Shown here piece after piece: positions 1-64,000 of a stretch of 64,000 bases of DNA. Each line of letters opens with the position of its first letter. Positions within the stretch are counted from its first letter, which is position 1. The position numbers and the translations under genes are program-made. The notes beneath the pieces were generated by a model. It did no database searches. It saw nothing but the letters and a program-made list of their open reading frames with translations, and was not told the origin of the DNA. Location of the stretch: NCBI RefSeq assembly GCF_947623445.1, contig NC_135242.1, positions 23,684,001 through 23,748,000 on the forward strand, read 5' to 3'. The stretch is from Clavelina lepadiformis (lineage: Eukaryota; Chordata; Ascidiacea; Aplousobranchia; Clavelinidae).

Positions 1-5
1 GCACA

Positions 6-87
6 GTTGTCGTGGCCGAGTGGTTAAGGCGACAGACTTGAAATATGTAAGGCTCTGTCCGCGTAGGTTCAACTCCTGCCGACAACG
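6..87 (+). pseudogene. tRNA-Ser(UGA) copy, degenerate
   Basis: This is an 82-nt class II tRNA with paired acceptor ends (GTTGTCG/CGACAAC), D-arm, long variable arm and UGA anticodon. The anticodon stem is mispaired (ACAGA against TATGT) and the B box reads GTTCAACTCC instead of GTTCGAATCC. Both defects argue that it is inactive. Confidence 0.8.
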
Positions 88-161
88 CGGGATTGAAATT
101 ATGTTTTCATAAGAGATTCGAGAAAAGTGCGAGTTTGTTTATTTGCATTGAACATTAAGCA

Positions 162-1205
162 TTAGCAACCCAATCAACAAAACTCAAAAGCTTAGAAAAT
201 ACGCTATCCAAAGATGTCAGCACACTCCATAGTTTCTTCGATAAATGGTACCTGAAAATGAATACCTCCAAAACCGTTACTTCTGTATTCCACCTGGACA
301 ACCAACGCGCAACCCAGACACTGAAAATACGCATTGGAAGCAAGCCGCTACCAGCAGAGCGTAACCCAAAATATCTTGGAGTAACACTAGACAGAACATT
401 GACTTACAGCAAACACACTGAAAATGTAGCGCAGAAATTGAAAACCAGGAACTCGATTCTGAAGAAACTCACTGGAACAACTTGGGGTGCTCACCAAACC
501 ACACTTAGAACATCAGCCTTGGCACTCTGCTATAGTGTAGCAGAATACTGTGCGCCAGTATGGGAACGCAGCAAACACACAAACAAAATTGACATTCAAC
601 TCAATAATACAATGGAAATTCTCTCAGGCTCCTTAAAATCAACACCCAAGATCTGGCTTCCAACCATGGCAGCTATAGCTCCACCACACCTCCGAAGACA
701 GGAAACCACCGAACGGATTCACAACCAAATTGACGACCTGCCCGACGACATTCCACTCAGTCAAGTCACTCAAAATGCACCCACCACAAAACGATTAAAA
801 AGCCGCAAACCTTTATATAACTCACACAACAGTAACTTCGATGTGCACACAGCCTGGAAAAAACCTACTGGCAAAAACACAAACCTCTTGGAGCAGATTT
901 GATAACCGACCCCACAAAAGCACTACCCGGTTTCTCAACATCCACACGAAAAATGTGGTCCACGGCAAACAGAATAAGATCTAGACAGGCAAGAACAGCT
1001 TCAAACTTATATTGATGGGGCTTAATCGACTCCCCAACATGCCCAGCATGTAACGAAGCCCCCTAAGATACGGACCACCTCGTGATAAAATGCCCCAATA
1101 CAAAGTTGACTGGAGGCTACAGCACCGTCAATGAATGCGGCCAAAACTTCAAAAACTGGATTGACAATATGATGGTGAACGTGTGAAGACCATACGACGA
1201 TGATG
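162..1205 (+). mobile_element. 5'-truncated LINE (non-LTR retrotransposon), RT C-terminus and 3' end
   Basis: The + strand encodes the C-terminal part of a jockey/CR1-type reverse transcriptase. A block around WYLKMNTSKT is followed by PKYLGVTLDRTLTY, then AEYCAPVWERS, in one frame to the stop at 900-902. Two further stops interrupt the region beyond, which still reads a zinc-knuckle-like CPAC...DHL...KCPN segment. The copy ends in a GATGAT-rich tail typical of some LINE 3' ends. It is bounded by a 15-bp direct repeat (147-161 and 1206-1220), the target site duplication, which lies in the spacer between tRNA-Ser repeats. The exact clade is not certain. Confidence 0.88.
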
Positions 1206-1222
1206 ATTGAACATTAAGCACA

Positions 1223-1304
1223 GTTGTCGTGGCCGAGTGGTTAAGGCGACAGACTTGAAATCTGTTGGGCTCTGCCCGCGTAGGTTCGAATCCTGCCGAC
1301 AACG
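1223..1304 (+). tRNA. tRNA-Ser(UGA), canonical fold
   Basis: All stems pair: acceptor GTTGTCG/CGACAAC, anticodon ACAGA/TCTGT around loop CTTGAAA, and T stem GTAGG/CCTGC with one G-T wobble. The A box (TGGCCGAGTGG) and B box (GGTTCGAATCC) match RNA polymerase III promoter consensus. A TTTT terminator lies about 16 nt downstream. This is one of the best functional candidates in the tandem array. Confidence 0.92.
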
Positions 1305-1380
1305 CGGAAGTGAAATTATGTTTTCATAAGAGATTCGAGAAAAGTGCAATCTTATTTATTTGCGTTGAACATTAAGCACA

Positions 1381-1462
1381 GTTGTCGTGGCCGAGTGGTT
1401 AAGGCGACAGACTTGAAATATGTAGGGCTCTGTCCGCGTAGGTTCGAATCCTGCCGACAACG
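1381..1462 (+). pseudogene. tRNA-Ser(UGA) copy with mismatched anticodon stem
   Basis: Same 82-nt tRNA as its neighbours with intact acceptor, A box and B box. The 3' anticodon strand reads TATGT, which cannot pair fully with ACAGA. Probably a decayed array member, although it could still be transcribed. Confidence 0.75.
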
Positions 1463-1538
1463 CGGAATTGAAATTATGTTTTCATAAGAGATTCGAGAAA
1501 AGTGCGATCTTATTTATTTGCGTTGAACATTAAGTACA

Positions 1539-1620
1539 GTTGTCGTGGCCGAGTGGTTAAGGCGACAGACTTGAAATATGTAAGGATCTGCCCGCGTAGG
1601 TTCGAATCCTCCCGACAACG
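1539..1620 (+). pseudogene. tRNA-Ser(UGA) copy, degenerate
   Basis: 82-nt array member with a mismatched anticodon stem, an altered variable arm (AAGGATCTG) and a disturbed T stem (TCCTCCCG). The acceptor stem is intact. Confidence 0.78.
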
Positions 1621-1696
1621 CGGGATTGAAATTATGTTTTCATAAGAGATTCGAGAAAAGTGCGGGTTTGTTTATTTGCCTTGAACATTAAGCACA

Positions 1697-1778
1697 GTTG
1701 TCGTGGCCGAGTGGTTAAGGCGACAGACTTGAAATCTGTTGGGCTCCGCCCGCGCAGGTTCGAATCCTGCCGACAACG
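1697..1778 (+). tRNA. tRNA-Ser(UGA), best-paired copy
   Basis: All stems pair, including a perfect T stem GCAGG/CCTGC. Anticodon UGA sits in loop CTTGAAA and the B box is consensus. A TTTT run about 16 nt downstream can end transcription. Of the array members this is the most convincing active gene. Confidence 0.93.
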
Positions 1779-1854
1779 CGGAAGTGAAATTATGTTTTCA
1801 TAAGAGATTCGAGAAAAGTGCAATCTTATTTACTTGCGTTGAACATTAAGCACA

Positions 1855-1936
1855 GTTGTCGTGGCCGAGTGGTTAAGGCGACAGACTTGAAGTATGTAGG
1901 GCTCTGTCCGCGTAGGTTCAATTCCTGCCGACAACG
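1855..1936 (+). pseudogene. tRNA-Ser(UGA) copy, degenerate
   Basis: 82-nt array member whose anticodon loop region reads CTTGAAG before TATGT, and whose B box is GTTCAATTCC. Both changes weaken folding and promoter function. Confidence 0.78.
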
Positions 1937-2012
1937 CGGGATTGAAATTATGTTTTCATAAGAGATTCGGGAAAAGTGCGAACTTATTTATTTGCGTTGA
2001 ACATTAAACACA

Positions 2013-2069
2013 GTTGTCATAGGGCCCTGCCCGAAATCTGAATCGAATCCCCGAATCCTGCCGACAACG
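2013..2069 (+). pseudogene. tRNA-Ser remnant
   Basis: The 5' GTTGTC and the 3' CCTGCCGACAACG ends of the tRNA-Ser are recognisable, but the D-arm and anticodon arm are lost. It sits exactly on the 158-bp spacing of the upstream copies. Confidence 0.75.
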
Positions 2070-2146
2070 CCGATATTACTTTTGCAATTTCAAATGGATA
2101 ATCGGAAATGCGCCATTTTATCTATTTCATCTATGCATTCAGCACA

Positions 2147-2228
2147 GTTGTCGTGGCCGAGTGGTTAAGGCGACAGACTCGAAATCTATTGGGCCCTACC
2201 CGCGTAGGTTCGAATCCCGCCGACAACG
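2147..2228 (+). tRNA. tRNA-Ser(CGA), probably weakened
   Basis: 82-nt tRNA-Ser with anticodon loop CTCGAAA, hence CGA, reading UCG codons. The acceptor stem pairs and the B box is GGTTCGAATCC. One C-A mismatch lies in the anticodon stem (ACAGA/TCTAT). The 3' spacer differs from that of the UGA copies, so it forms a second subfamily with the copy at 2306. Confidence 0.75.
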
Positions 2229-2305
2229 CCAATATTACTTTTGCAATTTCATATGGATATTCGGAAATGTGGCAGTTTATCTATTTCATCTATGCATTAG
2301 GCACA

Positions 2306-2387
2306 GTTGTCGTAGCGGAGTGGTTAAGACGACAGACTCGAAATCTGTTGGGCCCAGCCCGCGTACGTTCGAATCCCGCCGAAAAAG
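2306..2387 (+). pseudogene. tRNA-Ser(CGA) copy with broken acceptor stem
   Basis: Anticodon CGA and a well-paired anticodon stem (ACAGA/TCTGT). The 3' acceptor strand reads CGAAAAA, which no longer pairs with GTTGTCG, and the B box reads CGTTCGAATCC. It shares its flanks with the copy at 2147. Confidence 0.78.
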
Positions 2388-2570
2388 CCGATATTATTTT
2401 TGCAATTTAGTCTGGATATTGCATATGCGTATTCATAGGAATATGAAACTAGGGGGTGGGCGGAGGGTACTCATACTACAGTGGAAAAATCGGTGAACGT
2501 CGATCGACAAGATGCAGGTTCAAACCAGCGGGCCGCAGAGTGACGAGCCAACAACCGTTTGATGACCATA

Positions 2571-2744
2571 GACTGACGTCTAGGCCACCAGCTGGCTAGA
2601 CTGACGTCTAGGCCACCAGTTGGCTAGACTGACGTCTAGGCCTCCAGCTGGCTAGACTGACGTCTAGGCCACCAGTTGGCTAGACTGACGTCTAGGCCTC
2701 CAGCTGGCTAGACTGACGTCTAGGCCACCAGCTGGCTAGACTGA
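2571..2744. repeat. 28-bp minisatellite, six copies and a partial
   Basis: Six tandem copies of a 28-bp unit starting GACTGACGTCTAGGCC, plus a final partial GACTGA. Units differ only at two sites (CCACC or CCTCC, AGCTGG or AGTTGG), and these variants alternate, which suggests duplication of two-unit blocks. Each unit carries a palindromic GACGTC and CAGCTG or CAGTTG. Confidence 0.95.
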
Positions 2745-2995
2745 AAAAAACAGACTTGAAATCTGGAACGATATTTTTCAAATATAGGTGCTTAGGTTAA
2801 CTGTAAGTCAAACTGAAGGAAATAAGAGAAGTTTACTTTAGTACTTAAAATTTGGTTGAAAGTAGCTTATAGTTAACTAAGAAACTCTACTTTAACAAAG
2901 AACTGAAAAAAGTGGCAGCAAACGTTAACATAATTTTTTCATAAGAGATTCGAGAAAAGTGCGAGTTTATCTATTTGCAGTGCAAATTAAGCACA

Positions 2996-3077
2996 GTTGT
3001 CGTGACGGAATGATTAAGGCGACAGACTTGAAATTAGTTGGGCTCTGCCCGCGTAGGTTGGAATATTGCCGACAACG
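2996..3077 (+). pseudogene. tRNA-Ser(UGA) copy, degenerate
   Basis: The acceptor pairs, but the D-arm reads GTGACGGAATGA, the anticodon stem is changed to ATTAG and the B box to GGTTGGAATA. It matches the 6814-6895 copy on the opposite arm of the inverted repeat. Confidence 0.8.
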
Positions 3078-3153
3078 CGGAAGTGAAATTATTTTTTCAT
3101 AGGAGATTCGAGAAAAGTACGATTTTAACAATTTGCATTGTGAGTTAAGCACA

Positions 3154-3235
3154 GTTGTCGTGGCCGAGTGGTTAAGGCGACAGACTTGAAATCTGTTGGG
3201 CTCTGCCCGCGTAGGTTCGAATCCTGCAGACAACG
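3154..3235 (+). tRNA. tRNA-Ser(UGA) with one acceptor mismatch
   Basis: Anticodon arm, variable arm, A box and B box are canonical. The 3' acceptor strand reads AGACAAC instead of CGACAAC, which leaves the innermost pair open. It may be functional or slightly decayed. Confidence 0.7.
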
Positions 3236-3311
3236 CGAGATTGAAATTATGTTTTCATAAGAGATTCGAGAAAAGTGCGAGTTTGTTTATTTGGATTGAA
3301 CATTAAGCACA

Positions 3312-3386
3312 GTTGTTGTGGCCGAGTGGTTAAGGCGACAGACTTGAAATCTGTTGGGCTCTGCCCGCGCAGGTTCGAATCCTGCC
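3312..3386 (+). pseudogene. tRNA-Ser(UGA) truncated by the 8-bp satellite
   Basis: Canonical through the T loop (GGTTCGAATCCTGCCG), then the 3' acceptor strand is replaced by satellite sequence. The 5' end reads GTTGTTG. Without its 3' strand it cannot fold into a tRNA. Confidence 0.85.
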
Positions 3387-3608
3387 GTCTACTTAGCTAC
3401 TTAGCTACTTAGCTACTTAGCTACTTAGCTACTTAGCTACTTAGCTACTTAGCTACTTAGCTACTTAGCTACTTAGCTACTTAGCTACTTAGCTACTTAG
3501 CTACTTAGCTACTTAGCTACTTAGCTACTTAGCTACTTAGCTACTTAGCTACTTAGCTACTTAGCTACTTAGCTACTTAGCTACTTAGCTACTTAGCTAC
3601 TTAGCTAC
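3387..3608. repeat. 8-bp satellite block A (TTAGCTAC)n
   Basis: About 27 copies of the octamer, starting inside a tRNA-Ser and ending at the tail of a unit-0 remnant (GATTTTACTATCCGC). Stops occur in all six frames because the period is not a multiple of three. Confidence 0.97.
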
Positions 3609-3727
3609 GATTTTACTATCCGCTTCAATGCAATCCGACACAAAGTTAGCATATAAGTGAAGTAAAAATATCCAAAGCTACTGTCAGAAGTGGGATTCGA
3701 ACCCACGCCTCCCATCCTACTCCCACG
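3609..3727. repeat. Unit-0 tail: last ~120 bp of the macrosatellite unit
   Basis: Identical or nearly so to the ends of units 2 (14609-14728) and 3 (19065-19184). It shows that a fourth unit once lay to the left and lost all but its tail. It contains the tRNA 3' fragment at 3682-3727. Confidence 0.93.
3682..3727 (-). pseudogene. tRNA 3' fragment, Leu-type
   Basis: On the minus strand it reads a variable-arm remnant, then the T arm GTGGGTTCGAATCCCAC and the 3' acceptor strand TTCTGAC with discriminator A, as in animal tRNA-Leu(CAG/CAA). Everything 5' of the variable arm is missing, replaced by satellite from 3728. Confidence 0.8.
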
Positions 3728-6341
3728 CTACTTAGCTACTTAGCTACTTAGCTACTTAGCTACTTAGCTACTTAGCTACTTAGCTACTTAGCTACTTAGC
3801 TACTTAGCTACTTAGCTACTTAGCTACTTAGCTACTTAGCTACTTAGCTACTTAGCTACTTAGCTACTTAGCTACTTAGCTACTTAGCTACTTAGCTACT
3901 TAGCTACTTAGCTACTTAGCTACTTAGCTACTTAGCTACTTAGCTACTTAGCTACTTAGCTACTTAGCTACTTAGCTACTTAGCTACTTAGCTACTTAGC
4001 TACTTAGCTACTTAGCTACTTAGCTACTTAGCTACTTAGCTACTTAGCTACTTAGCTACTTAGCTACTTAGCTACTTAGCTACTTAGCTACTTAGCTACT
4101 TAGCTACTTAGCTACTTAGCTACTTAGCTACTTAGCTACTTAGCTACTTAGCTACTTAGCTACTTAGCTACTTAGCTACTTAGCTACTTAGCTACTTAGC
4201 TACTTAGCTACTTAGCTACTTAGCTACTTAGCTACTTAGCTACTTAGCTACTTAGCTACTTAGCTACTTAGCTACTTAGCTACTTAGCTACTTAGCTACT
4301 TAGCTACTTAGCTACTTAGCTACTTAGCTACTTAGCTACTTAGCTACTTAGCTACTTAGCTACTTAGCTACTTAGCTACTTAGCTACTTAGCTACTTAGC
4401 TACTTAGCTACTTAGCTACTTAGCTACTTAGCTACTTAGCTACTTAGCTACTTAGCTACTTAGCTACTTAGCTACTTAGCTACTTAGCTACTTAGCTACT
4501 TAGCTACTTAGCTACTTAGCTACTTAGCTACTTAGCTACTTAGCTACTTAGCTACTTAGCTACTTAGCTACTTAGCTACTTAGCTACTTAGCTACTTAGC
4601 TACTTAGCTACTTAGCTACTTAGCTACTTAGCTACTTAGCTACTTAGCTACTTAGCTACTTAGCTACTTAGCTACTTAGCTACTTAGCTACTTAGCTACT
4701 TAGCTACTTAGCTACTTAGCTACTTAGCTACTTAGCTACTTAGCTACTTAGCTACTTAGCTACTTAGCTACTTAGCTACTTAGCTACTTAGCTACTTAGC
4801 TACTTAGCTACTTAGCTACTTAGCTACTTAGCTACTTAGCTACTTAGCTACTTAGCTACTTAGCTACTTAGCTACTTAGCTACTTAGCTACTTAGCTACT
4901 TAGCTACTTAGCTACTTAGCTACTTAGCTACTTAGCTACTTAGCTACTTAGCTACTTAGCTACTTAGCTACTTAGCTACTTAGCTACTTAGCTACTTAGC
5001 TACTTAGCTACTTAGCTACTTAGCTACTTAGCTACTTAGCTACTTAGCTACTTAGCTACTTAGCTACTTAGCTACTTAGCTACTTAGCTACTTAGCTACT
5101 TAGCTACTTAGCTACTTAGCTACTTAGCTACTTAGCTACTTAGCTACTTAGCTACTTAGCTACTTAGCTACTTAGCTACTTAGCTACTTAGCTACTTAGC
5201 TACTTAGCTACTTAGCTACTTAGCTACTTAGCTACTTAGCTACTTAGCTACTTAGCTACTTAGCTACTTAGCTACTTAGCTACTTAGCTACTTAGCTACT
5301 TAGCTACTTAGCTACTTAGCTACTTAGCTACTTAGCTACTTAGCTACTTAGCTACTTAGCTACTTAGCTACTTAGCTACTTAGCTACTTAGCTACTTAGC
5401 TACTTAGCTACTTAGCTACTTAGCTACTTAGCTACTTAGCTACTTAGCTACTTAGCTACTTAGCTACTTAGCTACTTAGCTACTTAGCTACTTAGCTACT
5501 TAGCTACTTAGCTACTTAGCTACTTAGCTACTTAGCTACTTAGCTACTTAGCTACTTAGCTACTTAGCTACTTAGCTACTTAGCTACTTAGCTACTTAGC
5601 TACTTAGCTACTTAGCTACTTAGCTACTTAGCTACTTAGCTACTTAGCTACTTAGCTACTTAGCTACTTAGCTACTTAGCTACTTAGCTACTTAGCTACT
5701 TAGCTACTTAGCTACTTAGCTACTTAGCTACTTAGCTACTTAGCTACTTAGCTACTTAGCTACTTAGCTACTTAGCTACTTAGCTACTTAGCTACTTAGC
5801 TACTTAGCTACTTAGCTACTTAGCTACTTAGCTACTTAGCTACTTAGCTACTTAGCTACTTAGCTACTTAGCTACTTAGCTACTTAGCTACTTAGCTACT
5901 TAGCTACTTAGCTACTTAGCTACTTAGCTACTTAGCTACTTAGCTACTTAGCTACTTAGCTACTTAGCTACTTAGCTACTTAGCTACTTAGCTACTTAGC
6001 TACTTAGCTACTTAGCTACTTAGCTACTTAGCTACTTAGCTACTTAGCTACTTAGCTACTTAGCTACTTAGCTACTTAGCTACTTAGCTACTTAGCTACT
6101 TAGCTACTTAGCTACTTAGCTACTTAGCTACTTAGCTACTTAGCTACTTAGCTACTTAGCTACTTAGCTACTTAGCTACTTAGCTACTTAGCTACTTAGC
6201 TACTTAGCTACTTAGCTACTTAGCTACTTAGCTACTTAGCTACTTAGCTACTTAGCTACTTAGCTACTTAGCTACTTAGCTACTTAGCTACTTAGCTACT
6301 TAGCTACTTAGCTACTTAGCTACTTAGCTACTTAGCTACTT
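3728..6341. repeat. 8-bp satellite block B (TTAGCTAC)n, 2.6 kb
   Basis: About 327 copies of the octamer without a substitution or indel that I can see; the repeat phase is constant line by line. It runs from a truncated tRNA-Leu-type 3' fragment to a truncated tRNA-Ser, both on the minus strand. Confidence 0.97.
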
Positions 6342-6345
6342 CTTA

Positions 6346-6420
6346 GGCAGGAGTCGAACCTACGCGGGCAAAGACCAACAGATTTCAAGTCTGTCGCCTT
6401 AACCACTCGGCCACAACAAC
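6346..6420 (-). pseudogene. tRNA-Ser(UGA) with 3' end lost to satellite
   Basis: Minus-strand tRNA-Ser, canonical anticodon arm, GTTGTTG 5' end. The 3' acceptor strand is missing where block B ends at 6341; a short CTTAG shared with the satellite lies at the junction. Confidence 0.85.
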
Positions 6421-6496
6421 TGTGCCTAATGTTCAATGGAAATAAATAAGAGGGTTCTTTTCTCGAATCTCTGATGAAAACATAATTTTAATCCCG

Positions 6497-6578
6497 CGTT
6501 GTCGGCAGGACTCGAACCTACGCGGGCAGAGCCCAACAGATTTCAAGTATGTCGCCTTAACCACTCGGCCACGACAAC
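6497..6578 (-). pseudogene. tRNA-Ser(UGA) copy, anticodon stem mismatch
   Basis: Minus-strand 82-nt copy with paired acceptor. The anticodon stem reads ACATA against TCTGT, and the B box reads GGTTCGAGTCC. Confidence 0.78.
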
Positions 6579-6654
6579 TGTGCCTAATGTTCAATGGAAA
6601 TAAATAAGATGGTACTTTTCTCGAATCTCTTATGAAAACATAATTTCAATCCCG

Positions 6655-6736
6655 CGTTGTCGGCAGGATTCGAACCTACGCGGGTAGACCCCAACAGATT
6701 TCAAATCTGTCGCCTTAACCACTCGGCCACGACAAC
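6655..6736 (-). tRNA. tRNA-Ser(UGA), canonical fold
   Basis: Minus-strand copy with all stems paired: acceptor GTTGTCG/CGACAAC, anticodon ACAGA/TCTGT around TTTGAAA, consensus B box. It recurs unchanged in units 2 and 3, so this gene has been multiplied with the macrosatellite. Confidence 0.88.
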
Positions 6737-6813
6737 TGTGCTTAATGTTCAACGCAAATAAATAAAATCGTACTTTTTCTCGAATTTCTTATGAAAACAT
6801 AATTTTAATTCCG

Positions 6814-6895
6814 CGTTGTCGGCAATATTCGAACCTACGCGGGCAGAGCCCAACTAATTTCAAGTCTGTCGCCTTAACCACTCCGTCACGACATC
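6814..6895 (-). pseudogene. tRNA-Ser(UGA) copy, degenerate
   Basis: Minus-strand copy with 5' GATGTCG (acceptor mismatch), altered D-arm (GTGACGGAG), disrupted anticodon stem and T stem ending AATATTGCC. It pairs with the 2996 copy across the inverted repeat. Confidence 0.8.
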
Positions 6896-8128
6896 TGTGC
6901 TTAATTTGCAATGCAAATAGACAAACTCGCACTTTTCTCGAATCTCTTATGAAAATATAATGTTAACATTTGCTGCCATTTTTTTCAGCTCCTTGTTAAA
7001 CTAGAGTTTCCTAGTTAACTATAAGTTAGTTTCAACCAAATTTTAAGTACTAAAGTAAACTTCTGTTATTTCTTTTAGTTTGACTTACTGTTAACCTAAG
7101 CGCCTATATTTGAAAAATATCGTTCCGGTTCATTTTTATGCTGAGTTCAAATTAAATTCGATAAGTTTTAAAAATCTGCCTTCAACAACATTACCTTCTA
7201 AAAGTATGAAACTAAAGATGTCCAATAATTATATTTATTGTAATGGGAAAAGCTGAAACAAAGCAGTTGAATAATTGTAGCTGTCTCACAAAACGCGTAT
7301 AAGTGTTGCGTCATAACAATCGTGCACGAAAGACAACAAGAAATGAGAGCGTTGAAATTCTAACTAAACGAAATTGGCAGTTTTTGTTCCTGCTTACTTG
7401 GCAAGTATAATATCCAGTTAGTTGACGACCTACCACCCAGGACCAACTGTTTGAGTGAAGCAGTTGAGCACCGAGGCAGGCCTGTTAACAAGTAAGTTTT
7501 TTTACTCTTTTTTGAGCCATTCCAGCACTACCAGAAGATCTAAGATATTGTTAACTATACAAAAGCAATGCCATGGGAAGAAATATGAGAATAAAACGAC
7601 AATTTTGAGCCGGCAACACAGTGATTATTACGTGTTCGCACTCAATGCGTCATATTAAAAAAAGTAAAAATTTTCCGGTCCAATGCGCATGTGACGTCGA
7701 TGTGGAGTAGTTCGTCGTTGCTTTGACGACAGCTGGTTCCAGGTCTAGGCTAAGTTGTAAATTTTGTGTGGGTTTGAATTTTTGGTTTTTTGGAGTATTT
7801 GTCATAAAGTTTTAAGCTAAAAACTTGTTGTAAAGTGTAGGCAACTGTTATAGAAAACTGAGTACATGGATTTTGTGCAAATTAAGACTGTAGACAGACA
7901 TTACCTAGGTCTCGTTGCAAGCCAAAATTCAGGTTAGGTTTATGATATACTTTTGCGTTGGTAGCTTCTTGATTTAATGTATTTTGCATTGGAAAGCCTA
8001 TCTCTTTGGTCCCCTTAAGAACAAGGACCACAGCTAAAATAGCTTTACATGTAAAAAGACATGGAAATGAGACTCTAGTACTCTAGTAGTAGTTTAGTAG
8101 TACAGTAGTAGTAGTAGTTAGCTAGATT

Positions 8129-8225
8129 CCACGTCTCCATTCGGAGACCAGAACACCCTAGAGCCGCACAAATCGGCTAAGCCTCTGCTTGAGTCAGGCG
8201 CCTTAGACCACTCGGCCATCCTGAC
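8129..8225 (-). pseudogene. tRNA-Leu(CAA) 5' part with intron, T arm lost
   Basis: The minus strand reads GTCAGGATGGCCGAGTGG, then an anticodon loop with CAA followed by a roughly 30-nt intron-like insertion, as is usual for animal tRNA-Leu(CAA). The variable arm TCTCCGAATGGAGA follows, then CGTGG, where similarity stops. The T arm and acceptor 3' strand are replaced by a TAGTAG low-complexity tract (about 8075-8128). One mismatch lies in the anticodon stem. Confidence 0.85.
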
Positions 8226-8676
8226 CTCTATGTTTTGTATGCATCTCAGTTCTTACAATACTTACCACAAAACCAGGAAAGGGCTTAATTTAGCATTAAT
8301 ATCACGGTTGTTTTTCCGCGTGGTTGAATAAATTCACAGATGCATGCAACGATGTTTAATCGAGGATAAGTACAACGAACCAGGCAAAGTTGTTTCGTTC
8401 TAGTTTCACTTCATGGAAGACGTAGACGATGATGTTAACGGTATGCTCAATTTAGGATGAAACTATGTACAGTTAAGTGATAAGATTTTAAAAATATTAA
8501 CAATCCATTGCGCCACAGAGACAAACTCATACCAACCTTTAACATTTTCACGCTTTAAAAAACAATCCAGCCTAGAAAGTTGGAAAAAGTTACTTGAACA
8601 AACCGTTTCTGAACTAAGACATAACTTTCTCAATGTTCGATTTTACTATCCGCTTCAATGCAATCCGACACAAAGT

Positions 8677-11600
8677 TTAGCTACTTAGCTACTTAGCTAC
8701 TTAGCTACTTAGCTACTTAGCTACTTAGCTACTTAGCTACTTAGCTACTTAGCTACTTAGCTACTTAGCTACTTAGCTACTTAGCTACTTAGCTACTTAG
8801 CTACTTAGCTACTTAGCTACTTAGCTACTTAGCTACTTAGCTACTTAGCTACTTAGCTACTTAGCTACTTAGCTACTTAGCTACTTAGCTACTTAGCTAC
8901 TTAGCTACTTAGCTACTTAGCTACTTAGCTACTTAGCTACTTAGCTACTTAGCTACTTAGCTACTTAGCTACTTAGCTACTTAGCTACTTAGCTACTTAG
9001 CTACTTAGCTACTTAGCTACTTAGCTACTTAGCTACTTAGCTACTTAGCTACTTAGCTACTTAGCTACTTAGCTACTTAGCTACTTAGCTACTTAGCTAC
9101 TTAGCTACTTAGCTACTTAGCTACTTAGCTACTTAGCTACTTAGCTACTTAGCTACTTAGCTACTTAGCTACTTAGCTACTTAGCTACTTAGCTACTTAG
9201 CTACTTAGCTACTTAGCTACTTAGCTACTTAGCTACTTAGCTACTTAGCTACTTAGCTACTTAGCTACTTAGCTACTTAGCTACTTAGCTACTTAGCTAC
9301 TTAGCTACTTAGCTACTTAGCTACTTAGCTACTTAGCTACTTAGCTACTTAGCTACTTAGCTACTTAGCTACTTAGCTACTTAGCTACTTAGCTACTTAG
9401 CTACTTAGCTACTTAGCTACTTAGCTACTTAGCTACTTAGCTACTTAGCTACTTAGCTACTTAGCTACTTAGCTACTTAGCTACTTAGCTACTTAGCTAC
9501 TTAGCTACTTAGCTACTTAGCTACTTAGCTACTTAGCTACTTAGCTACTTAGCTACTTAGCTACTTAGCTACTTAGCTACTTAGCTACTTAGCTACTTAG
9601 CTACTTAGCTACTTAGCTACTTAGCTACTTAGCTACTTAGCTACTTAGCTACTTAGCTACTTAGCTACTTAGCTACTTAGCTACTTAGCTACTTAGCTAC
9701 TTAGCTACTTAGCTACTTAGCTACTTAGCTACTTAGCTACTTAGCTACTTAGCTACTTAGCTACTTAGCTACTTAGCTACTTAGCTACTTAGCTACTTAG
9801 CTACTTAGCTACTTAGCTACTTAGCTACTTAGCTACTTAGCTACTTAGCTACTTAGCTACTTAGCTACTTAGCTACTTAGCTACTTAGCTACTTAGCTAC
9901 TTAGCTACTTAGCTACTTAGCTACTTAGCTACTTAGCTACTTAGCTACTTAGCTACTTAGCTACTTAGCTACTTAGCTACTTAGCTACTTAGCTACTTAG
10001 CTACTTAGCTACTTAGCTACTTAGCTACTTAGCTACTTAGCTACTTAGCTACTTAGCTACTTAGCTACTTAGCTACTTAGCTACTTAGCTACTTAGCTAC
10101 TTAGCTACTTAGCTACTTAGCTACTTAGCTACTTAGCTACTTAGCTACTTAGCTACTTAGCTACTTAGCTACTTAGCTACTTAGCTACTTAGCTACTTAG
10201 CTACTTAGCTACTTAGCTACTTAGCTACTTAGCTACTTAGCTACTTAGCTACTTAGCTACTTAGCTACTTAGCTACTTAGCTACTTAGCTACTTAGCTAC
10301 TTAGCTACTTAGCTACTTAGCTACTTAGCTACTTAGCTACTTAGCTACTTAGCTACTTAGCTACTTAGCTACTTAGCTACTTAGCTACTTAGCTACTTAG
10401 CTACTTAGCTACTTAGCTACTTAGCTACTTAGCTACTTAGCTACTTAGCTACTTAGCTACTTAGCTACTTAGCTACTTAGCTACTTAGCTACTTAGCTAC
10501 TTAGCTACTTAGCTACTTAGCTACTTAGCTACTTAGCTACTTAGCTACTTAGCTACTTAGCTACTTAGCTACTTAGCTACTTAGCTACTTAGCTACTTAG
10601 CTACTTAGCTACTTAGCTACTTAGCTACTTAGCTACTTAGCTACTTAGCTACTTAGCTACTTAGCTACTTAGCTACTTAGCTACTTAGCTACTTAGCTAC
10701 TTAGCTACTTAGCTACTTAGCTACTTAGCTACTTAGCTACTTAGCTACTTAGCTACTTAGCTACTTAGCTACTTAGCTACTTAGCTACTTAGCTACTTAG
10801 CTACTTAGCTACTTAGCTACTTAGCTACTTAGCTACTTAGCTACTTAGCTACTTAGCTACTTAGCTACTTAGCTACTTAGCTACTTAGCTACTTAGCTAC
10901 TTAGCTACTTAGCTACTTAGCTACTTAGCTACTTAGCTACTTAGCTACTTAGCTACTTAGCTACTTAGCTACTTAGCTACTTAGCTACTTAGCTACTTAG
11001 CTACTTAGCTACTTAGCTACTTAGCTACTTAGCTACTTAGCTACTTAGCTACTTAGCTACTTAGCTACTTAGCTACTTAGCTACTTAGCTACTTAGCTAC
11101 TTAGCTACTTAGCTACTTAGCTACTTAGCTACTTAGCTACTTAGCTACTTAGCTACTTAGCTACTTAGCTACTTAGCTACTTAGCTACTTAGCTACTTAG
11201 CTACTTAGCTACTTAGCTACTTAGCTACTTAGCTACTTAGCTACTTAGCTACTTAGCTACTTAGCTACTTAGCTACTTAGCTACTTAGCTACTTAGCTAC
11301 TTAGCTACTTAGCTACTTAGCTACTTAGCTACTTAGCTACTTAGCTACTTAGCTACTTAGCTACTTAGCTACTTAGCTACTTAGCTACTTAGCTACTTAG
11401 CTACTTAGCTACTTAGCTACTTAGCTACTTAGCTACTTAGCTACTTAGCTACTTAGCTACTTAGCTACTTAGCTACTTAGCTACTTAGCTACTTAGCTAC
11501 TTAGCTACTTAGCTACTTAGCTACTTAGCTACTTAGCTACTTAGCTACTTAGCTACTTAGCTACTTAGCTACTTAGCTACTTAGCTACTTAGCTACTTAG

Positions 11601-12206
11601 CTACTTAGCTACTTAGCTACTTAGCTACTTAGCTACTTAGCTACTTAGCTACTTAGCTACTTAGCTACTTAGCTACTTAGCTACTTAGCTACTTAGCTAC
11701 TTAGCTACTTAGCTACTTAGCTACTTAGCTACTTAGCTACTTAGCTACTTAGCTACTTAGCTACTTAGCTACTTAGCTACTTAGCTACTTAGCTACTTAG
11801 CTACTTAGCTACTTAGCTACTTAGCTACTTAGCTACTTAGCTACTTAGCTACTTAGCTACTTAGCTACTTAGCTACTTAGCTACTTAGCTACTTAGCTAC
11901 TTAGCTACTTAGCTACTTAGCTACTTAGCTACTTAGCTACTTAGCTACTTAGCTACTTAGCTACTTAGCTACTTAGCTACTTAGCTACTTAGCTACTTAG
12001 CTACTTAGCTACTTAGCTACTTAGCTACTTAGCTACTTAGCTACTTAGCTACTTAGCTACTTAGCTACTTAGCTACTTAGCTACTTAGCTACTTAGCTAC
12101 TTAGCTACTTAGCTACTTAGCTACTTAGCTACTTAGCTACTTAGCTACTTAGCTACTTAGCTACTTAGCTACTTAGCTACTTAGCTACTTAGCTACTTAG
12201 CTACTT
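8677..12206. repeat. 8-bp satellite block C (TTAGCTAC)n, 3.5 kb
   Basis: About 441 perfect copies, the longest block. On its left it joins the unit 1 tail at CACAAAGT, without the tRNA 3' fragment found at other blocks. On its right it ends in the same truncated tRNA-Ser as block B. Confidence 0.97.
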
Positions 12207-12210
12207 CTTA

Positions 12211-12285
12211 GGCAGGAGTCGAACCTACGCGGGCAAAGACCAACAGATTTCAAGTCTGTCGCCTTAACCACTCGGCCACAACAAC
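12211..12285 (-). pseudogene. tRNA-Ser(UGA) with 3' end lost to satellite (unit 2)
   Basis: Same as 6346-6420. Confidence 0.85.
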
Positions 12286-12361
12286 TGTGCCTAATGTTCA
12301 ATGGAAATAAATAAGAGGGTTCTTTTCTCGAATCTCTGATGAAAACATAATTTTAATCCCG

Positions 12362-12443
12362 CGTTGTCGGCAGGACTCGAACCTACGCGGGCAGAGCCCA
12401 ACAGATTTCAAGTATGTCGCCTTAACCACTCGGCCACGACAAC
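12362..12443 (-). pseudogene. tRNA-Ser(UGA) copy, anticodon stem mismatch (unit 2)
   Basis: Same as 6497-6578. Confidence 0.78.
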
Positions 12444-12519
12444 TGTGCCTAATGTTCAATGGAAATAAATAAGATGGTACTTTTCTCGAATCTCTTATGA
12501 AAACATAATTTCAATCCCG

Positions 12520-12601
12520 CGTTGTCGGCAGGATTCGAACCTACGCGGGTAGACCCCAACAGATTTCAAATCTGTCGCCTTAACCACTCGGCCACGACAA
12601 C
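12520..12601 (-). tRNA. tRNA-Ser(UGA), canonical fold (unit 2)
   Basis: Same sequence and pairing as 6655-6736. Confidence 0.88.
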
Positions 12602-12678
12602 TGTGCTTAATGTTCAACGCAAATAAATAAAATCGTACTTTTTCTCGAATTTCTTATGAAAACATAATTTTAATTCCG

Positions 12679-12808
12679 CGTTGTCGGCAATATTCGAACC
12701 TACGCGGGCAGAGCCCAACTAATTTCAAGTCTCGGCAATATTCGAACCTACGCGGGCAGAGCCCAACTAATTTCAAGTCTGTCGCCTTAACCACTCCGTC
12801 ACGACATC
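12679..12808 (-). pseudogene. tRNA-Ser copy with 48-bp internal duplication (unit 2)
   Basis: Corresponds to 6814-6895 but 48 bp longer. The segment from the T arm through the anticodon loop (CGGCAATATTCGAACC to TTTCAAGTCT) is present twice in tandem. It cannot fold as a tRNA. Confidence 0.9.
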
Positions 12809-14041
12809 TGTGCTTAATTTGCAATGCAAATAGACAAACTCGCACTTTTCTCGAATCTCTTATGAAAATATAATGTTAACATTTGCTGCCATTTTTTTCA
12901 GCTCCTTGTTAAACTAGAGTTTCCTAGTTAACTATAAGTTAGTTTCAACCAAATTTTAAGTACTAAAGTAAACTTCTGTTATTTCTTTTAGTTTGACTTA
13001 CTGTTAACCTAAGCGCCTATATTTGAAAAATATCGTTCCGGTTCATTTTTATGCTGAGTTCAAATTAAATTCGATAAGTTTTAAAAATCTGCCTTCAACA
13101 ACATTACCTTCTAAAAGTATGAAACTAAAGATGTCCAATAATTATATTTATTGTAATGGGAAAAGCTGAAACAAAGCAGTTGAATAATTGTAGCTGTCTC
13201 ACAAAACGCGTATAAGTGTTGCGTCATAACAATCGTGCACGAAAGACAACAAGAAATGAGAGCGTTGAAATTCTAACTAAACGAAATTGGCAGTTTTTGT
13301 TCCTGCTTACTTGGCAAGTATAATATCCAGTTAGTTGACGACCTACCACCCAGGACCAACTGTTTGAGTGAAGCAGTTGAGCACCGAGGCAGGCCTGTTA
13401 ACAAGTAAGTTTTTTTACTCTTTTTTGAGCCATTCCAGCACTACCAGAAGATCTAAGATATTGTTAACTATACAAAAGCAATGCCATGGGAAGAAATATG
13501 AGAATAAAACGACAATTTTGAGCCGGCAACACAGTGATTATTACGTGTTCGCACTCAATGCGTCATATTAAAAAAAGTAAAAATTTTCCGGTCCAATGCG
13601 CATGTGACGTCGATGTGGAGTAGTTCGTCGTTGCTTTGACGACAGCTGGTTCCAGGTCTAGGCTAAGTTGTAAATTTTGTGTGGGTTTGAATTTTTGGTT
13701 TTTTGGAGTATTTGTCATAAAGTTTTAAGCTAAAAACTTGTTGTAAAGTGTAGGCAACTGTTATAGAAAACTGAGTACATGGATTTTGTGCAAATTAAGA
13801 CTGTAGACAGACATTACCTAGGTCTCGTTGCAAGCCAAAATTCAGGTTAGGTTTATGATATACTTTTGCGTTGGTAGCTTCTTGATTTAATGTATTTTGC
13901 ATTGAAAAGCCTATCTCTTTGGTCCCCTTAAGAACAAGGACCACAGCTAAAATAGCTTTACATGTAAAAAGACATGGAAATGAGACTCTAGTACTCTAGT
14001 AGTAGTTTAGTAGTACAGTAGTAGTAGTAGTTAGCTAGATT

Positions 14042-14138
14042 CCACGTCTCCATTCGGAGACCAGAACACCCTAGAGCCGCACAAATCGGCTAAGCCTCTG
14101 CTTGAGTCAGGCGCCTTAGACCACTCGGCCATCCTGAC
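14042..14138 (-). pseudogene. tRNA-Leu(CAA) 5' part with intron (unit 2)
   Basis: Same as 8129-8225, with the same loss of T arm and 3' acceptor strand to the TAGTAG tract. Confidence 0.85.
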
Positions 14139-14419
14139 CTCTATGTTTTGTATGCATCTCAGTTCTTACAATACTTACCACAAAACCAGGAAAGGGCTTA
14201 ATTTAGCATTAATATCACGGTTGTTTTTCCGCGTGGTTGAATAAATTCACAGATGCATGCAACGATGTTTAATCGAGGATAAGTACAACGAACCAGGCAA
14301 AGTTGTTTCGTTCTAGTTTCACTTCATGGAAGACGTAGACGATGATGTTAACGGTATGCTCAATTTAGGATGAAACTATGTACAGTTAAGTGATAAGATT
14401 TTAAAAATATTAAGCCAAT

Positions 14420-14493
14420 CATCCCTGCCGGGACTCGAAGCGGGAACCTCTTGATTAGAAGTCCAGCGCGCTAATCCATTGCGCCACAGAGAC
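14420..14493 (-). tRNA. tRNA-Arg(UCU)
   Basis: The minus strand reads GTCTCTGTGGCGCAATGG with anticodon loop CTTCTAA (UCU) and T arm GGTTCCCGCTTCGAGTCCCG... ending in GATG. Length is 74 nt with no intron. The acceptor stem pairs with G-T wobbles. It lies in the unit tail, followed by no strong T run, so activity is uncertain. Confidence 0.82.
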
Positions 14494-14682
14494 AAACTCA
14501 TACCAACCTTTAACATTTTCACGCTTTAAAAAACAATCCAGCCTAGAAAGTTGGAAAAAGTTACTTGAACAAACCGTTTCTGAACTAAGACATAACTTTC
14601 TCAATGTTCGATTTTACTATCCGCTTCAATGCAATCCGACACAAAGTTAGCATATAAGTGAAGTAAAAATATCCAAAGCTAC

Positions 14683-14728
14683 TGTCAGAAGTGGGATTCG
14701 AACCCACGCCTCCCATCCTACTCCCACG
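14683..14728 (-). pseudogene. tRNA 3' fragment, Leu-type (unit 2)
   Basis: Same as 3682-3727; satellite block D begins at the next base. Confidence 0.8.
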
Positions 14729-16710
14729 CTACTTAGCTACTTAGCTACTTAGCTACTTAGCTACTTAGCTACTTAGCTACTTAGCTACTTAGCTACTTAG
14801 CTACTTAGCTACTTAGCTACTTAGCTACTTAGCTACTTAGCTACTTAGCTACTTAGCTACTTAGCTACTTAGCTACTTAGCTACTTAGCTACTTAGCTAC
14901 TTAGCTACTTAGCTACTTAGCTACTTAGCTACTTAGCTACTTAGCTACTTAGCTACTTAGCTACTTAGCTACTTAGCTACTTAGCTACTTAGCTACTTAG
15001 CTACTTAGCTACTTAGCTACTTAGCTACTTAGCTACTTAGCTACTTAGCTACTTAGCTACTTAGCTACTTAGCTACTTAGCTACTTAGCTACTTAGCTAC
15101 TTAGCTACTTAGCTACTTAGCTACTTAGCTACTTAGCTACTTAGCTACTTAGCTACTTAGCTACTTAGCTACTTAGCTACTTAGCTACTTAGCTACTTAG
15201 CTACTTAGCTACTTAGCTACTTAGCTACTTAGCTACTTAGCTACTTAGCTACTTAGCTACTTAGCTACTTAGCTACTTAGCTACTTAGCTACTTAGCTAC
15301 TTAGCTACTTAGCTACTTAGCTACTTAGCTACTTAGCTACTTAGCTACTTAGCTACTTAGCTACTTAGCTACTTAGCTACTTAGCTACTTAGCTACTTAG
15401 CTACTTAGCTACTTAGCTACTTAGCTACTTAGCTACTTAGCTACTTAGCTACTTAGCTACTTAGCTACTTAGCTACTTAGCTACTTAGCTACTTAGCTAC
15501 TTAGCTACTTAGCTACTTAGCTACTTAGCTACTTAGCTACTTAGCTACTTAGCTACTTAGCTACTTAGCTACTTAGCTACTTAGCTACTTAGCTACTTAG
15601 CTACTTAGCTACTTAGCTACTTAGCTACTTAGCTACTTAGCTACTTAGCTACTTAGCTACTTAGCTACTTAGCTACTTAGCTACTTAGCTACTTAGCTAC
15701 TTAGCTACTTAGCTACTTAGCTACTTAGCTACTTAGCTACTTAGCTACTTAGCTACTTAGCTACTTAGCTACTTAGCTACTTAGCTACTTAGCTACTTAG
15801 CTACTTAGCTACTTAGCTACTTAGCTACTTAGCTACTTAGCTACTTAGCTACTTAGCTACTTAGCTACTTAGCTACTTAGCTACTTAGCTACTTAGCTAC
15901 TTAGCTACTTAGCTACTTAGCTACTTAGCTACTTAGCTACTTAGCTACTTAGCTACTTAGCTACTTAGCTACTTAGCTACTTAGCTACTTAGCTACTTAG
16001 CTACTTAGCTACTTAGCTACTTAGCTACTTAGCTACTTAGCTACTTAGCTACTTAGCTACTTAGCTACTTAGCTACTTAGCTACTTAGCTACTTAGCTAC
16101 TTAGCTACTTAGCTACTTAGCTACTTAGCTACTTAGCTACTTAGCTACTTAGCTACTTAGCTACTTAGCTACTTAGCTACTTAGCTACTTAGCTACTTAG
16201 CTACTTAGCTACTTAGCTACTTAGCTACTTAGCTACTTAGCTACTTAGCTACTTAGCTACTTAGCTACTTAGCTACTTAGCTACTTAGCTACTTAGCTAC
16301 TTAGCTACTTAGCTACTTAGCTACTTAGCTACTTAGCTACTTAGCTACTTAGCTACTTAGCTACTTAGCTACTTAGCTACTTAGCTACTTAGCTACTTAG
16401 CTACTTAGCTACTTAGCTACTTAGCTACTTAGCTACTTAGCTACTTAGCTACTTAGCTACTTAGCTACTTAGCTACTTAGCTACTTAGCTACTTAGCTAC
16501 TTAGCTACTTAGCTACTTAGCTACTTAGCTACTTAGCTACTTAGCTACTTAGCTACTTAGCTACTTAGCTACTTAGCTACTTAGCTACTTAGCTACTTAG
16601 CTACTTAGCTACTTAGCTACTTAGCTACTTAGCTACTTAGCTACTTAGCTACTTAGCTACTTAGCTACTTAGCTACTTAGCTACTTAGCTACTTAGCTAC
16701 TTAGCTACTT
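14729..16710. repeat. 8-bp satellite block D (TTAGCTAC)n, 2.0 kb
   Basis: About 248 perfect copies, with the same left (tRNA-Leu-type fragment) and right (tRNA-Ser) junctions as block B. Confidence 0.97.
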
Positions 16711-16714
16711 CTTA

Positions 16715-16789
16715 GGCAGGAGTCGAACCTACGCGGGCAAAGACCAACAGATTTCAAGTCTGTCGCCTTAACCACTCGGCCACAACAAC
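16715..16789 (-). pseudogene. tRNA-Ser(UGA) with 3' end lost to satellite (unit 3)
   Basis: Same as 6346-6420. Confidence 0.85.
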
Positions 16790-16865
16790 TGTGCCTAATG
16801 TTCAATGGAAATAAATAAGAGGGTTCTTTTCTCGAATCTCTGATGAAAACATAATTTTAATCCCG

Positions 16866-16947
16866 CGTTGTCGGCAGGACTCGAACCTACGCGGGCAGAG
16901 CCCAACAGATTTCAAGTATGTCGCCTTAACCACTCGGCCACGACAAC
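16866..16947 (-). pseudogene. tRNA-Ser(UGA) copy, anticodon stem mismatch (unit 3)
   Basis: Same as 6497-6578. Confidence 0.78.
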
Positions 16948-17023
16948 TGTGCCTAATGTTCAATGGAAATAAATAAGATGGTACTTTTCTCGAATCTCTT
17001 ATGAAAACATAATTTCAATCCCG

Positions 17024-17105
17024 CGTTGTCGGCAGGATTCGAACCTACGCGGGTAGACCCCAACAGATTTCAAATCTGTCGCCTTAACCACTCGGCCACG
17101 ACAAC
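17024..17105 (-). tRNA. tRNA-Ser(UGA), canonical fold (unit 3)
   Basis: Same sequence and pairing as 6655-6736. Confidence 0.88.
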
Positions 17106-17182
17106 TGTGCTTAATGTTCAACGCAAATAAATAAAATCGTACTTTTTCTCGAATTTCTTATGAAAACATAATTTTAATTCCG

Positions 17183-17264
17183 CGTTGTCGGCAATATTCG
17201 AACCTACGCGGGCAGAGCCCAACTAATTTCAAGTCTGTCGCCTTAACCACTCCGTCACGACATC
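17183..17264 (-). pseudogene. tRNA-Ser(UGA) copy, degenerate (unit 3)
   Basis: Same as 6814-6895, without the duplication seen in unit 2. Confidence 0.8.
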
Positions 17265-18497
17265 TGTGCTTAATTTGCAATGCAAATAGACAAACTCGCA
17301 CTTTTCTCGAATCTCTTATGAAAATATAATGTTAACATTTGCTGCCATTTTTTTCAGCTCCTTGTTAAACTAGAGTTTCCTAGTTAACTATAAGTTAGTT
17401 TCAACCAAATTTTAAGTACTAAAGTAAACTTCTGTTATTTCTTTTAGTTTGACTTACTGTTAACCTAAGCGCCTATATTTGAAAAATATCGTTCCGGTTC
17501 ATTTTTATGCTGAGTTCAAATTAAATTCGATAAGTTTTAAAAATCTGCCTTCAACAACATTACCTTCTAAAAGTATGAAACTAAAGATGTCCAATAATTA
17601 TATTTATTGTAATGGGAAAAGCTGAAACAAAGCAGTTGAATAATTGTAGCTGTCTCACAAAACGCGTATAAGTGTTGCGTCATAACAATCGTGCACGAAA
17701 GACAACAAGAAATGAGAGCGTTGAAATTCTAACTAAACGAAATTGGCAGTTTTTGTTCCTGCTTACTTGGCAAGTATAATATCCAGTTAGTTGACGACCT
17801 ACCACCCAGGACCAACTGTTTGAGTGAAGCAGTTGAGCACCGAGGCAGGCCTGTTAACAAGTAAGTTTTTTTACTCTTTTTTGAGCCATTCCAGCACTAC
17901 CAGAAGATCTAAGATATTGTTAACTATACAAAAGCAATGCCATGGGAAGAAATATGAGAATAAAACGACAATTTTGAGCCGGCAACACAGTGATTATTAC
18001 GTGTTCGCACTCAATGCGTCATATTAAAAAAAGTAAAAATTTTCCGGTCCAATGCGCATGTGACGTCGATGTGGAGTAGTTCGTCGTTGCTTTGACGACA
18101 GCTGGTTCCAGGTCTAGGCTAAGTTGTAAATTTTGTGTGGGTTTGAATTTTTGGTTTTTTGGAGTATTTGTCATAAAGTTTTAAGCTAAAAACTTGTTGT
18201 AAAGTGTAGGCAACTGTTATAGAAAACTGAGTACATGGATTTTGTGCAAATTAAGACTGTAGACAGACATTACCTAGGTCTCGTTGCAAGCCAAAATTCA
18301 GGTTAGGTTTATGATATACTTTTGCGTTGGTAGCTTCTTGATTTAATGTATTTTGCATTGAAAAGCCTATCTCTTTGGTCCCCTTAAGAACAAGGACCAC
18401 AGCTAAAATAGCTTTACATGTAAAAAGACATGGAAATGAGACTCTAGTACTCTAGTAGTAGTTTAGTAGTACAGTAGTAGTAGTAGTTAGCTAGATT

Positions 18498-18594
18498 CCA
18501 CGTCTCCATTCGGAGACCAGAACACCCTAGAGCCGCACAAATCGGCTAAGCCTCTGCTTGAGTCAGGCGCCTTAGACCACTCGGCCATCCTGAC
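18498..18594 (-). pseudogene. tRNA-Leu(CAA) 5' part with intron (unit 3)
   Basis: Same as 8129-8225. Confidence 0.85.
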
Positions 18595-18875
18595 CTCTAT
18601 GTTTTGTATGCATCTCAGTTCTTACAATACTTACCACAAAACCAGGAAAGGGCTTAATTTAGCATTAATATCACGGTTGTTTTTCCGCGTGGTTGAATAA
18701 ATTCACAGATGCATGCAACGATGTTTAATCGAGGATAAGTACAACGAACCAGGCAAAGTTGTTTCGTTCTAGTTTCACTTCATGGAAGACGTAGACGATG
18801 ATGTTAACGGTATGCTCAATTTAGGATGAAACTATGTACAGTTAAGTGATAAGATTTTAAAAATATTAAGCCAAT

Positions 18876-18949
18876 CATCCCTGCCGGGACTCGAAGCGGG
18901 AACCTCTTGATTAGAAGTCCAGCGCGCTAATCCATTGCGCCACAGAGAC
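18876..18949 (-). tRNA. tRNA-Arg(UCU) (unit 3)
   Basis: Same 74-nt sequence as 14420-14493. Confidence 0.82.
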
Positions 18950-19138
18950 AAACTCATACCAACCTTTAACATTTTCACGCTTTAAAAAACAATCCAGCCT
19001 AGAAAGTTGGAAAAAGTTACTTGAACAAACCGTTTCTGAACTAAGACATAACTTTCTCAATGTTCGATTTTACTATCCGCTTCAATGCAATCCGACACAA
19101 AGTTAGCATATAAGTGAAGTAAAAATATCCAAAGCTAC

Positions 19139-19184
19139 TGTCAGAAGTGGGATTCGAACCCACGCCTCCCATCCTACTCCCACG
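19139..19184 (-). pseudogene. tRNA 3' fragment, Leu-type (unit 3)
   Basis: Same as 3682-3727; satellite block E begins at the next base. Confidence 0.8.
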
Positions 19185-19589
19185 CTACTTAGCTACTTAG
19201 CTACTTAGCTACTTAGCTACTTAGCTACTTAGCTACTTAGCTACTTAGCTACTTAGCTACTTAGCTACTTAGCTACTTAGCTACTTAGCTACTTAGCTAC
19301 TTAGCTACTTAGCTACTTAGCTACTTAGCTACTTAGCTACTTAGCTACTTAGCTACTTAGCTACTTAGCTACTTAGCTACTTAGCTACTTAGCTACTTAG
19401 CTACTTAGCTACTTAGCTACTTAGCTACTTAGCTACTTAGCTACTTAGCTACTTAGCTACTTAGCTACTTAGCTACTTAGCTACTTAGCTACTTAGCTAC
19501 TTAGCTACTTAGCTACTTAGCTACTTAGCTACTTAGCTACTTAGCTACTTAGCTACTTAGCTACTTAGCTACTTAGCTACTTAGCTACT
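19185..19589. repeat. 8-bp satellite block E (TTAGCTAC)n, end of the domain
   Basis: About 50 perfect copies. It ends at TTAGCTACTAACCAG, where the satellite passes directly into a branch-point-like CTAAC and an AG that could be a splice acceptor for the next exon. Confidence 0.96.
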
Positions 19590-19595
19590 AACCAG

Positions 19596-19816
19596 GTTTG
19601 GTTATTTTGCTCTGCGTTTTTTTTATCACTTGCAATCTTTCAATAACAACAAGCAAGCGCAAAACTATAGTTATCCTGAGACTTTTAATCCTTGGAATTA
19701 GTTATTTTTTTCAAAGCGTTTTTGGAAACAGTTTTATTCTTGACCCAATGCTACTAATTGCATTTGCAAATTCTTCACAAACAATAGAAAATATGCGAAG
19801 TGCGTCGGTGCGAAAC
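19596..19816 (+). CDS. Candidate membrane-spanning exon next to the SLC18-like exon
   Basis: Open on the + strand after CTAACCAG. It begins with a hydrophobic segment (LVILLCVFFITC), then SKRKTIVILRLLILGISYFF, which resembles a basic cytoplasmic loop followed by a transmembrane helix of major facilitator transporters. It precedes by 0.2 kb an exon that does resemble SLC18, on the same strand. I cannot fix its donor site: the frame continues to a stop at 19838. It may be an exon, a degraded exon, or chance. Confidence 0.35.
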
Positions 19817-19975
19817 AAAAAGGTTTTGAGCAGTCACTGAAAGGTTCGTGAAACACATCTCTTGTCCTATGACGTAATCTGCATAGCACATCAATGCATC
19901 TATTTCATAACTTTCATGGTTTGAAGTTCAAACTTTGAACACTTTGATTTTTATTAATTCATTTTCTGGCTTTAG

Positions 19976-20165
19976 GCAAAGCAGACTTCGGGGATGTTGT
20001 CTTTGCTTCGACTGCTGTAATTTCGTTTGGAATTGCCTTGGTTGCCCCTAACATTCATCCAACCTTGACTTTACTCGCTGAAGAAAATCATGACTCGAAC
20101 TATGCTACTGTGTACGCATTGGCGGACGTTGCACTCAATGTCGGTGTTATTGCAAGTAACGTTGC
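19976..20165 (+). CDS. Internal exon like SLC18 vesicular amine/acetylcholine transporters
   Basis: 190-bp exon bounded by TTTTCTGGCTTTAG and GTAAGT. The encoded segment ends YATVYALADVALNVGVIA, close to the VMAT motif [20 protein letters not shown] of late transmembrane helices. The preceding SFGIALVAPNIHPTL fits the helix before it. In animals these proteins load monoamines or acetylcholine into vesicles by proton exchange. Upstream exons are not in this window unless the satellite domain lies in an intron; only the doubtful exon at 19596 is near. Family assignment is from motif recall, not alignment. Confidence 0.6.
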
Positions 20166-20221
20166 GTAAGTTTGACGTAAAGTTAACGTGATTTGCGAGA
20201 AGAAGCCAGAAGTTCAAATAA

Positions 20222-20344
20222 ATGCATTTTGTCGGTCTGTTGGCAGTCAGCGGAATTATGACAGGGCCTAACATGCTCCCAGTGCTGCTCTGTTTGTCTA
20301 CCCCCTTGGCTTTTTATGTCAAGTGTTTTTTGGCTGAAATTTAG
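20222..20344 (+). CDS. Possible terminal exon of the SLC18-like gene
   Basis: Open frame to TAG at 20342-20344 with hydrophobic GPNMLPVLLCLSTPLAFYV, positioned like the last helix of VMAT (LFAPLCFFLR). The obvious acceptor (TTGGCAG at 20244) would put the previous exon in a different frame and stop early. So either a different acceptor is used or the gene end has decayed. Confidence 0.4.
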   Translation: MHFVGLLAVSGIMTGPNMLPVLLCLSTPLAFYVKCFLAEI

Positions 20345-20538
20345 CAACCATCAACGCTTAGTGTAAAGAGGTGAGAGCAGTTCTTTGTGTTAGCACATCA
20401 GTTTAATCCCAGCCAATTTAGTATGAATTGGAAGTTGAAAATAAAATTGGAAGATATTTAGCTGCAATGTATTGTGTCAGTCAAGTGAGTACAAGTATTA
20501 AGTATTAATTGTTGCGTATGACTATAAGCAGGTTATAC

Positions 20539-21358
20539 AAGGCTCGGGTTCCAAATAGCGACTGTCAGAACAGCGACTGTCAATAGAGCGACCACACGAC
20601 AGCGATTCATTTAAAACAGCGACTGTCAATAGAGCGACCACACGACAGCGATTCATTTAAAACAGCGACTGTCAATAGAGCGACTACACGACTACTTAAA
20701 ATCAATGAAATTTTTCAAACGACCTTAAAATCAATGTGACACGTCATAGTGTTGCCTTCCATTTATAAATGCCTCATTCGACTCAGTGAACACGAGTTAA
20801 GTCTAGGCTTACCATACGTCCCGTTTTAGCCGGGACAGTCCCGCTTTTAAAGGCTTTGTCCCGGCGTCCCGATCAGTCAACTAAAAGTCCCGCTTTGGCA
20901 TTTACTGAGCCAGCATTGCCCCACACTACACGAATATTAGCATGATGTGATTGGTTTGTTTAGCCAATTTGCTGAAAAGCAATACCCCATGCGTGTTCTT
21001 GTTTCGTTGTGTTAAATGTGAAAGTAATTGTTACATCATTGTAGCGGGTAATTGGTCCAGTGGTGAGTTGATTGTTAGCGCATTCGCTTGTTCACTGTTC
21101 AGTAATAGTAGGCTAGGAGGAGGAGATGATCTTTTTGCAGTTAGGTTATTGAAAGAACTTATTTCGTACGGTTCCGGTACTCGTTTGCATTTTCTTCCGC
21201 TTTTCAATCAAAAAAATATGGTAAGCCTAGTTTAGTCGATATCACAACAGTCGCTGTTTTAATGCGGTCGGCATTTATACAATCGCTGTTTGGAATGTCG
21301 CTCACTTGATTACGTCGCTATTATGAAGTCGCCATTATGACAGTCGCCATCCGGCCTT
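20539..21358. mobile_element. Non-autonomous DNA transposon with GCGAC subterminal repeats, interrupted
   Basis: The left end AAGGCTCGGGTTCCAAATAG and the right end read in reverse (AAGGCCGGATGGCGACTGTC) are related inverted ends rich in GCGACTGTC motifs. Inside the left end a ~51-bp block (CAGCGACTGTCAATAGAGCG...) is tandemly repeated about 2.5 times. A hAT-type element is inserted at 20804-21229. No transposase is seen. Superfamily not determined and target duplication not clear. Confidence 0.65.
20804..21229 (+). mobile_element. Non-autonomous hAT-like element, short copy
   Basis: Terminal inverted repeat TAGGCTTACCATA at both ends, flanked by 8-bp GTTAAGTC and GTTTAGTC (7 of 8 match), as for hAT. 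Inside, CCCGTTTTAGCCGGGACAGT and a stretch open for 94 codons (20951-21235) also occur in the 727-bp copy at 46626-47352 on the opposite strand. This copy lacks about 300 bp of the longer one. Confidence 0.85.
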
Positions 21359-21360
21359 AA

Positions 21361-21566
21361 TGCCCCCAAAACCAGACCAATTGATTCTCTCCCTGATACG
21401 TATGATAATTAATACAAAAAAGTATGCTCTTGGGACCCTGTCGGTATTTGGATCCACATACGTATGTGAGCTACTTTTCTCTAACATGAACTACATTAAA
21501 AACAGATACCGCACACGTCTCACAGATGACATGCCACAGCCCTCACGTACAGATGCTTTGCAATGA
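21361..21566 (+). pseudogene. hAT transposase C-terminal fragment
   Basis: Reads FGSTYVCELLFSNMNYIKNR followed by YRTRLTDD, the hAT dimerisation-region signature of ZBED5/GTF2IRD2-type transposases. The same motif is at about 30.2 kb on the other strand (FGNTYLCEQLFSKMNF). The remainder of the transposase is absent, so it is a fragment. Confidence 0.75.
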
Positions 21567-23568
21567 AATGCAAGAGCAAAAATCAAATTAATTAAATCTT
21601 ACTGAATTATAAATAAGTAAGTTCCCTTTTTAACGCTTATGTGGAAGCAAATTTTAATTAAGTTTGTTTTGTATTTAGCCGTTCACCGTGTCAAAGATTT
21701 GGAATCAGGTTGTCAAGACTCCATATCTACAAGACTTGATATATCGGTAGCTTGCAAACGTACGTATTTTCAAATACATTGTTAGATATTTCGGATGAAT
21801 TTTACCGAAAAGTGGGAAGTTTTTGTCACTGACATATTTGATTGGGTTCAAAGTTCAACCAAAAAGTTGTCAACGAACCAATTCTGCATTTTTCGTTGTA
21901 AGTCAAAACCTGTAAACATTCAGTTTAATCTTCCGTATTATCGTTATTATTTACGCAATACACAACCTGCATAGGAGAATGGCAGAAATGATTACGTGGG
22001 AATTTGCTTGTCTGCGATTTTGCTCATTCACCATTATAATTTTGTATACAGCGGATGAAAGACCAAACATAATGAAATTAACTACCACAAGTCCCCGCTA
22101 AACCCATCTCCTCACAATGACGTTCATTGTTGTGTCACCACTGTAGTTTACTTGTGGCGTATTTCAAGCTCTCAGGGCTTTGCCACGTTTTTCCGTTTGT
22201 TGTTTATTTGTGAGCATATTCTTGTTTGACCAGTCTACAACGAAGTTAGCACAATATTCTTTGCTCCGCACAGTCAATGGTGAAATATAAATATATAGTA
22301 TGATAAGATAAAAAAAATTTTTTTGTACACTGAAATTTCCAATCAGTGCAAATCCAAACTTTGCAATCTTGCAATGGTGTGAATCCCTGCTTTATTCGTA
22401 GTGACTCTGTTGAAATGTTCCTGAGCAAGACATAAAAAATGTTTTCTCATTTGCAGTGATTCTGGTGAATAGTTTCGAATTTGGGCAGAACAAATAGCAA
22501 GTCAAAGTATAACAGTGTACGCAGAATAGTAAGGTAGCCGACCCAGTAGAAATCATTGTCTAGTGTAAGTGATATGAAGACTTCTGTGTCCTAGGATTGA
22601 TAGTCCGGTACCATATTAAAATTGACCTTGCAGCGTGTTGCTTTTTGTGATGTGTGTTTCAATTACATTTAATGATTTTTTGATGATACATTTTGTCATA
22701 CATTTCATGATACATTTTGTGATGTGTGCTTCAACACAATTGATGTGTTTTTTAATTCGCTTTTGAAATTAGTATGATATCAGGTAATAAAGAAACACTA
22801 GTTTTAAAAGGGATATTTTCCTTACATGGGCCTATCACAGAAAGTTGCCTAAGGGGCCCGTAGGTGTCTTGCTGAGCCTACGTATTGTACTGTAATGGTG
22901 ACAAGAATGTCAGTTTCTTGTCTGCATGGCAGTATATCAGTGTTTTCATTCCATCTTAACATTATTACCGTCTTTGCAAAAGTTTACCCATAATTCACGC
23001 ATACAGGGGATTGAGCTGACAAGCAGTAAGATTGTTTAAAATTCTCCATGCCTTAAACTACAAATGGTAGAATTTGGTAGTATTAGAAACTCCCATCATT
23101 ACTGTAGCTTTGGAGGTATTACATTCGGAGTACTTACACAGTGAATAGTTAGTGTGTTTGCCAGATGAAACCATGTTGTTTGCTACAAATTGTAACACTA
23201 ACAATGTTTCCTGTATAAGTCTACACACTCTGAAGAAAATAAATTAGTCATGAGACCCTGTTGTACAGTATTTAAAGTGTTAACTTCTAAAAAAACTGAA
23301 TTTAATAATAATGTGAATGTTTTAGGTGTATGCTGTATTTAGTTTAATTTTTAGGTTTTACTTAGTTTTTCAAAAGTGAAATGCCTAAAAGACAGAGGTA
23401 AGCATGATGCTCACACAAATGTATTCTTATATGTTTTAGCGTAACTTGTATACATGTAAGCAAGAATTACATTTGCAGAGTAGTTTGAATTTGTAGTCCA
23501 GTCATCCAACGTTTTCTTTGGTTAAGGTTGTATGATATTGTAATAGACTCGATTTGCTGGCTACTCAG
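21567..23568. other. No gene recognised; possible first exon at 23381-23397
   Basis: AT-rich, non-repetitive sequence without a supported gene. ATGCCTAAAAGACAGAG followed by GTAAGC at 23381-23397 looks like a short first coding exon (MPKRQR) of the gene starting at 23569. Its phase does not join cleanly to that exon, so I leave it out of the model. Confidence 0.5.
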
Positions 23569-25652
23569 GTAGAGCTACTGACTGAGTATTGGCAACAAGG
23601 AATGCGAGATCTTTCAGATCCCAGGGTTGCTGAAGCCGCTGTTTCAGCACATTTGACGGAGAATCAAGTGAAGGTACAAAAAGGTTAATCTTAGTAAAAC
23701 CTAGAAAGGTTTAATAAATCATCGTTCAATTTGGAAGAACATTTTTTTGTATTTTAGGTCTGGATAAAAGATACGTGGAGAAAAAATTCCACCAGCGCTA
23801 GTACCCTGGGAAAACTTGAAAATATCTCTTGCAAAAGAAGAGTGTCAGGGTATAACCTGTATTCTTCTTCTCTTAAAAAGGACGGAATTGGTACATTGTT
23901 TTCTTTAGATTGTGTTAAAAATTGCAACAGAAATAGAAAAATTTGCATAATTGTGTAGTCTATAACTAATGAACAGCATATATTTCGTAATTGTGTTGCT
24001 CATCAATTATGATTTAACATTTGCATGTGCTATTTCTTCTAAGTAGCGTCACAGCTACATGGTATTGAAAAAAACAACTGCTGTCAAATTTTCCAGTTTT
24101 CATCCCCCCTGAATAGTTTGGCTTGCCATTTTTCTCCAGAATAGTGTTTCTTGTTTCAATTGTTTAATTACTCTGTCTGGTTTTCTTTGCAAAAGTTTAT
24201 TTGCAGTTTAATTTAAGGTTTTAGACAATGGGCAACAAAATGGAAACAACTGAGTGATGAGAAAAAGAAGGTCAAAAGGCAACTTTGGCAGAAAGGCTTG
24301 CTCCAATCACCGAAAAACGAATCAAGCATCTAAAAAACCGTCAGTTAAAGATTATAGATAATGCTGTGAGTAAACACTACTGCAAAGTACTTCAGTTCTT
24401 GTTATGACAAAAATGGGTAAAGAAGTAGAAATATAAATTATATATATGTTTGTTTTCTAATAAAATATTCAAAAGTTACATGCAACTTAGTTTATTTTGT
24501 GTAATGTTTAAAGTTGGAACAAGTTGGTTATGTAGCTGGTGGTGCTATTCACAAGGATGGGTTGTTTGATTTTTTTGGTTGCAAAACAGCCACTCATTTT
24601 TTTAGTGGTACATCTTTTCAAGAAGCTTTCATAAATGAAAACCATCTTGCTACCTTTCTAAGTGGTATGTATGAAATATGTCCTTTTTGTCATTTAACTA
24701 TTAGGATCAACAAATATTAGGAAAGCCTATTACCAGGATGATACCATTACTTTGATCGATGATTTTCTGTTAAAGCAGGTTTAACCAACTACATTAGCAA
24801 CTTAACATTGCTCTACTGCAATTGCATTATTACATTTGACATTTTGATTCAAAATTGAAGCTTAAAAATGAAAGGTCACTGTTCAGGAACTGAGATATTT
24901 GCGGTACTAAAAATTGATCGTATCTACAGAAAGAATTTGAAAAAATGAAAGACTTTCAGAAATTACTTGCTTAACTATGGCAGTTATTGACAGTTTCAGT
25001 CTGTTTTTAGTCTCATTTACAGAAAATATTAAAACCATATTTCAACTGTGAAGTGAACTTATTGCATTTTTGGAGCATTTTTATCAGACAGATTTTGCAT
25101 AGCTGCGATTGATGTGTTGTCATTAATAATTGTGTTCAATTTTTTTTGGGATATTTTAGACAAACCATCCACTTCTAGAAGTTTGAAAATCCTAAAAAAA
25201 GAAGTCAGAGCAATATTTAATGAGAAATGTTGTTAGGTTTTTCTTTTGTATTGTTTCAGTTTTACAGTTATTATGAAATAATTGTAGTGTTATTTATTAA
25301 ATTCTTTAGCAGAAGCTGTGAAAAAAAACAACCAGCGGCTGCCATATTCCAAACTTAATGAACTAGGCATAAGCATGCTTGGCCTGCCATCAGGAGTTTT
25401 TTTTAAAAACCCAGCAGCGTATGGTGCGTGCATATGCAAAGATTTTGTCAGTTGTAGGAACCAGCTTAAAGTAGTTATCAACATGTCTGTCATAGATGCA
25501 GTATATCTTAAGCTGATGCAGTGGTAGTGTATCTTGTTTTCATGTATCTTGGGATACTGGTATATTCGGTATTATACTATTCTTTTTTTATTGGTAGGTC
25601 TGCACCAGAGAGTGAAAAAGATATGCTTGAAGTGGTAGTGTTAGAAGGTTAA
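23569..25652 (+). CDS. Six-exon gene: homeodomain-like + HMG-like region + GTF2I-like repeat
   Basis: Exons 23569-23673, 23758-23890, 24218-24365, 24514-24664, 25160-25231, 25310-25523 and the stop exon 25598-25652 have GT-AG borders and phases that agree at every junction. The first two encode a homeodomain-like C-terminus (HLTENQVK then VWIKDTWRKN). KRRVSGYNLYSSSLKK and QWATKWKQLSDEKK follow and recall a diverged HMG-like fold. The exons at 25160 and 25310 join to a GTF2I-type repeat: LKKEVRAIFNEKC, then RLPYSKLNEL, then GLPSGVFFKNPAAYG. This suggests a nuclear DNA-binding protein. One base is missing in the A-rich run near 24261-24270: downstream residues (ATLAERLAPITEKRIKHL) continue in another frame. 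The start exon is unresolved. Counting the stop exon there are seven segments. The gene could be host or transposon-derived. Confidence 0.72.
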
Positions 25653-26049
25653 ACTGTAACAATTCATATAATGATGTTTCATTGCCAGAGGTGGGTGGTC
25701 GGTACTTTGAAAGAACAAAGCGATTATTATTAACTCGGCTATTACAGTGCAATACTGAGGGATGTAAGCAACTACACGTGATATACGTACAAACCCAGAA
25801 ACCAGTGTTAGCAAACCGTACATGTTCAAAGTCGGATTGTTAGAGAGCAAGCGTGAGCACACATGCGGATGAAGAAGAGGCTTTACTGCTTTGGTTCAAG
25901 CAAGCTGTAGACTTAAGTAGACGTCCGTGTACTTAGGCTTTCAATTTTATTCCATGATAATGAAATAAATGTGTTGTATATGTGATAAGATAACCAATAG
26001 AAAAATACAGTACCAAAATCCGACTGAATTATGACACAACTTTTGTAAA
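25653..26049. other. Intergenic, nothing recognised
   Basis: No ORF with recognisable similarity, no repeat shared elsewhere in the window that I can see. ATAAA signals (AATGAAATAAATG near 25960) could polyadenylate the upstream gene. Confidence 0.5.
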
Positions 26050-26256
26050 ATGAACGCGGTTCACCTGAACCAGGTGAAGAATGAAATTAGACATAGCCAT
26101 GCAAGTTTTTTTGAAAATTTTAATGTTAATTGTGCGAAACAATTAATTCCAGATGATTGTTTGACGATTGACGAAACGTTGTATTCAACAAGATTACGTT
26201 CTGCTTTTAAACAATGAAACCCAAACAAGCCAGCAAAATACGGAAAGAGACATTGA
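26050..26256 (+). pseudogene. piggyBac transposase fragment
   Basis: The + strand reads NVNCAKQLIPDDCLTIDETL and, after FKQ and an in-frame TGA at about 26215, NPNKPAKYG. This is the piggyBac block with TIDE and the K-P-A-K-Y-G motif around a catalytic Asp. Only this ~60-residue piece is visible; the rest of the roughly 600-residue transposase is absent. Confidence 0.72.
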
Positions 26257-27356
26257 TGCAATGGCCGCGAAACTGCTCGGCGCAGCTGACGCCATGTTAG
26301 GTTGCCTACAAGGTGACCATAGTCTGCAAGCTGTTGTGATTTGTCTGTTCCGGTAAAGAAGAGCCAGTAACTTGGAACAGCCGCAGGATGCGCTTGACGA
26401 GCAGGCGAAACTAACTTGTAAGCGAGCAATAGTCAAATATTCCAGAAAACCGATTGTGAAGAACACGTCAACGCTACACTGTCAAAGACTTTGCCAAAAG
26501 GTCGACATTTTCTCTGAGTGAGCTGAGTGTTCTCAGCTCAGTTCTCCAGTTTGGTTCTATTGCTTGCCATAGATTTACTGACTGACTGCTAGGTTCTTCA
26601 GCATTTAAGCTGTAACCACTTCATTACCTCTTAGACTTTAAGATGTTTCATCTACATTTACTCATATGTAGGATTGTAGGTTATTATTCATTGTAGTGTG
26701 ATCGTGTCTTTGTTAATAAGTGTTGTAAAGACTTAGTGTTCATGTCAGTTACCTCTTTCTGTGTACCAGTTAGTAAATAAAAGCCAAACATCAACTCAAC
26801 AATTTTCACAGAAAAACTGCTGTTGGTTTCCCACGTAGGACCAATTCGTGTTGACTTCATGGGTATGATGGGTTATAAATTATAATGCCTAGATTGGCAG
26901 CTTTTAAAATTCTTTAGAGGGACGTTGATAACATAATTTCCGGTTATCAAGCTAAACGAATGTTGTTAACGTAGAAAATAGCTCATGAACAAACCAAAAA
27001 ATTTCAAGCACAGGTTCACACACAATCATGATTCTTTTTCACTGAACTACTGACAATACCTTGCGAAATGCCTGAAAAAGCGTTGCCTTGGCCAAGTACC
27101 TTACTGATGGTAATGCTAGGAGTGTCCTTAGCATGGAGGTTAAGTAAGCTTCCGCGAATCAACAAAAAAATGAATATGCGGTTGATAGACTGTGGCGGAA
27201 AAGAGCAGCCAATAACTTGGGATCTTCATTACCAGGCAAAACTACAAGAAAGCGGGCAATGGCCAAATACTTCAATGAAACAATTCTTTCAAGAATAGGC
27301 CTACGTCAAAAACAAGGAAGGTTGAAAGCGTTCAAGGAACGACCCTGCTAGCTTTT
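26257..27356. other. No supported gene; weak internal repeat
   Basis: Two stretches (about 26350-26450 and 27195-27280) share AAAGAAGAGCCAGTAACTTGG-type sequence and a GCGGGCAATGGCCAAATA-type sequence, so they are diverged copies of one repeat. AATAAAAGCC near 26775 is polyA-signal-like. Nothing else is recognised. Confidence 0.4.
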
Positions 27357-27469
27357 GACACATGGCAATTATTCATAACTGCTGATATGATCGACATAGC
27401 CATTCTGTTTACTTACAAAAAAGTTGCCTTTAAAGAATCGAAATGTGATCCCAACAACGTTTTGTTCAC

Positions 27470-27830
27470 TTTTCCGCCATTGTCTGAGTGTGGAGGGTTA
27501 TGAATATTAGTTAAGTCTGGTAAGGGGCTGTTAAATATATCTTACGGACCCTGTGATGCCATTGTGCTTGAGGAGGCATTGAGCACAGGAAAGGTTTATT
27601 TGAGGCCTATCCAAAAAAGCATATCAGTTTCATCCTTTGAAAGCAAATCGCAAAATGTCGAGAAATGCTTGACTTGTGGTTGAGTTATTTCACTTCCAGA
27701 AAAATGCAACTCCATTTTTTCGAAAAACATAAGGCACAAATGAAATTTGTTATTACGTCAGTACACTTCTACCAGACGGTATTTAACTGCATGCAAGCAC
27801 TCCACGCCCATGTACACAGCAGCTAAATGC
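27470..27830 (+). repeat. Dispersed repeat, copy 1 of an inverted pair
   Basis: Matches 33880-34215 in reverse orientation (for example GGGGCTGTTAAAT...CTTACGGACCCTGTGA and CATATCAGTTTCATCC). The copy at 33.9 kb reads KCLICCKVISLPEMQHHIFE, a C2H2-like finger, on the minus strand. In this copy the finger reading is interrupted. The parent element is not identified. Confidence 0.8.
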
Positions 27831-28066
27831 ACCAGTAGATGTACCATAAAAACCAATCAATGACATTGACAATGAAGACATAACACAAGGGAACACAATT
27901 TTTGTTGACGTCGATCTAACAATTGTTTTTAACTAGGTTTTGGGCGCTGAATCCAAAAGTGACATCGGTTTTTCTCTATCACGTCAAGTTTTTGAGCTAG
28001 GCACGCACCATTTTGTCGCATAACCGACAAAATAGTACAATTAACACATCTGCGTTTATTGTATAA

Positions 28067-28242
28067 AACGTTTGAAGAACTTCAAGCAACCGAAAGTAAT
28101 TCAATGGTTTCCAAATAAACATTTGTACAGCTCTATTCTGTTTAAAACGGATATTGCTTCTGCAGCACAAAAAGGGCGAGTTTTAGGGCAAAAATTTACT
28201 CTTGTAGCTTTTCCTGGCATTGAACCACTGAAACGTTGATGA
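28067..28242 (+). repeat. Dispersed ~178-bp repeat, copy 1 (see 63201-63380)
   Basis: Nearly identical to 63201-63380 in the same orientation, from AACGTTTGAAGAACTTCAAG to CACTGAAACGTTGATGA. The 63-kb copy keeps an open frame to a TGA (HLYSSILFF..., then GQKFTLVAFPGIEPLKR). The neighbouring 27357-27412 also matches the last 50 bases of the window, so both are pieces of one larger element. Confidence 0.88.
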
Positions 28243-29653
28243 CATGGTACCAAAACCAACTAACTTCAATTTCACCTTTCTTATCTAGTTTCGTTGGATG
28301 ATTGCATCCTCCATTTAGTCTATTACGTATGGAAAAGCAATACGGCTAATGTCGTGAAAAGTTGCATATTTTGGATGTATGCTGTAGAGCCAAAAACTTG
28401 ACATGATTGAAGAAAACTGGCGGCATTTTTGAATTCAGCACACCGGAATTAGCCTAAATCAAGTGCAAAATGAAATTCAACAGATTTTTTTTTCCAAATT
28501 TTTCCCCAGTGTAATCATTTCAGAAATTAATGATAAAATACCCAGAGATTGCAGTCATCAGTTCTTTGATTGAAAAACTGAAGAGTATAAAGTAAGAATT
28601 CAAAAATGTATTACATCAAAATATTGTAAGAGTTAAAAATCTTCGTCTTCAATCAGCTCGAAGAAAATTTCATCATTGGTTTGGATTTCGTCCAACATCA
28701 TCAAAGCCGGATTTGCTACAAAGACACATTTCTAGAAGCTGGGTCGTCGTCGAAACCTTGATGACAAAGTGACCTCACAGCGGAACGAAGTCTATGTCGT
28801 TGAAGACCTGATCGTCCCGTCGTGTCCATACCGCTAAATTCAACTGATGTCGCCACGGGAGAATCCGAGTCGATATTATTGATTTCTAGTGCGACTGAGC
28901 AACCATTAAATCAAGCACTGGAAGGCTCCTTGGATCACAGAGAAGGGCAACAAAAACTATTTCTTCAGGGCAGACAGTTTTAGTTGCAGACGAAAGTATG
29001 ACTGTAGAAGTTGGCGAGGTTTCCCACATTTCTGTTTCCAGATCAAATCCCCTGGCCAAACTTTGGCAGAAAGGGATGCACACACAAGATAATCCAACTG
29101 GCACTTGATTAAAATTGTAGACAACATACACATGGTCCTCTACAAATAACTGCTTAGCACTTGTTGGCAATCCCCATACTGCAGTAGCCACGGAACCTGC
29201 AGCAATCATGAGGCTTTTCAACTATGGAAAGAAAATGTGCTATGAGCATGTTAACCCTTTGCGGTGCACCCTACATCCCTGGATTACTTTTGCAGAAATG
29301 CTGATTCGATGCCTAAAAGTCAATATGCTTTCTGAGTTTCTTTTGCACAAATGCATCATCAACACCAGTTCTTGTATTTGTTTTCTCAGGCACCTCAAAC
29401 TAATCAATATCCAAAGCTTGAGTAGGCCTCCAAGTTCTGCTGGCATTACTGCTCTTGCAAAGGAAAATAGAGCCATTACACAAACAGAAAAACAGCCATT
29501 TCTTTGTTTGACATGTGGTGGCATATTCGAGGTGAAACAGAGTGGGGAGATCCCGATGCGGCATCGTTTTGTCAATATTTTTCTTGGGGAAAACGATCGT
29601 TTTGCCGCATTCAGAAGTTTCATTGAATGTTTCAATGTTAAATGTGCTAAACC
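28243..29653. other. No supported gene
   Basis: Several open stretches overlap on both strands (about 28886-29221 minus, 29208-29762 plus), but none resembles a family I know. The phrase NQVPVGLSCV on the minus strand near 29090 recurs near 34830 on the + strand, which marks this as another piece of the dispersed element shared with 34 kb. Confidence 0.4.
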
Positions 29654-29750
29654 AGGGGTGTGCGGGCCAAATGCGGCCCGCAAAGGAAAAATATGCGGCC
29701 CGCGGAGAAGTGACAATTTTGAACGGCGTGCGGCCCGCGAAACGAGTTTT
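29654..29750. mobile_element. hAT-type terminal sequence, GC-rich fragment
   Basis: CAGGGGTGTGCGGGCC begins a run with several GCGGCCCGC motifs, like the ends of hAT elements of the CAGGGGT class. No partner end was found, so it is a fragment or a solo end. Confidence 0.5.
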
Positions 29751-30071
29751 AGTTTAGTTTAGTCTGCTATGTGCAATCAATTCCAATCCCCTTGCAGTGC
29801 TGAATCAAACCTTGGCTGAATGTCTGTGACGCAACAATACCCTAACCCAGGGGTCGGCAACCTTTTTGAGCCGCGGGCCAATTTGATAAAATAAAATATA
29901 ATGGCGGGCCGGAACTGCCGGGACAGCTTTTCTGAAACGCGAATATCTTACCCTTAAATTGCACGGCGTTTTACACTCCTATTCATGCTTATATAATATG
30001 TTCATTGATATGATAAAAGGAATTTATTACTTTGAAATCGATTATTAAAAGAAAAAAATGTGTGTAACAAT

Positions 30072-31196
30072 TTAATGTGAAGTTTGATGTTGTTTGCATT
30101 TTTTTGCCAAATTGCCAAAGTCATTTTTGATATTGGAACAAGAAATTTGTAAAACATCATTAACATGTTCATCAGATAAACGTGATCGAAGTTTATTTTT
30201 TGCAAAGTTCATCTTGGAAAATAATTGTTCGCAAAGATAAGTGTTTCCAAACATGGACGCAATTTTTTTCGCATTATCTCGTAATTTCGGAAATAAGGTT
30301 GCAGATACATGTTCTTTGTAAAACACTTCCGGAGAAGTAACGTGAAACTTCGACTTTAACGTTGTATTATTCTGAAGTTCAATCAGTTCCATCTGCACGC
30401 TATTGTCCGCATCGGCTGGATCCACATCAAAAGGTGTTGCCAGTAACGCGAATTCGTGTTTGTGCCTTCGCATGTCCTGGAACCGGGAAGCAAACTGCTG
30501 TTTGATGTCAACAATAACTTCCACATATTTCAACGTACTTGACGGACTGTTGTTACCAAGATTGGAAAAATGTGCAAAATTAGAATTACGAAGTTGGTGT
30601 TCCCAAAGTCGCAGCTTACATTCAAATGCAGCAATAGAATCATAAAGAGAACTTATCAGGTGTCCGCGACCTTGTAATTTTAAATTCAAATCGTTCAAAT
30701 GGGTTGTTAAATCCACCAAAAAGGCCAAGTAAGTAACCCATTCGGGGTCATCAAAATAACTTGTGTTCATGTTCTTTTGTTGCAATAACGTTACAATTTC
30801 TTTTCGCAAGTTATAGACTCGTTGGAGCATTGAACCGCGACTAAGCCATCTGACATCGCAGTAATACACCAAGTCAGGATATTGTGAATTCTCATGAACT
30901 AACAGGGCCTGAAACTGGCGATGATTCAAACCTCTTGCTAAAATGAAGTTAACAGTTTCCACAACATGGTCCATTACGTCCGACATATGTTTGAATTTTG
31001 ATGCCAAAACCTCCTGGTGTATGATACAGTGGAGCTTAATAATTTTGTTGCTAAACCTCAATGTTTCCAAATGTTTTTGCAACAGAGCAACAACTCCTTT
31101 TCTTTCTCCTGTCATAGCTGGAGCGCCATCGGTAGTAACTGATATCAATTTGGAAAGATCCAAGTTAAGATTGTCTGTACAAGACTGTAACAAAGC
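30072..31196 (-). pseudogene. hAT transposase, C-terminal two thirds (GTF2IRD2/ZBED5-like)
   Basis: About 375 codons, uninterrupted. It holds VTTDGAPAMTGERKG, an IIHQEVLASKF block, DVRWLSRGSMLQRVYNLR and the C-terminal dimerisation block FGNTYLCEQLFSKMNFAKNK. These follow the order of hAT catalytic and dimerisation regions in GTF2IRD2-like transposases. The apparent start Met lies in the inserted element, so the real protein began at 32.7 kb or beyond. The reading frame resumes exactly at the target duplication. Confidence 0.88.
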
Positions 31197-31204
31197 CTCC
31201 AATA

Positions 31205-32245
31205 CAGTGGTTCTTAAACTGGGGGGCGCTGACAAACTGTCTATTATATGAGCTATGTCTAAACATGCTTTCTTGACTTTCGCTATAGGTTCATTTTTAT
31301 TAAAATTTTAAAGTGTGTCACGATGGCAATTGTATTTTTGAAATTTGATTCTGAAATATGTCAATTGTTACGTCATAATATCTGTTGTCTCTCCGCGTTG
31401 AAGCGTATTGTTTTCCTTTACTCATTCATGCAATCCTAGCTCGACTAACTGTTCTCTTTTAGCGTGACCTGTTTTTCTCACAACGGGGGGCGGTGTAACA
31501 AGAAAAACTTTTACAAATGTATCACTTGTAGAAATACTTAACTTACACTAAATGCATTTTCTTTAGTTTTACAATAATGATGTACACAGGAAACCAGGTG
31601 TTTTTGCTACTAACCTGTAAATATCCGAAGTTTACGACGTATAATTTTCGAGTCATTAACGATTGAAAACTTGTGTGCAGTGTCGGCCACACATAATAAA
31701 AATAGTAATGTCGCGCACCCGGTTTAAATACGGTAAAACCAACGTCAGCCAATATTAAAACCGTAAAATGAAGTAAAACTTAAATTTAATATTGATTTAA
31801 TAAATACATATTTCAGTAATTAAACTAATTGTATTGAGTGGAAAAAAGAGAAAGTATGACCAAAATTATCTGACGTATGGCTGTATAGATACCACAGTAA
31901 CCACAGTGAACGAAAAAGTCGTACCGCAATGCGTGATATGCTTAGAAAAGCTAAGCAACGACGTTTTGAGACCAAGTCGTTTGCAGCGTCATCTTCATGA
32001 ATATAAAGACAAAGCCTAGGAACAAACTTGACTGTGCAGCCGACCTAAGATGTGCATTATCTTCCACAAAGCCTCGAATTAATCGTTTGGTTTCCCAAAA
32101 ACAACTACATCCTTCTCATTAATGAAAGTTAATTGAAAATAAATTGTTGTTTTGTTTAATGCTTTTTTATTTTGCAATGAGGGGGGTCGCGAAATTTTTA
32201 GGTACCGTCAAGGGGGGCGTGTGCCAAAAAGTTTAAGAACCCCTG
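31205..32245 (+). mobile_element. Nested internally deleted hAT, 1041 bp, 8-bp target duplication
   Basis: The ends are CAGTGGTTCTTAAACTGG and, inverted, CAGGGGTTCTTAAACTTTTT. Perfect 8-bp direct repeats CTCCAATA flank it at 31197-31204 and 32246-32253. It keeps only the start of a transposase on the + strand (31834-32019) and lacks the catalytic region. Confidence 0.95.
31834..32019 (+). pseudogene. N-terminal BED-finger fragment of a hAT transposase
   Basis: Starts KKRKYDQNYLTYGC and continues PQCVICLEKLSNDVLRPSRL then QRHLHEYKDKA before a stop. This is the N-terminus and C-x2-C...H-x-H finger of ZBED5/GTF2IRD2-type transposases. The finger pattern is C-V-I-C then R-H-L-H. The element has been deleted internally after it. 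Confidence 0.85.
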
Positions 32246-32253
32246 CTCCAATA

Positions 32254-32695
32254 TGTCTTCGCCACGTGTTGTACCGTGCATGGGTACAACCTCCACAAAC
32301 TCCTCAGTGACATCAAAATTCGGTGTCACGCCACGTGTAAATACTGCTAACTGAGCTGTATCTTTAACATCAGTACTTTCATCGATCGCTAATGAAAAAT
32401 ACTCCAATCGAGAACATTTATCTCGAAGTTGGCACTTAACATCGCTCGAAATTGTTTCAACTTTACGCGTCACAGTTCTTGCAGATAAACTGACGTTGGA
32501 GAAAAGCGCTCTTTTGTCTGGGCAAACTTCATCTACGACGGCCATTAAACATTCTTTGACAAACTCGCCGTCAGTGAATGGCTTCATTTTCTTAGCAATT
32601 ATGGAGCTGACCGCAAGGGAAGCTCTTGTATTAGCCTCAGCCTCACTGTTCTCCTTCACGAATAAGCCTGATTGTTTTTTTAAATTTGATTTCAT
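32254..32695 (-). pseudogene. hAT transposase, N-terminal part of the interrupted copy
   Basis: Reads ASLAVSSIIAKKMKPFTDGE, then SLAIDESTDVKDTAQLAVFT, with the catalytic DEST region, and ends HGTTRGEDILE at the target duplication of the nested element. The BED finger expected upstream is not found; the 33.0-33.3 kb sequence in that direction is not recognisable. Confidence 0.85.
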
Positions 32696-32745
32696 CTTCT
32701 ATCTCAGTGAGAGGACACTTCTTCAAATTTCTGTAGACTCTACAG

Positions 32746-33047
32746 CAGTGATTCCCAAACTGTGTGCCGCCACAGATTCTCAGGTGTGCCGCGAATCTTT
32801 TTGGAATTTTGGAAAAGAACTGTGTAAATATTAAAAGTAAGGCATGCAGACAAGCATATGCGACTTAAAAGCTTTCTAGCTGCTTCAATAGCTGAGAAAT
32901 AAGCACATGTGACGATGAAACCAATTATGGCATTGTCGATGGAGTAGGGTAAATTTTTAAAGCAACATTTCTTCTCTTGTAAGTGTGCCGCGAGCGTTTT
33001 CTAATTTTTCTAGTGTGCCACAAGCTGAAAAAGTTTGGGAACCACTG
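32746..33047. mobile_element. 302-bp hAT MITE with perfect 8-bp target duplication
   Basis: Terminal inverted repeats CAGTGATTCCCAAACT and CAGTGGTTCCCAAACT (read inward). Flanked by CTCTACAG at 32738-32745 and 33048-33055. It has no coding capacity and subterminal TGTGCCGC motifs. Confidence 0.95.
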
Positions 33048-33055
33048 CTCTACAG

Positions 33056-33364
33056 TCATATCTTCGTCTGCTTCTAAAGGTTACAAAATCTACAACATAT
33101 CTGGTTGTTGTAAAACTAATTTGCTGAACTACTGCGAAATTAAAACATTTGTTTTTAGCACAGCGTTCTAAAACTCTAAAAAAAAATTCTGATGTAATAC
33201 GTTTTAAAATTCTTACATAATACTGTTCAGAACTGATGACTGCACCCTTTGAGTGAAGAGAATCTCCGGGTATTTTGTCATTAATTGGTGCAGATGGCAT
33301 ATCTACAATGAAATGATGGTTTATCGTTCCTTAGCCTGTAAGGACGACCACTTCAATTACAAAG
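33056..33364. other. No gene recognised
   Basis: AT-rich. The minus strand is open for 96 codons (33010-33300) but resembles nothing I know; it may be the remains of the upstream part of the hAT. Confidence 0.4.
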
Positions 33365-33681
33365 TTTGTCTGTTGAATAGTTTTGTTGTCCTCGAAGTCA
33401 TTGAGTCTCAGGTCGTTGTTTCGCTTTTCTTAATCTTAGACAACTGTATAAACTGATTATATTGTTTCTTGTTTAAACGATTACATTAAATAAGACATTG
33501 GGACAGCTACATTATAAAGTCGACCGTTTGTCTGTTGAATAGTTTTGTTGTCCTCGAAGTCATTGAGTCTCAGGTCGTTGTTTCGCTTTTCTTAATCTTA
33601 GACAACTGTATAAACTGATTATATTGTTTCTTGTTTAAACGATTACATTAAATAAGACATTGGGACAGCTACATTATAACT
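33365..33681. repeat. Tandem duplication, 162-bp period, two copies
   Basis: The stretch from GTCTGTTGAATAGTTTTGTT through GACATTGGGACAGCTACATT occurs at 33368 and again at 33530, nearly base for base over about 150 bp. This is a recent local duplication. Confidence 0.95.
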
Positions 33682-33789
33682 TCGTGGACTGTGACGCAAT
33701 GAATAGCTATAAATAAAAGAATAATTAACCTCACGAATTATAACGATACACAGGAAGTCATGCATAGGCGACACGTAACGCAATGCTTT

Positions 33790-33862
33790 GCTTTGCTTTG
33801 CCGATTTCCGTTTTCTATGCGGCATTCAATTTGCAAACAATTTTATAAAATCATCACAGAAC
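33790..33862. repeat. Short repeat shared with the end of the Harbinger copy
   Basis: GCCGATTTCCGTTTTCTATG and the following ~45 bp match 39140-39205 at the 3' end of the Harbinger transposase region, in the same orientation. Probably a scrap of another Harbinger copy. Confidence 0.7.
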
Positions 33863-33879
33863 TGCTGTGGACTTGACAC

Positions 33880-34215
33880 TGACGATGAATGTGCGTCGAG
33901 TGCTTGCATGCAGTTAAATGTCGTATGGTAGAAGTGTACTGACGTAATAACAAATTTCATTCGTACCTTGTGTTTTTCGAAAATGTGGTGCTGCATTTCT
34001 GGAAGTGAAATGACTTTACAACAAATCAAACATTTCTCCGCTTTCAAAGGATGAAACTGATATGTTTTTTTGGATAGGCCTCAATAAACCTTTCCTGTAC
34101 CCAATGCCTTGAGCATCTTGGCTTCACAGGGTCCGTAAGAAAAATTTAACAGCCCCTTGCCAGAATTAACTAATATGCAAAACCTTCCACACTCAGACAA
34201 TGGCAGTTTCATCAT
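33880..34215 (-). repeat. Dispersed repeat, copy 2 of the inverted pair
   Basis: Reverse complement of 27470-27830. On the minus strand it reads EKCLICCKVISLPEMQ then HHIFEKH, a single C2H2-like finger with Cys-x2-Cys and His-x5-His spacing. Confidence 0.8.
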
Positions 34216-34949
34216 TGAAGTCTAGTCCCAATGCATTCAATAATTGTTTGTAGTAGATTTTTCCACTGTTCCAGGACAAAGCTGCCAAATGCGCTCATCT
34301 TTTTACAGCTGAGGCTCCAAAAGCACATTCTTTTGGACATCGTCTCCACACTGTGGCGTTGAAGGCCTAGTTTTGATTTTGTGTGAAGCCGTCCACACAT
34401 CTCCTCAAAAGAGATTTATCAGACAGTCTTTGATACACCGGTAGCAAATTGGGCAACAAAGATTGAGGAAGTCTTTTCTTCTTATTTTCTTCATGGTTGT
34501 AATTAGAAGTGCCTTCTTATTGGTCTTTGAGGAAGGAACACCAAGTTGAGTCAAAATAGCTATGCTGTAAATTTGGAATAAAAAACCGAATGATGGAGAT
34601 TTGCGATGATTCTTTGTTGCATGTTTTCAACACTTTTTACAATTTCAGATTGTAGTTTTGATTTTGTGGTATTATCCATTGTGGTTTTTGTGTAAAAAGA
34701 TACCATGGCTTCAATTTTCTCACCGGTCAATCCTCCTTTGCCACCTTTCACCTCCTTGTTGCTCGTGGTCCGCGGGTGGAATCGTCCGACCACCGTTGTC
34801 TACACTTTAAATCAAGTGCCAGTTGGATTATCTTGTGTGACGTATGAACCCAATATGTAACCCGATTCATTTTTGTAAATGAAGGAATTTGCACGTCTCA
34901 ACGTAGCTCGTTAGATACGAAATCCTACTGCTAGTCTGCTATGCCTATG
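34216..34949. other. Minus-strand coding-like fragments, family unclear
   Basis: The minus strand at 34560-34793 reads GGKGGLTGEKIEAMVSFYTK and continues NMQQRIIANLHHS. It recalls a helical segment found in invertebrate MULE-type transposon proteins (LTD...IDKMQNYYG...), but the similarity is remembered and weak. No complete gene. Confidence 0.35.
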
Positions 34950-35140
34950 TGCAACGTTTAAACACATTCACCGCAATTATCCCATTTGACGGCATTATTT
35001 TTTTTTGTCATTTGTTCACAATGGAGCATCTTTGGATATCAATCAGCAATCTTCATCGATGAGAGACACATCCAAAGGTGATGGTAACTGAGCTATATTT
35101 TTCTTTTTCCTCCACCTACTGTGAAAGAAACTCTTTTTAA
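34950..35140. repeat. Dispersed repeat R3, copy 1
   Basis: Shares ATTCACCGCAATTATCCCAT and GGTAACTGAGCTATATT-type sequence with copies at 44197-44420 and 47400-47770. No coding frame is kept. Confidence 0.75.
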
Positions 35141-36796
35141 ATTGTTATGTTTCTTAAATTGAGTTATTGTCTGAGAGAATAACAGCTTGTTATGGCGTTT
35201 TCTTGCAATTCAACACACTTTGTGCAAATGGCTTCTCCTTGACATCCTATTCACATTACATAATGTCTCAGTTCTTACGTACAACGATTACATTAAATTA
35301 ACCCAAATTATCATCTTTACTTGCTCAATAATTTCCTGAAGTTCTTCTTCAGTTTCTGCTGGTGAAAATATTGGTGGCTATTCATTCTTTTGTAACAAAG
35401 AAAGGGACAGTAAGGAGTCCAGCTTATCCTCAATCACAGAAACTTTCCGAAGTAGCAAGGAAATATTAGCTTTTACAAGTGAAATTTCATGTGAATGTGA
35501 CACAACCCGAGGCATGTTTCGCTTTTCAAGTGGTGGTTCATTGCTCAAGGGTCCAAGCTTTTGAGCCAACCTTAAAAAACAAGTAAACACTTACACATGC
35601 ATTAACATTGCAACATACGCAAGGCAAATTTTACAATTAATCAGCAATGTTAGGTGACACTAGTGTTCAGAGCCAATGTTGTCATTTTATTGACATTCGT
35701 TTTATACATTATCAATTTGAATACATACATATATTGAATAACTTGTACATTGTTAAAAACATTATTATCATGATCAATACACACATTTTTAACAAATTGA
35801 ACATTATCATCATGGTAAATACATCATCACTGAAACATTGACTAAGGAGTTTTTCCCACACCAAAAATGTGGTGCTCCAATGCTGGATAAGCAAGCCAAT
35901 TTAACATTTCGTATGTTGCTAGCAAATACACCATGCCTTGGAATGCATTTGCCTTTCCTATCTCAATTTCCCGAAAGAGGTAAATAAAAAAATGTAACTT
36001 TCCTCAACATCTAATTTTGCTACAATTTTTTGATGTAATCGAAACTGTGTGGGTCTCCACCTCCTACAGTGCACTTAGAAGAGAAAGCTTCCTAATTCTT
36101 TTTTGAATCCGCCCACAGAGTATCAGTTGTTCTCCAAGTTGCTACTGCATATTCCTCAATGCACTGCAAGTAAAAAGAAGCATGGCTTTACTTTTTGAAG
36201 CACACTACACACAAAAAACCTTAGTAATCATTACTACAAATGAATTTTACCATATCCAGACAATAAATGTGTACTGTCTCAATGTGTTTAACAGCATGGT
36301 ACATGGAACTTTAAAACTTTCAGTGACAAAAATAAAAAAATTGAATTACCTTTTCTGGATGTTGCCCATATTCAGGGTATTTTTGAGCACCTCTTCTATA
36401 CTGTTATTACAACAAAGATACTGTATTTCCGACATACTATCATTCCTCTCCTTCTCCCACTTTTCTGCTGAGTTGCATCTACCTGCGACACAATCTTGGA
36501 CAACTGCGAATCCTTTTGCGCACGGCAGCGATTAGTGCTGCCCAGGGCTGATCTCCATTGCAAGTTAGGACCGGGTATTCTGTAATCATGTTTCTCGCTA
36601 TTTTATTATTATTATTTACAATTTTGGCCTCCTTTCCCAGCTTCCCAAAAAAGACTTAGCAAACTCCGAATGTTGCACACAATTCTTTATACAAAGTTGT
36701 CGTGTATGAGCAAAACAGCTTACTCTTTCTGGTAAGTGAGTGAGAATAACAGGAAATCAGCACCCTCCTCGGACATTTCTTGTTCGGGATCAGGAT
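35141..36796. other. No supported gene; one coiled-coil-like exon candidate
   Basis: The minus strand at 35378-35590 reads RLAQKLGPLSNEPPLEK and then ISLLLRKVSVIEDKLDSL to a stop. It is preceded, in its own direction, by a TTTTTTAAG acceptor-like site, so it could be a terminal exon with a coiled coil. Other short minus-strand pieces near 36150 and 36500 have splice-like borders. I recognise no family. Confidence 0.3.
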
Positions 36797-37123
36797 TCAA
36801 CTGTTTCTCATTGTCCTCATTGATTTAAGTCTAAACTTTTCTATTACGTTGTCAAAAGCCTCAGCAATGTTTTCAGCTGTATGCCGTCCTAAAAATGAGT
36901 CCACTGCCAGGACAAAGCTGCGTAGCTTCCATTCTGCATCAACAAAATGCATAGTGATGCCCAAGAAACTTGTCATGTTGCGGTTAGTCCAGAGATCAAT
37001 TGTCAAGTAAACATTTGACGAAGGTGCAAGTTCACGTCTCATCTCTTCTTCCATTTGCTGAACAACCGTTGGTGTTAGCCTTTGTTGGGGAATTTCTGAA
37101 TGTGGAGCGGCTTGGTATAACAT
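36797..37123 (-). pseudogene. hAT-Ac (ZBED1/4/6-like) transposase fragment
   Basis: Reads NVYLTIDLWTNRNMTSFLGI and then MHFVDAEWKLRSFVL with AENIAEAFDNVIEKF. This is the region around the first catalytic Asp of Ac-like hAT transposases (T-D/I-D-L-W-T). About 108 codons are kept; the flanks are not recognisable. Confidence 0.78.
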
Positions 37124-37199
37124 ATCTTGGTTCAGCAGTCAACAACAGTTTTCTGAATGTTTGACTATCCACAACACAAAATGGGAACTAATCACAAGT

Positions 37200-37680
37200 T
37201 ATTGATTTGAGTAAAGCTTTTGTTAATGCTTTTTGAGTGGCTTCATATGAAGCAAATTGCTGGGAAGAATTAAAAAAATGACTTCATAGGTGTTTGACTC
37301 TGATCTACCTTTGTCTTCTTCGTGTTTTCTTTTCAGGTTTGTACATTTACGATAAAGATTGTGTAGTGTGCCGAGATTATTTGACAGTAAAGAATTGCAT
37401 TGCTGTAAACTAAAAGATGCCCATTTCAATTTGCATAGCTATTCGAAAATGAGAGTTTGTTATGCAGCACAGCTTTTGTCCAAGTCTGTTTGTGAGCTTA
37501 TGAAGAAAAGGGGTAGAGAGAAAATGGAGCGAAGTGCATGGCTTGCAAACCTCATGAATAAATGGTTTGACCTGATGAATACAAGGCTCAATTATGGTTA
37601 CAACAAAGATTTGATTCCCTATGGGTGGGATGCAGCAAAACCGATCAAGTACATATTATCTGTGATCAACTACTATTGAT
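37200..37680 (+). pseudogene. P-element/THAP9-like transposase fragment
   Basis: After a TTTTCAG acceptor-like site the + strand reads DAHFNLHSYSKMRVCYAAQL then LSKSVCELMKKRG. This is the P-element/THAP9 block S-K-M-R-V-x-x-A-A-Q. A second copy of the same element lies inverted at 62151-62770. Here the frame ends at 37677 and the C-terminal domain is missing. Confidence 0.78.
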
Positions 37681-38189
37681 CTTTACTAACGGTATGCACC
37701 AGCGACGATCAAAGATAATCCAGGATTAAAATGAGGCATTTAATCCTTGAATTTAATGCTACTGACGAGGAGGTTTAACTCTAGAATAGATCAATGTGAA
37801 TAATTGATGAAAAGCAAGTTTATGGAAGTATTGGAGAGTGCTATAGGTTGTGTATTGGAAGTGCTACTAGCCTTTGAGCCAATGTTACATGCAATGGCAG
37901 TAACACCACAGAAGGTTAAGCCTATCAACCGTTGAACTCATATGGCAGGTAGCAGAGGCTTGTGTTGCTTTATTTCATTACATAATTAATTGCAACCTAC
38001 ACAGCAGAGAGATCAAGCGTTTGCTAGATTTTTTATGGAATACAAACAAAACTGTGAGACCAAGCATCGGTTAACCTTTGTTAACATAGTTACCTTACCT
38101 TATGTTACCTTGTTTATTGTGTCATTTTCTGTCAGATTTAGCAATAAAACGTTGCAAACATTATTATTGATTGTATTGAGTTCATTGAA

Positions 38190-39245
38190 CATTTTGTTGA
38201 GACAGACCCATTTGAAAATTTTACAGAAGAGCAATTTCGCGAACGTTTTCTCTTTAGAAAGGATTCAGTTCTTCAACTTCTGATGAGATGATTTCCTCTG
38301 ATTTAGAGCATAACACAAGTCGTAATCACTGTATACCACCAATTCTGCAACTTGTCACTACTTTACGGTTTTATGCCGCAGGACATTTTCAGCGAATGGA
38401 TGGTGACTAAATTGGCATCGACCAATCTAGTGCTTGCCGGGTTATTTATAGAGTAACACGGGCGATTGCCGCCAGACATCACCAGTTCATAAGATTTCCA
38501 GGCAATCAGGATTCGAATAACATCAAGTTTCATTTCAAAAATATTGCTCAGTTTCCAGGGTGCTGGGAGCAATTGACTGCACCCATATTCCCATTAAAAG
38601 GCCAAGTGGAGACAATGGAGAACTTTATCGCAACCGCAAAGGATATTTCTCCATCAATGTTCAAGCAGTGACAGATGCAAACATGTGCTTTACCAAAATG
38701 GTCTATAGGTGGCCTGGATCTACACACGATTGCAGAATTTTTGACAACAGTTCACTTTCATACAAGTTTGAAAACAATCTTCTTGATGGAATTTTGTTGG
38801 GAGATGGTGGCTACGCTTGGAGAAGGTACATGATGGCACAAGAAAAAAATCTAACCTGAATTGAAAAAAAAATAAACACATAATTATGGCCACAGTGCGC
38901 ACGTGGAACGTTTGATGTTGCTCACAGTGGTCCAAGGGACCGCTCAGGGAGTTAGTGTGTTAGTTAGTGTCTCAGGGAGTTAGTTTGCTCAGACTAGTGA
39001 AAAATTAGAGGGAACATTGATGATGACACCAATTTTAAACCCTGCAACACAAAAAAAGAATTGAATTTTAACAAATCACATGTTGCCGCAAGAATAGTTG
39101 TTGAAAGAATGTTTGGTATTAGGAAGCAAAGATATCAGTGCCGATTTCCGTATTCTATGCGGCATTCGATTTGCAAGCAATTTTAAAAATCATCACACAT
39201 TCATGAATTATGAAGTCATACTGCCCTACTGCTAATTGCAAAATA
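38190..39245 (+). pseudogene. PIF/Harbinger transposase (HARBI1-like), decayed
   Basis: From the N-terminus it reads ENFTEEQFRERFLFRKDSVL, then LVTTLRFYAAGHFQRMDGD, the long open part 38560-38859 with GAIDCTHIPIKRPSG and VYRWPGSTHDCRIF, and NFNKSHVAARIVVERMFG near 39100. D-x-T-H-I and the following H-D and G-D-x-G-Y are the catalytic blocks of DDE_Tnp_4. Stops include TGA at 38284 and TAA after RMDGD (38409). The C-terminal part has shifted frame, with an inserted GGGAGTTAGT-type short repeat around 38940-38990. Terminal repeats were not found. Confidence 0.85.
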
Positions 39246-39739
39246 CTCTCCTCAAACGTAAGAATAAAAAACATGATAATTGTGAAGTATGTTATGTAAG
39301 ACTTCTATTGTGGAGTTTCATTAAGTTGGGTTAGGTATTTCACGTTAAGAAAGACTTGGAGTTAGGTTAACGAGAACTGATGATCGTCAACTACTGGCTG
39401 AATACTTTTTTTTTATTTTATTATTTCAATCTTAATTCACAGAATCAATAGCTCAATAAAAATGAAAGTCAATGAAAAATATCATGTTACTGACAACATC
39501 AGATACAACTTGACTTCAACACACCATAAAATGCAAGCTAGTTAGCTTTCACTTTCATATTTGTTTAACTTCATATGTAAAATTTCCATTTTGAGCTCAT
39601 GGATGTACGTACGTGTACAATTTAAACAGTTACGAACTTCATGGTAGCCTATCTGTGATACCAAAGCCTGCGAGCTTGCCTGATTTCTCCCTGATAGCCT
39701 AGGGCTACATCTAGGTTAAGATCTCATAAACAAATAGAT
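39246..39739. other. Nothing recognised
   Basis: AT-rich, no coding similarity and no repeat shared with other parts of the window that I can see. Confidence 0.45.
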
Positions 39740-40166
39740 TGTGATAAATATATCACTTAATGTAATATAAAATTGTGCACTACATAGAATTCTCATCTAT
39801 GGAATCAGTGAAGCATAACGTGACGTAATCGATTGTTCCCTTGTGCGTGCATTTTGATTCATTCAGTCTTTTTGGTTTCTACGTTCAACGCCGCAACATG
39901 TCTTTGTGCTGTTGCTGTCACAGTGTTCTATCTTGATGTATACGTTCAAAGAAGCTTCAAATATAATCAGATTATACAGTAGTCATTCCTGTGTCATTAT
40001 TGCTGAAGTCTATCAAAGTTCACTGTTAAGTAATACACAAGGAAACAGACTTTGTAGTGGAAGTGGGTAAACCTTACAGGTTAAGGTAAAATATACCACT
40101 TTTATTACAAACTGATGCAGCCGAGTGAGGACGAATTGACGATAAAAAGAAGACATTTCCATTACA
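39740..40166 (+). repeat. Left terminal repeat of the short LTR-type element
   Basis: Matches 41311-41681 almost base for base up to the extra ~57 bp near 40105-40160. Confidence 0.88.
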
Positions 40167-40282
40167 AGTGTGGTGGAGCCGAAATAGCTGAGAACTACGC
40201 TTTTCTTTTTTGAGCAACCTATGAACAATTAAATTTGAGGTTGAGAGAAGTCTAGTGATCTCAGACTAGAAGTTTCGAAGAT

Positions 40283-40477
40283 ATGTCTCATCCACAACTC
40301 ATACAACACTCATTGGATATAGCCGACAGACATCTCGACAATATGATATTCGAACAAATCAACTACAACGACGGTGACGAAGAATCGCCTGGACTTCGAC
40401 CAACTTCGAATGCAACAATGACCGACGAACAAAGCACTCCAGTGAAAACACTTTGTCGGTATTTGGACATTCAGTAA
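40283..40477 (+). CDS. Short unknown frame inside the LTR-type element
   Basis: 64 codons from ATG, acidic and Asp/Glu-rich (NYNDGDEESPGLRPTS), with no family I recognise. It may be chance or a remnant; its position just after the primer-site-like sequence is the only reason to mention it. Confidence 0.25.
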   Translation: MSHPQLIQHSLDIADRHLDNMIFEQINYNDGDEESPGLRPTSNATMTDEQSTPVKTLCRYLDIQ

Positions 40478-41310
40478 TGATTTTTGTTTGTTTTTTCTCT
40501 ATGTAGTATATATTATAGCGTTATTGTGTAGTTTACCTTAATTGATGGTGGCTTAATTGCCATACTCTCTAACGGTTCAACCATGCCGGAGAGAAATTTT
40601 TCTTTGTGTTATTTTGTTATGCTTTAAAACATAGCGGTTGTTTTCGAAGGTTAAACAAATGCCCAAGGCTAACACCGATACACTATGTTGAATGTCAATT
40701 ACAAAACGTATTTGACTAATTTTATATATATGTTTTGCAAAACGCGTATTTCCAAGTGAAATATTCACGCAGCTACACTGGGAAAACCAGACGCTGTAAT
40801 ATGATTGAATGGTCTTATATTTGAAAATGCCTAGTGCAAATTTCTCTTATGTTGATCAGAACGCGTGAGCATACAAAAATTCTATACCATACGTTGTTTA
40901 CGGAAATCAGCATCAAGAAACGTGAGATGAAAAATTTGCTGACGACTTCCTAATTTTGCGAATATGCTCAAAGAAGCTAATGCATACGCGTGATGTGTCA
41001 AATGACATCCTGTGCTCTGTTTTCTATTTAAAGTCGTGACATAAACGTCATTGTTTGTTTTGTACCTTCGTTTTGCTTAATGAGTTACAGAAAACATATT
41101 ACTATCTTTTTGCGAATGTATTGCCAATATGAATTGTATTGTAACTATGTTTCAACGTTTATTGTCATTTGATATACATTTAACGTGTTATATTGACTTT
41201 CGTTATCCACACTATTGTTTTAATTATTGTTCACCGAGAATTGTTTTTATCCTGATCATAAAAAATCGTGAGTTTTTTCAAAACTTACGATCTTTTCTTG
41301 GGGAAGGTTA

Positions 41311-41681
41311 TGTGATAAATATATCACTTAATGTAATATAAAATTGTGCACTACATAGAATTCTCATCTATGGAATCAGTGAAGCATAACGTGACGTAAT
41401 CGATTGTTCCCTTGTGCGTGCATTTTGATTCATTCAGTCTTTTTGGTTTCTACGTTCAACGCCGCAACATGTCTTTGTGCTGTTGCTGTCACAGTGTTCT
41501 ATCTTGATGTATACGTTCAAAGAAGCTTCAAATATAATCAGATTATACAGTAGTCATTCCTGTGTCATTATTGCTGAAGTCTATCAAAGTTCACTGTTAA
41601 GTAATACACAAGGAAACAGACTTTGTAGTGGAAGTGGGTAAACCTTACAGGTTAAGGTAAAATATACCGCTTTTCATTACA
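41311..41681 (+). repeat. Right terminal repeat of the short LTR-type element
   Basis: 371-bp partner of the left repeat, followed directly by the AGAT duplication. Confidence 0.88.
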
Positions 41682-41780
41682 AGATACACAGGCTAATGAT
41701 GCCTAATGCCAATCAACAAACTAATGATGTCCATTGCTTATAAATCTGTCAGTAAGTGCTTGGCCTTTCTATCTCTGTGT

Positions 41781-42009
41781 TAACTTATGCTGTCTTCAAC
41801 AATGGGATGTCATGCAGCCTGCACATGATCTCGGTTCCAAATCATTAGGCTGTTAGCGTTGATCAAGATCATGCGTCGATCACGTGATCCTCACCAGATC
41901 GGACTTGGTGCATGACAATTAAGGATCCACTTAAAACCTTGATCATATCATCTCATTTTGTTCTTTAATCCTTGATCAAGTTGATCTGTTGTGGTGCATT
42001 CCACCCTTA
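41781..42009. repeat. Dispersed GATC-rich repeat, copy 1
   Basis: About 230 bp that recur at 57103-57339 in the same orientation. They are rich in GATC palindromes (TTGATCAAGATCATGCGTCG, GATCACGTGATC) and end in GTGGTGCATTCCACCC. The GGG(C/T)GG-NATGCACCAC end read inward resembles Harbinger MITE ends; that is an inference. Confidence 0.85.
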
Positions 42010-42024
42010 GTCTTGTTCTGTGCT

Positions 42025-43327
42025 TCAACGACGCACAAAGTTACGTAGAAGCAAAAAAATAAGGACCTTTCTAGCCAGCCTGGTCATAACTGGGTACCTT
42101 TCCAAGGTTACAAGTGATAACCAAAACATTTGAATCTGCGATGTGAATGTCATCTGCTTCAGCAATGCATATTTAGTGGAAAGTTGGGTTTTCCAAGTGC
42201 CATCAACATCAGCAGACAGTGGATGAGAGATTAACTCTATACCTGAGCTGATGTCATAAACTTCCTTGAACCTGTTACAGAACTCGGTGTCCAAATTTTC
42301 CAGAAAGCATGACAAATCATTGTCACTGTAACCGGCAAATTTACAGAAGCCGATCACCTATAGTTGATTGGGCCAACAAGGCCTGAATTCCACCTTATTC
42401 AAATAGAAATGCACACGTAATCTTGCAGCTGTTATATTGACCAGTTGTAACGATATAGTATATGGTAACGTACATGTGATTTCTACAAAATACTGAACCC
42501 AGGTGGTTACTTAGCATCTGAAAGTACAGTACCAACAATGTAGCCTAGTCGTAGATAACAATAAAATAGGTCTCAATCACATGGTTAATCAGTTTACGAA
42601 TCACAACATGTTCACTGACAACTACTCAACGTACTGCATGCAACCCTCATGGTTAGGCTAACACAATACTGGGCCTCACAACACGGCCTCGACTATAATT
42701 ACAGCAATTTACGACAAGAACACGAGGCCAAACACACAATCATCAAGTTGTCCGGAATTTTGATTACCGAGGCAATTGGAATTTTAGTTCATATAAGTCC
42801 TTATCACAAATCATATAATTTGGAGGAACAACATGTTAATTTGTACGTTACAGTCACATCTAACCTCTTGTACAGTCACTTTCAAGCATGGAAAATGGAG
42901 CATATCTTTGGTGATATCTGAAACGAATAGCAACAGCTGTTGCTTGAAAAGTTTCACTGCTGACCAAAGTTGAATGATTCCTTGTTCTGGTGCTTCAAGT
43001 TCAGAGAACAGTCTTACATAGATTGGTACCTTCAAGCAGAGGATTACTTTGACACTTTTCATTCAAAAACATGACTAACTCTTTACGAAGGTCCTACAGC
43101 TTTTTCAAAGCATTGCCCTTACTTAGCCATCTCACGTCATTATGCGTGAGTATGTCACAAAATTCAGCATTATGCTGATTTAGAGATGAGTTTGCTTTCT
43201 GTTTATTGATTAGTTTCATTGCATCAGTCATTAGCTCTTGGAAGTCTCCGGACACCTTGGCACATAGTTTGGATTGGTTGATGATGTAGTGGATTCCTAT
43301 CAGATCACGACAGTACTTGGTTCTCAA
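42025..43327 (-). pseudogene. hAT transposase remnants (ZBED5/SCAND3-like)
   Basis: Three minus-strand pieces lie in hAT order: 43094-43327 (DLIGIHYIINQSKLCAKVSG, DVRWLSKGNALKKL), 42811-43062 (QLWSAVKLFKQQLLLFV, LHFPCLKV) and 42025-42357 (SGIELISHPLSADVDGTWKT, MFWLSLVTLERYP). The C-terminal dimerisation block is missing after LARKVL. About 450 bp without similarity separate the second and third pieces. Confidence 0.8.
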
Positions 43328-44196
43328 GTTGGTGACCTCACCTACATAAAAATTAGAAGAGTTGTTTACCGTAAAGTCATGTTACCTCTTGAGCTATGTG
43401 AATACAAATAATTATGCCATGCTAGATTTCGTGCAATGAAATATTTAATAGACTTAATACATTCTCTTACAACTATGACATGTTGTTTTTTACATGCGGT
43501 TTAACAGGATAATGGCCTGGTTTGTTGTTATCTGGTCGTTCAAGTGAATGAGAACTTTCATGGCCATGTCCAATATCATAAGGATTTTAAGAATCCATTG
43601 GCAGGCAAGCGCAACACTCTGCGTTCATTCATACTTCAGGAAAACGTTCACAAGGTTATTACAGTTACCTCTTAGCTATAAGTAACAATTCTAGTTCTCT
43701 CTAGTTCCCACTCAATCACGCTATACTTATACGCTTAAGAAATAATAAGGAAATAAAAATACTCTGAAATAGATAATAAGGAAAGAGGATTTCAACTTGA
43801 AGAGAATGCGTTTTTCATTACGGAAATGATTCGGACTTTTAAACGTGACGTATTATAAGTCAGGTGGTCGACACAGGAAACAATATGTCAATCAATCAAC
43901 GTCTATTTTATCATAACACTGCTGTTAATGCGAGGTCAATCGTGCAGATAAACATGTTTACTAATAAGCTGTCAATCACACAGAAGTCAACAAAATGCAA
44001 TAAGTTCAAAAGTGCAAGCGGAGGTAAGCTCGCGGAATCAACTGTCAATCAACTTCATTTCGGTCAATGTGTAATTTTACCGTGAACTGTGATTGACTTA
44101 TGGCAAATATGACGTTATGTAATAGCGTGGTAACGTCACAGATATGATTATAACAACACAACTTGGAAGACATTGGAAACAGTGTCTTCCACACAC
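43328..44196. other. Nothing recognised
   Basis: No coding similarity seen. Short ORFs at 43864-44085 (plus) and 44045-44230 (minus) overlap and look random. Confidence 0.4.
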
Positions 44197-44420
44197 ACTC
44201 ATTTACCGCAATTACCCCATTCAATGGCATAATAATTTTTTACATCACTCGATCGTGCCATTTGTCCACCAAGGAGCCTCCTCGGATTTTAAACGGCAAA
44301 CTTCCTATTATTTTACCTATAACTTTGTGTTGATTTATTCTTACAGATAATTCACTAGGTGTTCAAATCAACCGCACTCGAGTTTAATTTTCATGAGATT
44401 CAGTTATGCACTTCAGGACC
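44197..44420. repeat. Dispersed repeat R3, copy 2
   Basis: Matches 47430-47640 over CGCAATTACCCCATTC...AAATCAACCGCACTCGAGTT, same orientation. Confidence 0.85.
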
Positions 44421-44651
44421 AATTGCATCATGGTTTTATGAATTGTCGACTTAAACAATAGTTGTGAGTAGTGAAGTAGACTGATTACCATAGTGATGAG
44501 AATTTATAGTATTCAGTACCGAGACTTGGAAAAATCGCACATTTTTAGGAATGAAAACAAACAAATTAAACTTAAGTTTTATTGTCAAGTTGTAACTAAA
44601 TTTTAACGAGAGCGAGAACTTTAGAGTATCTTATCCACTCCTACGATCGGA

Positions 44652-44797
44652 AATGGTGAGAATTTTAGTAGATGCCATTTTCATGAACACCAAGCGTCGG
44701 GAGTTATCTACCTTTGCCTACCAAATTGTGTCTAAGTATCCTCAATCATTTAAAGATGAGGTGGATGGAATCACTATTGGGACTGGTCAATCGTAAA
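44652..44797 (+). pseudogene. Fragment of a conserved metazoan domain of unknown function
   Basis: The + strand reads MVRILVDAIFMNTKRREL then AYQIVSKYPQSFKDE to a stop at 44796. A similar segment (R-x-L-V-D...K-x-L-A-x-x-I-V-x-x-Y-P-x-L-x-D) starts many uncharacterised fish and invertebrate proteins. Only about 48 codons are visible, so this is a weak call. Confidence 0.35.
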
Positions 44798-45587
44798 AGG
44801 AAAAGGTTTGCTGGCATCACACAACCTGTTTTTCAAATGCACCTGCCCTCTACCTCAGCGATATTTTAACTCCTGCTTAACAGTGTGACCAACGCATGGA
44901 ATGTGACGAAACCCTATGGCTATGTCAAGAATACAAGAAAGGTAAGTCTAAAATTGCGAACAACATACCGGTTGCAGAGAAATGTTATTTTTGAAAAGAA
45001 ATCCATTTCTTCTGCATGAAGAGCATCTGCTCAACCACTACAATACACTTATGTAAGGAGAGGCAATTGACTCCCATGAGTTGCTGGATGCCATTACAAA
45101 TCGATCAAGTTTCATTTACAAGTGGGTTGCACAACACAACACTTGGTTACACAACATTACTATGTACATGTGTTAAAATTTATCAATTGTCATGAAACTT
45201 GTTGATGTACTTAAGTAACTTAGCACAAATGCAGGCAATTTTAACCTTAACTGACTTCGCTGATAAAGGTAATATGTAAGTGTAAGACGTTCAAGACTGC
45301 ACAGATATGTAAATACCAAAGATTTTTAGACATACCTAAAAGTTATTTTTGTACACTACATACAGAGTTTTGAAAAATGGAAAGGGAAGGTTAAAGAGGA
45401 GATTATAAATTTGAAGCAAGAAGCCAGTCGTTTCAATAATAAATCAGCATATGCAATTTTCTTTCTCCACTTGCTGACTTTTTTTTTTGCAAAGAACTTT
45501 TCATTTATCAAAACAAGAATAACTTTCAGAAAAGAACAAAGATCAAAATTTATTACATTGTTTATTTATTACATTGCACGTGGAGGA
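44798..45587. other. Nothing recognised
   Basis: AT-rich with no supported gene or repeat. Confidence 0.4.
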
Positions 45588-46071
45588 TCAATGATGGAGG
45601 ACCACATAGGAATGTAACTCGTAAAGTAACTCGTAACCGTCAGTCAATTCAAAGTCATCTACGCACTCTTGGGACATCCTGTTGTATAGATCGATGATTT
45701 GTCCCGGATCTCCCATCACCAAGAAGAAGCCTTTGTCTATTTCAAGGTTCGACACCATCATTCGATTTTGTGTCGGAGTTCCCACAGCCTCTAAAATCTT
45801 AACCAGACATTTCTTCTTCTCCATTCGTTCGGCCGTCAACATCGGACAAACGATGATGGTGGCAGCAAAAATTCAGGCACATTTGCTGATGAATGATCTT
45901 AATGAAGAAGACCGTTGCTTCAACTGGGGTGTCATGGAGGACAAAAGAAATGATGAAAATGGTAACTTCGAGAAAAACAGCCACACCTGAGATGATTTCG
46001 ATAAAATGTTCGACTTCACGAGCTATGAGGGTGTCTCCGACTTCCAGTCCGGATGCGATGCGTCTCATCAC
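45588..46071 (-). pseudogene. Na+/K+-ATPase alpha subunit pseudogene fragment
   Basis: The minus strand reads [20 protein letters not shown] then [19 protein letters not shown], matching the segment before and including transmembrane helix 3 of animal Na+/K+-ATPase alpha (I-A-x-E-I-E-H-F-I-x-I-I-T-G-V-A-V-F-L). In another frame [20 protein letters not shown] follows, then directly PTQNRMMV. The intervening segment with the phosphorylated Asp (C-S-D-K-T-G-T) is deleted. A later FFLVMGDPGQIIDLY resembles the K-G-A-P-E-R nucleotide-domain segment, so most of the N domain is lost too. One frameshift and two deletions without introns point to a processed or decayed copy. Confidence 0.82.
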
Positions 46072-46617
46072 CGTGTTGTCAAGAAAAGCAATCTATCTAT
46101 GAAGTCTTTGCTGTAAGTAAACTGTTGGATTCATTGTCAAGGTTGTTCTCTTATGACTGGAAGAACAAATGTAGTGTCGATAGAAAGACAAGTCCTCTTT
46201 CAATCGAAGTTTTTTGTATTTGTATTCGTCATACTTTGTGTTTGATATGGTATATCCACAAAAAGCCAAATTTACGTTTGAATTTGTTCAAAGGTACTGC
46301 ATTTGTGTGCAAGAGAATTACTTTGCTGCAAAATACTGACTTACTAATGTTTAATTTTTATGTGAATGTACTTTGCCAAAAATAATGGGCCAACCACCAG
46401 GAAACGTCAGAAACATGAAGTTACAAAAACTTAATCGAATTGGAGATTTTTGCTTTCCATAGTTGAAACGCCAAAAAATTTCCTTGGGCTAACACAGAGT
46501 CGTGTTCATTTTCGACATGTATTGCATATGATTGATATACACATGCTTAAATTTGTTTACAGCAAGTACCAGTTGATGATGAACCTGATATGTTCATTGT
46601 GTAACTGTAAATGAAGG
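46072..46617. other. Nothing recognised
   Basis: No coding similarity. An open stretch at 46053-46385 (plus) is AT-rich and unconvincing. Confidence 0.4.
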
Positions 46618-46625
46618 ATTTTGTA

Positions 46626-47352
46626 TAGGCTTACCATATTTTTTTGATTGAAAAGCGGGACGCTTCAGAACAACAAGCCCTATCAGATAAATGTGGTTTA
46701 CATTTTACTAGAAGTATGAGACTATTTTGGATTCCTATCGTCAGGGACAACTGAAGTAGTAAGACACCAAGAAAAACTAAAATAATGGATTTTACTAGGA
46801 AACAAAACAATGTTCAAGCATTTGTAAATTTACATAATCGTCCAATCATACTTTTCTGTAGACAATACTTTCTTCCAGAAGTCTATATTCAACTTTATTT
46901 TCTCATAAAAACCACCGCAGGAAAAGTCAGTTTTAATTTTGCAGGTGATAAGGGCTTTCACATCCAAATGGTTTTTGCAGAAGAAAATGCAAACAAGTAC
47001 CGGAACCGTACCAAATAAATTCTTTCAATAACCTAACTGCAAAAAGATCATCTCCTCCTCCTAGCCTACTATTACTGAACAGTGAACAAGCGAATGCGCT
47101 AACAATCAACTCACCACTGGACCAATTACCCGCTACAATGATGTAACAATTACTTTCACATTTAACACAACGAAACAAGAACACGCATCGGGTATTGCTT
47201 TTCAGCAAATTGGCTAAACAAACCAATCACATCATGCTAATATTCGTGTAGTGTGGGGCAATGCTGGCTCAGTAAATGCCAGATCGGGACGCCGGGACAA
47301 AGCCTTTAAAAGCGGGACTGTCCCGGCTAAAACGGGACGTATGGTAAGCCTA
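46626..47352 (-). mobile_element. Non-autonomous hAT-like element, long copy
   Basis: 727 bp with terminal TAGGCTTACCATA inverted repeats and a perfect 8-bp target duplication ATTTTGTA (46618-46625 and 47353-47360). It is in the opposite orientation to the copy at 20804-21229. It holds ~300 bp absent from that copy. A 97-codon minus-strand frame (46933-47226, starting VCLANLLKSNT) is shared almost residue for residue with the other copy but is not a known transposase. Confidence 0.93.
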
Positions 47353-47399
47353 ATTTTGTATGTCTTTACATACCTCGTTGGGATCGAAGTCCTACTGTT

Positions 47400-47770
47400 T
47401 AAGACGCTGACAACCCGATGTGCAACATTTACACACACCGCAATTGCCCCATTTGACGGCAAAATTATTTTATTTCACTTAATCGTGCCATTTTCGAACT
47501 CAATCGGCAAACTTCTAATATTTTACCTCCAACATCATGTGTTGATTTATTCCTGTAGAATATAGATAATTAACTCACTAGGTGTTCAAATCAACCGCAC
47601 TCGAGTTTAACTTTCATGAGATTTTGCGATGCACTTCAGGAGCAAGAACTTGAAGTTTTTATCGCAGATAGTTTTGTCTGCACATCCAAACGTGATAGTA
47701 ATTGAGCTATATTCTTCGTTTCCACCCCACTTACTGTAAAAGAAGTTTGGTCATACAACTAGGTGACTAT
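47400..47770. repeat. Dispersed repeat R3, copy 3
   Basis: The longest copy: it links the parts shared with 44197-44420 and with 34950-35140 (GATAGTAATTGAGCTATATT). Confidence 0.8.
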
Positions 47771-48400
47771 AAAAAGTGCATATGAATTTGTAGGCAGGAA
47801 ACATCGCCATACTCATGCGAATCGATCAAGAAAAATAGATTGACTTGAAGATTTTTAGTACAACCTTCATACTGGGTTTTTGTTTGCAGTCGTTTTGTTC
47901 GCTTAACCCTATTTACGATAGGTGTTGCCGGTAATCTACGAACCGTATGGTGTTTTGAAATTTTGAATCAGGCGACTGACAAAGAACGTTGTTAAAACTG
48001 TTTTTTAAATTATGTTTATCAACCAACTTTAATTGTCGGCTGAAACATCTACAGACGAAATCGGTTAATCGCATAGTCAATTTGCCAAGCTTTTTTATGC
48101 GATTAACCGATGTGCGTTTCCTACATTTTCTCCGATATTCTCTTTTTTAAACACCGGCGCACGCATTCTTGGATTATGACGCAACAAGTGAGCTTCCTTC
48201 TTTTCATTTCGACACGTGAAAAAACGAAAAAAACAAACAAAAAAAACACGAAACAAAAACGGAAATCATTTTTCAATAACAAGGATTCTATCGGACAGAC
48301 ATACATCTTTTCGCTTTGCTGGCTGACTACTTCTTGGCATTTTTTTCGTACCGTATACGTAGGCTACAGTACAGTACTGTACAGGTATGCTATGTTTCTG
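47771..48400. other. No gene; contains a strong hairpin
   Basis: No coding similarity. A 16-bp perfect inverted repeat at 48060-48111 is listed separately. A-rich tract at 48215-48260. Confidence 0.45.
48060..48111. repeat. 16-bp perfect hairpin
   Basis: ATCGGTTAATCGCATA at 48060-48075 pairs completely with TATGCGATTAACCGAT at 48096-48111 across a 20-nt loop. Function unknown; possibly a transposon end. Confidence 0.85.
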
Positions 48401-48429
48401 CAGTGGTTTGCGCTTTGCGACGTAACAAT
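48401..48429 (+). repeat. hAT-like transposon end, shared with 58139-58167
   Basis: CAGTGGTTTGCGCTTTGCGA and the next 9 bases occur exactly inverted at 58139-58167. The form CAGTGG... is typical of hAT ends. A partner end for this copy was not found. Confidence 0.75.
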
Positions 48430-48662
48430 CCTTTGACAACGATTAGTCTTGTAATGTACAAACGTGGAGAATGTACAAACGTGGGATTGGCAGAGGCTAC
48501 ACATGGCATGGAAAAATCTAGTGAACTGGCAGCATCGCAGTGGTACATCTGACAAGCAAATGCGAATTTCTTTCCATAATTTATATACAATCATGTCCAA
48601 GTTCTGGTATGTACTTAAACCATCGTATATCTTGTAAAATGTATGTGAAGTTGTGAACAACT

Positions 48663-49076
48663 TTAAATTTCATCCACAGACGTTATGATTGGGAAATTCA
48701 ACTTCTTGGAAGCACTATTGTAGTCCAACTGATAGAGGTGCATGGTGAGATAAATTACTACTTCTACGTCTAACACCCATGCAAGGTAATCATTACAGCT
48801 ACACTGATACTTTTCAAAATACTGAGTTAGCTCTTTGCGTTTATCCAGTATAATTTCTTTTATGTAAAGGTTGCCCACAGTGATACGGGAAATAACAGAG
48901 TTGTCGATCCATCGCTTCCTCACTTGTTGTACACACAGTCTGCTGCGAACAAACTGCATGACATTCAATAAAAGGTAGCTATTGAGATCTTCCTCTGTGT
49001 ACTTAACTTTAGAATCATAAAGCTTTAATTTTGTCATTGAACATTGTAGAAAGAGATAATGGCGATAGGCAAACAT
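48663..49076 (-). CDS. Minus-strand frame downstream of the PHD protein, unknown
   Basis: 137 codons, lysine- and leucine-rich (SRLCVQQVRKRWIDNSVI), starting next to the 3' end of the 49078-50548 gene. It may be the C-terminal part of the same transposon protein after a break. No known family. Confidence 0.35.
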   Translation of the reverse strand: MFAYRHYLFLQCSMTKLKLYDSKVKYTEEDLNSYLLLNVMQFVRSRLCVQQVRKRWIDNSVISRITVGNLYIKEIILDKRKELTQYFEKYQCSCNDYLAWVLDVEVVIYLTMHLYQLDYNSASKKLNFPIITSVDEI

Positions 49077-49077
49077 G

Positions 49078-50548
49078 TTAGACTTTGCATTTTCTACAGA
49101 AAACTGAATCAGGTCCTCCAGCGATGGGGTTCCTAATCAGAAGTGTATATATTTGAAAATCGTTTGAAATTTCGTTGCTTCTTTTGATTATACTTCCGGT
49201 AGCATCAAAATAAACAATGTCCTTTTGGTTGGTTTCATGATATGCTTTTACCTGCCCCGTTGAATACAGTATTACCCCGGGTTCATGGGCTATAATTTCT
49301 CTGATGAATGGTTGTTTGCTTTCAACGAAATGTTCACGAAGCTGCATTAAATTCAGTACCCAATTTGAGCTATACCGTTCCGAAATATTGCCTTGGTATT
49401 TTATGTTTCTCAGTACAGCTTGTGATGGTGCGTATGTGTGGCAGCCAAAATAGCGCTCCTCATCAGTCATCTGGTTTTGCAATTTGCGGAATATTACCGC
49501 TGGAGGATTGTACTTTAGTTTTTTGTCTATTTTTTTTCTAATTTCGCCCCTGACTGGCCTTGATTGTATGCATCCACTTAAATGATTGCGTTCGCCAGAT
49601 ATTTGCAATACAACTTCTATTTTATCAACAAGTGAATAAAATTTTATTTTTCCTTGCATTGAGCATTTGCAACATGAACATTGAGAACAATATACGGTGA
49701 CGTAGCCTTCGTAATACCGGTTATCAGCTGCCTTTATGTTCATCACTCCACATTTACTTCGTAAGTAATGGTTCCTAACACAAGGAACGCATCCGTCATA
49801 CATTTTTCGAATTTTTTCATCAGTGTCGCTCTCGATTGAAGAAGAACTCAGCAACGCATCATAAGATGAAATGCTTATGTTTGAAGCCAAAAGCTGAGCT
49901 TGCTGCGGATTTGTTTCATTAGGTTTTTCTGATGAAAATTCGTTAAGAATATTCTTACACGTTTCGAGATTTATCGTCGAATTGATGGTTGTTTTAACAT
50001 CTTTCAATGTACCCGGAGATTGTGTTGGTGTGTTATTAGGTGCAGGGTCAAGATGGAAAATTGTAGGAGTTGTTTCAGTGTCATTTATTATTGTACCCTT
50101 ACACACACAGCGGCTGCTTTTCCACTCCTGTCGTGTTAATTTAAGCGCTACCACCATCAGGAAATACACACTTTGGATGAAGCCAATTATTGCATCCTTC
50201 ACAGAACACGTACAGCTCATAATTATCTGGTTTATTGCAAAAGCAGTACATTTTAGGAGAAATAATGCCGGAAAGCCTGTCACTACATTGTGTTTTTGAG
50301 AACACGGGCAGTTTTACCAAATTTTCGATATTGTTCTGTTCACGTGAGTTGTCTTCTTTTGGGTGGATTTGATTCTGAAGCAGCTCTTTTGCAAGGGTGC
50401 AGCTTGTTTGTTGTTTGAAGTTTGTAGTTAAAGCCTTAGATCTTTTTTGATCGAGGCCGCTCCCCGAAAATTGTGAAGCTAACGATTTTGTCATAAAAAC
50501 TCTGACAAAATTAATGAGTGTCCCAGCATTTCTTCCATCACAGTGCAA
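49078..50548 (-). pseudogene. PHD-finger transposase-like protein, one frameshift
   Basis: The minus strand starts at 50548 and reaches a PHD finger: YCFCNKPDNYELYVFCEGCN and WLHPKCV. The final Cys pair (SSRCVCKG) lies in the next frame, so one indel falls between 50141 and about 50170. The rest is open for about 370 codons. It has a Cys-rich CSQCSCCKCSMQGKIKFYS segment, ERNHLSGC (possible zinc site) and KDIVYFDATGSIIKRSN, whose D-A-T-G-S recalls the first catalytic Asp of transposases in uncharacterised MULE-like animal elements. The end (GGPDSVFCRKCKV) departs from what I would expect. Product would act on DNA in the nucleus; exact family unknown. Confidence 0.62.
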
Positions 50549-50911
50549 TAAAAAATGCCTTATTGTTAGGTTGAAAAAGAAGTGGTTATTTTGTCCTCGT
50601 TTTTCGGCTGCATGTTATCCACAATCGAGGCTAACAAGCCGTTAACAGATTGCTAATAGTAAGCACCTTTCGTTTGCCAAACAGTACCGAGTACCGAGTA
50701 CAACTTTTGATCAAAGTTGAACGAGTTTTATACCACATTGGAATGCAGCAGGTCACTGGTTTTATCAGGAATTCAAAACAATCATTTCCTTTCGTGGGAT
50801 GGGTTGACGTGTTGGAGACGTCATCGTGCTTGGAGAATCTGAGAATTCGAGATGGGAACTATCAAGGGGGTTTGAAAATCCATTGAAAGTCTTTGATTAT
50901 TTGACCTTCAG
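50549..50911. other. No gene recognised
   Basis: Between the minus-strand PHD protein and the plus-strand PKD1-like exons. The + strand is open into the first exon but upstream of the acceptor at 50911 the codons resemble nothing. Confidence 0.45.
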
Positions 50912-53245
50912 CGTGGATTTTAAATTCACCTGCAAGAATATGTCTGAAGTCAGATATAAATGGTTGGTGTTCCCAGTGGCAACAGACATGGATATGGCAA
51001 CATACACATATGAAGTTGAGTTTGAGAAGGAGTCATTTGAACCAGAACTTATCATCAGAGCCGATACATTGTCACCCGGCTTGTATGTCATAAAGGTTAA
51101 AGTTACCAGTGAGAACGTGACAAGTGATGTGTTGGAGGGAAAACTCAAAGATTATACTTTGATAGAAATTACCAAGAAAAAGCTACATTTTGTGATCTTA
51201 GGAGGAAATGTTCTCCAGGCTGGTGAGTTGGTTATTATCAGATTTCTATGTGACTTCATAAAATATTTTCATGAATTTTTTTTTAATTTTCGACTACATT
51301 GGACCATCCATAATTTTAATATATTATAATTTCCCTGCATAGACTACAACGTGACTGTCCTAAGATTTGAATCTTCAATTGATTTCAACGAATATTATCG
51401 ACACATCAGCTACAACTGGTTTTGCTCCATCACGCAAGAAGAACTTCCGACAAGGACAGTGATGGGGAAAATACAGAGAAAAGGTTTAAAATTTTTTTTT
51501 CAAATATCATTTGTTCCAAATTTAAGTTTTTTTCTCATGTTTAAGATTCCTGCTTTGATTGGCACACTCTCTGGGTGACCAGTGGTCATGTGATGGAAAT
51601 ATCCATGAATGAACTCAGACAAAGTGAACATTATTACATCCGATTAATCATATCTGGACCCCATCATGATGCAACATACGCAGATCAGAAAGTTGTTGTT
51701 CAAGCAAGACGAGCTCCGATTGTTAATTTAAAGTGAGCATTGGATAAAATTGCAGCAGAAAAAGTAAAAACATTTCATTTAATTTTCTTTCCATCAAATC
51801 GCAGATGTTGGTCCAATTGTGGGAAGTACTTTTATCCTTACCTGTCAATCATTCTACAATTGGAATGTGACGATTGTTTACGTCGTAAATGGACATTGTC
51901 ACCAAAACCTGGACATAAACTGCCACCATGTGATGATCAGGAGTTTTGCAAACTAAATGCTTTATTACTTATTTCATCATCAAATGTCTCAGGAACAGGT
52001 GAATCCCCTAATATGGTACTAATTCATTCACAAATTTAAACCTGACTTCTATGTGCAGGTTACAATATTCACGGAGAGAACTCCTCAGTGACCATTTTCC
52101 TCAATGCTCTATCTTCTCATGGTGGTGGTAGCTGCATTGTTTTACCTAGGATGGGAAGTGCGTATACCACCAAGGTTAATGTCACATGTGCTGGTTACAT
52201 AGAAGGCAAATACCAACCGATGTACAAGTTTTTCTTCCAAGAGAAAGGTGAATAAAGTGTCAGGTGGAAATAGAGCAGAATTAATTTGACAAGACCAAAA
52301 TTCCATCTAAGAAATATAAATCCTTCCCAGGCCATCGATATCTTCTACAATATGGATTTGATCCAGTTCTCTATGACATCATACTTCCACCTGGACGTTC
52401 ATCTAATGACGTCACAATTGTCATAGAAATATGCACTCCTGACCAATCGTGTGTTGAGGAAAATCTCTTCGTCACTGTGGTTGATAATTATGACGTCAAC
52501 GATGATATAATAAATGAACTGGACGCAGCATTGTTAAGTAACAATCTGCAGAAGATTGCTCAGTTTGTTCTCGTCTTATCGTCAACCAACAAACTCAACC
52601 AATCAAAGGTTAGTTTGTGACGTATTAACTTTATATTTTTTATCAAAGTTTTAGATTTAAAAGACAAAATTTTGCTTAAACAGAGAAAGGAAATAATTTT
52701 CAAAATGGTGGAATATCCCATCTTATCGTTGGAGCCGGTGAAACAAATTGCCGATGTAATAAGCCACGTAACAAACAATCCTAAACTTCTGGAAGAAACT
52801 CAATTGGTAAAGTTTAAAATTACACAAACTTGCATTTGGAGTCCACAGGTTTATCCGTAATATAGACTGAGTAGAAGAAAGTTACTTTGTATTACAGCAA
52901 GATGTGCAGGATATCCTGGACCGAGTAGAGAGCTTTGTTCCATTTTCTGCCAGTCGTTATGATGACGTAAACTCCATTGTGAGGTCATGTATGACTACGA
53001 CATCACAATTGATGAGACTTGTTCGATTTTATCCTTTCAAGGTGACCAAGTTAACATTTTCAATAATCTAGCACCTGATTAATTATTCAACTAACAACGA
53101 CTTTTATGGAAGAATGACGAAAATTTGCGAATGAATCGTCTGGGAAAGTTGCTCATGGCATCATTGACTCCTGGTGAGGAGGCAATATCCTTTGAAACAA
53201 AATCTGTCGAAGGAAGAATGATCAAGTTGAACAATCATGTCACGA
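50912..53245 (+). CDS. Polycystin-1/REJ-type membrane protein gene, nine internal exons
   Basis: Exons 50912-51222, 51343-51483, 51546-51732, 51805-51998, 52059-52247, 52331-52608, 52684-52806, 52898-53041 and 53113-53245 have GT-AG borders and phases that agree throughout, giving about 560 residues without a stop. The first exon holds a REJ-domain core (YKWLVFPV, then LIIRADTLSPGLYVIKV). Later exons follow the REJ-to-GAIN pattern of PKD1-like proteins (LLISSSNVSGTG; NKLNQSK...QIADVISHVTNN; GKLLMASLTPGEEAISFET). These are large ciliary or sperm-surface proteins with extracellular REJ and membrane PLAT/channel regions. Neither the N-terminus nor the GPS, PLAT and membrane exons are seen. Repeats and transposons lie on both sides, so this is either part of a gene reaching beyond the window or a truncated copy. 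Confidence 0.8.
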
Positions 53246-53687
53246 GTAAGCAAGAAGTGTTACAATTTATAAGCCACGTACATCTGATGCGCACATATTA
53301 TTCACACACATACAGTGCACAGTGGTAGCAACGTTCTCATGTGTGAGGTGTAACTCTTCATATAAGTTCCAATACTTTGATTATGACCACAATGAAATGT
53401 TTTTGAGTGCTGAGTACACGCTTAAGGTCCACAGCTGAATCATGGTCGGAAATATGAGAAGCCCCTAAAAAGTTTGAAGTTCGGTTTTAATTCCAACAGT
53501 AATGAAGCGCTTTCATACAAAGAAATGTTCATTCTACACGAAGCACTTTCAGGATTTGATGCCGGGAGGAACCAACGTTTGATATACAGCTTCGGCCAAA
53601 TTGAAATATTCAAAATATCAATTTCCACTTCTCGTAAAAGTAGCGCTTTGAAAATGAAAATAATACAAACTTTCGTTACCTCAACCC
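53246..53687. other. Nothing recognised
   Basis: Follows the last PKD1-like exon (donor A|GTAAGC). No GPS or membrane exon is visible. Confidence 0.4.
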
Positions 53688-53760
53688 GTTCTCGTAGTGT
53701 AGCGGTTATCACGTTCGCCTTACACGCGAAATGTCCCCAGTTCGATCGTGGGCGAGAACT
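53688..53760 (+). tRNA. tRNA-Val(UAC)
   Basis: 73 nt with acceptor GTTCTCG/CGAGAAC, A box TAGTGTAGCGG, anticodon stem TTCGC/GCGAA around CTTACAC (UAC) and B box-like GTTCGATCG. The first T-stem pair, normally G53-C61, is G-G here, so activity is uncertain. Confidence 0.75.
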
Positions 53761-53853
53761 TGTTTAAAATTTATTTGCGCAATAAAATATCAGACTTAAT
53801 GAAAATATTTCAAACAAAATTCAATTGCTATTTCCAATCTCGTTCGATGTTTT

Positions 53854-53920
53854 GCTTCGGTTGTGTAAAGGTTATCACGTTTGCCTCACACGCGAAAGTT
53901 TTCGACATGGGTCGAAGAAA
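53854..53920 (+). pseudogene. tRNA-Val(CAC)-like pseudogene
   Basis: Resembles the preceding tRNA-Val (GTGTAAAGGTTATCACG and loop CTCACAC, anticodon CAC). Its T arm and acceptor are scrambled. Head-to-tail with the copy 94 bp upstream, a decayed tandem duplicate. Confidence 0.65.
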
Positions 53921-53921
53921 C

Positions 53922-56900
53922 CTAAATGTTAATCTTTTCAGAAAGCATCAAGCAAATGAACATGTTGCTTTTATAATTTGCGAAACGTTTCGGTGGAATG
54001 ATTTTACGACCAGTTCGAGACGTCTTTATAACCGCAGGAGGTTTTGTTGCAAGAGGTTTTGTTGGCTCCGGGGCGGTGACAGTTGGTGGTACCGTTTCTT
54101 GTCTCGCCGAGGTGGAGGGCAATGACTGCGGAGCAGGATCTTGTGTCTGCAAAGAAAAATTCTGTTGTTGATGCGAACGTGTTGGTGGTAAAGGGGTCTC
54201 AATATTGATAGTGTAGCTAGGCTTTAGACGGTCGAGGGAAACGCGGTCCGGTTTCCCCTGTCGAGAAATAACAAAGTACTTTTCGTATCTCTCCAATACT
54301 GGAAACGGACCAACATAAGGGCGTTCCAACGCTCTTTTTACATGGTCACAGCGCACAAAGACGCGGTCACAATGTTTCCAATCCGGATGAACATAGGACT
54401 GTATGAATTTCGTATGCGCGGTCGTTGATGTAAACTGAAGGTCGTTGATGAAGTCTCAATACGCACCGAGGTAGCTGGATGTAGGAACTGCAGAGGCAAG
54501 CTTGGAGTCAGAAAAGAAACCACCTGGAAGACGTAAGGTGTGTCCAAAAGTTAACTCAGCTGGTGTACATTTCAGGTCCTGCAGATAGCGATTTCGCAGA
54601 GCCAGGACAATAAAACCCAGTTTGTGAAACCAACGCTCTGGTTCGTCGGAACACTTGATGGCGCGCTTGATCTCCGCATTTGCACGTTCCGTAATTCCAT
54701 TGGACTGGGGATGGTAAGAAGTTGTCAGATTGTGTTGAATACCTAGGGATCGCATAATTTCCGCCCAGGCAGAACTTGTGAAACATGGTCCACGGTCACT
54801 TGTGAGGATGACTGGAACGCCGACCAAGGAACACCAGTGATTTACAAAGTAAGCGGCGACGGTTTCTGTGGTGGCATCCGGGATTGGTATGGCTTGAACG
54901 AAACGCGTATAACGGTCAATGCAGGTAAGAATGTATTTTTACCGTGTGAGGTTGGAAGTGGTCCAATCAGGTCAATTGCAACATCGAAAAATCGATCATC
55001 CGGAATCTTGAATGTCCCTGGTGCGGTTTTGGTGTGACGGAAAATTTTTCCTCCTTGACAGTTTGGGCAATGCTGGACCCAGGTCGCGATCTGTTTACAC
55101 ATTCCTGTCCAGATAAATCGTTCCTTGATGAGCTTGATGGTGGCTTTCTTTCCAGGATGCGATAAGTTATGTAAGTGCAGAAATACTTGACGCCGAAAGG
55201 ATGACGGGACCAGGACCCGCTCCGTGTCGGCGGACACGTCACAAAGAATGGTTACATCGTTATTGGGCAGCTTGCAGTCTTGACGTTTGAGTGCTGTTGT
55301 CGCGGCACGTAGTTTTTGAATGGCAGGATCTGTGGTTTGAGCTTCTGCTATTTTCTCATATTCCAAAGGCGGCGGAAAACTGGAAATAGCGTTAATGTTG
55401 GGTGTTGCATTATGAGACCTTGACAAAAGATCCGCCACCACGTTTGTCGTATATTCTGTAATGAACAGCAATTGTCGGAATTGTCTTGGTGAGTAATGTT
55501 CGGAGAGCTTCCCGAGACTCGAAACCAGAGGTAGATGGTCAGTACGTAAGGTGAATTGACGGCCTGTCAAGAAGTAACGAAAATGTCGAATTGACTTGTA
55601 AGCGGCCAACAGTTCTCGGTCGAAGCAACTGTATTTCTGTTGAGTTGCAGTCAGCTGTCTTGAAAAGAATGCTAACGGGACAAGTTGGTTTCCTTGTTGT
55701 TGTTCCAACGTTGCTCCAATACCGGTCAATGAAGCGTCAACTGTTAAATAAGTTGGGGCGTGAAGTTTTGGAAACGCCAATGTGCTGGCATTTGCGATAG
55801 CTTGTTTGCTGTCGGCGAACGCGCGTTCTGCCTCCGCATTCCATTGTAAAGGGGCGCGTTTGTTTCGATTGCCTGGAACTAGCTTGTACAACGGCTGTAG
55901 CATGGTGGAGCAATGCTTCAGGAAACGAAAATAGTAGCAATAAACGCCCAAGTAACTTTTCAACTGTTTGCAGGTTTTCGGCTGAGGGTAATCGAGAATG
56001 GCTTGCACTTTTTCTTGAGTCGGTCGTATACCCTGAGCGCTTATGTGATGTCCTAGGTATTCAAGTCCCTGGCGGTTGAATTCACATTTGCCGAAATTCA
56101 ACGTTAAGCCGAATTCATCAAGCCGTTGAAAAAGCATCTTAAGGTGTTCAAGATGTTCTGACAGATTACCACTTCCGATTATGATATCATTGAGGTAGGC
56201 AAAGATTCCCAGGTGTTGAAGGGGTCGTACCACTTCTCCTATGAGCCTGGAAAACGTCCGTGGTGCGCCGGACAGACCAAACGGAAGTCTTGTATATTCA
56301 AATTGTCCAAGGGGGCAAACGAATGCCGTCTTATGAACGTCTTCAGGAGCCACCGGGACTTGGTGGTATGCTTGCTGGAGATCTAACTTGGAGAAGACCG
56401 TCTTACCATATAAGACGTCTGCAAAGCTGTGTAGGAACGGAAGCGGGTAACAGCTGTCGGTTGTTTGTTTATTGACCAATTTGTAATCAATGACAAGACG
56501 ATACTTGTTGCCTGACGAGCCTTTAGGAACTAGTAACGCTGGGCTCCCGTACGGTGAATCACTGTAGCGGATGATTTCCCGTTCTAGCAAGCTGTCAATT
56601 TGTTTCTTCAAGATTTCCATTGTTTCTGGACTATAACGACGCGGGCGTGAACGCACAGGCGGACCTGTGGTATGAATATGGTGAACGATAGAATGTTTCA
56701 CCGGTTTAACAGCAGCTGACAGGGGTTGTAGCAGGTCCGGAAATTGATGTAACAGATGGCCAACCGGATCTATCTGACTGAGAATCGATATTCGAAGAGG
56801 GTCATAGGCCTCAGGCTCTAGCGTGTATTGTTGTTGGTTGGGAACATCTATGAGCTGCTTCGCTTTAAGGTCCAAGACAAAGTTGTAATTAGTGAGAAAA

Positions 56901-57090
56901 TCCAACCTCAGGATGAAAAAAGGTGTGTCCGCCAGTACAAACTCAAAGGGATAAGAAAAGCGAGGATGCAAAGAAACATTAAGCTGTTTATTGCCATACG
57001 TAGTAATGAGCGTTTTGTTGGCTGCAAACAGCGGCGCTTTTGATTCTCGATTAATTTTGTCAGCTGAACTGGCCGATAAAAGCGAAGTTG
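53922..57090 (-). mobile_element. Ty3/gypsy LTR retrotransposon, pol region, broken
   Basis: Minus-strand pol of a Ty3/gypsy element: end of protease near 57.0 kb, reverse transcriptase (SPYGSPALLVPKGSSG, FSKLDLQQAYHQVPV, RLPFGLSGAPRTFSRLIGEV), RNase H (LTVDASLTGIGATLEQQQ), zinc-binding integrase start (LHNLSHPGKKATIKL, HCPNCQ), and integrase core and C-terminus down to 53.9 kb. Most of protease-RT-RNase H reads as one piece. The whole copy is broken at least three times and neither gag nor terminal repeats were recognised. The GATC-rich repeat abuts its 5' side at 57103. Confidence 0.93.
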
Positions 57091-57102
57091 AAGCCGCGCT
57101 AT

Positions 57103-57339
57103 TAACTTATGCTGTGATTGCTGTCTTCAACAATGGGATGTCATGCAGTCTGCATATAATCTCGGTTCCAAATCATTAAGCTTTTAGCGTTGATCAAGAT
57201 CATGCGTCGATCACATGATCTTGACCAGATCGGACTTGGTGCATGACAACTAAGGATCCACTCAAAACCTAGATCATATGATCTCAGTTTAATCCTTAAT
57301 CCTTGATCAAGTTGATCTGTTGTGGTGCATCCCGCCCTA
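57103..57339. repeat. Dispersed GATC-rich repeat, copy 2
   Basis: About 85-90% similar to 41781-42009 by eye, same orientation. Lies directly next to the 5' limit of the gypsy pol region. Confidence 0.85.
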
Positions 57340-58216
57340 AGAATGAAATGAAAACATTAAGGATGTGCTGGAAACACTGAAGTACAGTGATGACATATGT
57401 GCAGACATGAAATATTGAACCTTCTGTTATCAAAGCAAGGTGTTCACACCAAATACCCTTGTTTTCTTTGCTACTGGGATAGCAGAGCCATAGATGAGCA
57501 TTGGATAAAGGATAAGTTTATCACTTGGAGAGAAATATATCATTCATAACCTAGTTTGTTGATACCAAGAAGATCATCCTATATAATTTGTTTTTTACAT
57601 AGATACATGAAAGAGCGCTAGCAAGGCCGATGGCAGAGGGCGTTCCAGCAGTTTTGATTAAAAGCACCTCTACATTTCGGTTTCTGCTTTGCGGTATTAT
57701 TTTATAATGAACATATGTAACATCTCAAAGACATGATGTGATAAAAAAAAATAATGACAGATTCGGATTAAGCGCCCCAAAATTAGGTAAAAAAGACCCA
57801 AACATAGTCTGCCGCAAAAATCGTGTTGACCAGTGTAATTTTTCTTTTATAAATGTAGACTCATGTCTGCACACATGGGACACTCAGAAATTTTGTCAGA
57901 GTTTTCATGACAAAATCGTTAGCTTCACAATTTTCGCGAAGCGGCCTCGGTTATGAATGTTACACGCCGCCCAGTTTAAGGACCACTGCTATGAAGACAG
58001 TAGCATGTAAATGATTTGAACAATAAAGTAAGATTTCACCAAAAACTGCCTTCTCTACAGTGATTAATAACCACAAAACTACGTTTCATTTAGGATAGTT
58101 ACATCACAATAGAACACAAGAATAATTTTCATTTCAGTATTGTTACGTCGCAAAGCGCAAACCACTGCAGAATCATAGAACACCTGCATTGAGTAGCCTA
58201 CGAAAACGATGAAAAA
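57340..58216. other. No gene; two hAT-like ends
   Basis: A sequence reading inward CAGTGGTCCTTAAACTGGGC ends at about 57989, and the end shared with 48401 lies at 58139-58167. No transposase is seen between. A plus-strand open stretch at 57738-57956 is not recognisable. Confidence 0.4.
58139..58167 (-). repeat. hAT-like transposon end, copy 2 (see 48401-48429)
   Basis: Exact reverse complement of 48401-48429 over 29 bp. The flanks also share some sequence, with gaps. Confidence 0.75.
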
Positions 58217-58395
58217 TGCCAGGAAATAGTAGGCCAGCAAAGGGAAAAGATTTGAAAGAAAGCATCTCAGTGCGAAGTTGCCAAGGAGTTTGGAATTTCA
58301 CAGTCCCAAGTGTCGCGCATTTGCAAGACGAAGCGGAAGCTTTTATCCGCTCATCAAGGCAACAGAAACCGATCGTTAAACCCAATAGCAGACGT
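58217..58395 (+). pseudogene. CENP-B/pogo-type helix-turn-helix fragment
   Basis: Starting MPGNSRPAKGKDLKE, then in a shifted frame CEVAKEFGISQSQVSRICKT and KRKLLSAHQGNRNRSL. This is the N-terminal helix-turn-helix found in pogo/Tigger transposases and CENP-B. The frameshift lies near 58265. No DDE domain follows on this strand. Confidence 0.6.
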
Positions 58396-58714
58396 TTATA
58401 GAAAAGATTTTATTCATTGATGTATCTGATTCTTGTTGCTTAAGTTTGTGTTGAATTAACCTTTCATGAGCATCAACAGCTAAACATTCCATTAGTAGAT
58501 ATGTTGTTTTTGTCCGACCAGAGGTCATATCTTTTGTTGCTTTGGAATCACTAGCAATATGCTTCAGGGTTGGTACCATGTATGACATGAAATTGAAATA
58601 AACATTGCGTCTTGCAATTAAGGCCACAGTATTCAATGCAGATTTTATGCAGCCCTGACTACTTGTGACATATTGCTCCATCGATGTGCTTCCAACCAAG
58701 AAGTTGTGCAGCAT
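58376..58714 (-). pseudogene. Possible hAT transposase fragment
   Basis: 112 codons, containing SYMVPTLKHIASDSKATKDM and SGRTKTTYLLMECLAVDAHE. The second resembles the G-R-T-K-A-x-Y-L-I block that precedes the catalytic region of some vertebrate-type hAT proteins. Weak; no catalytic motif is kept. Confidence 0.4.
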
Positions 58715-59030
58715 TTTGACAATGTTGAGCAGTTTTTACATGCCTCATTAGTTCTGATTTCCCAGCAAAAACGTTCTTGTCACAAATTTGACAAAATGCT
58801 TTTGAAATTTGAAAAAAATAAGGTTGAAAAACATTGGGTAGGCCAGTAAAATTACCGGTGACAACTCATGTAGCACGTCTTGTTCCTTTAATAGAAAGGT
58901 TTGCTTGAGGAAGGAGCTTTTCTCTTTGAAAGTAAAATTTTCTTGAAAGGTGAACTGGTCAGCACCTGCGACTTCATGGCTTTCCTCTTCCGGGCGGTCA
59001 GTTTCGTATGAGTGAGTGGAGAGATTTCCA

Positions 59031-59720
59031 TCACATGAACTGCAATCTGAGCACTGGTGGGCCATCACTAAGCAGAATACCCCCAACCCCTTCAGCTGCA
59101 GCCTGATTGCTGGGAGCAGAATCACCACCCCGCTGCATACCCGCAACCCCTTCTCTTTCACCAGCAGTCTGAGAGCTAGTGATAGTGTTATTCCACAGCT
59201 GAATGCTCGTAACCCCTTCTACTTTAGCCAGAGATCTGGTGGTTGCACCATCAGCTTCCAATTCCGGTGAATCAACAGCATGGATCTCAGTCACCATCGA
59301 CGGGGCAAAGTCTGTTTTGTCAAAAATGTACGGGTTGAAGGGCATTGTACCTGCCGACTTGAATCCATTCACAGCTTTCTGAACTCTAGCCGCTTTGGAA
59401 TATGCAGTGTAAAAAAATCCACACACTCTATAACTTTGAACACGTTTACCACAAATGGTCACCATCCAGTGGTCGATAGCCTGATTCTAATGAGTCTTCA
59501 AAGGCCAAAAGAATGTCCTATCCAGGGGTTGCAACTTGCAAGCGGTGAGATGTGTGAGGAGGAATTGACAACATCATGATTCCATTCTGACAAGCAAATC
59601 GCAGGCAGGGTGAAATGGCTCACATGATTAATAGAACGTTTTTATCAATGGAGGGATCTAGCCAGACGTTGAGGCAAATCCACGAGAACCTGATGGGACA
59701 GTGGACATCAGAATTACGTC
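59031..59720 (-). pseudogene. pogo/Tigger DDE_1 C-terminal remnant
   Basis: On the minus strand, pieces in two frames read PPHTSHRLQV (expected L-P-P-H-T-S-H-x-L-Q-P) and then, openly at 59031-59465, YSKAARVQKAVNGFKSAGTM followed by PFNPYIFDKTDFAPS. This is the end of the DDE_1 transposase domain of pogo-like elements. A low-complexity AAAEGVGG-type tail follows. At least two frame breaks; it lies next to a BED-type N-terminus of another superfamily. Confidence 0.72.
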
Positions 59721-59859
59721 AAATACGGCTTTCCTTGATCCGTAGAATGAGTTGCTCGCCTCGACACAGTTTTGTTTGACAAAGAAATTTCCCGCATTTC
59801 ATTGGCCTCTTTTTGCCGTGAACTGTTGCGCTCATTTTGGTTGCAGCTGGTAAAATATG

Positions 59860-60308
59860 TTCTTCAACAAGGAAGCCTCAAACGATTCTCTTGTGTACTT
59901 CCCTTTATCTACAAATTCACTTTCAAATGATTGTCTTTGTCTTTCCGATGTTCGCAGAAAACGATGAAAAAACTCGACTGGCTTGTTGCGGATAAGTATC
60001 ATACTTGGTGTGAAGATGTCTTTTCAACTTGTCAGGCTTAAGACTCTCGCTTGCCAGCACTGCATTGCAGATCAAACAAAGTGGACGATGTTCATTGTTT
60101 TCCGAAAAAAAGTGAAACCATACTGCAAAAAACTTTTGTTATATTTTCTCTTTTTCATATGAATAGTCGCCTTTTCTCCAATGCACTTGCGCTTTTTCGA
60201 TGTGCAAGCTATTTTTGCATCGGCCTCTACCTCAGCTTTCACATGATCTGCAGTAGGCTTATTACTAGGGCAAGTTTTTGTTGCACTAAAAACGTGAGAA
60301 AGTTGCAT
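59860..60308 (-). pseudogene. BED-finger N-terminus of a ZBED5-type hAT transposase
   Basis: The minus strand reads MKKRKYNKSFLQYGFTFF, then after a frame change near 60110 NNEHRPLCLICNAVLASESL and KPDKLKRHLHTKYD. This is the ZBED5/GTF2IRD2-type N-terminus (compare KKRKYDQNYLTYGC at 31834). The catalytic region is not found; pogo-type sequence occupies the place further downstream. Confidence 0.75.
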
Positions 60309-60416
60309 TTATTTTAGACCGCCGAAAATTCATTTTTTGCCGGTACGCAGCAAGAAAATAACGCTCAACAATAACTCAAATAACTGAACAACAACTCAAA
60401 TTTAAACGATAGTGAA

Positions 60417-60641
60417 TTAATCAAGCGATCTATTTACATATAGTGCCAAATATTTCCACACATTGTCTGGGGAGAAATGGCGATCGTTTGCCAACAGTTT
60501 GCTAAAACTTCGTTCCACAGAGCATGAAGTTGCTTGGCAATTTAACAATTTGGTATAGAGTTCTGGACTGATGTTTGGTCGGGTCATTTCCACAATTGCT
60601 TTTAGATCACTGTTCAGTTCAAATCGATGATCCAAATACAA
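60417..60641 (-). pseudogene. hAT C-terminal dimerisation fragment
   Basis: Reads LLNCQATSCSVERSFSKLLA and then NVWKYLALYVNRSLD to a stop. This is a hAT dimerisation signature (S-V-E-R-S-F-S). It lies upstream, in the minus direction, of the BED N-terminus at 60.3 kb, so the two are from different elements. Confidence 0.72.
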
Positions 60642-62150
60642 TTTTATTCCAGATATATTATATTATATTTACGTTTTGCGCAATACTTGATAAAAGTTGC
60701 AGTAAAAAGTTGCATGAAAAAATGAAAAAAGTTGCAACATAAAATTCCTACAAACAGCTTAAAACATCATTCTACGTAAATTGTGAGTATTTAGGAAGCT
60801 GCCGGAAGCTGTAAAAAAAAGTTGCAAAAACTTGCCCTACTTATTACCATTATCGTTCGATTTTTTTAACCACCTATCCATTCGATCAGTCTTTTCTTAA
60901 TAATTAGCTACCAGCATGCACTCCTTACGTTTAAGCTCTGTGTTTTCGGTAATTAGGATCTCGTACGTCCGCAGAGGTAGAGAGATCTATGACGTCATAA
61001 AGCGCAAAAAGAAAAAGTTGTGCATGCTACTGCGACACGTGGTGCGTATGCGGTAACGTTCATCAACTGTCAATAAATGAAGTCCTACAATTTACGGTAG
61101 TACTAAAACTAGAGCAAGGCCTATTTACGTAGAATCTAACTCAGTTTAGGATGATATTTTGCACAATTGCAACAATAGTATATGCAGTACTTCATGTAAA
61201 ATTGGTATACGCTCTGCGACCCCCAGTTTGGGAAGCCCTGACCTAATTTATAGCTCAAAGTGTAATCATTTAATATCATGAAGCTCGTTCCTCGTGTTGG
61301 TACAGCAGAATGTATATCGATTCATTTTGGGCCGCTGGTGAATTCGACTTCTTCCAGCATTTCCCAAAAGATTTTCTGAGGCCATACGGCTTAGCAACAA
61401 CTGAAGCATCTGGTACTGAAGACTTCAGCAACGGCAATGGTAGGAAAGCCCAGAATTACTGTCGAGCAAGAGCATAAAAGGGAGTATTACAACGTTAATG
61501 GAAAAAGTGCAGAATACAACTGTTTTTCAGTTAGGGATCGTCAATGTACCTCATTTAGGCGCTGCAAAGCTTGTTTTTTAACAACCTCGACAAAGGAAAA
61601 CGTTGTTATCGGAGGGAAAGACCAACCTTGACTCTATGAAAAATTAAATATACAATGGCAGCTGTGGTGGATATAACACAAACAGTGAGTTCACGTCAGT
61701 GTTTTTTTCAGTACACTTGCCCAGCTTCTATTGGATGAGCTGTTTCACAAGTTTTGGCTGGCTGTAGAAACTGGGAAGGGGGAAGAAATGAAAGACGAAG
61801 TAAATCCAGTGATTCTGGTGGAAGCACTGAACCGTGTCTTCAGAGTCTTTGCCAGAAAATACCACTCGGTTCGACACAGCCTGATAGACTGCTTAAATCA
61901 CTGAAGTAATATCTGATAAGTTTACAAATAATCTATGTTTTTTATTATCGATGACTGTAGTTTCGGCAACAAATACACAACTTACTGAAAAAGTAAGCAA
62001 TCAAAAAAATGTGTGTTAATCACCACAGTGAGAACATTTCAAAATGAATTAATCAACAATTTCAACATTGCTCCCCTTTACTTGTTTGTATTATTTCCGC
62101 CCATATGAATTTACTTCAGGAGCCTCATTGCTTCCTCCTGTACGGCGAAC
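60642..62150. other. No supported gene; hAT-like end and two exon candidates
   Basis: A sequence reading inward CAGGGCTTCCCAAACTGGGG ends at 61240, typical of a hAT end; its partner is not found. After TTTTTTTCAG at 61711 the + strand reads AQLLLDELFHKFWLAVETGK then VNPVILVEALNRVF to a stop at 61903, which could be an exon of an unknown protein. An open frame at 61437-61631 is not recognised. Confidence 0.4.
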
Positions 62151-62770
62151 TTAACCAAAAAAAGCTTCCAAAAGTTCTTTGTTGATGCTGCGAGTACAAA
62201 CATACGAACCAGGACTAGTTGAGAGCAAGTACTGTACAAGTTCTGACATAGCTTTCGATGCCATTACTAGGCCTGCATATGTCTGTTTTGACAGAAATTG
62301 TTTTTCTTTTTCTAATTCATTTTTACCTTTTGTACTTCCTTTCCAGTTGTCAAGCTCGTTAATAAAAGTGTCAGACAGCCACATCAAGCGGGGATCATGA
62401 ACATCCTTATAGCGAATCAAATCTTTGTTGTAACCATTTATTCATGAGGTTTGCAAGCCATGCACTTCGCTCCATTTTCTCTCCACCCCTTTTCTTCATA
62501 AGCTTACTTACAGACTTGGACAAAAGCTGTGCTGCATAACAAACTCTTATTTTCGAATAGCTATGCAAATTAAAATGGGCATTTATAAGTTCACAGCAAC
62601 GCAATTCTTTACTGTCAAATAATCTCGGCACACTACAAAAATGTTCCAATCCCAATCTCCCAATCTTTATCCTAAATATATAAACCTCAAAAGAAAACAC
62701 GAAGAAGACAAAGTTAGATCAGAGTCAACCACCTATGAAGTCACTCAAAAAGCATTAACAAAAGCTTGAC
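62151..62770 (-). pseudogene. P-element/THAP9-like transposase fragment, inverted copy
   Basis: The minus strand reads HFNLHSYSKIRVCYAAQL (62407-62700), as in the 37.4-kb copy. In another frame it continues to 62151-62420 with FLSKQTYAGLVMASKAMSEL and INKELLEAFFG, the P-element/THAP9 C-terminal block. One frame break lies near 62420. The flanking region (KRKHEEDK on the + strand) is also shared with the 37.2-kb copy. Confidence 0.8.
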
Positions 62771-63159
62771 TCAAATCAGCGCACGAGTGCGGTCAGAAAT
62801 ATGCTCGTGGATGAGCTGAGACACGGCTATAAAACAAAAAAACAACGTTGGATTGTTCGAGTAAGTTACCACATTATTCTTTCATGTAGAAAAGTTTTAA
62901 AAAAAGGATTTTCTTAATGCAGGTGCAAGATCACAAAACATCTGCCACATACGGCGATGCCACAATCGTCATGCCCGGATGGCTGAAGGAAGGACTGGAC
63001 AACCTTGTCCAGTTCAACGGCGGTACTTGTGAGATACCTCATCAAGGAAAGGCTCTTACAAGTTCCGCCGCAGCTAAAGTTCTTCAGCGGGTCTGGAAGT
63101 TGGCCGGAGGTCGCGGAAAATTCACAGCGACCTCAAACAGAAAACATTCGGCGACACTA
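62768..63159 (+). CDS. Two-exon recombinase-like gene fragment
   Basis: Exon to 62860 (AVRNMLVDELRHGYKTKKQR, WIVR) and exon 62923-63159 join in phase across a 62-bp GT-AG intron. The joined protein reads RVQDHKTSATYGDATIVMPG, then WLKEGLDNLV, and ends FTATSNRKHSATLV before a GTAATT donor. A V-x-D-H-K-T...G-x-A block followed by a later R-K resembles a poorly characterised animal family related to tyrosine recombinases (Crypton- or DIRS-like); this is motif recall. The C-terminal catalytic region is not clearly seen, although PGKAKTREYHRTLARFIGRK near 63420 might belong to it. Confidence 0.5.
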
Positions 63160-63200
63160 GTAATTGATCTTTTCTGTAATTAGACCTAGCAAGATAATTA

Positions 63201-63380
63201 AACGTTTGAAGAACTTCAAGCAACCGAAAGTAATTCAATGGTTTCCAAATAAACATTTGTACAGCTCTATTCTGTTCTTTGAAACGGATATTGCTTCGGC
63301 AGCACAAAAAGGGCGAGTTTTAGGGCAAAAATTTACACTTGTAGCTTTTCCTGGCATTGAACCACTGAAACGTTGATGAG
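63201..63380 (+). repeat. Dispersed ~178-bp repeat, copy 2 (see 28067-28242)
   Basis: Nearly identical to the 28-kb copy. It lies right after the recombinase-like exons and ends in a TGA after PGIEPLKR, so it may encode the end of that or a neighbouring protein. Confidence 0.88.
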
Positions 63381-64000
63381 TTGCCGAATAAGCAGCCTTA
63401 ATTTTATGTATTTACAGGCCAGGAAAAGCCAAAACGAGGGAATACCACCGCACTCTGGCCCGTTTTATTGGGCGGAAAGTAGACAATGGGGTGGTGTGAC
63501 AAACTTGGTAACCGGGCTCGAGCTATGAGAAATTATCACACAAGTCATGCAAAGGCTTTCCTTAGTCCGAGGATAAAGATTACCATACCAATTTTCACAA
63601 GTTTTTTCCTTTTGTAACCTGGTAATGGTTTATAAACTTGCATAGCTCATAACTTAACAACAAGTTATGGCTACGTACGCATGCTTGTTGTGGTACAGTA
63701 GATATGCAGGAATTTCTGTGAGATTTTCAGTATTTTTTTCAAGTGTGAGGTGCAATGACATTTCTTCAAGCGTGTCAAAATAACAAAATACGTCTTGAGG
63801 TAGCGATCCAACAGACTATCACTCAAGGTTTTGACATCCGGGTTAAATCAGTCTTTGTAGAATCGTGTTTGTGACCATTGTGCTTATGATGAATACAAAA
63901 GTTATGCAAAACACGATAGAACCTGCCAACAAAGCCGAGTTAGCTGTCCACACATGGAAGTTGGTCATAATTCCTGATATGATCGACATAATTGTTTCGT
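63381..64000. other. No supported gene; end matches the 27-kb element
   Basis: A short frame after an AG near 63420 (GRKVDNGVV) is listed with the recombinase-like gene. The last ~50 bp (CTGATATGATCGACATA) match 27370-27412, so the dispersed element continues past the window. Confidence 0.5.

Follow-up and report, generated by a model that had tools for sequence, protein, structure and literature searches.

The octamer satellite of the ascidian Clavelina lepadiformis represents a family of short tandem repeats found in or near tRNA-gene clusters, and its arrays repeatedly end within, or at the 3' end of, tRNA genes. The satellite is located in or near tRNA clusters, its unit has been copied inside the window (the whole stretch of 64,000 nucleotides that was analysed), several different tRNA junctions exist, and the joins overlap by no more than one base or carry filler. 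We give about even odds (roughly 0.5) to the reading that end joining re-attached a satellite of tRNA clusters, on several occasions, to breaks within tRNA genes, and that the satellite then grew through slippage or unequal exchange. These are base-level satellite-tRNA junctions in an animal, in a family of ten clusters within one genome, which lets comparisons among individuals and among related species test satellite origin and movement. Searches of the open-access literature brought up no description of this octamer satellite.

Octamer blocks and truncated tRNA genes in the window

Five perfect period-8 blocks of the form (CTACTTAG)n lie within 3389-19589 and amount to 8754 bases. On the plus strand these are block A (3389-3608, 220 bases), block B (3727-6341, 2615 bases, with an extra CTTAG after its end), block C (8677-12206, 3530 bases), block D (14728-16710, 1983 bases) and block E (19184-19589, 406 bases), the last being additional to the four cited in the first-pass annotation. 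Blocks B, D and E share one left edge, identical across the 30 bases compared: a minus-strand tRNA-Leu 3' fragment, which holds the T arm and some of the variable arm, leads through 14 filler bases into satellite. The fragment occupies 3682-3712 at B (filler 3713-3726), 14683-14713 at D (filler 14714-14727, with a second CCCACGC within) and 19139-19169 at E (filler 19170-19183). The common tRNA-Leu starting point that had been claimed for B and D is confirmed, and extends to E. Blocks B, C and D likewise share an identical right edge, where a minus-strand tRNA-Ser is kept up to the end of its T stem and satellite stands in place of its 3' acceptor strand (6346-6420 at B, with copies at 12211-12285 for C and 16715-16789 for D), just as first read. 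Block A joins tRNA-Ser in the opposite orientation: the plus-strand gene at 3311-3387 is cut after CCTGCCG and followed by an extra T, and the earlier placement of this edge in the same part of tRNA-Ser holds, with one base more retained than at B, C and D. A 28-base minisatellite, unrelated to the octamer, also runs into tRNA-Ser. The left edge of block C is unlike that of B, D and E, as an 80-base deletion has removed the tRNA-Leu fragment, and the DNA at the right edge of E contains no recognised tRNA.

Three spacers follow blocks B, C and D, namely S1 (6342-8676), S2 (12207-14727) and S3 (16711-19183), and a 118-base remnant of the spacer right end lies on the plus strand between A and B (3609-3726). 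Compared with S3, S1 bears two substitutions, a 58-base deletion at the tRNA-Arg and the 80-base deletion at its right end, and S2 bears no substitution and one additional 48-base tandem duplication, giving a spacer divergence of 0-2 substitutions between unit copies. The minus strand of S2 also carries an intron-bearing tRNA-Leu pseudogene (14042-14150, end approximate), which breaks off in its T arm and gives way to TAGCTAAC-like sequence; S1 and S3 hold copies of it. This tRNA-Leu and the tRNA-Ser copies cut by B, C and D were assigned against intact units and by eye; ARAGORN in bacterial mode made no call for either. The tRNA-Leu intron and the tRNA-Arg trailer were considered as sources of the octamer and set aside, the by-eye comparison being too weak to claim either.

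Two junctions, copied along with a recently duplicated unit, account for most of the tRNA junctions of the window. The unit is best explained as one rearrangement, in which a tRNA-Leu 3' fragment is followed by octamer satellite, a truncated tRNA-Ser array and spacer, and which was duplicated in tandem very recently and then trimmed via small deletions. The first-pass annotation took its own proposal to fail if all junctions were copies of one event and the octamer elsewhere had no link with tRNA genes. Copying largely describes the window, but several different junctions are found elsewhere; the sister octamer does keep to tRNA clusters and their vicinity, although the exact octamer in four units occurs in the window only.

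The octamer family across the genome

A genome search with four units of CTACTTAG gave 1075 matches, all 1075 inside the window and none outside it. The window octamer is a one-base variant of the CTAGTTAG satellite family. The sister octamer CTAGTTAG and its variants occupy nine further places, in or at most about 4 kb from tRNA-Leu/Arg/Ser clusters. Edge patterns for the wider family returned 27, 30 and 28 matches, with 0 in the reversed controls, making ten clusters in all, and none of the arrays that the survey patterns located is further than about 4 kb from tRNA-cluster DNA. One more array, of the unit CCAGTTAG, at about 22.417 Mb on C2 in the tRNA-Leu cluster there, was missed by these patterns, so other octamer variants may lie unseen elsewhere. 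A single CTACTTAG variant unit stands within a CTAGTTAG array on C6, which is what a one-substitution origin of the window octamer would predict. Additionally, a search for octamers no more than 30 bases from a B box gave 19 matches, against 2 in the reversed control. Sixteen of these belong to the window (9), C6 at 19.7 Mb (4), C7 at 18.7 Mb (1) and C8 at 0.62 Mb (2), and the other three are isolated (C1 18.9, C3 19.0 and C4 22.0 Mb), a number near the control level.

Flanks were read at nine of the ten clusters, the window included and C8 at 1.32 Mb left out. Eight of the nine have an array that begins or stops inside a tRNA gene or at the 3' end of one, the C2 cluster at 22.402 Mb being the one with no tRNA edge. 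The further satellite-tRNA junctions that the first-pass annotation proposed to search for do exist: with those of the window, eight distinct junctions span three tRNA kinds and six chromosomes, at positions 72, 75 and 76 of tRNA-Ser, 51, 56, 88 and 106 of tRNA-Leu, and about 2 bases beyond the 3' end of tRNA-Arg. Seven of the eight are inside truncated tRNA genes; the Arg edge is just outside the gene, and the tRNA-Arg adjoining the C8 array is intact. For nine more distinct array edges, the surrounding DNA contains no recognised Leu, Ser or Arg sequence. ARAGORN found no tRNA in eight of the genomic pieces examined, an intact tRNA-Arg in one, and in another a "tRNA-Ala" that by eye is a tRNA-Arg in which a short internal stretch is duplicated. 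Junction positions come from scripts and from reading by eye (the Leu 106 join by eye only), since automated unit alignment entered the repeats and shifted some edges by a few bases, for example placing the Leu 56 junction at 43.

Misassembly, in which repeats were collapsed or misjoined, should be kept in mind, as it is difficult to assemble near-identical duplicates and perfect arrays that reach 3.5 kb. The same kind of junction nevertheless occurs on six chromosomes with different sequences, and the assembly published for the species has a reported QV of 67.4 (PMC10884593), which makes an artefact very improbable. A much more credible alternative is that the satellite arose once in a tRNA cluster and spread with the cluster, by duplication and by recombination between repeated clusters, its edges falling in tRNA genes mainly through the high tRNA density there. 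The location of the arrays in tRNA clusters agrees with such spread, as do the single satellite orientation in seven of the eight tRNA junctions and the junctions common to several clusters: Leu 56 is shared by C2, C6 and C7, and the Arg 3' end by C7 (18.7 Mb) and C8 (0.62 Mb), where the left flanks are 96.7% identical over 366 bases. It is opposed by at least six different breakpoints across three tRNA kinds and by the inverted join of block A.

Placement of the edges and character of the joins

The tRNA genes concerned are organized in tandem, as 158-base tRNA-Ser units and Leu/Arg units of about 662 bases; tRNA-Ser starts number 1337 at up to one mismatch. The genome holds 3289 B-box sites, against 134 in the reversed control, and on this count, with 90 bases assumed for each, tRNA bodies represent about 0.14% of the genome. 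Against that figure, array edges are strongly enriched at tRNA. Within the clusters the comparison is closer, as tRNA genes fill 29% of one unit type and 53% of the other, a density that suits passive spread with the clusters. Ten distinct edges fall in tRNA-unit DNA (Leu/Arg and Ser units being those compared), eight of them counted as in tRNA and two in spacer (p 0.005); this becomes seven of ten when the Arg edge is counted as outside (p 0.027), and six of nine when a two-unit array is removed as well (p 0.062). The ten exclude a C7 tRNA-Ser end that is followed by about 1.5 octamer units and came to light through reading, not through the survey, and the nine edges without recognised tRNA. 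The bias towards gene bodies within clusters, which speaks against passive spread, is modest and was noticed after the fact. Therefore spread of the satellite as a passenger is a serious rival, which we regard as quite possible though less probable than repeated rejoining.

The CTTAG at the right junctions, suggested earlier as microhomology, is best read as the array's own end, because the "CTACTTcttag" found there reads by eye as two satellite units less 5 bases. A script that disallowed the 5-base loss scored the same join of B, C and D as 4 filler bases. The other scripted joins, which cover perfect arrays (the imperfect C1 and short C7 arrays left out), show an overlap of 1 at the Arg junctions of C7 and C8 and at the shared Leu 56, an overlap of 0 at the C6 Ser junction, and filler of 1 base at A and 14 bases at the left of B, D and E. 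As CTTAG reads as satellite and the measurable joins overlap by at most one base, microhomology is not the signal, and that suggestion was rejected.

A mobile element built around an octamer core and inserting within or next to tRNA genes would account for the recurrent placement, and retroelements do target tRNA genes in yeast and Dictyostelium. Such insertion seems highly unlikely here: ten of eleven arrays have no direct repeat of at least 4 bases at both edges, so no target-site duplication of that size, and the eleventh, the imperfect C1 array, yielded satellite words only and is uninformative. There is also no common terminus, as edges are shared just within some pairs or groups. Least probable of all is that hairpins of the octamer strand drove breakage and growth, with tRNA incidental. 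The variant CTGGTCAG does fold better than its own shuffles (z -3.84), but CTAGTTAG does so weakly (z -0.87), and the window octamer and its complement fold no better than shuffles (z -0.10 and 0.28), leaving hairpin-driven growth unsupported for the window octamer.

Proposed breakage at tRNA genes and comparable systems

Repeated rejoining at tRNA-gene breaks seems to us the best account of these edges. The junctions would mark places where tRNA genes suffered double-strand breaks that end joining then repaired, the breaks may have been caused by RNA polymerase III transcription together with stalled replication forks, and the arrays would then have expanded via slippage or unequal exchange. 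The original proposal, that the satellite grew at breaks within tRNA genes, is supported in part: it gains from the cluster location and the eight junctions, and is weakened by the copying in the window, the lack of a microhomology signal, the modest in-cluster bias and the one orientation of seven of the eight junctions. An octamer found only in or near tRNA clusters, often with edges in broken tRNA genes, makes these genes plausible sites of breakage and repeat establishment. Only tentatively do we extend this to tRNA clusters as recurrent capture sites, perhaps birthplaces, of satellite DNA, where breaks near the T arm and 3' end were repeatedly joined to octamer that later expanded; if true, recurrent capture would tie the whole satellite family to RNA polymerase III genes.

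In yeasts, tRNA genes pause replication forks (reviewed in PMC8998199), which would supply a possible cause of breakage in this animal. Yeast tRNA genes also stand at evolutionary breakpoints (PMC2675101), although that work concerns gene order and intergenic regions and not base-level satellite edges. Entamoeba histolytica and E. dispar, of a different kingdom from the animal studied, have tRNA arrays with short tandem repeats whose units are mostly 7-12 bases, some of them 8; the authors suggest strand slippage, and draw attention to tRNA genes as barriers to forks and hot spots of recombination (PMC2652664). Both systems combine tandemly arrayed tRNA genes with short repeats. In Entamoeba the repeats lie in inter-tRNA spacers and are part of the array unit, whereas in Clavelina the arrays reach 3.5 kb, occupy a few places and cut tRNA genes at their edges, seven of the eight junctions lying inside truncated genes and not in spacers between intact ones.

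Copied junctions among the window arrays

The genome searched comprised 209.06 Mb in 95 contigs, with the window at C3:23684001-23748000 (C1 to C8 being chromosomes or contigs); the published Clavelina lepadiformis assembly has 210.1 Mb in 102 scaffolds (PMC10884593). Five perfect octamer blocks occupy window positions 3389-19589, namely A (3389-3608), B (3727-6341), C (8677-12206), D (14728-16710) and E (19184-19589). The satellite-tRNA junctions that the first-pass annotation described for blocks A to D were borne out, and the left junction of E is that of B and D. The spacers following B, C and D (S1, S2 and S3) were aligned with each other. S2 and S3 show no substitutions and are one 48-base tandem duplication apart. 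S1 carries two substitutions, one adjoining a deletion and possibly an alignment effect, together with an 80-base deletion that is the origin of the odd left edge of block C, and a 58-base deletion (8500-8501). The 58-base deletion takes most of a tRNA-Arg that the sister spacers retain: one breakpoint falls within the gene, the other a few bases past its 3' end.

Since the spacers are near-identical, the right edges of B, C and D represent a single junction, and a second one is shared by the left edges of B, D and E. The idea that all junctions are copies of one event thus largely holds inside the window, where most matching edges are copies of these two junctions. The left edge of block A is a junction of its own, in which the satellite is inverted with respect to the tRNA; the right end of A is a deletion into the same copied unit. 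Among the copies, array length ranges from 406 to 3530 bases while the spacers are nearly invariant, indicating that length change in the arrays greatly outpaces mutation of the flanks.

The octamer family across the genome

Four units of the window octamer match the genome at 1075 places, all of them inside the window, and the homologous spacers on C7 lack this octamer, carrying a sister octamer, CTAGTTAG, instead. Across the whole genome, array-edge patterns had 27 left-edge and 30 right-edge matches and a wider family pattern had 28, with none for the reversed controls. These matches group into ten clusters: C1 24.98 Mb, C2 22.402 and 22.409 Mb, the window, C6 18.42 and 19.72 Mb, C7 17.72-17.76 and 18.72 Mb, and C8 0.62 and 1.32 Mb. 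Every cluster lies in or near listed tRNA-unit matches or has tRNA sequence in its flank, the most distant being C2 22.402 Mb, some 4 kb away from the closest listed unit, with a right flank common to the neighbouring cluster. Further satellite-tRNA junctions occur in other clusters, as sister-octamer edges in or at tRNA genes. A two-unit pattern gave five matches: one lies within the C8 array, and the other four are copies in a tRNA-Leu pseudogene on C7.

The patterns are blind to shorter arrays, other units, and edges with a chance match at the base eight positions out; one array of another unit, at about C2 22.417 Mb, lay outside their reach. In three other extracted segments (L079 4332-6860, L080 2892-3932, and L053 3427-3577, from that C2 region), the arrays are a patchwork of one- or two-base octamer variants (CTAGTGAG, CTAGTCGG, CTGGTCAG, CTAGTCAG, CCAGTTAG), each block being nearly uniform, which points to local turnover of the unit.

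Edge placement and origin of the junctions

Flanks were read at nine of the ten clusters, yielding ten distinct edges within tRNA-unit DNA, named here by tRNA and position: Ser 72 (C6 19.7 Mb), Ser 75 and Ser 76 (window), Leu 51 (C1), Leu 56 (common to C2, C6 and C7), Leu 88 (window), Leu 106 (C7 and a window pseudogene), an edge about 2 bases past the Arg 3' end (common to C7 18.7 Mb and to C8 0.62 Mb, where the gene is intact), and two edges in window spacers that are products of later deletions. For nine more distinct edges, the surrounding DNA has no recognised sequence of Leu, Ser or Arg. The gene called tRNA-Leu is, judged by eye, presumably a tRNA-Leu with an intron and a CAA anticodon. 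Intact Leu/Arg units occur on C1, an intact tRNA-Leu at C8 17.76 Mb, and intact tRNA-Ser genes in the window; no uninterrupted Ser-Leu pair was seen in the loci read.

With genes making up 29% of the Leu/Arg unit and 53% of the Ser unit, 8 of 10 edges lie in tRNA (p 0.005), in tests made after the fact that take events as independent. The figure becomes 8/8 (p 0.0003) when the two secondary deletion edges are omitted, 7/9 (p 0.013) with the two-unit array left out, 7/10 (p 0.027) with the Arg edge scored as outside, and 6/9 (p 0.062) with both of the latter changes.

Scripted comparison of the joins gave 1 base of overlap at both Arg copies and at Leu 56, none at Ser 72, and fillers of 1 base at block A, 4 at the B/C/D right junction and 14 at the B/D/E left junction; two imperfect arrays returned meaningless values (-22 on C1, -17 for a short C7 array). 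By eye, the 4-base filler reads as satellite with a 5-base loss, and both later deletions show 1 base of overlap. CCCACGC recurs in the 14-base filler, at a distance of 20 bases from its first occurrence, so the filler could be templated. This pattern fits end joining that uses little homology.

The most probable reading, to which we give roughly even odds (about 0.5), is an origin in breaks within clustered tRNA genes, whereby a broken gene would be rejoined to a satellite end through end joining, the rearranged unit would then be duplicated, and the array would grow by slippage or unequal exchange. Our confidence is slightly lowered by the Arg edge, which adjoins an intact gene, and by the array outside the patterns. 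In yeasts, replication forks are known to pause at tRNA genes (PMC8998199) and breakpoints prefer tRNA genes (PMC2675101); instability has been associated with tRNA clusters (PMC2888827), and the nearest precedent is Entamoeba, with short repeats linked to tRNA arrays (PMC2652664). The main rival, in which one satellite spread as a passenger with tRNA clusters, is favoured by the same satellite orientation at 7 of 8 tRNA junctions and by junctions common to several clusters; breakage with satellite capture and passenger spread may have acted together.

tRNA setting and other repeats

B-box sites total 3289 genome-wide (134 for the reversed control), and tRNA-Ser starts with no more than 1 mismatch total 1337. 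In the window, tRNA-Ser arrays of about 158-base units at 1-3394 and 6346-6966 face one another from opposite strands; together they make up a large inverted repeat that encloses blocks A and B. Between tRNA-Ser genes, 170-1205 resembles, on reading, part of a retrotransposon coding region. A 28-base minisatellite unrelated to the octamer, TAGACTGACGTCTAGGCCACCAGCTGGC, occurs at 2569-2744 and at 6308-6993 of another extracted segment (L081), where its right edge enters a tRNA-Ser near 6990 with GGC common to both. With up to 2 mismatches allowed, it matches the genome 434 times; among 100 matches listed, 96 lie at C2 2.00-2.04 Mb, 3 at C3 22.42 Mb and 1 at C8 3.06 Mb, and the C2 and C3 regions carry tRNA-Ser arrays. 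At window 33364-33679, a 162-base unit is perfectly duplicated in tandem.
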